Source: an uncultured Bacteroidales bacterium (lineage in GTDB: Bacteria; Bacteroidota; Bacteroidia; Bacteroidales; Bacteroidaceae). From it: a stretch of 43,822 nt of DNA. The notes beneath the pieces were generated by a model, which searched no databases, was not told where the DNA came from, and saw only the letters and a list, made by a program, of their open reading frames with translations. Where the stretch lies: the NCBI GenBank assembly GCA_902782245.1, contig CACZMI010000010.1:1-43822 (forward strand), given 5' to 3'. How positions within the stretch are numbered: position 1 is the first letter of the stretch; each line of letters begins with the position of its first letter. The position numbers and the translations under genes are program-made. Below are positions 1-43,822 of the stretch, in pieces.

Positions 1-134
1 CCGCCGCCACCACCCATAGGAGGCATACCGCCACCGGGGAAACCGCCACCAGGAAAACCACCACCGCCCGGGAACTGGGCAAAACATGTGAGCGACATCA
101 TGACAGCCGCTGCAAGAAGAATCTGTTTTTTCAT
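1..134 (-). CDS. Secreted Gly/Pro-rich protein, N-terminal part only (runs off the window)
   Basis: The minus-strand frame starts with ATG at 134 and leaves the window after 44 codons. The first 19 residues form a typical signal peptide (MKKQ, then a hydrophobic stretch, ending TCFA before Gln), so the protein is exported. The mature part visible here is low complexity: repeated F-P-G-G-G units followed by a Met/Pro/Gly stretch. A TAACTTTG promoter box on the minus strand (189-196) gives a leader of about 50 bases. The C-terminal domains that would identify the protein lie outside the window, so no function is offered. It lies just downstream of the DUF456 gene, in the same direction, but has its own promoter box. 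Confidence 0.7.
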   Translation of the reverse strand, partial: MKKQILLAAAVMMSLTCFAQFPGGGGFPGGGFPGGGMPPMGGGG

Positions 135-188
135 ATTATTGTGTAATTAAGAAGTAATAATCTTTATCTAATATCTGCAAAGGACAGG

Positions 189-196
189 CAAAGTTA
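189..196 (-). promoter_or_regulatory. TAnnTTTG -7 box (TAACTTTG) for the Gly/Pro-rich secreted protein
   Basis: Read on the minus strand the bases are TAACTTTG, an exact match to the Bacteroidetes -7 consensus TAnnTTTG. The predicted start of transcription is near 184, about 50 bases before the ATG at 134. No good TTTG -33 box is seen at the usual spacing, so this rests on the -7 match and position. Confidence 0.45.
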
Positions 197-205
197 AACT
201 TTTTT

Positions 206-682
206 TCAGAATAGTATATAATATGTCATGGTTACTGTGACAATCAGTTTCATGCCTGTACCTACCAGAAATCCCGCAAAAGTACCCAATGAAGACTTCA
301 AGGCCCCGCCGGCACTCTTGTCTGACTGGAACAACTCTGCAAGGAAAGCACCCAGAAGGCTGCATGGGATCATGCCTAACGGTGTAAAGAACATTCCTAT
401 AATCATTCCTATCAGCGCTCCCTGGCTTCCGGCTTTGGTTCCGCCTGCCAGCTTGGTGAATTTGGCCGGAATTATGTAATCCAGGATAGTAACGATAATG
501 GTCACTCCAAGCCAGATAAGTACAAAAGTAAGTGACATATCGGCCCCTCCAAGCCTATGACTCAGGTATGCCAGCAGCAGACCTGCCCAACTGAGCGGTG
601 GCCCGGGCAGTCCGGGAACGATGCTGCCTATGATGCCTATCACTCCCAGAATTATTGCAAGAACTATCAATAAGGTAGACAT
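206..682 (-). CDS. DUF456 family small membrane protein
   Basis: This 158-residue protein is almost entirely hydrophobic, with about five membrane segments (roughly residues 3-22, 28-42, 49-70, 85-112 and 133-157). The PGLPGPP motif near residues 23-29, the later Asp-Tyr-x-x-Pro motif and the Gly-rich segment around residues 80-95 are typical of the DUF456 family. These are inner-membrane proteins of unknown role, sometimes called glycine-zipper proteins. The length is normal for the family and the ATG at 682 starts the first membrane segment cleanly. It is divergent from the DUF3109 gene. A TACCTTTA sequence on the minus strand (704-711), one base off the TAnnTTTG consensus, could be its promoter. 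Family placement is firm; the function is not known. Confidence 0.85.
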   Translation of the reverse strand: MSTLLIVLAIILGVIGIIGSIVPGLPGPPLSWAGLLLAYLSHRLGGADMSLTFVLIWLGVTIIVTILDYIIPAKFTKLAGGTKAGSQGALIGMIIGMFFTPLGMIPCSLLGAFLAELFQSDKSAGGALKSSLGTFAGFLVGTGMKLIVTVTMTYYILF

Positions 683-725
683 GATACTTTCATTAATCGT
701 GGGCTAAAGGTAGCAATTATTTCAC

Positions 726-733
726 TACTTTTG
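726..733 (+). promoter_or_regulatory. TAnnTTTG -7 box (TACTTTTG) immediately before the DUF3109 gene
   Basis: TACTTTTG is an exact match to the Bacteroidetes -7 consensus and has the same sequence as the boxes before tRNA-Glu, tRNA-Leu and the barrel protein gene. Its last base is only four bases from the ATG at 738. With the usual spacing transcription would start at or next to the A of the start codon. No TTTG is present at the -33 position. Confidence 0.5.
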
Positions 734-737
734 CGCG

Positions 738-1319
738 ATGGTTCAAATTCAGGATACGATTGTTTCACTTGATGTCATCACCAAGGAGTTCTGCTGTGAC
801 CTCAAGAAGTGTCACGGAGCATGTTGTATAGAGGGTGATGCCGGTGCTCCCGTTACGCCCGATGAGATTGCACAAATTGAGCAGCTCCTGCCCGTTATCA
901 GCGATATGTTATCGGCCGATGCCATTAAGGCCATTCAGGAAAAGGGTATTGCCTATCCGGACCCTGAGGGCGAACTTGTGACCCAGATAGTGAACGGCAA
1001 GGACTGCGTCTTTACCTGTTATGATGAGACCGGTTGCTGCTTCTGTGCTATAGAGAAGGCATATCGCGAGGGCAAGGTCAGTTTCATGAAACCGGTATCG
1101 TGCCACCTGTACCCCATCCGTGTCAAGAAGATAGGACCGTACTGGGGACTGAACTATGACCGCTGGGATGTATGCCAGGCTGCCGCCATTAAGGGTCACC
1201 GCGAACATATTCCCGTTTATAAATGCCTTAAGGAACCGCTTATCCGTAGATTCGGACAGGATTGGTATGATGAGTTGGAACTTACGGTCAGTGAAATGAA
1301 GAAACAGAACATAATATGA
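738..1319 (+). CDS. DUF3109 family Cys-rich protein (YkgJ-like)
   Basis: The 193-residue protein carries many Cys residues. There is an N-terminal cluster at residues 19-30 (CC, C25, CC at 29-30), then clusters in the middle (Cys-Val-Phe-Thr-Cys and Cys-Cys-Phe-Cys), a Ser-Cys-His-Leu-Tyr-Pro motif, and further Cys near the C-terminus. This pattern and the Gly-Asp-Ala-Gly-Ala-Pro motif after the first cluster identify DUF3109, a family related to YkgJ-type proteins thought to bind Zn or an Fe-S cluster. No reaction is established. The start at 738 fits the conserved N-terminus of the family. The stop codon overlaps the ATG of the next gene (ATGA), so the two are probably translationally coupled. 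The promoter box is so close that the mRNA may be leaderless. Confidence 0.88.
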   Translation: MVQIQDTIVSLDVITKEFCCDLKKCHGACCIEGDAGAPVTPDEIAQIEQLLPVISDMLSADAIKAIQEKGIAYPDPEGELVTQIVNGKDCVFTCYDETGCCFCAIEKAYREGKVSFMKPVSCHLYPIRVKKIGPYWGLNYDRWDVCQAAAIKGHREHIPVYKCLKEPLIRRFGQDWYDELELTVSEMKKQNII

Positions 1320-2086
1320 GAATCAGTAGAGGACAATTGGCCGTTCTGATGGCGGTATTCTGCTCTCTGGGCATGATTTCATGCTCAGACCGGTATCAGG
1401 AGAAAACGTTTGGTGGTATGCACGGACGCGTACAGAAAGTCACCGTCTACCATATGATGCCCGAATTGTGGTATGCCAATTTCATAGGAACGGACGTGAT
1501 GTATGTGAATACATCAATCTATGATGTTTACGGCAATGAGATATGTTCGGCCGTGATGGACAGCGCCGAGCGCGTCCTTGTTGAGACCGAGAACCTCTTT
1601 GAGGACGGAGTTTGCACACGCAGTACACAGAAGGCCGGAGGCAGGATCAACGCCCGTATCAATCTTATATCCAAAGATAAAGGGACGCTTGTGTACAGTA
1701 AGGAGACCAACGGCCGTACTGTCCGCATGACCGTTAAGGAGAGTTCTTTCCTGCGCAGACACAAATCTGTAGTGTCCGAGGACGGCCAGGTGACTACCGT
1801 AAGCATAGTGAAGACAGACCGCAAGGGCTATCCGCTTAAAATTACCGTCAATGAGCCTTTGAGCGGCAATATGAGTGTTGAAACCAACAGGTTTGACGCC
1901 AATCACAATGTGATAGAGAAGCATGTAATAACCCGTGTGGGCAAGGATGGCAAGGAAAAGGAGGAGATTACTTTTACCGATTACGGTGAAGTGGATGATC
2001 ACGGCAACTGGAAAGACTGCCGTACATACAACGACCTTCATCTGCCGGTAGAGGTGCTGGTGCGGGAGTTTGAGTATTGGGAATAA
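1316..2086 (+). CDS. Putative lipoprotein with DxxGN-type repeats, function unknown
   Basis: The 256-residue protein begins with a hydrophobic signal sequence ending in Met-Ile-Ser-Cys, with Cys23 as the likely lipidated residue, so it is predicted to be a lipoprotein. The mature part is hydrophilic, rich in beta-forming and charged residues. It has recurring short motifs such as YDVYGNE, DRKGYP, FDANHN and DDHGNW, which resemble the DxxGN (YD/RHS-like) turns found in several Bacteroidetes surface lipoproteins. I do not recognise a named family. The gene overlaps the DUF3109 stop codon by four bases, so the two form an operon. No enzyme motif is visible. A structural or surface role is possible but is only inference. 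Confidence 0.7.
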   Translation: MRISRGQLAVLMAVFCSLGMISCSDRYQEKTFGGMHGRVQKVTVYHMMPELWYANFIGTDVMYVNTSIYDVYGNEICSAVMDSAERVLVETENLFEDGVCTRSTQKAGGRINARINLISKDKGTLVYSKETNGRTVRMTVKESSFLRRHKSVVSEDGQVTTVSIVKTDRKGYPLKITVNEPLSGNMSVETNRFDANHNVIEKHVITRVGKDGKEKEEITFTDYGEVDDHGNWKDCRTYNDLHLPVEVLVREFEYWE

Positions 2087-2122
2087 TAATTGCTGTTATG
2101 GCGGGTTATTCCAAAAATAGAG

Positions 2123-2130
2123 TATCTTTG
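2123..2130 (+). promoter_or_regulatory. TAnnTTTG -7 box (TATCTTTG) for tRNA-Val
   Basis: This is an exact TAnnTTTG match 26 bases before the first base of the tRNA. Transcription would start near 2135, giving a short 5' leader. The -33 position shows no TTTG. Confidence 0.5.
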
Positions 2131-2156
2131 CCCCGCTTTAGCATGGAGTACCAAAC

Positions 2157-2231
2157 GTTTCGTTAGCTCAGCCGGTTCAGAGCGCTTGCTTCACACGCAA
2201 GAGGTCGGCGGTTCGAATCCGCCACGAAACA
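2157..2231 (+). tRNA. tRNA-Val (anticodon CAC)
   Basis: A complete cloverleaf can be drawn. The 7-bp acceptor stem is GTTTCGT with ACGAAAC. The D arm has a GCTC/GAGC stem. The anticodon stem CTTGC/GCAAG encloses the loop TTCACAC, which places CAC at positions 34-36 (valine, GUG codons). The T arm is GGCGG, TTCGAAT, CCGCC. The discriminator base is A, and the 3' CCA is not encoded (ACA follows the acceptor stem). The gene is preceded by a TAnnTTTG promoter box and directly followed by a strong hairpin. Confidence 0.95.
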
Positions 2232-2275
2232 CATAGAGAGAGGCTTGGTTTACAAGCCTCTCTCTATGTGTTTAA
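2230..2275 (+). terminator. Perfect 18-bp hairpin terminator behind tRNA-Val
   Basis: Positions 2230-2247 are an exact inverted copy of 2253-2270 with a five-base loop, and the right arm is followed by TTT. The left arm starts inside the tRNA, using its last acceptor base and the discriminator A. It looks like an intrinsic terminator, although the T run is short. Confidence 0.7.
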
Positions 2276-2398
2276 AAACCTCTTATTTGTAATCCTTTTT
2301 GTGTCCTTAAGATTGCAATTGGGGTTAAAAAAGTATAAATAGGGAAATTATATGAGATTCAAAAAATAGCCGGTGTTACAATGAGGTGGGAAAATGTG

Positions 2399-2406
2399 TA
2401 ATTTCG
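2399..2406 (+). promoter_or_regulatory. Possible -7 box (TAATTTCG) for the SulP gene
   Basis: The box differs from TAnnTTTG at one base. The same TAATTTCGCG string occurs before parC (32733-32742). It lies 65 bases before the ATG at 2472. The remaining bases between the tRNA-Val terminator and this gene (2276-2398) are AT-rich and show no gene. Confidence 0.3.
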
Positions 2407-2471
2407 CGGCCGAAAACGAAAAGTGTTAAAAAACAAGCCGGTAAAGGATCGGCAATAATGATGTTATTTTT

Positions 2472-4157
2472 ATGAGTATCAAAGGTTTCCAACCTAAACT
2501 GTTCTCAACTCTCAGGAACGGTTATGACAAACAGACTTTAGTCCAGGACCTGCTTGCAGGTGTAATAGTAGGTATAGTGGCTCTGCCGCTTGCCATCGCA
2601 TTCGGTATCGCATCGGGAGCAACCCCCGAGGCCGGAATTCTCACAGCCATTGTAGCCGGTTTCATCATCTCATTCTTTGGCGGAAGCAAGGTGCAGATAG
2701 GCGGCCCTACAGGCGCATTCATCGTGATTGTTTACGGTATTATTCAGGATTACGGGATGAGCGGCCTGGCGATAGCCACATTCATGGCGGGCGCATTCCT
2801 TATACTTATGGGTATTCTGCATCTGGGTACCATCATCAAGTATATTCCTTATCCTATAGTAGTGGGCTTTACCAGCGGTATCGCCCTTACAATATTCGCA
2901 ACACAGATAAAGGATCTGTTCGGACTCCAGATTGAGAGCGTTCCTGCAGGTTTCCTTGACAAGTGGGTGGTTTATTTCCGCAATTTCGACTCGGTGAGCT
3001 GGTGGTCACTGCTGATAGGCGTGGGAAGCATCCTTGTCATTGTGTTTACTCCCAAGATCAGTCGTAAAATTCCCGGTTCTCTGGTGGCAATCATCATTAT
3101 GACTGTTGTCTGCCTTATTCTGCGCGGTGTAGGCGTGGATGGAATAGAGACTATCGGTGACCGTTTCTCAATAAGCACTGAACTGCCTCAGGCCGAGGTT
3201 CCCAAAATCAGTTGGGAAAACATTACCCGTCTGGCTCAGCCGGCAATGGTAATAGCTATGCTTGGTGCTATCGAGTCTCTGCTTTCGGCTGCTGTGGCCG
3301 ACGGTGTGATAGGTGACCGCCATGACAGTAACCAGGAACTTGTGGCACAGGGTATTGCCAATATGGTATCGCCTCTGATAGGCGGCATACCCGCCACAGG
3401 CGCAATAGCACGAACCATGACCAACATCAACAACGGCGGGCGCACTCCGGTGGCAGGTATTGCGCACGCCATTGTATTGGCTCTCATCTACCTCTTCCTT
3501 ATGCCGCTCGTCAAGTTCATCCCTATGGCTTGCCTTGCAGGTATCCTGGTGGTGGTATCTTATAATATGAGTGAGTGGCGCAGTTTCAAGGCCATTCTCA
3601 AGAACCCCAAGTCCGATATCATCGTACTTCTGGTGACATTCTTCCTGACTGTGATATTTGACCTGACAATTGCCATCGAGGTTGGTGTACTTATAGCCTG
3701 CCTGCTCTGCATGAAGCGTATGGCCGAGACCACCAACGTATCGGTGCTGAGCGATGAGATAGATCCCAATGCGGACAGTGACGTTCAAGGTAATCTGGAC
3801 CACTTGACTATTCCCGAGGGCGTAAAGGTGTATGAAATCAACGGTCCCTATTTCTTTGGAATAGGTAACAAGTTTGAGGAGATGATGGGTGATATGGGCG
3901 GCCGCGCCAAGGTACGTATTATCCGTATGCGTAAGGTTCCGTTCATTGACTCAACAGGAGTACACAACCTGTCCAATATGTGCAAGATGTGCTCTCAGAT
4001 GGGTGTAAAGGTTGTTTTGAGCGGCGTTAATCCCAAGGTGATGAAAGTCATAGAGGACGCCGGAATGGATGATGTTGTCGGAAAAGAGAATATCTGCAGT
4101 CACATCAACCTCGCCCTAAAAAGAGCAGAAGAGATCCTAAACGCACAAAGGGTCTGA
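2472..4157 (+). CDS. SulP family anion transporter with C-terminal STAS domain
   Basis: The 561-residue protein matches the SulP (SLC26-like) family of inner-membrane secondary transporters, which move sulfate, bicarbonate or other anions. Residues about 25-410 are hydrophobic, with some 10-14 membrane segments, and contain the family's Gly-rich early region (GGSKVQIGGPTGAF). Residues about 440-555 form a cytoplasmic STAS domain with the Asp-Ser-Thr-Gly motif characteristic of anti-sigma-antagonist folds (in PFIDSTG). The length is normal for a bacterial SulP and no carbonic anhydrase is fused. The substrate cannot be told from sequence; bicarbonate or sulfate are the usual ones. The gene stands alone, between the tRNA-Val terminator and its own terminator at 4191-4231. 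Confidence 0.92.
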   Translation: MSIKGFQPKLFSTLRNGYDKQTLVQDLLAGVIVGIVALPLAIAFGIASGATPEAGILTAIVAGFIISFFGGSKVQIGGPTGAFIVIVYGIIQDYGMSGLAIATFMAGAFLILMGILHLGTIIKYIPYPIVVGFTSGIALTIFATQIKDLFGLQIESVPAGFLDKWVVYFRNFDSVSWWSLLIGVGSILVIVFTPKISRKIPGSLVAIIIMTVVCLILRGVGVDGIETIGDRFSISTELPQAEVPKISWENITRLAQPAMVIAMLGAIESLLSAAVADGVIGDRHDSNQELVAQGIANMVSPLIGGIPATGAIARTMTNINNGGRTPVAGIAHAIVLALIYLFLMPLVKFIPMACLAGILVVVSYNMSEWRSFKAILKNPKSDIIVLLVTFFLTVIFDLTIAIEVGVLIACLLCMKRMAETTNVSVLSDEIDPNADSDVQGNLDHLTIPEGVKVYEINGPYFFGIGNKFEEMMGDMGGRAKVRIIRMRKVPFIDSTGVHNLSNMCKMCSQMGVKVVLSGVNPKVMKVIEDAGMDDVVGKENICSHINLALKRAEEILNAQRV

Positions 4158-4190
4158 TCCTAAAGAGTAGTTTTCAACAGATTATACAGC

Positions 4191-4231
4191 TGGCCTGAAT
4201 CAGTGCTTTAACTGGTTCAGGCCAACTTTTT
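4191..4231 (+). terminator. Hairpin terminator after the SulP gene
   Basis: TGGCCTGAATCAG (4191-4203) pairs with CTGGTTCAGGCCA (4212-4224) apart from one G-T position. The eight-base loop is followed by ACTTTTT. This is a good intrinsic terminator separating the transporter from the dcw cluster. Confidence 0.8.
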
Positions 4232-4283
4232 GATTAACAACGGCTTGAGTTATCAACTGATTGTTAAAAACTTTTTTAAATAA

Positions 4284-4310
4284 AAAGTGGGGCAAAGTGG
4301 GTTAAAGTGG
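4284..4310 (+). promoter_or_regulatory. Three MraZ boxes (AAAGTGG at 10-bp period)
   Basis: AAAGTGG occurs three times in direct repeat at 4284-4290, 4294-4300 and 4304-4310, exactly one helical turn apart. This matches the described MraZ operator patterns (TGGGN repeats separated by five bases in E. coli; AAAGTG-type repeats in Mycoplasma). The repeats cover the region where the -33 box of the mraZ promoter should lie, so MraZ probably controls its own operon by covering this promoter (inference). Confidence 0.8.
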
Positions 4311-4322
4311 AGTGAAAAGTTA

Positions 4323-4330
4323 TATCTTTG
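4323..4330 (+). promoter_or_regulatory. TAnnTTTG -7 box (TATCTTTG) of the dcw operon
   Basis: An exact consensus match lies 13 bases downstream of the last MraZ box. Transcription would start near 4335, 23 bases before the mraZ ATG at 4358. It is the only promoter-like site I find at the head of the dcw cluster, whose later genes are packed too tightly for obvious internal promoters. Confidence 0.6.
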
Positions 4331-4357
4331 AATCCGATTATCGATTATCGGCTTAAA

Positions 4358-4813
4358 ATGAGTTTCATAGGTCAGTTCCCGGTACGGCTTGACGCCAAGA
4401 ACAGGGCGTTTATGCCGGCAGGTTTCCGCCGTCTGCTTCAGCAGGCGGGGGAACAGACTCTGGTGGTCCGCAAGGATTACTTTGAGGACTGTCTTGTGGT
4501 TTATCCTGCCACACAATGGAGGGATGAGATTGCCGGGGTGCGTGCGCGTCTGAACCGTTTCGACGGAAACCAGCAGATGGTGTACCGCAAACTGGTGTCC
4601 GAGGCTCAGGAGGTGCAACTGGACAGCAACGGCCGACTGCTGCTGCCCAAAGCGCTGCTCGATAAGGTCGGGATAAAGCAGGATGCTCTCTTTGTGGGTA
4701 TGGAGCAGACCATTGAGATCTGGAATCCCGATGTTGCCGCCCAAAACGGTCAGCAGCCGTTCATGAGCGACAGCGAGTTTGCCGATAGTCTGCGAAAATT
4801 CATGACTGAGTGA
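4358..4813 (+). CDS. mraZ: Transcriptional regulator MraZ
   Basis: The 151-residue protein has the MraZ architecture of two SpoVT/AbrB-like half domains. Each carries the expected Asp-x-x-x-Arg motif: D12-AKN-R16 near the start and D89-SNG-R93 in the second half. MraZ binds direct repeats upstream of its own gene and controls the division and cell-wall cluster. The ATG at 4358 is preferred over an in-frame TTG at 4328, because that TTG lies inside the promoter box and upstream of the predicted transcription start, and because the protein then begins MSFIG as usual for the family. It is the first gene of the dcw operon, 25 bases before rsmH. Three matching operator boxes lie upstream. Confidence 0.95.
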   Translation: MSFIGQFPVRLDAKNRAFMPAGFRRLLQQAGEQTLVVRKDYFEDCLVVYPATQWRDEIAGVRARLNRFDGNQQMVYRKLVSEAQEVQLDSNGRLLLPKALLDKVGIKQDALFVGMEQTIEIWNPDVAAQNGQQPFMSDSEFADSLRKFMTE

Positions 4814-4838
4814 TACAGACAATATACATAGCAGGTAA

Positions 4839-5747
4839 GTGGACACAAACGGGACATATCATGTGCCTGTCCTTCTCAAACAAAGCGTAGAAGGACTTGT
4901 CGTAGACCCTGACGGGGTCTATGTGGATGCCACCTTTGGCGGTGGCGGCCACTCACGCGAGATAGTGTCCCGACTCAGCACAAGAGGTCATCTCTACAGT
5001 TTTGACCAGGATGCCGATGCCATGAACAACATCATAAAGGATGACCGCTTTACATTCGTTTACTCCAATTTCCGTTATATGCCCAATTTCATGCGCTGGT
5101 ACGGCCATGAGAAGGTTACTGGCATACTTGCCGATCTGGGGGTGTCCTGGCATCATTTCGATGACAGCACACGCGGATTCTCATTCCGTTTTGAGGGGCC
5201 GATAGATATGCGTATGAACCAGAAAGAGGGGATGAAGGCATCGGACGTACTGAATGAATACCCGGAGGAGAGGCTGGCGCAGTTGTTCTGGCTGTACGGT
5301 GAACTCCAGAACGGACGTCAGGTGGCCGCTGCCATCGGACGCGCCCGTAGGAACTGCCGTCTGGAGACTGTAACCCAGTTGCTGGATGCCGTACGCCCGG
5401 TGATAGGACGTGAACGTGAAAAAAAAGATACCGCCAAACTGTTCCAGGCACTGCGTATGGAGGTGAACCATGAGGTGGATGCACTGCGCGAGATGCTTTG
5501 CGGGGCTGTCGGGCTGCTTGACAAGGGTGGGCGTCTGGTAGTGATTACCTATCACTCCATAGAGGACCGCATGGTCAAGAACCTGATAAAGAGCGGAAAT
5601 ATTGAGGGAGATATAAAGACTGATTTCTACGGAAACCGTCTGGTACCGTTCAAGGCCATTGGGAAACCTGTTGTTCCCGATGCCCGCGAGCAGGCCGCCA
5701 ATCCGCGTTCCCGTAGTGCCAAACTGAGAATTGCCGAGAAACTCTGA
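4839..5747 (+). CDS. rsmH: 16S rRNA (cytosine1402-N4)-methyltransferase RsmH
   Basis: RsmH (MraW) methylates N4 of C1402 in 16S rRNA using S-adenosylmethionine. The 302-residue protein shows the SAM-binding motif Gly-Gly-Gly-Gly-His-Ser at residues 34-39, the DQDADA motif, the signature ADLGVSWHHFDDSTRGFSF, and the late ITYHSIEDR motif. The start is GTG at 4839. A TAA codon lies directly before it in frame, so translation cannot begin further upstream, and the next residues lead into the conserved HVPVLL start of the family. No clear Shine-Dalgarno is present, as is normal in this phylum. It lies between mraZ and ftsL, one base from the latter. Confidence 0.95.
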   Translation: MDTNGTYHVPVLLKQSVEGLVVDPDGVYVDATFGGGGHSREIVSRLSTRGHLYSFDQDADAMNNIIKDDRFTFVYSNFRYMPNFMRWYGHEKVTGILADLGVSWHHFDDSTRGFSFRFEGPIDMRMNQKEGMKASDVLNEYPEERLAQLFWLYGELQNGRQVAAAIGRARRNCRLETVTQLLDAVRPVIGREREKKDTAKLFQALRMEVNHEVDALREMLCGAVGLLDKGGRLVVITYHSIEDRMVKNLIKSGNIEGDIKTDFYGNRLVPFKAIGKPVVPDAREQAANPRSRSAKLRIAEKL

Positions 5748-5748
5748 T

Positions 5749-6069
5749 ATGGAAGATGCTACGCAGAAAAAACCAGGCAGAAAAGGGCTGATGAATTCTA
5801 TGCCTGATCTGATTCAGCGCAATTTATGGTTGCTGCTGGAGATACTGGTATGTGTGATTATGTATATCGGCAACAGATATGGATATCAGCGTGACCAGGC
5901 GTATGCCGAAAGGCTCAGACGCGAACTTGTGGATATGGAGTATCAGACTCTGAACACCACGAGTGACGTATCGGCCAAGAGCAAGCCTTCTTATGTGGAG
6001 AAAGTGGCGACCAGAAACGGCTCTGGTCTGCAGCCAAGCACTGAACCGCCGTTCCGTCTGCCCAAATGA
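5749..6069 (+). CDS. ftsL: FtsL-like cell division protein
   Basis: The small 106-residue protein has a short cytoplasmic head rich in Lys and Arg, one membrane segment at about residues 24-42, and a periplasmic tail with a short helical region (AYAERLRRELVDMEYQ) suited to a coiled coil. This is the layout of FtsL, the bitopic divisome protein that works with FtsQ/DivIB and FtsI/FtsW. Sequence conservation of FtsL is low, so the call rests on size, topology and position between rsmH and ftsI, where Bacteroidetes keep their FtsL-like gene. The ATG at 5749 is preferred over the TTG at 5731, which lies inside rsmH. The end overlaps ftsI by four bases. Confidence 0.85.
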   Translation: MEDATQKKPGRKGLMNSMPDLIQRNLWLLLEILVCVIMYIGNRYGYQRDQAYAERLRRELVDMEYQTLNTTSDVSAKSKPSYVEKVATRNGSGLQPSTEPPFRLPK

Positions 6070-8258
6070 GTGCAATGAACAGGGATGACAACCGTTCACA
6101 GGAGAAGAAGAGGGTATCCCGCAAATACCTGTCCCTTTTCTTCCTGATGCTTGTGTGGGGTGCGCTGATTATCATCAAGATGGGACTTGTGATGTTTGGC
6201 GAGCGGCAGTACTGGAATGAGGTAAACCGTAGCATGACCCCCGAAAACAGGGTGATTGCCCCGCGCAGGGGTAATATCCTCAGTGATGAAGGACTGCTTC
6301 TGGCCAGCAGTGTCAAGCAGTACCGGGTGTTCCTGGATTTCCGTACATCCGAGAGCGAAGCAAAGCGTAAGGAACGCGACCAGTTGCGTAAGGATACACT
6401 GTATACCAGACATCTGGCGGAATTTTCACGTCAGATGCATGAAATATTCCCCAATTACTCGGTGCAGGAGTTTGCGACCCATTACGAGAACGGTTTTAAG
6501 AACAAGTCACACTCCTGGCCTCTGTTGCCTGGCGTGTCACGCAACTCATACCCGATTTCTTACAATCAGTACAAGTCACTGGGACAGACCGTGTGGATGA
6601 AGCCCAAGTACAGGGGGTGGTTCTTTGGTGCAGAGGAAAAAATCTCCCGCGAGAAGCCTTTCGGGACACTGGCATCACGCACCATCGGTGCCATGTATGA
6701 GGCCAAAGACTCAGCCCGATATGGTCTGGAACTCTCGTTTGACTCATTGCTTCGCGGTGTGCCGGGCCGCGGTCATCAGGAGAAGGTGCAGAACGTGACC
6801 CGTATGGTGGCCGATGTCCCGCAGATTGACGGCTGTGACGTACATACGACAATCAACGTGGACATGCAGGATATTGCCGAGGTGGCATTGCGTAACGTGA
6901 TGAACACACACAGCACTGCAGTATCGGGAATTGTGGTGCTTATGGAGGTTCATACCGGTGATATCAAGGCTATGGCCAGCCTCACCAAGACCGCTCCAGG
7001 TCAGTTTGACGAGATTCAGAACAATGCTGTGAGGGAGATTTTTGAGCCAGGTTCCACTTTCAAGACGGTATCCATGATGGTGGGGCTCGATGAAGGGAAG
7101 TTTGATATTACAGACAGCATATTCTGTGAGAACGGCAGTTATGGAGGATACGGAGGCCCCAAACCTATGACTGATTCACATAGGAACGGATGGCTGGATG
7201 TTCCGCATATCCTGGCCGAATCAAGTAACATAGGTACATCAAAACTTATTCATGCCGCATTCAAGGATCACCCGGAGGATTATGTTGACGGCATATACCG
7301 TACGGGAATCAATACGCACTTCAGCCTTCAGCTTACCGGTACTGCCGCTCCTGTAATAAGACGTGACGGTTACTGGGATGCAACCCGTCTGCCGTGGATG
7401 TCCATAGGCTATAACACCCAGTTGCCGGTAATTAATACCCTGGCATTCTACAACGGCATAGCAAACGGCGGCTGTATGGTGGCTCCCCGTCTGGTTACAG
7501 AAGTCACCCGTGACGGAGAGGTGATTAAGGAAATCCCGGTAGAAGTGGTGTGCCGCCATATGTGCAAGGATGAGACTCTCGAAAAACTCAGATATATGCT
7601 TGAGTTGGTAACCGTAGAGGGAACAGGAAAGGGTGCCGCATCAAAGCATTTCAGGACAGCCGGCAAGACGGGTACCGCGCAGACATCACATGGATCGGCC
7701 GGTTACCAAGGCGGAATCCGTGGTTATATGGTGTCGTTCTGCGGCTATTTCCCGGCCGATAATCCGCAATACTCCTGCATAGTGTCCGTACGCAATGAAG
7801 GCGGTAATGCCGGTGGCGGAACCTGGGCAGCACCCGCATTCCGTGAGATATCGGAGAGGGTTATGGCCAGCCGTGATTTGAGGGATATAAGTGAGGCATA
7901 TGATTCTGTACACCAGTTCATTCCCAAGGTGATGCCGGGCGATTTGGCCAAGGCAGGCACAGTGCTCAAGGGTTTGGGCAAGAAGAATCTGATGCGTAAG
8001 ACAGACCGTTCACTCCCTGACAGCATATGGGGATGGGTCAATTCCGACTCTGGCCGATACGTGATGAATTACGCGGAGTATGCAGAAGGCGTGGTGCCCG
8101 ATGTACGCGGGATGGGGGCATCGGACGCCATTTACCTGCTGGAACGTATGGGAATGAGAGTGAGCATTGAAGGAGTGGGTAAGGTAAAGACCCAGGTGCC
8201 GGCCCGCAACACCCGTTTCAGGAAAGGCGACAGAATACAGTTAACATTATCAATGTGA
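6066..8258 (+). CDS. ftsI: Septal peptidoglycan transpeptidase FtsI (class B PBP3) with PASTA domain
   Basis: This 730-residue class B penicillin-binding protein cross-links septal peptidoglycan in partnership with FtsW. It has a basic cytoplasmic N-terminus, one membrane anchor at about residues 22-42, a dimerisation region, and a transpeptidase domain. The three active-site motifs are present: S330-T-F-K333 (acylated serine), S386-S-N388, and K534-T-G536. The last 60 or so residues (from about VVPDVRGM) form a PASTA domain, commonly seen in Bacteroidetes and Gram-positive FtsI but not in E. coli FtsI. The ATG at 6066 overlaps the ftsL stop codon. The next gene, murE, begins at the stop codon, so all are probably translationally coupled. 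Confidence 0.95.
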
Positions 8259-8263
8259 CATAT

Positions 8264-9712
8264 ATGGTGACAATTGGAGAACTTGTTTCAGGACTTAAGA
8301 CACTGCGTACGGTAGGTGATACCGGGGTGGAGGTTACCGATATCCAGCTGGATTCACGCAAGGTATCAAAAGGATGTCTGTTCGTGGCCATGCGCGGAAC
8401 TACCGTTGACGGCCATCAGTTCATTCCCAAGGCTATTGAGTTGGGCGCTGCATCGGTCTTGTGTGAGGTGTTGCCCGATGAGACAGTGAGCGGCGTTACA
8501 TACGTGCAGGTACCTGACTGCGAGGATGTGGTGGGTACGGTGGCCACAAGATTCTTTGGCAATCCCACCGACAAAGTCAAACTGGTGGGTGTTACCGGCA
8601 CCAACGGCAAGACCACCATCGCCACATTGCTTTACAACATGTTCCGCAAGTTCGGATACAAGACCGGCCTGCTGTCAACGGTATGCAATTACATAGACGG
8701 AGAGCCCATTCCCGCCGATCATACCACACCGGATGCGGTTACGCTTAACCGTCTGCTGGGACGTATGGCCGATGAAGGGTGCAAATACGTATTCATGGAG
8801 TGCAGTTCGCACGCCATCGTGCAGAAGCGCATTGGCGGACTCAAGTATGCAGGCGGCATATTCACAAACCTGACACGTGACCACCTGGATTACCATAAGA
8901 CGGTTGAGAACTATCTCAAGGCCAAGAAGAAGTTCTTTGACGATATGCCCAAGGACGCCTTTGTGGTGACAAATCTGGATGATAAAAACGGCCTGGTCAT
9001 GACACAGAACACCAAGGCCAAGGTTACCACATACTCTCTGCGCAGCATGAGCGATTTCAAGGGCCGTCTGCTGGAGTCGGGATTTGACGGAATGCTGCTT
9101 GAAATAAACGGACGCGAGGTGTTCCTTAAGTTCATAGGCAAATTCAATGCAAGCAACCTGCTGGCCGTTTACGGTACCGCAGTGAACCTGGGCCGCGATC
9201 CGATGGAGGTGCTCACCGTGATGAGTACCCTGGTTCCGGTGAACGGCAGGTTTGATGCAATACGCTCCCCCAAGGGATTCACCGCAATCGTGGATTACGC
9301 CCATACTCCCGATGCCCTGACAAACGTGCTCACTACAATCGTTGATGTGCTTGACGGAAAGGGTCAGATAATAACAGTGGTGGGTGCCGGCGGCAACCGT
9401 GACAAGGGCAAGCGTCCGCTTATGGCCAAGGAGAGCGTAAAATACAGTGACCGTGTAATAATAACATCGGACAACCCCCGTTTTGAGGAGCCGCAGGATA
9501 TAATCAACGATATGCTGGCAGGCCTTACAAAGGAGGATATGCAGAAGGTGATATCGATTGTTGACCGCCGCGAGGCCATACGTACGGCCTGTATGATGGC
9601 TCAGGCGGGTGATGTTATCCTGGTGGCCGGCAAGGGTCATGAGGATTATCAGGAGATAAAGGGAGTCAAGCATCATTTTGACGACCATGAGGTAATACGT
9701 GAATGCTTTTAA
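8264..9712 (+). CDS. murE: UDP-MurNAc-L-Ala-D-Glu:meso-diaminopimelate ligase MurE
   Basis: MurE adds the third residue of the peptidoglycan stem peptide in the cytoplasm, using ATP. With the ATG at 8264 the protein has 482 residues. The P-loop GTNGKTT lies at residues 112-118, followed by the Mur-ligase central domain and a C-terminal domain with D403-N-P-R406. The DNPR motif is the established signature of meso-diaminopimelate specificity, so the wall is predicted to be DAP type. A GTG at 8255 in the same frame overlaps the ftsI stop and could be an alternative start adding three residues. The gene sits between ftsI and mraY, with 13 bases before the latter. Confidence 0.96.
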
Positions 9713-9725
9713 ATAAATGGTATAG

Positions 9726-11012
9726 ATGCTGTACAGTCTGTTTGAATACTTGAAGAATTCCGGATTTGATATTCCGGGTGGTGGAATGTTCAGTTATGTG
9801 ACCTTCAGGGCCATATTCGCACTGGTTACGTCACTGGTGGTGTCATGCTGGTTCGGCAGTCATTTCATTGACATGCTCAAGCGCCGCAACATATCCGAGA
9901 CGCAGCGTGATGTAAAACTGGATCCGTTCGGCGTGACCAAGAAGGGCGTTCCCACTATGGGAGGTGTGATAATCATAGTGGCTATCCTGCTTCCATGTAT
10001 TCTGATAGGTGACCTGAAGAATGTATATATGTGGCTCATGCTCATAACCACCGTCATTCTTGGAGCCATAGGATTTGCCGATGACTATATCAAGACATTC
10101 CGCAAGAACAAAGACGGACTCAACGGATGGATAAAGGTGGCCGGACAACTTGCTCTGGGTCTGATAGTTGGCCTGACTCTGCGTTACAGCCCCCAGGTGG
10201 TGATAAACGAGAAAGTCGAGACACGCATTGAGAACAATACCGAGATAGTTGTAAAGACTCCCGATGTAAAATCCACCCGTACCACTATACCGTTCTTCAA
10301 GAACCATAACCTGAACTATGCCGATGCTTTCGGTTGGCTGGGTGACAAGGCCAAATATCCGGCCGGCTGGGTGTTCTTTGTGCTGCTTACGCTGTTTATC
10401 GTAACAGCCGTATCGAACGGATCCAACCTGAATGACGGCATGGACGGTATGGCGGCCGGAAACAGCGCCATAATAGGAGTGACGCTGGGTATATTAGCCT
10501 ATGTGTCCAGTAATGTAGTGACCGCAAGCCATTTTGACCTTATGTACGTGCCCGGAAGCCAGGAGGTGGTAGTCTATCTGGCTGCATTCGTGGGTGCCCT
10601 GATAGGTTTCCTGTGGTTCAACTCATACCCGGCACAGATATTCATGGGTGATACCGGCAGTCTGACAATAGGAGGAATCATAGCCGTGGCTGCGCTCTGC
10701 ATACATAAGGAATTGCTGCTGCCCATACTGTGCGGTGTGTTTCTGGTGGAGAGCCTGTCGGTCATTTGCCAGCGTTTCTACTATAAGCTGGGTAAGCGCA
10801 AGGGTGTGCACCAGCGCATATGGAAGCGCACTCCAATACATGATCATTACCGTACAAGCATGGAGCAGGTGCTCAAGGCCGATCCCACAAGCACGGTCAA
10901 GTTCCACGGTAATGACAACAAGTTACAGTTTGAGACCAAAATAACGCTCAGGACCTGGATCATAAGCATAGGTCTTGCAGCACTTACCATATTGACCTTG
11001 AAAATCAGATGA
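9726..11012 (+). CDS. mraY: Phospho-MurNAc-pentapeptide transferase MraY
   Basis: MraY is the integral membrane enzyme that transfers phospho-MurNAc-pentapeptide from UDP to undecaprenyl phosphate, forming lipid I. The 428-residue protein has about ten membrane segments. It carries the catalytic Asp motifs A118-D-D-Y121 (in FADDYIK) and N236-D-G-M-D-G241, and a later FMGDTGSL motif. It is longer than the E. coli enzyme (about 360) because of an extra loop at about residues 155-200 containing charged, Thr-rich sequence. Such an insertion is usual in Bacteroidetes MraY as far as I recall. The stop codon overlaps the murD start (ATGA). Confidence 0.96.
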   Translation: MLYSLFEYLKNSGFDIPGGGMFSYVTFRAIFALVTSLVVSCWFGSHFIDMLKRRNISETQRDVKLDPFGVTKKGVPTMGGVIIIVAILLPCILIGDLKNVYMWLMLITTVILGAIGFADDYIKTFRKNKDGLNGWIKVAGQLALGLIVGLTLRYSPQVVINEKVETRIENNTEIVVKTPDVKSTRTTIPFFKNHNLNYADAFGWLGDKAKYPAGWVFFVLLTLFIVTAVSNGSNLNDGMDGMAAGNSAIIGVTLGILAYVSSNVVTASHFDLMYVPGSQEVVVYLAAFVGALIGFLWFNSYPAQIFMGDTGSLTIGGIIAVAALCIHKELLLPILCGVFLVESLSVICQRFYYKLGKRKGVHQRIWKRTPIHDHYRTSMEQVLKADPTSTVKFHGNDNKLQFETKITLRTWIISIGLAALTILTLKIR

Positions 11013-12355
11013 GAATTATGTCACAGAAGAAAATTGTTGTTCTGGGTGCAGGAGAGAGCGGTACAGGCGCAGCCATTCTGGCAAAGGCCAAGGGCTTTGA
11101 CGTGTTTGTATCGGACCTGTCCGAGATAAAGGAGCATTACCGTAACGAACTGGATGCCCGTGGAATAGAGTGGGAACAGAAACAGCATACCGAGGAGCGT
11201 ATCCTTGCGGCCGATGAGATCATCAAGAGCCCGGGTATCCCCAAGGAGGCCCCCATCATACAGAAACTGATGGCGCAGGGCACTCCCATTATATCGGAGA
11301 TTGAGTTTGCCGGCCGATACACCAACGCCAAGATGATCTGCATAACCGGATCCAACGGCAAGACCACGACCACATCGCTCATATACCATATATTCAAGAT
11401 GGCGGGTATGAATGTGGGTCTGGCCGGTAACATAGGCAGCAGCCTGGCATGGCAGGTGGCCGAGAAGAACTATGACTACTATGTGATAGAGTTGAGCAGT
11501 TTCCAGTTGGACAACATGTATGACTTCAAGGCCGATATAGCCATCCTTATGAACATAACGCCCGATCATCTGGACCGTTATGACTATGAGATGCAGAACT
11601 ACGTGGATGCCAAGATGAGGGTCATCCGCAACCAGACCAAGGACGATGCGTTCGTATACTGGAGCGACGATCCTATCATTACCCGTGAACTCAAGAAGTA
11701 CGGTCTCAAGGCTACCCTCTATCCTTTTGCCGAGGCCAAGCGTGAGGATCTGGCTGCTTACGTGGAGGACGGAACCCTTTACTTCAACAAGCCGTACTCA
11801 TTCAATATGGAGCAGGAGTCACTGGCTCTCACCGGCAAGCATAACCTGTACAACTCCATGGCTGCCGGTATATCGGCCAACATTGCCGGTATCAAGAGCG
11901 AGACCATACGTAAGGCTCTGCAGACTTTCCAGGGCGTGGAACACCGCCTGGAGCGTGTTACAAGGGTTAACGGCATTGACTTTATTAATGACTCCAAGGC
12001 TACCAACGTGAACAGCTGCTGGTACGCCCTGCAGAGCATGCCTGTAAAGTGCGTTCTCATATTGGGCGGTAAGGATAAAGGCAATGACTACAACGAGATT
12101 GCGGACCTGGTACGCGAAAAGTGCTGCGGTCTGGTCTATATGGGTCTGCACAACGAGAAACTGCATGGTTTCTTTGACGGTTTCGGACTCCCCGTGGCCG
12201 ATGTGCAGTCAATGAAGGATGCTGTTGATGCCGCATATAAGATGGCTCATCCGGGCGAGATAGTACTGCTCAGTCCCTGCTGTGCCAGCTTTGACCTCTT
12301 TAAGAGTTATGAGGATAGAGGCGATCAGTTCAAGGCTTGCGTAAGAGCATTATAA
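11009..12355 (+). CDS. murD: UDP-MurNAc-L-alanine:D-glutamate ligase MurD
   Basis: MurD adds D-glutamate to UDP-MurNAc-L-Ala. The 448-residue protein starts with a Rossmann-like UDP-binding domain (VVLGAGESGTG), then the ATP-binding motif G114-S-N-G-K-T-T-T121, the central domain with MNITPDHLDRY, and a C-terminal domain with FINDSKATN and LGGKDKG. All are typical of MurD. Two in-frame ATG codons are possible: 11009, which overlaps the mraY stop and suits translational coupling, and 11018, which would give the more usual MSQKK start. The length is normal for the family either way. Seven bases separate it from ftsW. Confidence 0.96.
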   Translation: MRIMSQKKIVVLGAGESGTGAAILAKAKGFDVFVSDLSEIKEHYRNELDARGIEWEQKQHTEERILAADEIIKSPGIPKEAPIIQKLMAQGTPIISEIEFAGRYTNAKMICITGSNGKTTTTSLIYHIFKMAGMNVGLAGNIGSSLAWQVAEKNYDYYVIELSSFQLDNMYDFKADIAILMNITPDHLDRYDYEMQNYVDAKMRVIRNQTKDDAFVYWSDDPIITRELKKYGLKATLYPFAEAKREDLAAYVEDGTLYFNKPYSFNMEQESLALTGKHNLYNSMAAGISANIAGIKSETIRKALQTFQGVEHRLERVTRVNGIDFINDSKATNVNSCWYALQSMPVKCVLILGGKDKGNDYNEIADLVREKCCGLVYMGLHNEKLHGFFDGFGLPVADVQSMKDAVDAAYKMAHPGEIVLLSPCCASFDLFKSYEDRGDQFKACVRAL

Positions 12356-12362
12356 AAAGGAT

Positions 12363-13640
12363 ATGGATACGACGGAGGATAAACCCAAACGCAGACAACT
12401 GCTCAACGGAGACCGTACCATCTGGGCAATGGTTTTCGTGTTGTGCGCAATATCCCTTGTGGAGGTGTTCAGCGCCAGTAGCCGTCTTACGTTCGGCAAG
12501 AGCAGTTTCCTGACACCGATAATATCGCATACCTTGCACCTTTGCATAGGTCTGGGAGGTATGTGGGTGGTACATCTTTTCCACTACAAGTGGTATAAGC
12601 TGTTCCCGATTTTCCTGGTGCCTATGGCTGTACTGCTGCTGGGTTATCTCTCTCTGCGCGGTATGGGAACATCAAATGCCGAGCGTTGGATTAATCTGGG
12701 ATTCATCCAGTTGCAGCCGTCGGAACTGGGTAAGATAGGTGTAATTATGGCGGTGGCTTACTGGCTTTCCAAACTTAAGACCGATGATGAACTGAGCCAG
12801 GCCAATACTTTCTGGAAAATACTGGGACTGACAGGGTTGGTCGATGCTCTTATCGTTGGTGAAAACCTCTCTACGGCAGTCCTGCTTGCCGGTGTAGTAT
12901 ATGTGATGATGATACTTGGCGGCATATCATGGAAGCGTATCCTTGCGCTCACGGGAGTAGTTACGGCTGCAGGTACAGTCGCCATACTGTTTCTGCTGTT
13001 CGTGCCGCCCCAGACATTGAAGGAACTCAAGTTTATTCCGGACCGTGCTCTCACATGGCAGGACAGACTGTTGGATTACTTCCATGCTACTGATAAGCCC
13101 AACGCTTATGAGTATGCCAAGTACGAAGCCCCGCAAAAGCCGCAGGAGACACATGCCAACATAGCTATTGCCACAAGTAACATATTGGGCAAGGGTCCCG
13201 GCAACTCAAATGAGCGGGATTATCTGCAGGAAGCCAGTTGTGACTTTATATACGCCATCATCATCGAGGAGTTGGGCATGGTGGGTGGAATATTTGTGAT
13301 ACTGGTCTATGTAGTGCTGCTTTTCAGGGTGGGACGCATAGCGACACGATGTAAGGAGAAATACCCCGCATATCTGGCTATGGGCCTGGGTATGCTTCTG
13401 GGATTGCAGGCTTTCATCAATATGTCGGTGGCAGTGGGTCTGTTCCCGGTAACCGGACAGCCGCTTCCGCTTATAAGCAAGGGAGGAACATCCATTCTTA
13501 TGGCAAGCGGATGTGTGGGAATGCTGTTGGGAATAAGCAACACTATAGACAAGGAGGCCCGCGGAGAGCAGGCGCTGGGTACCGGTGCCGATATCCCCAC
13601 CCCGGTTGACGGACAGGAATCTTTTGACGAAACTAAATAA
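12363..13640 (+). CDS. ftsW: Lipid II polymerase FtsW (SEDS family)
   Basis: FtsW is the SEDS-family peptidoglycan glycosyltransferase of the divisome and works with FtsI. The 425-residue protein has around ten membrane segments. Family landmarks include NLGFIQLQPSELGK (P119-S-E121), a conserved AIIIEELG segment in the large periplasmic loop region, and the late signature beginning at P367, PLPLISKGGTS. The last 30 or so residues are hydrophilic and acidic (EARGEQALG onward), forming a cytoplasmic tail. Its position between murD and murG is the standard dcw order. A RodA paralogue is the only real alternative, and the cluster argues against it. Confidence 0.95.
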   Translation: MDTTEDKPKRRQLLNGDRTIWAMVFVLCAISLVEVFSASSRLTFGKSSFLTPIISHTLHLCIGLGGMWVVHLFHYKWYKLFPIFLVPMAVLLLGYLSLRGMGTSNAERWINLGFIQLQPSELGKIGVIMAVAYWLSKLKTDDELSQANTFWKILGLTGLVDALIVGENLSTAVLLAGVVYVMMILGGISWKRILALTGVVTAAGTVAILFLLFVPPQTLKELKFIPDRALTWQDRLLDYFHATDKPNAYEYAKYEAPQKPQETHANIAIATSNILGKGPGNSNERDYLQEASCDFIYAIIIEELGMVGGIFVILVYVVLLFRVGRIATRCKEKYPAYLAMGLGMLLGLQAFINMSVAVGLFPVTGQPLPLISKGGTSILMASGCVGMLLGISNTIDKEARGEQALGTGADIPTPVDGQESFDETK

Positions 13641-13644
13641 ACAT

Positions 13645-16149
13645 ATGGAGGCAAAACCAAGAATAATAATCAGCGGAGGCGGTACGGGAGGTCATATCTT
13701 TCCTGCAGTTTCAATAGCTCATGCAATCAAGGCTCTGAACCCGGATACGGAGATTCTGTTTGTTGGTGCAGAGGGCAGAATGGAGATGCAGCGTGTGCCG
13801 CAGGCCGGATTTGAGATAAAGGGACTTCCCATCTGCGGGTTTGACCGTAAGAATCCTTTCAGGAACATAGTGGTACTGTTCAAGATAATGCGCAGCCAGA
13901 TGATGGCACGCCGCATCATACGTCAGTTCCGTCCCATGGTTGCCGTGGGAGTGGGAGGTTATGCAAGTGGTCCAACCCTGCGCATAGCAGGCAAGATGGG
14001 TATTCCCACCCTGCTTCAGGAACAGAACTCATATGCGGGTGTAACCAATAAGATTCTTGCCAGGAAGGCCTCCAGGATATGTGTGGCATATGACGGCATG
14101 GAGCGTTTCTTTCCTGCCGACAAGATACTCAAAACAGGTAATCCGGTACGTCCGACACTTACAAAAGGCGGCATCACCCGTAAGAAGGCAAGCGCCGCTA
14201 TGGGACTTGATCCGGACAAGAGAACAGTGCTCATCGTGGGAGGCAGCCTGGGTGCACGTACACTGAATGAGAGCGTTATGGCCAACCTGGACCTGATACG
14301 CATGTCGGATGACGTACAGTTTGTATGGCAGACAGGCAAGTATTACTTTGAGGAGATGAAAAACCGCCTGGCCGCCGAACAGCCGGTAGGCAATCTTTTC
14401 CCCACTGAGTTCGTACAGGATATGGATCAGGCTTATGCAGCCGCCGATCTGGTTATATCGCGTGCCGGTGCCGGTACCATATCCGAACTATGCCTGCTGG
14501 GCAAGCCGGTAATTCTTGTTCCGTCACCCAATGTGGCCGAGGACCATCAGACCAAGAACGCCCTGGCACTGGCCGACAAGGATGCCGCAATCCATATCCG
14601 TGACGTGGACGCCAAGAAGGAACTGATACCTGCCGCAATAGATCTGGTAAAGGATGAGGTCCGTTTGGAACAGCTTCATGACAATATACTGAAACTGGCT
14701 ATGTATGATTCGGCCGAGATCATTGCCCGTGAGGTTCTCAAACTGGCAGGTTACGGCAGCGGATCTCTTAAGCTGGACGATATAAAATCTGTCTATTTCG
14801 TGGGCGCCGGAGGCATAGGAATGAGTGCTCTGGTACGTTACTTCCTGGCCCGCGGATGCAAGGTGGGCGGTTATGACCGTACATCGACCGATCTTACATC
14901 GGCCCTGATAAAGGAGGGCGCCATGATAGGGTTTGAGGATGACGTTGACAAGGTGGATGCCTGCTTTAAGGATTCGGCGTCAACCCTTGTGGTCTACACT
15001 CCGGCCATTCCGGCCGATAACCGGATACTCACATGGTTCAACATGCATTGCTTTGACGTGCAGAAACGCGCTCAGGTACTGGGTACGCTTACCCGTTCTC
15101 TGGACGGGCTGTGCGTGGCCGGAACTCACGGCAAGACCACCACATCATCCATGCTGGCTTATATTCTGGACGGTACGGATGAGGGCTGCAATGCGTTCCT
15201 GGGTGGTATACTCAAGAATATTCAGAGCAATCTGATGATAAGCAACAGGAGCCGCCGCGTGGTTATTGAGGCCGATGAGTTTGACCGCTCGTTCCATCAT
15301 CTTACCCCGCTAAGGTCTGTCATTACCGCGGTGGATGCCGACCATCTGGATATTTACGGCACCTATGAGGCATATATTGAGAGTTTCCGCAAGTATACCT
15401 CACTCATTAAACCGGGAGGTGACCTGGTGCTTCATGCGGGCCTGGCCGACAGAATCATGCCGCAACTTCAGAAAGGTGTGAATCTCTATACCTACGGACT
15501 TGATGAAGGCTATTTCCATGCCGCAAACATAAGGGTGGGTAACGGAGAACTCAAGTTTGACTATGTGTCTCCGCTGGGCAGCATTGCCGATGTGGAACTG
15601 GGTGTGCCCATTCCTATCAATGTGGAGAATGCGGTGGCCGCTATGGCTATGGCACAGTTGAGCGGCGCATCGGATGATGTAATACGTGAGAGGATAGGGT
15701 CATTCCGCGGATGTGACCGCCGTTTTGATTTTCATGTAAAGAAGGCCGACAAGGTCTATCTGAGTGATTATGCCCATCATCCCGAGGAGATCCGTCAGTG
15801 CGCCCTGTCGCTGCGCAAGCTTTACGCCGACCGTAAGTTGACATGCATATTCCAGCCGCATCTATATACCCGCACAAGGGACTTCTACAATGAGTTTGCA
15901 GACAGTCTGTCTCTTTTTGATGAGGTATGGCTGCTGGAGATTTACCCCGCCCGTGAGCAACCCATACCTGGAGTGACAAGTGCTCTGCTTTCAGAGAATA
16001 TGAAACCCGGTGTATGCAAGGGAATCATATCCCGCAACCAGGTACCCGAACTTGTCAAGTCTATCAGGGATGATGTTCAGGTGCTGGTAACCCTGGGTGC
16101 AGGTGATCTGGAGGATTACGTTGAGACTATAACCGATATACTCAAATAA
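13645..16149 (+). CDS. murG-murC: MurG-MurC fusion: lipid I GlcNAc-transferase joined to UDP-MurNAc:L-alanine ligase
   Basis: One uninterrupted 834-residue reading frame contains two complete enzymes. Residues 1 to about 370 are MurG, which adds GlcNAc to lipid I at the inner face of the membrane: GGGTGG at residues 11-16, QEQNSYAGVTNKIL, and the nucleotide-sugar signature S272-RAGAGTIS-E281. From about residue 378 the frame continues as MurC, the first amino-acid ligase of the pathway: IKSVYFVGAGGIGMSAL, P-loop G493-THGKTTT500, DEFDRSFHHL, and YAHHP with H711-H712. Both halves have full family length and all key motifs. The linker is only about ten residues (AGYGSGSLKL), with no stop codon or start signal between them. 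In most relatives the two genes are separate neighbours in this order. The ATG at 13645 is four bases after ftsW and gives the usual MurG start. A real fusion seems likely, though a base-call error removing a stop codon cannot be excluded from one sequence. Confidence 0.92.
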   Translation: MEAKPRIIISGGGTGGHIFPAVSIAHAIKALNPDTEILFVGAEGRMEMQRVPQAGFEIKGLPICGFDRKNPFRNIVVLFKIMRSQMMARRIIRQFRPMVAVGVGGYASGPTLRIAGKMGIPTLLQEQNSYAGVTNKILARKASRICVAYDGMERFFPADKILKTGNPVRPTLTKGGITRKKASAAMGLDPDKRTVLIVGGSLGARTLNESVMANLDLIRMSDDVQFVWQTGKYYFEEMKNRLAAEQPVGNLFPTEFVQDMDQAYAAADLVISRAGAGTISELCLLGKPVILVPSPNVAEDHQTKNALALADKDAAIHIRDVDAKKELIPAAIDLVKDEVRLEQLHDNILKLAMYDSAEIIAREVLKLAGYGSGSLKLDDIKSVYFVGAGGIGMSALVRYFLARGCKVGGYDRTSTDLTSALIKEGAMIGFEDDVDKVDACFKDSASTLVVYTPAIPADNRILTWFNMHCFDVQKRAQVLGTLTRSLDGLCVAGTHGKTTTSSMLAYILDGTDEGCNAFLGGILKNIQSNLMISNRSRRVVIEADEFDRSFHHLTPLRSVITAVDADHLDIYGTYEAYIESFRKYTSLIKPGGDLVLHAGLADRIMPQLQKGVNLYTYGLDEGYFHAANIRVGNGELKFDYVSPLGSIADVELGVPIPINVENAVAAMAMAQLSGASDDVIRERIGSFRGCDRRFDFHVKKADKVYLSDYAHHPEEIRQCALSLRKLYADRKLTCIFQPHLYTRTRDFYNEFADSLSLFDEVWLLEIYPAREQPIPGVTSALLSENMKPGVCKGIISRNQVPELVKSIRDDVQVLVTLGAGDLEDYVETITDILK

Positions 16150-16150
16150 G

Positions 16151-16888
16151 GTGTTAAAGAAGATTCTGTCCATATTAACGGTGGTCGTGCTGGCCGGATA
16201 TCTGGGATATTCGCTGCTGGCGCTGACAGACAGGCATGAAGATGTCCGTCTGTGCCGTGGCATAGACCTCCATATTACGGACAGCCTTCATTTTGACCTT
16301 ATTGATGAGGAGATGGTTCTGCAGGTTCTGCAGGAACATTCCATAGATCCGACGGGGCTGCCGCTGGATGAGATTGACCTTGAAAAGACAGAGGCAACGC
16401 TTCTGCTGCATCCTCTGGTAGGCAAGGTTCAGTGTTACAAGACCGGCGGTGATCTGCTCAGAATAAACCTGTCCAGTAAGGTGCCGTTGGTGCGAGTCAT
16501 CAATAACCGCGGCAATGACTTCTATGTTGACAGCCGGGGTGAGATACTGACGCAGCATTCGCTGGCCGTACAGTTGCCGGTGGCAACCGGTTACATAGAC
16601 CGCCAGTTTGCATCGCACCAGTTGCTTGAGGTGGTTCGTGTCCTGGACCGTTCGGAGTTCTGGAAGGCTCAGGTGGAGCAGATAAATGTTACGCGTGACG
16701 GACAGATTGAACTTGTACCCCGCGTGGGTGATCATCTGCTCATTCTGGGTACGGCCGATAATGTGGAGGACAAACTGGAACGTCTGATGAACTTTTACTC
16801 AAAGGGTCTGGATAACGTAGGCTGGAACAAATACCGTTCAATAAGCGTGGCTTACGATGGTCAGGTGGTATGTAAGAAACGAAAATAA
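16151..16888 (+). CDS. ftsQ: Cell division protein FtsQ
   Basis: The 245-residue protein has a short basic head, one membrane segment at about residues 5-24, and a periplasmic domain. The part after the membrane resembles the POTRA domain (about residues 35-105, containing DLEKTEATLLLHPLVGKVQCY) followed by the FtsQ/DivIB beta domain with YVDSRGEIL. FtsQ recruits FtsL and FtsI to the septum. The start is GTG at 16151, one base after the murG-murC stop; it directly precedes LKKIL and no better start exists. The position between murC and ftsA supports the name, since sequence conservation of FtsQ is weak. Confidence 0.9.
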   Translation: MLKKILSILTVVVLAGYLGYSLLALTDRHEDVRLCRGIDLHITDSLHFDLIDEEMVLQVLQEHSIDPTGLPLDEIDLEKTEATLLLHPLVGKVQCYKTGGDLLRINLSSKVPLVRVINNRGNDFYVDSRGEILTQHSLAVQLPVATGYIDRQFASHQLLEVVRVLDRSEFWKAQVEQINVTRDGQIELVPRVGDHLLILGTADNVEDKLERLMNFYSKGLDNVGWNKYRSISVAYDGQVVCKKRK

Positions 16889-16893
16889 GATAG

Positions 16894-18327
16894 ATGGAAG
16901 ACAAAGTAATTGTTGCAATTGAACTTGGTTCATCCAAGATCTCGGGCGTGGCGGGTCAGATCATGACTGACGGCTCGCTCAAGGTGCTGGCATACGCCGG
17001 CGTTCCGTCATCGTCATGTATCCGTCATGGCGCTGTATACAATCTGGACAAGACAGCCAATGCAATTGCTGAGGTGGTGGAACGGCTCAATGCTATCCTT
17101 TCCACCAGTATCGAGAAGGTTTACGTAGGCTACAATGCCAAGGGCCTGAAGTCGATAATCAGCAGGGTGGAGCATCAGTTTGATGAGGAAACCGTAGTGA
17201 GTCAGGATATTATTGATGTGATGTTCCAGCAGTGCAGTGAGATAGAGTATGACGGTTATGTAAACCTGTTCCAGGAGTCACAGGAGTATGTCGTCGACAA
17301 CAAGCGCGGAACGGAGACTGACCCCATCGGCGTGGCCTGCCGTTCACTCGGCGGCAGTTATCTGAACATCCTGCTCAAGAAACAGGTGGCCGATTACATT
17401 GCACAGTGCTTTATGATGGCACAGGTGGAGATTGTGGACGGTTACGTTGCACCCATGTCCGAGGCCGATTCCATCCTGACCGATGACGATCGCCAGCAAG
17501 GCTGCGTTCTGGTTGACTACGGTGCTGACACCACCACCGTATCGGTCTACAAGAACGGCATGCTGCGTTACCTGAGAGTCATTCCGTTGGGCAGCGCGCT
17601 GATTACACGTGACCTTGCGGCGATACTCAAGATAGAACCCGAGCAGGCCGAGCAGATAAAGTGCACCTACGGACTGTGCAACCTTATAGGCAGCCAGGAT
17701 GCCGGCGAGACAATAATGATCAATGACAGCAAGGTGCTGCTCAAGGACATAGGCGATATAATCGAGGCCCGTAACGAGGAGATTATCCGTAACGTATGCG
17801 CGCAGATCAAGGCTTCCGGTTACGGAGAGGTTCTGTATGCCGGAATAGTTCTGACCGGCGGCGGCTCACAGCTGCGTCAGCTGGATCAGGTGTTTGTCAA
17901 ACTGATGCCTTCAATGCGCCGTCCGCGCGTGGTTACCGAACCCACCTGTGGCGTAACATGGATTGAGCCCAGTTGGAAGCGCGGCGACGGCTCACAGCTG
18001 GCACTGCTTTCAGTCATGGCCGAGGGTGACGAGAACTGCTGTGAACTGCCCAAGATGGATGAGATAGAAAACATATCGGCCGAGAATCAGGATAAGGTGA
18101 TTCAGAGAGATCTCTTTACACCAAACGGCGAGAGTGCTCAGGCTGTGATTGACCGCCAGGAGCAGGAGGAGCGTGAGAGGGCGGCCGCCAGGAAAGAGGA
18201 GGAGGCTGCCGCAAAAGAGGAGGAGGCCGAAAAGAACCGTTCCAAGAAGGTCAGTGTGTTTAAGCGTTGGGTTGACAATGTCATGAACATGGGTGAGAGT
18301 TTCTTTGAGGATAAAGATAACAATTGA
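16894..18327 (+). CDS. ftsA: Cell division protein FtsA
   Basis: FtsA is the actin-like ATPase that tethers FtsZ to the inner membrane. The 477-residue protein begins IVAIELGSSKISGVAG, the phosphate-1 motif of the actin fold. It later shows LVDYGADTTTVSVYKNG (phosphate-2) and GIVLTGGGSQLRQL (adenosine motif). At about residues 425-450 there is a strongly charged Glu/Lys/Ala-rich linker. It is followed by a C-terminal amphipathic segment VFKRWVDNVMNMGESFF, the expected membrane-targeting sequence. The gene is five bases after ftsQ and two bases before ftsZ. Confidence 0.96.
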   Translation: MEDKVIVAIELGSSKISGVAGQIMTDGSLKVLAYAGVPSSSCIRHGAVYNLDKTANAIAEVVERLNAILSTSIEKVYVGYNAKGLKSIISRVEHQFDEETVVSQDIIDVMFQQCSEIEYDGYVNLFQESQEYVVDNKRGTETDPIGVACRSLGGSYLNILLKKQVADYIAQCFMMAQVEIVDGYVAPMSEADSILTDDDRQQGCVLVDYGADTTTVSVYKNGMLRYLRVIPLGSALITRDLAAILKIEPEQAEQIKCTYGLCNLIGSQDAGETIMINDSKVLLKDIGDIIEARNEEIIRNVCAQIKASGYGEVLYAGIVLTGGGSQLRQLDQVFVKLMPSMRRPRVVTEPTCGVTWIEPSWKRGDGSQLALLSVMAEGDENCCELPKMDEIENISAENQDKVIQRDLFTPNGESAQAVIDRQEQEERERAAARKEEEAAAKEEEAEKNRSKKVSVFKRWVDNVMNMGESFFEDKDNN

Positions 18328-18329
18328 TT

Positions 18330-19541
18330 ATGAACCAGGATATTAAAGAATTTGAGGAGAAAGAGATTCTCCCGTTTGACTTTCCTACCGAATCACGTAA
18401 GATAATCAAGGTTATCGGCGTGGGCGGCGGTGGCAGCAATGCTGTCAAGAATATGTACCGGGAGGGTATCCACGATGTTGTTTTTGTGATAGCAAATACA
18501 GACCAGCAGGCACTTGCCGACTCGGATATACCCATCAAACTCCAGTTGGGCCGTCAGACCACTAATGGTTTGGGAGCCGGTAATGATCCTGAGGTGGCGC
18601 GCAAAGCCGCCGAGGAGAGTCTTGACGATATCAAGGCGCAGTTCAAGGATGATACCCAGATGGTGTTCATCACCGCAGGTATGGGCGGCGGTACCGGAAC
18701 CGGTGCGGCTCCTGTGATTGCCAAATGTGCCAAAGAGTGCGGAATGCTTACCGTGGGTATTGTGACCATCCCGTTCAAGTTTGAGATGCGGCCCAAGATC
18801 AAGCAGGCTCTCAAGGGCGTGCGCGAGATGTCACAGTATGTCGATGCCCTGCTTGTTATCAGCAACGAGAAACTGCTTGAGATATACCCGGACAAGAGTG
18901 TTGCCACCGGATTCCTGCATGTGGATGAAACTCTGACCACTGCAACCAAGAGCATAGCCGAGCTCATTACCTGCCGTGGTATAATAAACCTTGACTTCCG
19001 TGATGTCAACAAGGTCTTGAAGAATGGCGGCGTAGCGATAATGAGTACCGGTATAGCCAAGGGTGAGAATCGTGTGAACCAGGCTTTTGATGCAGCCCTG
19101 AAATCACCTCTGCTCTATAACAACGATATCCATAAAGCCAAGAAGATTCTGTTCAATATCTATCAGAGCACACAGCAGGAACATCAGCTTATGCTTGACG
19201 AGATGAATGAGGTGCGACACTTCATGGACAAGTTCGAGGATAAGAACATTGAAGTTATCTGGGGCCTTGCCAATGATGATTCTCTGACAGATGAGGTTAA
19301 GATAACGGTTCTGGCTACCGGATTCGGCATGGACAATCTGCCTCTTATGGATGATGAGGAGGTTGTTGATACGGTCATTGAAGGCCTGTATGGTGACCGT
19401 GTCGACAAGCGTCAGCTCTATTTATATGAGATGACCGATGCCGATCTGGACAATGATGCACTGATTGATGCCATCGAGGCATCACCTACATATCTGCGTA
19501 ATACTGTGGGATTATCTGAACTTAAGGCTCTGCGTGCCTAA
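18330..19541 (+). CDS. ftsZ: Cell division GTPase FtsZ
   Basis: FtsZ is the tubulin-like GTPase that forms the division ring. The 403-residue protein shows the nucleotide-binding GVGGGGSNAV from G30, the tubulin signature GMGGGTGTG at residues 117-125, and the T7 synergy loop N220-L-D-F-R-D225, which completes the active site of the next subunit. After the core (ending near VLATGFG) there is an acidic linker and a segment SPTYLRN that resembles the conserved FtsZ C-terminal peptide (PxYLR/PxFLR), followed by about 12 more residues. The ATG at 18330 is preferred over a TTG at 18324 that overlaps the ftsA stop. Its stop codon overlaps the stop of convergent recO, so no terminator lies between them. 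Confidence 0.97.
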   Translation: MNQDIKEFEEKEILPFDFPTESRKIIKVIGVGGGGSNAVKNMYREGIHDVVFVIANTDQQALADSDIPIKLQLGRQTTNGLGAGNDPEVARKAAEESLDDIKAQFKDDTQMVFITAGMGGGTGTGAAPVIAKCAKECGMLTVGIVTIPFKFEMRPKIKQALKGVREMSQYVDALLVISNEKLLEIYPDKSVATGFLHVDETLTTATKSIAELITCRGIINLDFRDVNKVLKNGGVAIMSTGIAKGENRVNQAFDAALKSPLLYNNDIHKAKKILFNIYQSTQQEHQLMLDEMNEVRHFMDKFEDKNIEVIWGLANDDSLTDEVKITVLATGFGMDNLPLMDDEEVVDTVIEGLYGDRVDKRQLYLYEMTDADLDNDALIDAIEASPTYLRNTVGLSELKALRA

Positions 19542-20266
19542 CCGAATACCGTCTCCAATACTTCAATTGACTTGAGAGAGGGGAAAGCGGGTATGTGAAG
19601 ACGGAAATAAGTGTTGAGCGCATTAAGCAGCATGACGCGTTCCTGACCTGTCAGGGGCGCGTCTTTCATACTCTCAAGGCTGCTGTTCATCAGAAGGCTG
19701 AGTTTGTATGACAGTTCTGCGGGGATATATTCCGTATGTTTGGGCAGCAGTGGAGTGAAGCAGCCTTCACGCATATCCAGCACATATCCCGGTTTATATT
19801 CATCGGTGTTAGGACATATTCCTATGTGTCCGGCGGTGCCTATCATGAATGCAATGTGGAAATTGGAGAAACTTCCCATTGGGGCTTTGTCGAACCACAA
19901 GAGTGATTCTGTCATGAAACGGAACAGGGACGGGTTGCTCTGCTCTCCCTTAAGTGCATATGTGAGAAACTCCGACAGAAACAGTGTAATGGCGCTTTTC
20001 ATAGGGTTCCGCGGTATATCCCCGTAAGGCGCGCAGTTCTTGATCTCCTTGATGTGCTGAAGTGATTCGGTGGGAATGTATTCGGCCTGGAACTCAAGTT
20101 GTGTCATAGGCTGTAGCAGTGTGTTGCGGCTGGCATTCTTGCCGGTCTTGGAAATAAACCAGATGAACGGCACCATACCGTGCCGGCTGGTGAAAACGTG
20201 AGCTACGCTTGTCCTGTCGTTATGCCTCACTGAACTTATCAGTATTCCTGTTTCGGGCTGCCACAT
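19538..20266 (-). CDS. recO: DNA repair protein RecO
   Basis: RecO loads RecA onto SSB-coated single-stranded DNA together with RecF and RecR. The 242-residue protein has the expected length and the RecO pattern: an N-terminal OB-fold starting GILISSVRHNDRTSVAHVFTS, then LLQPMTQLEF, and an alpha-helical C-terminal domain. The Bacteroidetes form is divergent and lacks the Cys zinc-binding cluster of some RecO proteins; I see none here. The identification relies on overall resemblance, not on a catalytic motif. The gene converges on ftsZ with overlapping stop codons. The upstream side faces the promoter of tRNA-Glu/rpsT, making that region divergent. Confidence 0.85.
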   Translation of the reverse strand: MWQPETGILISSVRHNDRTSVAHVFTSRHGMVPFIWFISKTGKNASRNTLLQPMTQLEFQAEYIPTESLQHIKEIKNCAPYGDIPRNPMKSAITLFLSEFLTYALKGEQSNPSLFRFMTESLLWFDKAPMGSFSNFHIAFMIGTAGHIGICPNTDEYKPGYVLDMREGCFTPLLPKHTEYIPAELSYKLSLLMNSSLESMKDAPLTGQERVMLLNALNTYFRLHIPAFPSLKSIEVLETVFG

Positions 20267-20312
20267 GTGTTCTGCTCTGTGGTACGAAGATATAAAAAAA
20301 TACTGGAGAAAG

Positions 20313-20343
20313 TTTGCCGTTTGGAAAAATGTAACTACTTTTG
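20313..20343 (+). promoter_or_regulatory. Consensus Bacteroidetes promoter TTTG-N19-TACTTTTG for tRNA-Glu and rpsT
   Basis: The -33 element TTTG (20313-20316) is separated by 19 bases from an exact -7 element TACTTTTG (20336-20343). Both parts and the spacing fit the known primary-sigma consensus of this phylum. Transcription should start near 20348, about 40 bases before tRNA-Glu. No second promoter is seen before rpsT. Confidence 0.8.
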
Positions 20344-20387
20344 CATCCGCTTTATAGGGCAGCCTCTCCAGAGGTTACCGGAAGGAT

Positions 20388-20459
20388 GGCGCGTTCGTAT
20401 ATCGGCTAGTACTCAAGATTTTCATTCTTGCAAGATGAGTTCGACTCTCATACGCGCTA
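20388..20459 (+). tRNA. tRNA-Glu (anticodon TTC)
   Basis: The acceptor stem is GGCGCGT with ACGCGCT (the first pair is G-T). The anticodon stem CAAGA/TCTTG encloses the loop TTTTCAT, placing TTC at positions 34-36 (glutamate). The T arm is ATGAG, TTCGACT, CTCAT. The discriminator is A, and CCA is not encoded. The promoter upstream is strong, and only 30 bases without a clear terminator separate it from rpsT. A palindrome AAAAAACGTTTTTT lies in that gap. Confidence 0.93.
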
Positions 20460-20489
20460 CAAATTGATAATTAAAAAACGTTTTTTATA

Positions 20490-20744
20490 ATGGCAAATCA
20501 CAAATCAGCCCTCAAGGCTATCAGAAAGAGCGAGAAGAGAAGACTTCACAACCGTTATTATGCAAAGACCATGCGTAATGCAGTTCGTCAGCTTCGCGCT
20601 ATGACCAACAAGGAGGAGGCTGCTGCAACCTATCCCAAGGTTCAGAAGATGCTGGACAAGCTGGCTAAGACCAAGCTCATCCACAAGAACAAGGCCGCTA
20701 ACCTGAAGTCAAAGCTCTGCGCTCACATCGCTAAGCTCGCTTAA
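20490..20744 (+). CDS. rpsT: 30S ribosomal protein S20
   Basis: This is an 84-residue, strongly basic protein beginning [20 protein letters not shown], the recognisable start of bS20, which binds 16S rRNA in the small subunit. The Ala/Lys-rich helical remainder ([20 protein letters not shown]) and the length are also typical. It follows tRNA-Glu by 30 bases with no promoter of its own, so it is probably made from a tRNA-rpsT transcript cut by tRNA 5' and 3' processing (inference). A hairpin terminator follows 42 bases downstream. Confidence 0.97.
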
Positions 20745-20785
20745 CACAAAAGGGACGGTTCCCTCTGTGTCAGTTAGTAAAAAAT

Positions 20786-20814
20786 AGGTTGGAATTTTTT
20801 CCAACCTTTTTTTT
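20786..20814. terminator. Bidirectional hairpin terminator between rpsT and gyrB
   Basis: AGGTTGGAA (20786-20794) pairs with TTCCAACCT (20799-20807) around a four-T loop. A run of T follows on the plus strand and a run of A precedes (20779-20784), so the hairpin can stop transcription from rpsT and from gyrB. Confidence 0.85.
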
Positions 20815-20877
20815 ACGCGACCGGAGGGAGCCAAGCGACGGAACGGAGCGTTTTTGCGATAGCAAAATAAAATAAGG

Positions 20878-22901
<2,024 letters not shown>

Positions 22902-22989
22902 TCATATCACATTGTTTAAAAATGATAATTTTACATCACTTTTTTGTAAGTATTATAGGGGTTTACGCATCTGTTTGGAATGCTTTTTG

Positions 22990-22997
22990 TATTTTTG
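22990..22997 (+). promoter_or_regulatory. TAnnTTTG -7 box (TATTTTTG) for the HTH-cupin/acyl-CoA ligase operon
   Basis: An exact match to TAnnTTTG lies 41 bases before the ATG at 23039. A TTTG at 22974-22977 is too close (12 bases) to be an ideal -33 box. This is the only promoter-like site for the four genes that follow, whose gaps are eight bases or less. Confidence 0.5.
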
Positions 22998-23038
22998 CCC
23001 GATGAAAATGAATATACTGCATAAATATACAAATAATC

Positions 23039-23614
23039 ATGAATCCGAAAGTACCAGTAGGTAAGAAAATCCGCTCTCTGAGAGAGTCCAAGCAGATGGA
23101 GATTGAGGTCTTGGCCGAACGCGCACAGCTGACCGTAGATCAAGTAAAGGCTATAGAGAATGACGGCCCGCTGCCGGGTCTGGCTCCTCTGATAAAGATA
23201 GCCCGTGTGCTGGGTGTACGACTGGGTACTTTCCTGGATGACCAGCAGAGTGTGGGTGCGGTGGTAAGCCGCGCCAGCGAGGAGCGTGAGAGCGTAAGAT
23301 TCTCAAACCACGCCGCCGAGGGTCATGAGAACATGATATATCACTCACTCTCCGAGGGTAAGGACAACCGCCACCTGGAGCCTTTCGTGATCGATATACT
23401 TCCCGATAAGGATCCCAAGTTCGATCTCTCCACCCATGAGGGCGAGGAGTTCATTTACGTACTGGACGGCCAGGTTGAGATCAACTATGGCAAGAACTCA
23501 TACGTTCTGGAGAAGGGTGACAGCATCTACTACGATTCAATTGTCAAACACCATGTTCACGGCTACAACGGTCAGAAGGCCCGCATACTTGCCGTGGTAT
23601 ACACTCCAATCTAA
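23039..23614 (+). CDS. HTH (XRE) plus cupin domain regulator, first copy
   Basis: This 191-residue protein joins an N-terminal XRE-type helix-turn-helix (about residues 6-65, KIRSLRESKQMEIEVLAERAQ onward) to a C-terminal cupin_2 barrel (about residues 110-190). The cupin has His/Glu/Gly motifs such as STHEGEEFIYVLDGQVEI and EKGDSIYYDS, then HHVHGY. Such HTH-cupin proteins are transcription regulators whose barrel binds a small ligand, in several known cases linked to acid or amine metabolism. The gene lies six bases before an acyl-CoA ligase gene and is followed by a second regulator/ligase pair. It therefore probably senses a substrate or product of those ligases (inference from context). 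The ligand is unknown. Confidence 0.9.
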   Translation: MNPKVPVGKKIRSLRESKQMEIEVLAERAQLTVDQVKAIENDGPLPGLAPLIKIARVLGVRLGTFLDDQQSVGAVVSRASEERESVRFSNHAAEGHENMIYHSLSEGKDNRHLEPFVIDILPDKDPKFDLSTHEGEEFIYVLDGQVEINYGKNSYVLEKGDSIYYDSIVKHHVHGYNGQKARILAVVYTPI

Positions 23615-23620
23615 CCTTAT

Positions 23621-25273
23621 ATGTATCAGTTATCAGAAAGAACTCTGGGCGATTGGCTTGAGCATTGGGCTCAGGTGACCCCGGACAAAGAATACATTGT
23701 CTACTCTGACCGCGACCTCCGTTTTACCTGGAAACAGTTCAACGAGAGGGTCGATGACATGGCACGCGGCCTTATTGCAATAGGTGTTACCAAAGGAACA
23801 CACGTAGGTTTGTGGGCACAGAACGTGCCTGACTGGCTTACGTTCCTGTACGCCTGCGCCAAGATAGGCGCGGTCTGCATTACCGTAAACACCAACTACA
23901 AGCAGAATGAGTTGGAGTACCTGTGCCAGGACTCCGATATGCACACCCTTTGCCTTACCGACGGCACATGGGAGAGCAACTACGTGGATATGGCTTACAC
24001 CATGCTGCCCGAACTTCGCGAATGCCAGCGCGGACATCTGGAGAGCAAGCGTTTCCCCAAACTCAAGAACGTGGTCTACATCGGCCAGGAGAAATACCGC
24101 GGCATGTACAACACCGCCGAGATACTGCTTCTGGGTGAGAATACCGATGATGACGAGTTCCAGCGTCTGCGCAAGTCAGTAAGCTGCCACGACGTGGTCA
24201 ATATGCAGTATACATCGGGTACCACAGGATTCCCCAAGGGAGTCATGCTGACCCATTACAACATAGCCAATGACGGATTCCTGACTGGTGAACACATGAA
24301 GTTCACTCAGGATGACAAGCTGTGCGTATGCGTTCCGCTGTTCCATTGCTTCGGCGTGGTTCTGGCCACAATGAACTGCCTTACCCACGGTTGTACCGAG
24401 GTGGTTGTGGAGCGTTTTGACCCGCTGGTTACGCTGGCATCGGTCCACAAGGAGCGTTGCACCGCACTCTACGGTGTGCCCACCATGTTCATTGCCGAAC
24501 TCAACCACCCCATGTTCGATATGTTTGACCTCTCATGCCTGCGTACGGGTATCATGGCAGGATCTCTCTGCCCGATAGAACTGATGCGCAAGGTTGAGGA
24601 GAAGATGTATCTGCATGTTACCAGCGTATACGGCCTTACCGAGTCTTCACCCGGTATGAGCCAGACCCGCATAGACGATCCCGATGAGGTGCGTTACACC
24701 ACCGTGGGACGTGACTATGAGTTCGTGGACGTCAAGGTGCTGGATCCCGAGACCAACAAGGAGGTCCCGGTTGGCGTTCAGGGTGAGATGTGCTGCAAGG
24801 GATTCAACGTGATGAAGGGTTACTACAAGAACCCCGAGGCTACAGCCGAGGTTATCGATGAGAACGGATACCTGCACTCCGGTGACCTGGGTGTGATGGA
24901 TGAGAACGGCAACTACCGCATTACCGGCCGTATCAAGGATATGATTATCCGCGGCGGTGAGAACATCTACCCGCGTGAGATTGAGGAGTTCCTCTATCAT
25001 CTGCCCGGCGTACGTGACGTACAGGTGGCAGGCGTTCCCTCCAAGAAATACGGTGAGGAGGTGGGTGCGTTCATCATCCTGGATGAGGGTGCCAAACTGA
25101 CCGAGGAGGAGGTACGTGACTGGTGTCGCGGCAAGATTGCCCGCTACAAGATACCCAAGTACGTATTCTTTGTCAAGGAGTATCCTCTTACCGGAAGCGG
25201 CAAGATTCAGAAATTCAAGTTGCGTGAACTTAGTCTTAAGCTTTGCGCCGAACAGGGAATAGAAGTTATCTGA
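23621..25273 (+). CDS. AMP-forming acyl-CoA ligase (ANL superfamily), first copy
   Basis: The 550-residue enzyme activates a carboxylic acid to acyl-AMP and then acyl-CoA. Visible motifs are the ATP-binding loop Y197[10 protein letters not shown]207, the aromatic/Thr motif YGLTESSPG, the hinge [20 protein letters not shown], and the catalytic lysine K528 in GSGKIQK. The whole chain aligns with bacterial medium/long-chain fatty acyl-CoA synthetases of the FadD/AMP-binding type, with no extra domain. The exact acid is not readable. It lies within a tight operon: six bases after the HTH-cupin gene and one base before the second HTH-cupin gene. The start ATG at 23621 gives the standard [17 protein letters not shown] opening. 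Confidence 0.92.
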
Positions 25274-25274
25274 G

Positions 25275-25832
25275 ATGGAAATAAACGAACAGATCAAACA
25301 GATGGCCATGCGTCTGCGCGGATTGCGCGAGGACCTGGAGATGACCGTCGAGGAGGTGGCCGATAAGTGCGGCATCACCCCTGATGAGTTGAAGAAATAT
25401 GAGTCGGGCGAATCGGACATTCCTATGAATTTCCTTTGCAACGCCGCCAACGTTCTGGGCGTGGAGCCTCTGGAACTGTTCTCGGGCGATGCACCCAACA
25501 TGTCCAGCTACTGGCTGGTACGTAAGGGCAAGGGTCCGGTAATAGAGCGCCAGAAAGCATACAAGTATCAGGCTCTGGCCATGGGATTCAAGCATGCCAA
25601 GGCATCGCCGTTCATCGTGACGGTCGATCCCAAGATGGAGGAGCACATGCACCTTAACTCACATGACGGACAGGAGTTCAACCTGGTGCTCAAAGGCACT
25701 CTGCTCTTGAGCATCGGCGGAAAAGAACTTACACTGAACCCTGGAGACAGCATATACTTTGATTCGACACAGCCCCACGGAATGAGGGCACTTAACGGCG
25801 AGCCCGCAAGGTTCCTTGCCATCATATTCTAA
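25275..25832 (+). CDS. HTH (XRE) plus cupin domain regulator, second copy
   Basis: The 185-residue protein has the same build as the one at 23039: an XRE helix-turn-helix in about residues 10-70 (MRLRGLREDLEMTVEEVADKCG) and a cupin barrel in about residues 110-185 (HLNSHDGQEFNLVLKGTLLLSIGG, NPGDSIYFDSTQPHGM). The two differ in many residues, so this is an old duplication or independent recruitment, not a recent copy. The ATG at 25275 is one base after the stop of the first ligase, and the gene precedes the second ligase by eight bases. As with the first copy, it probably senses a carboxylic acid or acyl-CoA and regulates this operon; that is inference from the arrangement. Confidence 0.9.
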   Translation: MEINEQIKQMAMRLRGLREDLEMTVEEVADKCGITPDELKKYESGESDIPMNFLCNAANVLGVEPLELFSGDAPNMSSYWLVRKGKGPVIERQKAYKYQALAMGFKHAKASPFIVTVDPKMEEHMHLNSHDGQEFNLVLKGTLLLSIGGKELTLNPGDSIYFDSTQPHGMRALNGEPARFLAIIF

Positions 25833-25840
25833 GCCTTACA

Positions 25841-27508
25841 ATGTTAGAGAAATACCTAAAGAAAGTTGAGTTTGATTCACTGGAGGATTTCCAGAAGAAT
25901 TTTGAGATAATAGTTCCGGACAACTTTAATTTCGGCTACGACGTGGTCGATGAGTGGGCCCGTACCAATCCAGACAAGCTGGCCCTGCTCTGGACCAACG
26001 ATGAGGGCGCCGAGGTACGTTACACCTTTGCCGACATAAAGCGAAAGAGTGACCAGGTGGCATCGTTCTACCAGTCACTGGGCATTGGCCGCGGCGACTG
26101 CGTTATGATGATGCTCAAGCGTCGTGCCGAGTTCTGGTTCTCAATCGTGGCCCTGCACAAGCTGGGCGCCGTGGCAATTCCCGCCACCCACCTGCTTACT
26201 CCCAAGGACCTCATCTATCGTGCCAATTCGGCCCATATAAAGATGATAGTAAGTGCCGATGAGCCCATCATGATACAGCATGTGAATGACTGCCTCAAGG
26301 ATGCGCCTTCGGTCAAGGTACTGGTGGCAACCGGTTCATACTGCGAGGGTAACTGGCACAGCATGGACGAGGGTATGAAGAATGCCGCTCCGTTTGTGCG
26401 TCCTGAATATGTGAATGACAACCACGATATATCGCTGCTGTACTTTACATCAGGTTCAAGCGGTAACCCCAAGATGGTGGCACACAATTTCCTCTATCCT
26501 CTGGGACATATAGTTACCGCCAAGTATTGGCACAACGTGAACGAGCAGAGCCTGCATCTTACCGTGGCCGATACCGGTTGGGGTAAGGCTGTATGGGGCA
26601 AGCTCTACGGACAGTGGCTGTCAGGTGCCGCAGTATTTGTGTATGACCACGAGAAGTTCACTCCCGCCAACATACTGGAGGCAATGGCCAAGTACAAGGT
26701 TACATCATTCTGCGCTCCCCCTACAATCTACCGTTATCTGATTCGTGAGGACCTGAGCCAGTATGACCTGAGCGCCCTCAAGTACTGCACCACTGCAGGT
26801 GAGCCGCTCAACCCCAGCGTGTTTGAGTTCTGGAAGGAGCATACCGGATTGGATATCCACGAGGGGTTCGGGCAGACCGAGACCGCAATGACCATCGGCA
26901 CATTCCCCTGGATGACTCCCAAACCCGGATCACTTGGCGTGCCCAATCCCGCATATGATATGGACCTTCTTACCAATGACGGACGTTCGGCCGAGGACGG
27001 TGAGAGCGGTGAGATCATACTGCATACCGATAAGCGTCTGCCTCTGGGTCTGTTTGAGGAGTACTACCATAATCCTGAACTTACCAAGACCGTACACAAC
27101 AACGGCATCTATCATACCGGTGATGTGGCTTGGCGTGACGGTAACGGCTACTACTGGTTTGTGGGCCGAACCGATGACGTTATCAAGAGCTCCGGTTACC
27201 GCATAGGACCGTTCGAGGTTGAGAGCGCCCTTATGACTCACCCCGCAGTTGTGGAGTGCGCCGTTACCGGTGTACCCGATGAGGTCCGTGGCCAGGTGGT
27301 CAAGGCTACCATCATTCTGGCCAAGGAGTATAAGGACCTGCCCGATAAGGAGGCACTTATCAAAGACATCCAGAACCACGTAAAGAAAGTATCCGCCCCC
27401 TACAAATATCCCCGCGTAGTGGAATTCGTAGACGAACTCCCCAAAACCATCAGCGGCAAAATAAAAAGGGTTGAAATACGTAACAAAGATTCGCAATTAG
27501 TGAAATAA
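25841..27508 (+). CDS. AMP-forming acyl-CoA ligase (ACSM/acetyl-CoA synthetase-like), second copy
   Basis: The 555-residue protein is a second ANL-superfamily ligase, clearly different from the first. Its ATP-binding loop is T203-SGSSGNPK211. It carries DTGWGKAVWGKLYGQW, GEPLNPSVFEFW and GFGQTETAM, which are typical of the medium-chain acyl-CoA synthetase (ACSM) and acetyl-CoA synthetase branch. The hinge is TGDVAWRDGNGYYWFVGRTDD, and the catalytic lysine is K540 in SGKIKR. It is likely to activate a short, branched or aromatic acid (inference from the branch). It ends in Leu-Val-Lys-stop within a 42-base inverted repeat shared with the convergent oxidoreductase gene. Confidence 0.92.
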   Translation: MLEKYLKKVEFDSLEDFQKNFEIIVPDNFNFGYDVVDEWARTNPDKLALLWTNDEGAEVRYTFADIKRKSDQVASFYQSLGIGRGDCVMMMLKRRAEFWFSIVALHKLGAVAIPATHLLTPKDLIYRANSAHIKMIVSADEPIMIQHVNDCLKDAPSVKVLVATGSYCEGNWHSMDEGMKNAAPFVRPEYVNDNHDISLLYFTSGSSGNPKMVAHNFLYPLGHIVTAKYWHNVNEQSLHLTVADTGWGKAVWGKLYGQWLSGAAVFVYDHEKFTPANILEAMAKYKVTSFCAPPTIYRYLIREDLSQYDLSALKYCTTAGEPLNPSVFEFWKEHTGLDIHEGFGQTETAMTIGTFPWMTPKPGSLGVPNPAYDMDLLTNDGRSAEDGESGEIILHTDKRLPLGLFEEYYHNPELTKTVHNNGIYHTGDVAWRDGNGYYWFVGRTDDVIKSSGYRIGPFEVESALMTHPAVVECAVTGVPDEVRGQVVKATIILAKEYKDLPDKEALIKDIQNHVKKVSAPYKYPRVVEFVDELPKTISGKIKRVEIRNKDSQLVK

Positions 27509-27680
27509 AGAGAATCGGGGTATACCCTCTTGGGACTCTCGCACCCACGCGAGACCAGTGGGAGGGGCCCGCGATAAAAAATATCGATTCTGGAACGATC
27601 AGTTTCGGAATCGATATTTTTTGTTGTGGGAGGGCAATGTCCCGAAGGGGGTATACCCCGATTTCTTTATTTCACTAATT
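27495..27680. repeat. Nested inverted repeat between convergent genes, including a bidirectional terminator
   Basis: The outer arms 27495-27536 and 27639-27680 are inverted copies of 42 bases that differ by one substitution and two single-base indels. Each arm starts inside the coding end of one gene: both genes end Leu-Val-Lys-stop with identical codons. Inside lies a perfect 15-bp stem, 27576-27590 with 27608-27622, AAAAAATATCGATTC and its complement. It ends in six T on either strand and forms a two-way terminator. A further small hairpin is CTCGC/GCGAG, and TGGGAGGG occurs as a direct repeat near both inner ends. Confidence 0.85.
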
Positions 27681-28203
27681 CCATACCAGCCTTAATAGCC
27701 TTCTCATTAAGAGGCAGGTACTTCCAGTTGCGCTCCGATACGGAGTGCTTGATACCTTCCATAACGTACTCCACATCCAGGATGGGGCGGATCTTCATGA
27801 ACGCTCCAAGCAGGAACATGTTGGCTACCTTTGAGGCGTTGATCTTGGCTGCCTCCTCGATGGCCTTGATGGGGTAGATGGTTATATCGGTACGGGTGGG
27901 CTTGCGGGTGATGGTGCTGGGGGTGTAGATGAGTACGCCGCCGGGTTTTACCATCGGCTCGAACTTGTCCATGGACTGCTGGTTCAGGATGATAGCGGTG
28001 CTGAACTTCTGCAGGATAGGTGAACTGATGCGGCTGTCGCTCAGGATAACCGTAACGTTTGCTGTGCCTCCACGGATTTCAGGGCCGTAAGACGGCATCC
28101 AAGACACTTCCAGACCCTGCATCAGGCCTGAGTATGCAATTATCTTACCCATTGAGAGGACACCTTGTCCTCCGAATCCGGCTATGATTATCTCTTCTGT
28201 CAT
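27667..28203 (-). CDS. 2-oxoacid:ferredoxin oxidoreductase gamma subunit
   Basis: This 178-residue protein is the gamma (KorC/VorC/OorC type) subunit of a four-subunit 2-oxoacid:ferredoxin oxidoreductase. It shows G9-F-G-G-Q-G14 (GFGGQGVLSMGK) near the start and E42-I-R-G-G46 (PEIRGGTANVTV), the two landmarks of the POR gamma domain, and has the usual length of about 180. The complex oxidatively decarboxylates a 2-oxoacid to acyl-CoA with ferredoxin as acceptor, or runs in reverse. It is the last gene of the D-A-B-C operon, 20 bases after the beta subunit, and its end lies in the inverted repeat shared with the acyl-CoA ligase gene. Confidence 0.9.
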   Translation of the reverse strand: MTEEIIIAGFGGQGVLSMGKIIAYSGLMQGLEVSWMPSYGPEIRGGTANVTVILSDSRISSPILQKFSTAIILNQQSMDKFEPMVKPGGVLIYTPSTITRKPTRTDITIYPIKAIEEAAKINASKVANMFLLGAFMKIRPILDVEYVMEGIKHSVSERNWKYLPLNEKAIKAGMELVK

Positions 28204-28223
28204 GATGTTCGTGTCTTTTCAGG

Positions 28224-29018
28224 TTATCTGGGAGCGTTCATGTCCATGACGATCTTGCCGTCAACTTTCATGTCACCCAGAGGGTATTTCTTGAACATGT
28301 TCTCAACCATCCAGTCGTTAGCCTGCTTAGGAGTGAGACCCCAGCCTGAGTTACAGTTGGAAACAACCTCTACGATTGATGTTCCCTTCTTGTCACGCTG
28401 ATTCTCGAATGCCTGACGCAGAGCCTTCTTGAGCTTGCGTACGTTGGCAGGAGTGTGTACTGAATGACGTGTTACGTAGCATACACCGTCCAGCTGAGCA
28501 AGCAGCGGGGTGATGTTGAGCGGGTAACCCATGGTCTTTACGTCACGGCCGCGGGGGCAGGTGGTGGTTTTCATTCCCTCCAGAGTGGTGGGGGCCATCT
28601 GACCGCCGGTCATTCCGTAGATACCGTTGTTGATGAATACTATCACGATGTTCTCACCGCGGTTGCAGGCATGCATTGTCTCACCTGTACCGATGGCGGC
28701 AAGGTCACCGTCACCCTGATAGGTGAATACGAACTTATCGGGCTGCACGCGCTTGATGCCGGTGGCAACTGCACAGGCACGTCCGTGAGCGGCCTCAACT
28801 ACGTCGAACTTATAGAAATCATAAAGGAATACCGAGCAGCCTACCGGTGATATACCGATAACGTCATGCTCAATGCCCATCTCCTCAATAACCTCGGCAA
28901 TGGTGCGTACAACTACACCGTGGCCGCAACCGGGGCAGAAATTAAACTGCTTCTCGGCCATGAGGCGGCTCTTCTGATAAACCAGATTCTCAGGTTTGAT
29001 TATATCGTTTACTTCCAT
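28224..29018 (-). CDS. 2-oxoacid:ferredoxin oxidoreductase beta subunit (thiamine pyrophosphate binding)
   Basis: The 264-residue beta subunit binds thiamine pyrophosphate. It has the C28-P-G-C-G-H33 motif (CPGCGHG), the cofactor motif G102-D-G-D105 followed by N130-N131 (GDGDLAAIGTGE and FINNGIYGMTGGQ), and the late GTSIVEVVSNCNSGW region. These fit the 2-oxoglutarate/2-oxoisovalerate (KorB/VorB-type) family better than pyruvate oxidoreductases, whose beta chains are longer. The substrate is not fixed by sequence alone. The gene is eight bases after the alpha subunit. Confidence 0.9.
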   Translation of the reverse strand: MEVNDIIKPENLVYQKSRLMAEKQFNFCPGCGHGVVVRTIAEVIEEMGIEHDVIGISPVGCSVFLYDFYKFDVVEAAHGRACAVATGIKRVQPDKFVFTYQGDGDLAAIGTGETMHACNRGENIVIVFINNGIYGMTGGQMAPTTLEGMKTTTCPRGRDVKTMGYPLNITPLLAQLDGVCYVTRHSVHTPANVRKLKKALRQAFENQRDKKGTSIVEVVSNCNSGWGLTPKQANDWMVENMFKKYPLGDMKVDGKIVMDMNAPR

Positions 29019-29026
29019 TGCCGTGC

Positions 29027-30106
29027 TTATTTGATATTAAAGTAATTGTAGAGAGCATTCTCAATCTCCTCAGGTGTGGGAACCATACCTCCCAGACGGC
29101 CGAAGAAGCCTACGGGCTTGCGGCCCTCGACAGCCAGACGGATATCCTCAATCATCTGGCCTGCGCTCAACTCAACTGAGAAAAGACCCTTGATGCGGGG
29201 ATTGTCGGCCAGCTCGCGGATCTGGTCATAGGGAAAAGGATAGAGTGAGATGGGGCGGAACAGACCTATCTTGTGGCCTTTGGCGCGTGCCAGCTCAATG
29301 CTCTTCTGTGCTATGCGGGCAATGATACCGAATGCTACTATTACGTAGTCAGCGTCATCGCACTGAATCATTTCATAACGAACCTCGTTCTGCTCCATCT
29401 CGCGGTATTTCTTCTGCAGACGGATGTTTACCAGCTCATGCTCCTGCGGAAGCAGGTTCAGGGAGGTGATAAAGCGGCGCTCCTTACCCTCGGGGGTACC
29501 GTTGGTAGCCCAGTCGGGATACTCGGTCATGCGGGGACGCTGTGCGGGCAGGTAGATCTTCTCCATCATCTGACCCAGGGCTCCGTCGGCCAGGATCATG
29601 GTGGGGTTGCGGTACTTGAACGCAAGGTCAAAGCCAAGTGCTATGAAATCGGCCAACTCCTGGACCGATGAGGGAGCCAGGGTGAGCAGTTTGTAGTCAC
29701 CGTGACCGCCGCCCTTTACAGTCTGGAAATAGTCGGCCTGGCTGGGCTGGATGGTTCCAAGTCCGGGACCTCCGCGTGATACGTTGATGAGCAGGCAGGG
29801 CAGCTCGGCGCCTGCCAGATATGAAATACCCTCTGCCATCAGGCTTATGCCGGGGCTGGATGAGGATGTCATTACTCTGTGTCCCGTGGATGCGCCGCCA
29901 TAGACCATGTTGATGGCGGATACTTCACTCTCTGCCTGGAGTACGGCCATGCCTGTGCGGGCGGTGGCATCGGTCTCCATCAGATACTCCATTACCTCCG
30001 TCTGCGGAGTGATGGGGTAACCGTAAAAGGCATCGGCGCCGGCGCGGATAGCAGCCTCGGCAATTGCCTCATTGCCTTTCATAAGTCTCATTTCTCTTTC
30101 TTCCAT
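29027..30106 (-). CDS. 2-oxoacid:ferredoxin oxidoreductase alpha subunit
   Basis: The 359-residue alpha subunit carries the pyrimidine-binding domain of 2-oxoacid:ferredoxin oxidoreductases. Landmarks are MKGNEAIAEAAIRAGADAFYGYPITPQTE at the start, SSSSPGISLMAEGISYLAGAELP in the middle, and the C-terminal domain II segment with GLFRPISLYPFP. The size matches KorA/VorA/OorA subunits. Automated pipelines often label this family 3-methyl-2-oxobutanoate dehydrogenase subunit VorB; 2-oxoglutarate is an equally good guess. The start is taken at ATG 30106, two bases after the delta subunit. In-frame ATGs at 30091 and 30082 are possible. Confidence 0.9.
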   Translation of the reverse strand: MEEREMRLMKGNEAIAEAAIRAGADAFYGYPITPQTEVMEYLMETDATARTGMAVLQAESEVSAINMVYGGASTGHRVMTSSSSPGISLMAEGISYLAGAELPCLLINVSRGGPGLGTIQPSQADYFQTVKGGGHGDYKLLTLAPSSVQELADFIALGFDLAFKYRNPTMILADGALGQMMEKIYLPAQRPRMTEYPDWATNGTPEGKERRFITSLNLLPQEHELVNIRLQKKYREMEQNEVRYEMIQCDDADYVIVAFGIIARIAQKSIELARAKGHKIGLFRPISLYPFPYDQIRELADNPRIKGLFSVELSAGQMIEDIRLAVEGRKPVGFFGRLGGMVPTPEEIENALYNYFNIK

Positions 30107-30108
30107 AA

Positions 30109-30339
30109 TTACTCCTCTACTTTTACCCTATAGACCGATATGACTCCGTCAGGGCAGATAATACCGCAGTTTGTGCAACCAATGCATGATTCGGGGTTGG
30201 CCATATAGGCATAGTGGTAACCCTTGCTGTTGACGGCTGTCGACATGCCCAGAACCTGTTTGTCGCAGGTGTAGACGCACAACTCGCAGCCTTTGCAGCG
30301 CTCATTGTCAACTGTGACGGCACCTCTGATTTTTGCCAT
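30109..30339 (-). CDS. 2-oxoacid:ferredoxin oxidoreductase delta subunit (2[4Fe-4S] ferredoxin)
   Basis: The 76-residue protein has two perfect [4Fe-4S] motifs: C15-x2-C18-x2-C21-x3-C25 and C52-x2-C55-x2-C58-x3-C62, the last followed by Pro. It is the electron-transfer delta subunit of the oxidoreductase complex. The gene order delta-alpha-beta-gamma is the one known for 2-oxoglutarate oxidoreductases (OorDABC) and for Bacteroidetes relatives. It is 38 bases downstream of the FKBP gene on the same strand, so glyS, the FKBP gene and this operon could share transcription. No TAnnTTTG box is seen in the gap. Confidence 0.92.
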   Translation of the reverse strand: MAKIRGAVTVDNERCKGCELCVYTCDKQVLGMSTAVNSKGYHYAYMANPESCIGCTNCGIICPDGVISVYRVKVEE

Positions 30340-30377
30340 GATAAATACTGTTATTGGTATGAATTATTGGTATGTTA

Positions 30378-30998
30378 CTATCTCGGTGAAAGATCATTTC
30401 CGGTATGGGCTATCTCCGTGAGATTGATCTCGAATATCAGTGTGGAGTGACCCGGTATCGAGCCCGAACCCGATGTTCCGTATGCAAGACCGGAAGGTAT
30501 GTACAGTTTCCAGTAATCACCGCAGTGCATATGCATGAGTGCGGTGGTTACTCCTTCTATAACCGTGTTTACGGCAAATGAGGCAGGTATGTTTACCGAA
30601 GGATCCAGTGACGCGGTCTTGAAAGACTGGTCAACGACCTGACCTTCGGGGTAATATACGGTGGGTATGAGGCGTACGCGGTAATTGAAGCGGACGCTGT
30701 CATTGAAATACGGAACGTCCGTTCCGGTACCCTGTTCAAGAACCTCGCAATAGACGTAACTGGAGCTTGCCCAATCCTTTGAAGGATCAAGTTTGTATGA
30801 GAGCAGTCTGAATTTTGCTCCCTTGGCTGCAGTAGCGGGCATGTCATTGCCGTGGTCCGATACCTTGTCGGCAATGAAGGCGGAGTTGCGTTTCTTCCAG
30901 TCGGCGTGGTCATCAAACTCCTTGGTCTCCTTGCAGGAGAAGAAAGCCAGTGTGACGGCCGATGCCAGAACAATGAATATGGTCCGGAAACGATTCAT
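30378..30998 (-). CDS. FKBP-type peptidyl-prolyl isomerase, lipoprotein
   Basis: The 206-residue protein has a signal sequence ending FFSC with Cys22 as the likely lipidation site, so it is an exported lipoprotein. The C-terminal half (about residues 95-200) is an FKBP domain. It has the fold landmarks VVDQSF, the segment VIEGVTTALMHMHCGDYWKLYIP, then SGLAYG, and SIPGHSTLIFEINL. It should catalyse proline cis-trans isomerisation and assist folding of envelope proteins. It starts two bases after the glyS stop codon, in an apparent operon. Such FKBP lipoproteins often occur next to glyS in Bacteroidetes as I recall, but I cannot check this here. Confidence 0.88.
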   Translation of the reverse strand: MNRFRTIFIVLASAVTLAFFSCKETKEFDDHADWKKRNSAFIADKVSDHGNDMPATAAKGAKFRLLSYKLDPSKDWASSSYVYCEVLEQGTGTDVPYFNDSVRFNYRVRLIPTVYYPEGQVVDQSFKTASLDPSVNIPASFAVNTVIEGVTTALMHMHCGDYWKLYIPSGLAYGTSGSGSIPGHSTLIFEINLTEIAHTGNDLSPR

Positions 30999-31000
30999 GC

Positions 31001-32539
31001 TCAGAGAGTCTTGAGTACGCTTGTTATTGATACAGTGTCTGAAAGAATATTGCAGAGGTCTGCAATCTTTACGCGCTGCTGCTCCATTGTGTCACGGTTA
31101 CGCAGTGTTACTGTCTTATCCTCAAGTGACTGATGGTCAACGGTAACGCAGAACGGGGTGCCGATGGCATCCTGACGGCGGTAACGCTTGCCGATGGAGT
31201 CCTTCTCGTCATACTGGCAGTTGAAGTGGAACTTGAGGTCGTTCTGGATGGAACGTGCCAACTCGGGCAGTCCGTCTTTCTTGACCAGAGGCAGGATGGC
31301 CAGCTTGATGGGAGCCAGCGGTGCGGGCAGATGCAGCACCGTGCGGGTCTCGCCGTTTTCCAGCTGCTGCTCCTCATATGAAGCGCACATAACGCTCAGG
31401 AACATGCGGTCAACACCGATTGATGTCTCGATGACATACGGAGTGTAGCTCTCGTTGGTCTCGGGATCAAAGTACTTGATGCTCTTGCCGCTGAACTTCT
31501 CGTGCTGTGAGAGGTCAAAGTTGGTGCGGCTGTGAATTCCCTCCACCTCCTTGAAACCAAAAGGCATGAGGAACTCGATATCCGTGGCAGCGTTGGCGTA
31601 GTGGGCCAGCTTGTCATGATCGTGGAAACGGTAGTGGTCTGCGCCGAAGCCCAGTGCCTGATGCCATTTCATGCGGGTCTCCTTCCACTTTGCGAACCAG
31701 TCAAGTTCAGTACCGGGCTTGATGAAGAACTGCATCTCCATCTGCTCGAACTCACGCATACGGAAAATGAACTGACGGGCTACTATCTCATTGCGGAAAG
31801 CCTTACCTATCTGGGCAATTCCGAAAGGAATCTTCATGCGGCCGGTCTTCTGTACGTTCAGGTAGTTTACAAAGATACCCTGAGCGGTCTCGGGACGCAG
31901 GTATATCTTCATGGCGCCGTCGGCGGTAGATCCCATCTCGGTCTGGAACATGAGGTTGAACTGACGTACATCGGTCCAGTTGCGGGTGCCGCTGATGGGG
32001 CATACGATACCTTCATCCAGGATTATCTGCTTGAGTTCATTCAGGTCACCATCGTTCATGGCCTTCTTGTAACGCTCGTGCAGGGCGTCACGCTTGGCTA
32101 CATGCTCCAGGACGTTGTTGCTGGTGGCACGGTACTTGGCCTCATCGAATGAGTCTCCGAAACGCTTGGCGGCCTTGGCCACCTCCTTTTCTATCTTCTC
32201 GTCATACTTGGCTATCTGATCCTCAATCAGAACGTCTGCGCGGTAACGCTTCTTGGAGTCACGGTTGTCTATCAGGGGGTCATTGAATGCGTCAACGTGG
32301 CCTGATGCCTTCCATATGGTGGGGTGCATGAATATTGCAGAGTCAATACCTACAATGTTGTCATGCAGCAGGACCATGCTCTGCCACCAATAGGTCTTGA
32401 TGTTGTTCTTCATCTCCACACCCAGCTGTCCATAGTCATAAACAGCTCCCAGACCATCGTAAATCTCACTTGAAGGGAATACGAATCCGTATTCTTTACA
32501 ATGCGCTACAATCTTTTTGAAAACGTCTTCTTGTGCCAT
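31001..32539 (-). CDS. glyS: Glycyl-tRNA synthetase (single-chain, class II)
   Basis: The 512-residue enzyme charges tRNA-Gly. It belongs to the alpha2 glycyl-tRNA synthetase type found in eukaryotes, archaea and some bacteria including Bacteroidetes, not the alpha2-beta2 type of E. coli. It opens with VAHCKEYGFVFPSSEIYDGLGAVYDYG and carries motif 2 as FRNEIVARQFIFRMREFEQME, motif 3 near SIGVDRMFLSVM, and a C-terminal anticodon-binding domain from about PLAPIKLAILPL. The start is put at ATG 32539. A longer start at 32569 would add ten atypical residues and lies upstream of the predicted transcription start near 32562. Confidence 0.95.
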   Translation of the reverse strand: MAQEDVFKKIVAHCKEYGFVFPSSEIYDGLGAVYDYGQLGVEMKNNIKTYWWQSMVLLHDNIVGIDSAIFMHPTIWKASGHVDAFNDPLIDNRDSKKRYRADVLIEDQIAKYDEKIEKEVAKAAKRFGDSFDEAKYRATSNNVLEHVAKRDALHERYKKAMNDGDLNELKQIILDEGIVCPISGTRNWTDVRQFNLMFQTEMGSTADGAMKIYLRPETAQGIFVNYLNVQKTGRMKIPFGIAQIGKAFRNEIVARQFIFRMREFEQMEMQFFIKPGTELDWFAKWKETRMKWHQALGFGADHYRFHDHDKLAHYANAATDIEFLMPFGFKEVEGIHSRTNFDLSQHEKFSGKSIKYFDPETNESYTPYVIETSIGVDRMFLSVMCASYEEQQLENGETRTVLHLPAPLAPIKLAILPLVKKDGLPELARSIQNDLKFHFNCQYDEKDSIGKRYRRQDAIGTPFCVTVDHQSLEDKTVTLRNRDTMEQQRVKIADLCNILSDTVSITSVLKTL

Positions 32540-32566
32540 AATCAGCCTTTTTTCCGAAAATTTCCG

Positions 32567-32574
32567 CAAAGGTA
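32567..32574 (-). promoter_or_regulatory. TAnnTTTG -7 box (TACCTTTG) for glyS
   Basis: Read on the minus strand the bases are TACCTTTG, an exact match. Transcription would start near 32562, 23 bases before the ATG at 32539. A TTTG on the minus strand at 32590-32593 is 15 bases away, closer than the usual 19. AAGAGTACC occurs twice here on the minus strand (32571-32579 and 32602-32610). Confidence 0.55.
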
Positions 32575-32732
32575 CTCTTTTATTTAATACAAAGGGAAAT
32601 CGGTACTCTTAAAAAAGGTAATAATGAGCCATTTGAATGAAGGTTGCATAATTTCTGAAAATTGTTGAAAAGTCGCCGCCCAAAAGGGGGTAAGTTGAGC
32701 TTTGGGAATTGGGAATTGTCGTTGAAAAGCAG

Positions 32733-32740
32733 TAATTTCG
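32733..32740 (+). promoter_or_regulatory. Possible -7 box (TAATTTCG) for parC
   Basis: The box is one base off TAnnTTTG and matches the TAATTTCGCG seen before the SulP gene. It lies 20 bases before the ATG at 32760. The rest of the gap to glyS (32575-32732) contains no gene that I can see. Confidence 0.35.
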
Positions 32741-32759
32741 CGTCCAAAGTTTTTGTAGA

Positions 32760-35447
32760 ATGAGCGACGAAACAGAGGAAATGGATGATGAACTCCGCAA
32801 TCCGGAGGAGAACGTGACCGATGAAGGCCAGGAAGCCGGACACTCCAGTTACCATCCGGTGACGGATGACAACGGAATGATACGCCATCAGCTTTCGGGA
32901 ATGTACCAGGGCTGGTTCCTGGATTATGCATCATACGTCATCCTGGAGCGTGCCGTACCTCATTTTGTGGATGGACTCAAACCGGTTCAGAGACGTATCC
33001 TGCACTCAATGAAACGCCTGGATGACGGACGTTTCAACAAGGTGGCCAACATAGTGGGTCACACTATGCAGTTCCATCCTCACGGTGATGCCTCGATAGG
33101 TGACGCACTGGTTCAGATGGGCCAGAAGGACCTGCTCATAGAATGCCAGGGAAACTGGGGAAACATCCTTACAGGTCATCGCGCCGCAGCGCCCCGTTAT
33201 ATTGAGGCCCGTCTGTCCAAGTTCGCTCTTGAGACACTGTTCAATCCCAAGACTACGGAGTGGAAGGCATCATATGACGGCCGTAACAAAGAGCCGGTCA
33301 CACTGCCTGTCAAGTTCCCGCTGCTGCTGGCACAGGGAGCCGAGGGAATTGCCGTAGGATTGTCCTGTAAGATACTTCCGCACAATTTCAACGAGCTTTG
33401 TGACGCCGCAGTGTCATACCTGCGCGGTGAGGAGTTCCACCTCTATCCCGATTTTCAGACCGGTGGTGCCATAGACGTGTCCCGTTATAATGACGGCGAG
33501 CGCGGAGGCATGGTGCGCATTCGTGCCAAGATTACGAAAGAAGCTGACAATAAGACTCTGGTCATAAACGAGATTCCGTACGGCGAGAACGTGATGACGC
33601 TGTGTGAGTCAATCGTAAAGGCCGGAGAGAAAGGCAAGATAAAGATCCGCAAGGTAGAGAACCTTACGGCCGATAAGGTGGAGATACGCATATCGCTTGC
33701 GCCCGGTGTGTCATCGGACAAGACCATTGACGCCTTGTATGCATTCACCAACTGTGAGGTGAGCATATCGCCCAACTGCTGCGTTATTGATGAGAACAAG
33801 CCCCACTTCCTGACGGTAAGTGACGTGCTGCGCAAATCGGTCGATAACACCAAGGACCTGCTGCGCCGCGAGCTTGAGATTGAGCGCGGAGAGATTCTGG
33901 AGCAGCTGCACTTTGCCTCACTTGAGAAGATATTCATTGAGGAGCGTATCTATAAGGACCGCGAGTTTGAAGAGGCTCCCACCATGGATGCCGCCTGCGA
34001 GCATATCGATGACCGCCTTACTCCCTACTACCCGCAGATGATCCGTGAGGTGACCAAGGATGATATCCTCAAGTTGATGGAGATAAAGATGGCCCGCATC
34101 CTCAAGTTCAACAAGGATAAGGCCGAGGAGGCCATAGCCAAGATGAAGGCCGACATAGCCCGTATTGACAAGGACCTGAGCAATATGGTGGCAGTAACCA
34201 TCAGGTGGTTCAACATGCTCAAGAACAAGTACGGGGAACAGTACGAGCGCAAGACCGAAATCAAGAACTTTGACACCATCGTGGCCACAAAGGTGGTTGA
34301 GGCCAACCAGAAACTCTACATAAACCGCGCCGACGGATTCATAGGCATGGAACTCAAGAAGGATGAGTTCGTATGCAACTGCTCTGATCTGGACGACATC
34401 ATCCTGTTCTATAAGGACGGCCGATACAAGGTGGTAAAGGTGGCAGACAAGTTGTTCGTGGGCCAGAACGTGCTTTACCTTGACGTGTTCAAGAAGAACG
34501 ACAAACGTACGATATACAATGTGGTTTACCGTGACGGACGCAACGGCGCATACTTCATGAAGAGGTTTGCCGCCACCGGTCTGACACGTGACAAGGAGTA
34601 TGACCTGACTCAAGGCAAGCAGGGTTCCAAGATAATGTACTTCAGCGCCAACCACAACGGTGAGGCCGAGGTTATCAAGGTTACGCTCAAGCCCAATCCC
34701 AAGCTCAAGAAGCCTGTATTTGACAAGGACTTCAGTGAACTTATGATCAAAGGCCGCCAGTCAATGGGTAACCTGCTTACACGCAACGAGGTAAAGACCA
34801 TCGGACTCAAGTCTCTGGGCTCGTCCACATTGGGCGGCCGTAAGGTATGGTTCGACAAGGATATCCTGCGTCTTGACTTTGACGGACACGGCGAGTATCT
34901 GGGAGAATTTGACAGTGACGACCTGTTGCTGGTAATCAATGCGGACGGTGAGTATTACACAACCGCTCCGGATGCCAACTGCCACTTTGATACCGGAATA
35001 CTGCGCATTGAGAAATACAACCAGGGTAAGGTTTGGACGGCAGTGCTGTTTGACGCATCGCAGAAGGGTTATCTCTACCTTAAGAGATTCAACCTGGATC
35101 CGTCGGCCAAACGCATAAATATCCTGGGTGATGAGAAAGAAAACAGGCTTGTGCTGTTAACAGATACGGTCTATCCGCGTCTATTGGTTACACTGGGAGG
35201 AGCGGACAGCTTCCGCGAGCCGATGGAGATAGATGCTGACAGTTTTGTGGGCGTCAAGGGCGTCAAGGCGCGCGGTCGCAGGGTGACCGCATTCAACGTG
35301 AAGGATGTGGAGGAACTTGTGCCTTTGCGTATGCCGGAGCCTGAGCCTATACCGGCCGATCCGGAACCGGATGACAATGATAATTCCGCACAGACGGACG
35401 ATGATAATACTGAAAAAGTTGATGACGGGCAGTTGTCGCTGTTCTAA
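32760..35447 (+). CDS. parC: DNA topoisomerase IV subunit A (ParC-type)
   Basis: The 895-residue protein is a type IIA topoisomerase A subunit that breaks and rejoins duplex DNA. The N-terminal breakage-reunion domain includes DGLKPVQRRILHSM and the catalytic Tyr147 in AAAPRYIEARLS. A coiled-coil arm follows at about residues 370-480, then a C-terminal beta-pinwheel from about residue 520. I see no GyrA box (QRRGGKG-like) in the C-terminal domain, which supports topoisomerase IV over gyrase. The last 40 or so residues are Pro/Asp/Glu rich and look disordered. They end exactly in Gln-Leu-Ser-Leu-Phe, the canonical sliding-clamp binding pentapeptide. The next gene starts inside this tail. Confidence 0.92.
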   Translation: MSDETEEMDDELRNPEENVTDEGQEAGHSSYHPVTDDNGMIRHQLSGMYQGWFLDYASYVILERAVPHFVDGLKPVQRRILHSMKRLDDGRFNKVANIVGHTMQFHPHGDASIGDALVQMGQKDLLIECQGNWGNILTGHRAAAPRYIEARLSKFALETLFNPKTTEWKASYDGRNKEPVTLPVKFPLLLAQGAEGIAVGLSCKILPHNFNELCDAAVSYLRGEEFHLYPDFQTGGAIDVSRYNDGERGGMVRIRAKITKEADNKTLVINEIPYGENVMTLCESIVKAGEKGKIKIRKVENLTADKVEIRISLAPGVSSDKTIDALYAFTNCEVSISPNCCVIDENKPHFLTVSDVLRKSVDNTKDLLRRELEIERGEILEQLHFASLEKIFIEERIYKDREFEEAPTMDAACEHIDDRLTPYYPQMIREVTKDDILKLMEIKMARILKFNKDKAEEAIAKMKADIARIDKDLSNMVAVTIRWFNMLKNKYGEQYERKTEIKNFDTIVATKVVEANQKLYINRADGFIGMELKKDEFVCNCSDLDDIILFYKDGRYKVVKVADKLFVGQNVLYLDVFKKNDKRTIYNVVYRDGRNGAYFMKRFAATGLTRDKEYDLTQGKQGSKIMYFSANHNGEAEVIKVTLKPNPKLKKPVFDKDFSELMIKGRQSMGNLLTRNEVKTIGLKSLGSSTLGGRKVWFDKDILRLDFDGHGEYLGEFDSDDLLLVINADGEYYTTAPDANCHFDTGILRIEKYNQGKVWTAVLFDASQKGYLYLKRFNLDPSAKRINILGDEKENRLVLLTDTVYPRLLVTLGGADSFREPMEIDADSFVGVKGVKARGRRVTAFNVKDVEELVPLRMPEPEPIPADPEPDDNDNSAQTDDDNTEKVDDGQLSLF

Positions 35448-36270
35448 CGGACTGACGGCAGTACTTGCAGCAGTACTGATGTCTCTTCTGCCTCTGCAGG
35501 CTATGGCTCAGCGGAAGGCTTGGGTATTGCCCGGAGAGGAGGAGACATTCAGGGTTTTCTCGGTGGCCGGCGGAACCACATTCGCACGGGATACATACCT
35601 GTCGGCTTCACGTTATAACGGCTGGGCTGTGGGATTTGAGAATGACAGCTGGTCCGGAAGTACTCCCGAAAAGCGGTTCAGCTATGTAAGAAACTATTCA
35701 TCCTTGTTTTTCAGTCCTCTGACCAACCGTCTCAAAGGCGGCAGTACATTGGAAGCGGGAGGTTCTGATTACCTCTCTTTCATGTACCCTGCCGTAAGCT
35801 GCAGTGCGTGTGACCTGCTCATCGGTCCGGCCGTGATGTTTGAAGGGGTGGTGCTCTATAATGAGCAGAATTCAAACAACCCGGTCAACTTTTCAGGGTA
35901 TATGGGAGCCGGCCTGTGTGTTGACAACACTTTCCGTTTCAGTCTGTTCCGATACCCGATGGCCCTGCAGGCGACATTGTATGTCCCGATTGCCGGAATA
36001 GGCTTTGCACCGGATTATGACCAGCCTTATTACTATATGTACAAGTACGGCGGTTTTGACAAGGCCCTGCATTTCATAACTCCGTTCAATAACCCGGCGG
36101 TGATGCAGCAGGTAGCCCTGATACTCCCGTGCCGCGGCAACCTGATAAGGTTGGGCTACTCTTTTGATTATAGCGGAAACCATCTGGGAGGTCATTCCCG
36201 TAACATAGGAACCGGATTGTTCAGCATTGGCTGCGTATACCGTTTCCAGTCAAAGAAGTGGGATATATGA
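35401..36270 (+). CDS. Secreted DUF3316-like protein, possible outer-membrane protein
   Basis: The first part of this 289-residue protein overlaps the end of parC in another frame. ATG 35401 and ATG 35422 are both reasonable; either gives a signal peptide with a hydrophobic core (LTAVLAAVLMSLLPLQAMA) and a cleavage site after Met-Ala before Gln. The mature part has alternating hydrophobic, aromatic and glycine-rich strands (for example GTTFARDTYLSASRYNGWAVGFEND and NFSGYMGAGLCVDNTFRFSLF) suggestive of a beta barrel. I associate it with the DUF3316 family of Bacteroidetes, with moderate certainty only. Function unknown. It overlaps the S41 peptidase start by four bases. Confidence 0.7.
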   Translation: MIILKKLMTGSCRCSNGLTAVLAAVLMSLLPLQAMAQRKAWVLPGEEETFRVFSVAGGTTFARDTYLSASRYNGWAVGFENDSWSGSTPEKRFSYVRNYSSLFFSPLTNRLKGGSTLEAGGSDYLSFMYPAVSCSACDLLIGPAVMFEGVVLYNEQNSNNPVNFSGYMGAGLCVDNTFRFSLFRYPMALQATLYVPIAGIGFAPDYDQPYYYMYKYGGFDKALHFITPFNNPAVMQQVALILPCRGNLIRLGYSFDYSGNHLGGHSRNIGTGLFSIGCVYRFQSKKWDI

Positions 36271-37328
36271 ACAGGAACCTGAGAAACAGAATCTGTGTCC
36301 TGGCGGCATTGTTTATGATGCTTCTGCCTGCGGGTTGCTCATGGAACGGAGAGACCAGAAGCCGGGAGTACACCAATACTCCCAAGGGTAACTTCATGGC
36401 TCTGTGGACCATTATGGACGAGCACTACTGCTTCTTTGATTTCAAGAAGGAGACTCTCGGGGTTGATTGGGATGAGGTCAAGGTAAGATATGCCGCAAGC
36501 ATTTCGGACGACCTGTCTGACCGTTCACTGTTTGAGATACTCTGCAAGATGATAGGTGAACTGCGTGACGGTCATGTAAACCTGACCAGCCAGTATGACT
36601 ACGGACGCAATTGGAGTTGGAAGACGGATCATCCGGCTAATTTCTCAAAGGATCTGCAGGACAAGTATCTGGGAACCGATTACATAATAGGAGGGAACGG
36701 CTATTCATACCGTGTCCTTGACGACAACATTGGTTATCTTGTGGTGGAGAGCTTTGAATCGGCCATGTCAGATAACAGGCTGAATATCATGTTCAACAAC
36801 ATGGCTCTCTGTAACGGTATCATCATTGATATCCGTGACAACGGAGGCGGACAGCTTACGGCATCGGAATCCCTTGCATCCCGCTTTACCGAGAAGAAGG
36901 TGACCGTGAGTTATACCTGCTATAAGACGGGACCCGGACATAATGATTTCTCAAAGTTGTACAAAAACGAGTTGAGTCCCGCCGAATATGACCTGAGATG
37001 GATCAAACCGGTCGTGGTTCTGACAAACCGCGGCTGTTTCAGCAGCGCCAACGACTTTGCATTTACCATGAAAGCGTTGGATAACGTGACACTTATGGGA
37101 GATACCACCGGTGGTGGAGGCGGCATGCCGATGTCATCGGAACTCCCCAACGGATGGGTGGTGAGATTCTCATCGGCCCCCACGTTTGATGCGGACATGA
37201 ATCATGTGGAGGCAGGCGTTGCTCCTCATATTCGCGTGGATATGAAGGATGAGGATATCCGGGCCGGCGTGGACACCTATATAGAGAGTGCACGCGCATA
37301 CATCAATGACAAACTGAAAAACTTTTGA
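36267..37328 (+). CDS. S41 family peptidase, lipoprotein
   Basis: The 353-residue protein begins with a signal peptide ending LLPAGC, so it is a predicted lipoprotein exposed to the periplasm or surface. After a helical N-terminal region (about residues 30-110, with DEHYCFFDF and LRDGHVNL) comes the S41 tail-specific-protease-like core: GIIIDIRDNGGGQLTASE, then RGCFSSANDFAFTMK with the likely catalytic Ser260, then GDTTGGGGGMPMSSELPNGW. The Lys usually present after the GxxT motif of CtpA-type members is replaced here by glycines, as in tricorn/IRBP-like S41 proteins. It therefore may use a different catalytic set or be weakly active. The ATG at 36267 overlaps the previous stop. SppA follows three bases later. 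Confidence 0.88.
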   Translation: MNRNLRNRICVLAALFMMLLPAGCSWNGETRSREYTNTPKGNFMALWTIMDEHYCFFDFKKETLGVDWDEVKVRYAASISDDLSDRSLFEILCKMIGELRDGHVNLTSQYDYGRNWSWKTDHPANFSKDLQDKYLGTDYIIGGNGYSYRVLDDNIGYLVVESFESAMSDNRLNIMFNNMALCNGIIIDIRDNGGGQLTASESLASRFTEKKVTVSYTCYKTGPGHNDFSKLYKNELSPAEYDLRWIKPVVVLTNRGCFSSANDFAFTMKALDNVTLMGDTTGGGGGMPMSSELPNGWVVRFSSAPTFDADMNHVEAGVAPHIRVDMKDEDIRAGVDTYIESARAYINDKLKNF

Positions 37329-37331
37329 TAT

Positions 37332-39038
37332 ATGAAAAAATTGTTTGTAATTGCAGTGGCAGTCATGCTGCCGCTCCTCACTTTTGCCGGAAAGGCCAAA
37401 GTTCTTAAGATTGATTTCAAAAATCCCATTGCCGAACGTAAGACAGGCGGCTCATCATTGGACATCAAGTCATTGATTAACGGTGGACCCGGTTCCGTAA
37501 CCCTGCTCAGTTATGTGCAGGCTATTGACGCCGCTGCCGAGGACAAGAATATTGGTATGATCTATATGACCCCCGAGAACATATCAGCCGGACTGTCTCA
37601 GGTGGAGGAAATCCGTGCCGCTCTGGACCGTTTCAGAAAAACCGGCAAACCTATTGTGGCTTACTGTGAAAATTTCGGCAACGGATCGTATTATCTGGCA
37701 TCGGTGGCTGATAAGATTATACTTGATCCGGCATCGGAGAGCACTATAACCGGCGTGGGAACTCAAATGATATTCCTCAAGGATCTGTTTGATGCACTGG
37801 GCGTGGATGTGCAACTGATACGTCACGGCAAGTACAAGTCTGCAGGTGAGATGTATGTCCGCAGTAGCGCCAGTCCCGAGAACCGTCTGCAGAATGAGGT
37901 GATGGTCAATTCACTGTGGAACACAATGTCGGGTCAGATTGCGGCATCCCGCGGATTCAGTCAGGAACAGTTCAAAGAGTGGGTGGAGAACCTGGATCTG
38001 TGCCATCCTGAGGAGTATAAGGACAAGGGCCTTATTGACGAGATCTGGTACAAGGATGAGGTTGACAGTTTTCTCTGCCAACAGTGCGGAGCCAAAAAGA
38101 TACAGGAGGTGGGGTTCGTAAAGATCAACAAGTATGCCTCCAAACTCAAAAGCGGTAGCCGCAAGAACAAAATAGCCGTTGTCTATGCTGACGGAGAGAT
38201 AGTAAACACTGGCTCAGATGCCGATATTGTAGGCTCCAAACTGGCCGCTACTATCAGAAAGGTACGTGATGACAAGAAGGTCAAAGCGGTGGTATTCCGT
38301 GTAAACTCTCCGGGTGGAAGCGCTCAGGCATCGGAGGCAATCAGGCATGAACTGGAGTTGCTCCGTAAAGAGAAGCCTGTTATTGCAAGTTACGGTGACT
38401 ATGCCGCATCGGGAGGCTATTGGATATCGGCCCAGTCGGATTATATTTTCACTGACGAGAGTACAATCACCGGCTCAATAGGTGTTTTCGGTATGATTCC
38501 GAGCGTGGGTAATGCAGTTAGCAAGAACCTGAAGGTAAATATTGAATCCGTCGGTTCTTCATCACACAGCGATATGATGAACGGAATACGCAAACTTGAT
38601 AATGATGAGGTTGCATACGTTCAGAAGCAGATAGAAAAGATTTATGATGATTTTACAAGCCTGGTTTCAAAAGGACGCGGTATCTCCAAGGATAGTGTTG
38701 ATGCAATAGGTCAGGGTCGTGTATGGACCGGTGCCGATGCTCTGAACATAGGCCTCGTTGACAGCCTGGGCGGTTTGCAGGACGCAATCAACTATGCTGC
38801 GTCTAAGGTCGGCCTCCAGAAAAAAGATTACCAGTTGAGCCGTTATCCGGTTGTTAAGGAGGTGTCATTGTTTAAGATGCTGTCGGGCGGATCTGCAGAC
38901 GATCCAGAGGAGAACCTGACTTCACGCGTCGATAACCAGCCCTCACTGAGCGACATGTTCCCGGCAATAGCCAGGATGCGTGAACTGCGCAGTCCGGCTC
39001 TGATGCTCCGCATGGAGACCGTCATGGAAATCAAATGA
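37332..39038 (+). CDS. sppA: Signal peptide peptidase SppA (67K type)
   Basis: SppA degrades signal peptides left in the membrane after secretion. The 568-residue protein has the duplicated crotonase-like layout of the long (E. coli-like) SppA. The N-terminal repeat carries the catalytic Lys in HGKYKSAGE (K167 or K169). The C-terminal repeat carries the catalytic Ser360 in DYAASGGYWIS. The sequence RVNSPGGSAQASEAIRHEL is the family's oxyanion region. The start shows MKKLFVIAVAVMLPLLTFAG, which reads like a cleavable signal peptide, not the longer anchor known in many SppA proteins. It is the last gene of the parC-DUF3316-S41-sppA row. Four bases after its stop the tRNA-Leu promoter begins. 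Confidence 0.92.
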   Translation: MKKLFVIAVAVMLPLLTFAGKAKVLKIDFKNPIAERKTGGSSLDIKSLINGGPGSVTLLSYVQAIDAAAEDKNIGMIYMTPENISAGLSQVEEIRAALDRFRKTGKPIVAYCENFGNGSYYLASVADKIILDPASESTITGVGTQMIFLKDLFDALGVDVQLIRHGKYKSAGEMYVRSSASPENRLQNEVMVNSLWNTMSGQIAASRGFSQEQFKEWVENLDLCHPEEYKDKGLIDEIWYKDEVDSFLCQQCGAKKIQEVGFVKINKYASKLKSGSRKNKIAVVYADGEIVNTGSDADIVGSKLAATIRKVRDDKKVKAVVFRVNSPGGSAQASEAIRHELELLRKEKPVIASYGDYAASGGYWISAQSDYIFTDESTITGSIGVFGMIPSVGNAVSKNLKVNIESVGSSSHSDMMNGIRKLDNDEVAYVQKQIEKIYDDFTSLVSKGRGISKDSVDAIGQGRVWTGADALNIGLVDSLGGLQDAINYAASKVGLQKKDYQLSRYPVVKEVSLFKMLSGGSADDPEENLTSRVDNQPSLSDMFPAIARMRELRSPALMLRMETVMEIK

Positions 39039-39042
39039 CGCT

Positions 39043-39073
39043 TTTGTTATTAATGTAAAAAGAGTTACTTTTG
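39043..39073 (+). promoter_or_regulatory. Consensus Bacteroidetes promoter TTTG-N19-TACTTTTG for tRNA-Leu
   Basis: The -33 element TTTG (39043-39046) and -7 element TACTTTTG (39066-39073) are 19 bases apart, the same layout and the same -7 sequence as in front of tRNA-Glu. Transcription would start near 39078, about 27 bases before the tRNA. Confidence 0.82.
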
Positions 39074-39104
39074 CAGCGCGTTCCATTCGGGGCGCGCTTT
39101 TCTT

Positions 39105-39185
39105 GCAGACGTGGCGGAATTGGTAGACGCGCTAGACTTAGGATCTAGTATCTTTGATGTGGGGGTTCGATTCCCCCCGTCTGTA
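39105..39185 (+). tRNA. tRNA-Leu (anticodon TAG)
   Basis: The acceptor stem is GCAGACG with CGTCTGT (first pair G-T). The anticodon stem CTAGA/TCTAG encloses CTTAGGA, giving TAG at positions 34-36 (leucine, CUA codons). The 81-base length leaves room for the extended variable arm of class II tRNAs. The T arm includes GGGGG, TTCGATT, CCCCC. The discriminator is A, and CCA is not encoded. Confidence 0.94.
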
Positions 39186-39192
39186 CGGGGAC

Positions 39193-39229
39193 AAAAAAAC
39201 AGCCGACCTTGTGGCCGGCTGTTTTTTTT
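39193..39229. terminator. Bidirectional terminator between tRNA-Leu and the barrel protein gene
   Basis: ACAGCCG pairs with CGGCTGT with flanking A and T runs on both sides (39193-39205 and 39216-39229), so the hairpin can serve tRNA-Leu on the plus strand and the outer-membrane protein gene on the minus strand. Confidence 0.85.
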
Positions 39230-39243
39230 GTAGGGCGTTCAGA

Positions 39244-39804
39244 TTAAAACTCGTATACGAGACCGAACTCCATAGCTGTGTTGATGTTCAGACCCAGCTT
39301 GTTCTTGTAAAGCTCTGCGGGATAACCTGCAACCTCAGGCTCGCTCATGTGTGCGAACTCGAAACCTCTGCACATAGCCTGGATTGACCAGCTGTCTGAG
39401 AAGTGGTAGCGGATACCGGGTGATACGTTCAGTGAAAGTTCCCAGAAGTTGAAGCCGCTGGGTGATGTTACCTTATAGCCGAATCCACCCTGAACAAACA
39501 TATCAAAGTTACCATCCTCAATGAATGTCCATCTGATGAAGGGGGCAAACTTGAATGAGAAAGCCTGCTGAACTGAGTTGTCAGCTCTGTAGTAGTGGTT
39601 GTCTACAATACCGAGGCCGATACCGAGTTCAATGTTGTTCTCAAGAGCCATACCGAATGAGGGTGAGAAATCAAGAGTCTTGGCCTTGTCGTCAGTGGTG
39701 TAGAGTGAAAGGTTGTCAAAGCCGATTGAACCGCTGAACCAATACTTAGCGTTTACATTCATGCAGAGTGCAAGTGCTGCGATCGCGAATAATACTTTTT
39801 TCAT
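39244..39804 (-). CDS. Outer-membrane beta-barrel protein, function unknown
   Basis: The 186-residue protein starts with a signal peptide (MKKVLFAIAALALCMNVNA, then KYW). The mature part is made of about eight amphipathic strands with aromatic residues at both ends (for example FSGSIGFDNLSLY, FSFKFAPFIRWTFIEDG, FDMFVQGGFGYKV, MEFGLVYEF) and ends in Phe, typical of outer-membrane barrels recognised by the BAM complex. It is likely a small OmpW/OprF-like or porin-family protein. No channel specificity can be read. The ATG at 39804 is used because residues before it would be uncoupled from the signal peptide. The promoter on the minus strand at 39891-39922 leaves a leader of about 80 bases. Confidence 0.85.
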   Translation of the reverse strand: MKKVLFAIAALALCMNVNAKYWFSGSIGFDNLSLYTTDDKAKTLDFSPSFGMALENNIELGIGLGIVDNHYYRADNSVQQAFSFKFAPFIRWTFIEDGNFDMFVQGGFGYKVTSPSGFNFWELSLNVSPGIRYHFSDSWSIQAMCRGFEFAHMSEPEVAGYPAELYKNKLGLNINTAMEFGLVYEF

Positions 39805-39890
39805 AATTGTGTGATTAAGATTGATTGTTTGTATCCTTTTTATTATTTGAATTGTCCTTAAAAAGTCCTTTGTTGGGTCTTTAATTGCGC

Positions 39891-39922
39891 CAAAAGTAGG
39901 GAACATTTGTTAAAGCAGCAAA
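39891..39922 (-). promoter_or_regulatory. Consensus promoter TTTG-N20-TACTTTTG for the barrel protein gene
   Basis: Read on the minus strand, TTTG (39919-39922) is followed after 20 bases by TACTTTTG (39891-39898). Transcription would start near 39886 and give an untranslated leader of about 80 bases before the ATG at 39804. The rest of the gap (39923-40036) is AT-rich with no visible gene. Confidence 0.75.
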
Positions 39923-40036
39923 AAAAACACGAAAAAATGTGCTTATAATGCACTTTTTGCGGCTTTTTGTGAGTTTTATGGGCCGAATCGGCACCAAAAG
40001 ATGGTAAAATAAAGGTGTAAGATGCTCTAAAATAAC

Positions 40037-40044
40037 TATTTTTG
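40037..40044 (+). promoter_or_regulatory. TAnnTTTG -7 box (TATTTTTG) immediately before murF
   Basis: An exact consensus match lies only seven bases before the murF ATG at 40052. With the usual spacing transcription begins near 40049, leaving a leader of about three bases. A -33 TTTG is not visible. Confidence 0.5.
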
Positions 40045-40051
40045 CGGTATT

Positions 40052-41356
40052 ATGACGGTGGAAGAGATTTACAGCAAATTCCAAAAGTGTACGGGCGTAA
40101 CAACTGACAGCCGCAAATGCGGACCTGGACTTATGTTCTTTGCCCTGAAGGGGGAGCGTTTTGACGGAAACGAGTTTGTGCGCGGGGCGTTGGAGCAGGG
40201 GTGTCCTTATGCAGTTATGGACAATCCGGACCTGTATGACGTGCAGGACCCAAGAATGATCCTGGTGGATAATGTACTGAACTCTCTCCAACAGGTGGCC
40301 GCGTTACACAGACGTACCCTTGGAACTCCGGTAATAGGAATAACCGGCACAAACGGCAAGACCACCACCAAGGAACTTACCAATGCCGTCATGAGCACTA
40401 CGTACAACGTGCTTTGCACTCAGGGAAACCTGAACAACTCCATAGGCGTTCCGCTTACCGTGCTTGGACTTAAGCCGGAGCATGAGTATGCCATTATAGA
40501 GATGGGCGCAAGCCATCCCGGTGATATAAGGGAACTGGTTCTGGTAAGCCAGCCTGATTACGGACTTATAACCAATGTGGGTAAGGCGCACCTTTTGGGA
40601 TTCGGATCGTTTGAGGGGGTAAAGCGCACCAAGGGTGAGCTTTATGACTGGCTCCGTGAGCACGGCGGCATAGCCTTTGTAAACCGTGACAATGAGCATC
40701 TGCAGCAGATGTGCCAGGGACTGCCACTTATTGAATATGGCAAGCCCGGTCAGGATGGACTGCTTGTTGAAGGTGAAGTGCTGGAGTGCAATCCGTTTGT
40801 AAAGTTCCGCTGGTGCAGCGCAAAGGGAGATTGGCATACTGTCCAGACCAACCTTATAGGTGCGTATAATGTGGATAACGCACTTGCCGCCATTACCATC
40901 GGCTTAAAGTTTGGAGTGAAGGAGCAGGATGCATCGGATGCGGTTGCCGGATACAAACCCCAGAACAACCGCTCACAACTTACCGAGACAGGCCGCAACC
41001 GTCTGGTGGTTGATGCATATAACGCCAACCCTACGAGCATGGCCGCCGCAATTGAGAACTTCAGTATGATGAAGGCGCAGGACAAGATGCTTATCTTAGG
41101 CGATATGCGTGAACTTGGAGAGGTATCGGCCGATGAACACAGACGTATTGTGGGTATGCTCCGGGAAAAGGGCTTTGACTGCGTATGGCTGGTGGGCAGC
41201 GAGTTCAAGGCTGTTGCAGGTGACAGCGGATTCCGTCTGTTTGCCGATGTGGATGAGGTGAACAAGGCTCTTGAGAGTGAGAAGATAACCGGTAAGACCA
41301 TTCTTATCAAGGGTTCCAACAGCATAGGATTGACTAAAACCATAACCAATTTATAA
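40052..41356 (+). CDS. murF: UDP-MurNAc-tripeptide:D-alanyl-D-alanine ligase MurF
   Basis: MurF finishes the cytoplasmic stem peptide by adding D-Ala-D-Ala, ahead of MraY. The 434-residue protein shows a short N-terminal domain (TTDSRKCGPGLMFFALKGERFDG), the ATP-binding motif G99-TNGKTTT, EMGASHPGDIREL, NVGKAHLLGFGSFEGV, and a C-terminal domain with VVDAYNANPTSM and LGDMRELGE. All are standard MurF signatures. The enzyme sits outside the dcw cluster here, at the head of an operon with an SGNH hydrolase, folP and cdaA, with 2-, 1- and 3-base gaps. Confidence 0.96.
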   Translation: MTVEEIYSKFQKCTGVTTDSRKCGPGLMFFALKGERFDGNEFVRGALEQGCPYAVMDNPDLYDVQDPRMILVDNVLNSLQQVAALHRRTLGTPVIGITGTNGKTTTKELTNAVMSTTYNVLCTQGNLNNSIGVPLTVLGLKPEHEYAIIEMGASHPGDIRELVLVSQPDYGLITNVGKAHLLGFGSFEGVKRTKGELYDWLREHGGIAFVNRDNEHLQQMCQGLPLIEYGKPGQDGLLVEGEVLECNPFVKFRWCSAKGDWHTVQTNLIGAYNVDNALAAITIGLKFGVKEQDASDAVAGYKPQNNRSQLTETGRNRLVVDAYNANPTSMAAAIENFSMMKAQDKMLILGDMRELGEVSADEHRRIVGMLREKGFDCVWLVGSEFKAVAGDSGFRLFADVDEVNKALESEKITGKTILIKGSNSIGLTKTITNL

Positions 41357-41358
41357 TT

Positions 41359-42027
41359 ATGAAAAAGTTTGTTGCTTTATTTGTAAGTGTTCTTGTTTGC
41401 GGTCTTATCTCCGCACAGTTGAAGGTCTCCGTAATGGGTGATTCATATTCAACATTCACGGGTTCCATGCCCAAGTATTACGATACATTCTATCCCAACC
41501 AGTTCTGCGGCGTAACAGAGCAGAGCCAGCAGTGGTGGGCTCAGGTAATAGAGAAGAACGGATGGGTACTTGAAAAGAATGACTCATGGTCGGGCAGTAC
41601 CGTATGCTGCCGCGGTTACAATCACGATGACTATTCAGACCGCGCATTCGTGACCCGTCTCAATTGCATCGGCGCTCCCGATATCCTGTTCATATTCGGC
41701 GGTACCAACGATGACTGGACACATGAGCCGTTTGGCGACTACAAGTATTCAGGCTGGACCAAGGAGGACCTCTATTTCTACCGTCCGGCATTTGCATACC
41801 TTCTTGACAACCTTAAGAAACTCTATCCCAAGATGAAGATCTATTCACTCCTCAATGACGGAATGAGTGAGAATCTGGGCGAGTCAATGAGGGAGATCTG
41901 CAAACACTACGGTGTGCCCGTAATTGCAGTAGAGGGCATTGAGAAGCGTATGAATCACCCCACCGCTGCCGGCATGACCAAGATTGCCGAGCAGGTGCAG
42001 GCTTTCCTGGACGCTGAGAAGAAGTGA
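41359..42027 (+). CDS. Secreted SGNH/GDSL-type hydrolase
   Basis: The 222-residue protein has a signal peptide (MKKFVALFVSVLVCGLISA, cleavage before Gln20). Its SGNH hydrolase core has block I GDSYS with Ser29, a block III-like GGTNDD, and a final block with NHPTAAG containing the catalytic His. The Asp normally three residues before that His is not present (the sequence is KRMNH), so a neighbouring acid may replace it. Related enzymes remove acetyl or other acyl groups from carbohydrates. The position between murF and folP/cdaA, two bases after murF, suggests a link to the cell envelope, perhaps peptidoglycan or surface glycan deacylation (inference). Confidence 0.85.
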   Translation: MKKFVALFVSVLVCGLISAQLKVSVMGDSYSTFTGSMPKYYDTFYPNQFCGVTEQSQQWWAQVIEKNGWVLEKNDSWSGSTVCCRGYNHDDYSDRAFVTRLNCIGAPDILFIFGGTNDDWTHEPFGDYKYSGWTKEDLYFYRPAFAYLLDNLKKLYPKMKIYSLLNDGMSENLGESMREICKHYGVPVIAVEGIEKRMNHPTAAGMTKIAEQVQAFLDAEKK

Positions 42028-42028
42028 T

Positions 42029-42799
42029 ATGACCAAAATCATGGGAATCATAAACGTGACCCCTGACTCCTTCTGGAGCGGGTCACGTGTGCAGGATAAG
42101 GCAACACTCACGGAGCGTGTCCGGCAGATGATTTCCCAGGGGGCCGATGCCATTGACGTGGGCGGTTGCTCCACGCGTCCGGGTGCCGTGCAGGCATCGG
42201 CCGATGAGGAGATGGCACGGCTGGAGTGGGGACTTGATGCGATAAGGGCTGAGTTCCCTGATGTTACGCTCTCGGTTGATACCTACCGCCCGCAGATTGC
42301 AGAGCGCTGCGTGCGTGAGTGGAAGGTTGACATCATAAACGATGTCTATGGTGGTGGCGATGATATGTACAAGGTTGTGGCCGACACTGGCGCACAGTAT
42401 GTGCTAATGTGGTCCGAGGCCATAAAGGAGGATCCTGTGGGTGAGATGATGTCATTCTTTGAGAAGAGGCTGCGGATAATGGAGAAGGCCGGCGTGGATG
42501 TAAAGCGTAAGGTGATTCTTGATCCGGGATACGGATTCGGAAAGACCGTGGAGCAGAACTACACCGTACTTGCCAATCAGCGCAGGCTGTGTGAATTGGG
42601 ACTGCCGGTACTGTCGGCCCTTTCACGCAAATCAATGGCGTGGAAACTGCTTGAGATTACTCCGGAGCAGGCGTTGCCGGCTACCATCGCAATGAATACG
42701 GTGGCCATAGAGCAAGGAGCCGACTGGATACGCGTCCATGACGTTGAGGAGGCTGCCCATACCGTCAGGATAATGCAGGCATTAAAAGATAACAAATAA
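42029..42799 (+). CDS. folP: Dihydropteroate synthase FolP
   Basis: FolP condenses p-aminobenzoate with dihydropterin pyrophosphate in folate synthesis and is the sulfonamide target. The 256-residue TIM-barrel protein shows MGIINVTPDSFWSGS, DVGGCSTRPGA, DTYRPQIAERC, IINDVYGG, ILDPGYGFGKTVEQN and LSRKS, the full set of substrate-binding loops. The ATG at 42029 begins right after the hydrolase stop and gives the proper family start. A longer frame from 41984 would overlap the previous gene. It is three bases before cdaA, and folP next to the c-di-AMP cyclase gene is a familiar Bacteroidetes pairing. Confidence 0.95.
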   Translation: MTKIMGIINVTPDSFWSGSRVQDKATLTERVRQMISQGADAIDVGGCSTRPGAVQASADEEMARLEWGLDAIRAEFPDVTLSVDTYRPQIAERCVREWKVDIINDVYGGGDDMYKVVADTGAQYVLMWSEAIKEDPVGEMMSFFEKRLRIMEKAGVDVKRKVILDPGYGFGKTVEQNYTVLANQRRLCELGLPVLSALSRKSMAWKLLEITPEQALPATIAMNTVAIEQGADWIRVHDVEEAAHTVRIMQALKDNK

Positions 42800-42802
42800 G
42801 AT

Positions 42803-43576
42803 ATGGTAGACTATTTTGTTTCATTCGGTATCAAGGATATAATTGACGTGCTGTGCGTCTCGCTGCTCCTTTTCTATCTGTACAAACTGATGAAGAGGAC
42901 CGGATCGCTCAACATGTTCATTGGTATACTGGTTTTCATCCTGGTCTGGATCGTGGTATCACAAGTGCTCAAGATGCAGTTGCTGGGCGCCGTGATGAAC
43001 AAATTGGTTGATGTGGGCGTGATTGCCCTGATAGTGCTGTTTGCCGATGACATACGCCACTTCTTCCGTGACATCGGCACATCAACCCGTACCCGCAAGC
43101 TGTTCCATTGGCTTGTGCGCCGTCACAACGGGCAGGACCAGACCAAGTGGGATCCCGTGGTTAAGGCGTGCGAGAGTATGAGCCAGAACCTTGAGGGTGC
43201 ATTGATAGTTATAGGCGAGACCGATGAACTGCATGACGTGATTGCCACCGGTGAGGCGGTAAATGCCAATATCAACCAGTTCCTTATAGAGAACATATTC
43301 TTCAAGAACAGTCCTCTGCATGACGGAGCAATGATAATTGTGGGTGACCGTATAGAATCGGCTGCCTGCATCCTGCCTATCTCACAGTCCGAGGATCTGC
43401 CCAAATCATTCGGACTGCGTCACCGTTCTGCCATGGGTATTGCCGAGAAGACCAATGCCGTGGCCGTGGTGGTATCGGAGGAGACGGGAATAATATCGGT
43501 ATTCCATAAGGGCTCGTTCCAGCGGGATATGACAGCCGACGGGCTGACTCATTTCCTCTCGGAGAATGTCAGATAA
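42803..43576 (+). CDS. cdaA: Diadenylate cyclase CdaA (c-di-AMP synthase)
   Basis: CdaA makes cyclic di-AMP from two ATP. The 257-residue protein has an N-terminal membrane region with about three segments (roughly residues 10-28, 38-56 and 60-78). A DAC (DisA_N) domain follows with both active-site signatures: D174-G-A176 (in PLHDGAMIIV) and R206-H-R208 (in LRHRSAMGIAE). The membrane topology distinguishes CdaA from soluble DisA and CdaS. In other bacteria c-di-AMP controls potassium, osmotic and cell-wall homeostasis, which fits its operon with murF and folP. No CdaR gene is next to it here. Confidence 0.95.
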   Translation: MVDYFVSFGIKDIIDVLCVSLLLFYLYKLMKRTGSLNMFIGILVFILVWIVVSQVLKMQLLGAVMNKLVDVGVIALIVLFADDIRHFFRDIGTSTRTRKLFHWLVRRHNGQDQTKWDPVVKACESMSQNLEGALIVIGETDELHDVIATGEAVNANINQFLIENIFFKNSPLHDGAMIIVGDRIESAACILPISQSEDLPKSFGLRHRSAMGIAEKTNAVAVVVSEETGIISVFHKGSFQRDMTADGLTHFLSENVR

Positions 43577-43590
43577 GCAAACCAATATTG

Positions 43591-43648
43591 TGCCAAACTG
43601 TCATAACCGGTGACACTTTACACCCTTATGGCAGTTTGGCATGTTTTT
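43591..43648 (+). terminator. 16-bp inverted repeat between cdaA and groES (terminator or regulator site)
   Basis: TGCCAAACTGTCATAA (43591-43606) pairs with TTATGGCAGTTTGGCA (43626-43641) apart from one G-T position, with a 19-base loop that also holds TGTCA and TGACA. A short T run follows. It could be the terminator of the murF-cdaA operon or an operator for groES. It is not a CIRCE element. Confidence 0.55.
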
Positions 43649-43652
43649 GGCT
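43637..43652 (+). promoter_or_regulatory. Sigma-54-like promoter before groES
   Basis: TGGCATG-N4-TGGCT resembles the RpoN consensus TGGCACG-N4-TTGCW with two mismatches and keeps the exact GG-N10-GC spacing. No clear TAnnTTTG box lies between here and the groES ATG. The match is short, so it is a possibility only. A small hairpin CCTCAT/ATGAGG follows at 43657-43674. Confidence 0.3.
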
Positions 43653-43714
43653 CTTACCTCATTGCCCGATGAGGGGCTTTTAAGTCGCAAACAAATAACT
43701 AAAACAATAAGATT

Positions 43715-43822
43715 ATGAACATCAAACCGTTAGCAGACAGAGTTCTGATTCTTCCGGCAGCAGCCGAGGAGAAGACCATCGGCGGAATCATTATCCCCGA
43801 TACAGCCAAGGAGAAACCCCTT
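43715..43822 (+). CDS. groES: Co-chaperonin GroES, N-terminal part (cut by window end)
   Basis: The 36 codons present translate to a start ([19 protein letters not shown], then [16 protein letters not shown]) that matches GroES/Cpn10, including the beginning of the mobile loop after [11 protein letters not shown]. GroES caps the GroEL chamber and assists folding. The reading frame is open to the end of the window, and groEL would be expected downstream. The leader contains a possible sigma-54-type promoter and an inverted repeat, which hints at special regulation, unproven. Confidence 0.95.

Follow-up and report, generated by a model that had tools for sequence, protein, structure and literature searches.

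Is the joining of murG and murC into one reading frame, as seen in an uncultured Bacteroidales bacterium, a real and inherited feature, and what could it do for the cell? In the Mur pathway, MurC carries out the first peptide ligation and MurG the last cytoplasmic sugar transfer, with MurD, MurE, MurF and MraY acting in between, and it has long been asked whether the Mur enzymes act together in a membrane-bound complex. The locus considered here lies in a window of 43,822 nucleotides, by which we mean the whole stretch of DNA analysed. A single stop-free frame at 13645-16149 on the plus strand translates into 834 residues, which comprise a complete MurG, about ten linker residues and a complete MurC.

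The frame is part of a compact dcw cluster in the order mraZ, rsmH, an FtsL-like gene, the gene of a penicillin-binding protein, murE, mraY, murD, ftsW, the murG-murC fusion, ftsQ, ftsA and ftsZ. The features to which the text refers are listed below with their window coordinates, strand and supporting matches.

4328-4813, plus strand: mraZ (PF02381, 68.3 bits; TTG start in the ORF list)
8255-9712, plus strand: murE (NF001126, 620.4 bits)
9726-11012, plus strand: mraY (TIGR00445, 245.5 bits)
11009-12355, plus strand: murD (TIGR01087, 417.1 bits)
12363-13640, plus strand: ftsW, 4 nt upstream of murG (TIGR02614, 239.2 bits, below the cut-off of 337.5)
13645-14748, plus strand: MurG half, residues 1-368 (TIGR01133; Pfam PF03033 and PF04101; PDB 3s2u and 1f0k)
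14749-14778, plus strand: linker, residues 369-378 (10 residues, GYGSGSLKLD; from the junction DNA and the start-codon scan)
14779-16146, plus strand: MurC half, residues 379-834 (TIGR01082; Pfam PF01225, PF08245 and PF02875; PDB 9ir5, E 1.2e-63)
16151-16888, plus strand: ftsQ, 1 nt downstream of the murC stop (PF03799, 30.4 bits)
16894-18327, plus strand: ftsA (TIGR01174, 199.4 bits)
18324-19541, plus strand: ftsZ (TIGR00065, 345 bits)
40052-41356, plus strand: murF, separate and about 24 kb downstream (TIGR01143, 374.4 bits, above the cut-off of 288.6)

A minus-strand ORF of 197 residues (4253-4846) overlaps the plus-strand mraZ, gave no Pfam match over the 196 residues scanned and is probably spurious. 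The window also holds a gyrase/topoisomerase IV A subunit gene (32760-35447, plus strand; NF009397, 1392.8 bits) and, about 10 kb from it on the opposite strand, gyrase B (20907-22895, minus strand; TIGR01059, 940.8 bits).

Both halves of the 834-residue protein match their family profiles at nearly full length. The MurG half exceeds the cut-off of the NCBIfam model TIGR01133 (286.3 bits against 250.25; residues 5-362, profile positions 6-351 of 353). The MurC half, in which the three Mur ligase domains (PF01225, PF08245 and PF02875) are present, falls slightly below that of TIGR01082 (317.9 bits against 335.1; residues 383-826, profile positions 2-445 of 449), a model that outscores all other ligase models by a wide margin. 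Six separate MurCs from other Bacteroidota score 328.2-372.4 bits against the same model, and two of them are also below its cut-off. An alignment of 25 rows, 21 of them built from separate murG and murC genes, was used for residue conservation; it replaced a first mixed alignment of separate MurG and MurC rows, discarded because the MurC rows were misplaced, with identities of 20-30%. The invariant columns include H17, G102, Q125-N128, G199-S201, G203, R273, E281 and H301-N305 in MurG, presumably the conserved glycine loops and the acceptor and donor residues, and G493, H495-T498, E542, D566-H567, N659, R692-R693 and D708-H712 in MurC, which we take to be the P-loop and conserved catalytic residues. 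As judged from these columns, the window protein keeps the conserved residues of both enzymes, known motif regions included. An earlier, sequence-only reading of the window had described an uninterrupted frame from a complete MurG to a complete MurC across a joint of about ten residues, with the catalytic and binding motifs kept in both halves, and the profile matches and the alignment bear out both points.

A whole-protein search of the window's genome, an assembly of 98 contigs that is 85.71% complete, returned no second murG or murC, the sole extra match being murD. An assembly or sequencing error that deleted a stop codon would also yield one long frame, and the fragmented and incomplete state of this assembly speaks for it, but the relatives refute it. 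A stop-free MurG-MurC fusion was found in 31 of the 37 genomes of the genus, the window's own included, in each case as one ORF. The other 30 fused proteins are 68-95% identical to the window's over their whole length, and their junctions are open in diverged sequence, mostly without a murC ATG. An error peculiar to the window's assembly is thereby ruled out, as is the lost-stop artefact that the sequence-only reading had wanted excluded, and the probability left to this explanation is negligible. The MurG-MurC join of these gut bacteria is real and inherited.

The six remaining genomes of the genus (G011, G015, G016, G017, G022 and G024) carry two genes in different frames; their MurC match starts 14-38 nt after the MurG match ends, a distance that takes in stop and start, and murC has its own ATG. 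In a quick tree without bootstrap, built from four genes (MurD, FtsW, FtsA and FtsZ; 27 rows), the 12 fused rows form one clade (SH-aLRT 98) with the six unfused rows outside it. An FtsW-only tree with all 31 fused members, from which 2 of the 11 outgroup rows dropped out, likewise needs one change of state, with weak support (68/82). No unfused genome falls inside the fused group, and a single origin of the fusion in the genus is the simplest reading.

Within the fused group, median dN/dS between the window and its 20 top-scoring relatives (L003-L022) was 0.058 for MurG and 0.050 for MurC, values that are only rough because dS approaches saturation (roughly 0.7-1.4 in the pairs listed). Across the 31 fused members, column identity was 0.81 in MurG, 0.79 in MurC and 0.57 over residues 367-379, and the linker, 27, 30 or 33 nt long, is variable in sequence. 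These values point to purifying selection on both halves and to drift of the linker.

The fused frame need not give a single product, as MurC might also be made alone through internal initiation, or the fusion might be cleaved after translation. In-frame ATG codons do occur in the linker zone of several loci, outside the genus (L150, L152, L153, L186 and L191) and inside it (L019, L124 and L133), and in-frame GTG or TTG codons in some genus members, the window included, could act as weak internal starts. However, 28 of the 31 fused genus members are without an in-frame ATG there, among them the window according to a start-codon scan, and the GTG and TTG codons share no common position. The window's own in-frame GTG encodes the valine immediately preceding the glycine loop, so that a start at this codon would be expected to miss the first strand of the fold. 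Two products are accordingly judged improbable. At the junction of L153 (genome G310), outside the genus, an in-frame ATG is retained with GGAGG about 10 bases upstream, and MurC alone might therefore also start in that locus.

Beyond the genus, the distribution of the fusion was followed at three ranks. A phylum-wide draw of 395 genomes gave, among the matches listed, no stop-free full-length match but the window's own, a search that two-piece alignments could escape; this agrees with the expectation of the sequence-only reading that murG and murC are usually separate elsewhere in the phylum. The own-family draw contained 9 fused genomes out of 201 among the matches listed, all in the own genus, and none among the 189 genomes of other genera, where two-piece alignments could likewise escape. 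The order survey (393 genomes) yielded six genomes with a stop-free full-length match, namely the window's own, G416, G420, G275, G310 and G411, the last five spanning four other families and all being single ORFs. Both genomes of G310's genus are fused, as is one of the three in G420's family, and G275 is the sole genome examined from its family. In the family of G416 (f91; 39 genomes drawn), ORFs show the fusion in 9 genomes, G416 among them, and two separate genes in 20, the other 10 being without an ORF-level call; murG and murC are separate in G315, a member of this family. Further candidates with long linkers, suggested by long open-frame values of MurC-only matches (G159, G100, G198, G055, G065, G120, G095 and G158), were rejected, as their ORFs are two genes each, and so was G632 of f91, a long-frame candidate that also resolves into two genes; the open-frame values appear to run past stop codons.

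The scatter of the fused genomes was then read on quick trees, again without bootstrap. For the order, 54 rows were chosen and 51 kept, L191, L203 and L204 being dropped with one gene only; well-supported branches force every one of the 10 changes of state that the fusion label requires on this tree, in which L195 covers 34% of columns. A tree of f91 with L195 left out needs 6 changes, 4 of them forced, and the AU test rejects a single clade of the fused f91 rows (p 3.35e-05). The fused f91 members are scattered over the tree as isolated tips and small groups, their label clustering barely above chance (in 125 of 500 shuffles the count was as low), and such weak clustering suits a loosely held trait in this family. 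Change counts on a tree cannot separate gain from loss; the fused genes of the own genus are mostly without a murC ATG, so that a return to two genes looks harder than the reverse. Taken with this caution, the trees suggest that the MurG-MurC fusion arose repeatedly in related bacteria of the order. Two junctions show particular structures. In L195 (G632), 363 nt separate the murG and murC matches and the locus branches with a fused relative, a placement resting on 34% of columns; the gap is perhaps an insertion that split a former fusion. In L194 (G637), the 60-nt fusion linker consists mostly of near-identical HSSPFTL repeats, a tandem expansion.

Repeated fusion at one junction can be read in two ways. 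The first is permissiveness: a near-neutral fusion that needs no advantage and becomes locked in when murC loses its own start. The spacers are short, and frequently a single change would open the frame: of the 77 unfused loci within L046-L123, a set biased to in-frame pairs, 49 have one in-frame stop between the two genes; the isolated tips and small groups of f91 are what frequent, weakly selected events would give, and the steps of MurC and MurG are non-consecutive. A frame-joining change would, on these terms, be tolerated at murG-murC and not elsewhere because both neighbours are soluble with free ends. FtsQ ends outside the membrane and FtsW is a membrane protein, and topology of this kind restricts some pair fusions. 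Against permissiveness, 31 genomes of the genus have kept the fusion, at identities as low as 68%, and none inside the group is unfused.

The neighbouring gene pairs bear on the same point. Fusions were found in 0 of 129 murD-ftsW, 0 of 167 ftsW-murG, 0 of 180 murC-ftsQ, 0 of 173 ftsQ-ftsA and 0 of 119 ftsA-ftsZ pairs. Median spacing, taken from the end of the upstream frame to the last in-frame stop ahead of the downstream gene, was 3 for murG-murC, -1 for ftsW-murG, -11 for murC-ftsQ, 11 for murD-ftsW and 18 for ftsA-ftsZ; the junctions of ftsW-murG and murC-ftsQ are thus at least as close as that of murG-murC, and those of murD-ftsW and ftsA-ftsZ are looser. Two pairs that stay unfused though as close would count against permissiveness, but for little, since the loci were gathered through MurG-MurC matches, with in-frame separate pairs over-represented, many close relatives and a few duplicates, and the comparison is suggestive only. 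For the same reason the 46 fused among 182 junction loci are not a frequency; on a recount, there are 183 distinct MurCs in 189 loci with murC, and 44 in the 46 fused loci. The draws from the genus, the order, f91, the own family and the phylum, by contrast, took no account of fusion. A weak control with FtsW in the order draw (393 genomes) showed no open frame longer than 490 residues among the matches listed. An ftsW/murG fusion does exist in K. flavida, according to the legend of Fig. 3 in PMC4929429.

The second reading sees the murG-murC junction as a hot spot, fused convergently and independently in several lineages of the order while the other neighbouring junctions stay unfused, because selection favours a link between MurC, the committed first ligase, and membrane-bound MurG; this would be natural, repeated evidence for a MurG-scaffolded complex that includes MurC. 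We put it forward tentatively, as doubtful on the present counts, and pure permissiveness seems to us possible but comparably unlikely.

The MurG-MurC architecture as such is already known. The precedent that carries a name is that of C. gilvus, presumably a Cellulomonas. The article of Laddomada et al. 2016 (PMC4929429) reports murG/murC fusions, names C. gilvus in the legend of Fig. 3 and notes that the steps are non-sequential; Laddomada et al. 2019 (PMC6420597) report such fusions again, with the idea of MurG as a scaffold. With MurG-MurC fusions already published by 2016, the one in the window is less of a surprise. As it appears there, the C. gilvus fusion is like the window's in its two genes, in their order and in being one gene of the dcw cluster, but it belongs to an actinomycete and is merely listed, whereas the window's lies in another phylum, recurs in many genomes, has a mapped origin and is repeated in the order. 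The MurE-MurF of Bordetella pertussis, likewise a fusion of neighbouring mur genes, is described in PMC6420597 as one bifunctional, elongated and flexible protein that binds MurG; it unites two ligases of consecutive steps, whereas MurG-MurC unites one ligase with a membrane-associated glycosyltransferase of a non-consecutive step. MurC-Ddl and MurB-MurC fusions, also named in passages of that article, whose reference titles include Chlamydia trachomatis and Verrucomicrobium spinosum, resemble the window's in joining MurC to another pathway enzyme and differ in the partner. The MurC/Ddl model NF011171 has MurC at its N-terminal end, whereas MurC is C-terminal in the window's fusion. No report of a MurG-MurC fusion in Bacteroidota was found in the open-licence literature, and as far as literature searches go, the single origin mapped in the genus and the repeated changes of state elsewhere in the order are new.

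For the genus itself, the live readings are the tethering of MurC to membrane-bound MurG and simple permissiveness. We favour the former with moderate confidence: a single join in an ancestor that gave a bifunctional 834-residue protein and so tethers MurC at MurG. The two dcw neighbours would have been joined in a single event, in the ancestor shared by most members of the genus, most plausibly by a frame-shifting change at the very short junction that brought the frames into register, with loss of the stop and of the murC start. The product would be one bifunctional polypeptide in the cell, whose MurG half is predicted to dock at the inner membrane and make lipid II, and whose MurC half is predicted to ligate L-Ala to UDP-MurNAc, with the short variable linker as tether. 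Such a tether would set a 1:1 ratio and may hold MurC at the site of MurG, that is inside any MurG-based precursor complex, where co-location could be of benefit.

Direct hand-over of substrate between the halves is not part of this proposal. MurD, MurE, MurF and MraY act between the two steps, so neither half receives the other's product directly and strict channelling is unlikely; here the sequence-only reading, which had suggested precursor channelling, is not supported. That the steps are not consecutive is also stated in PMC6420597, which describes reports of MurG oligomers and of its interaction or co-localisation with several Mur enzymes, and of its proposed role as a scaffold. The fusion does not accompany a loss of MreB or replace that other proposed scaffold, since MreB is matched above 350 bits in all 31 fused genus genomes. 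Such a match is present in 35 of the 37 genus genomes; the two others, G022 and G024, are unfused sisters in the four-gene tree (loci L139 and L138; 97 and 96% complete) with no MreB match above 52 bits, an apparent loss in their sub-lineage.

A MurG-scaffolded Mur complex is a pre-existing hypothesis with which the fusion is compatible, and of which it is not a test. What the genus and the scattered fused branches elsewhere in the order offer is a matched set of fused and unfused relatives, which allow a direct comparison of location, stoichiometry and inhibitor access.
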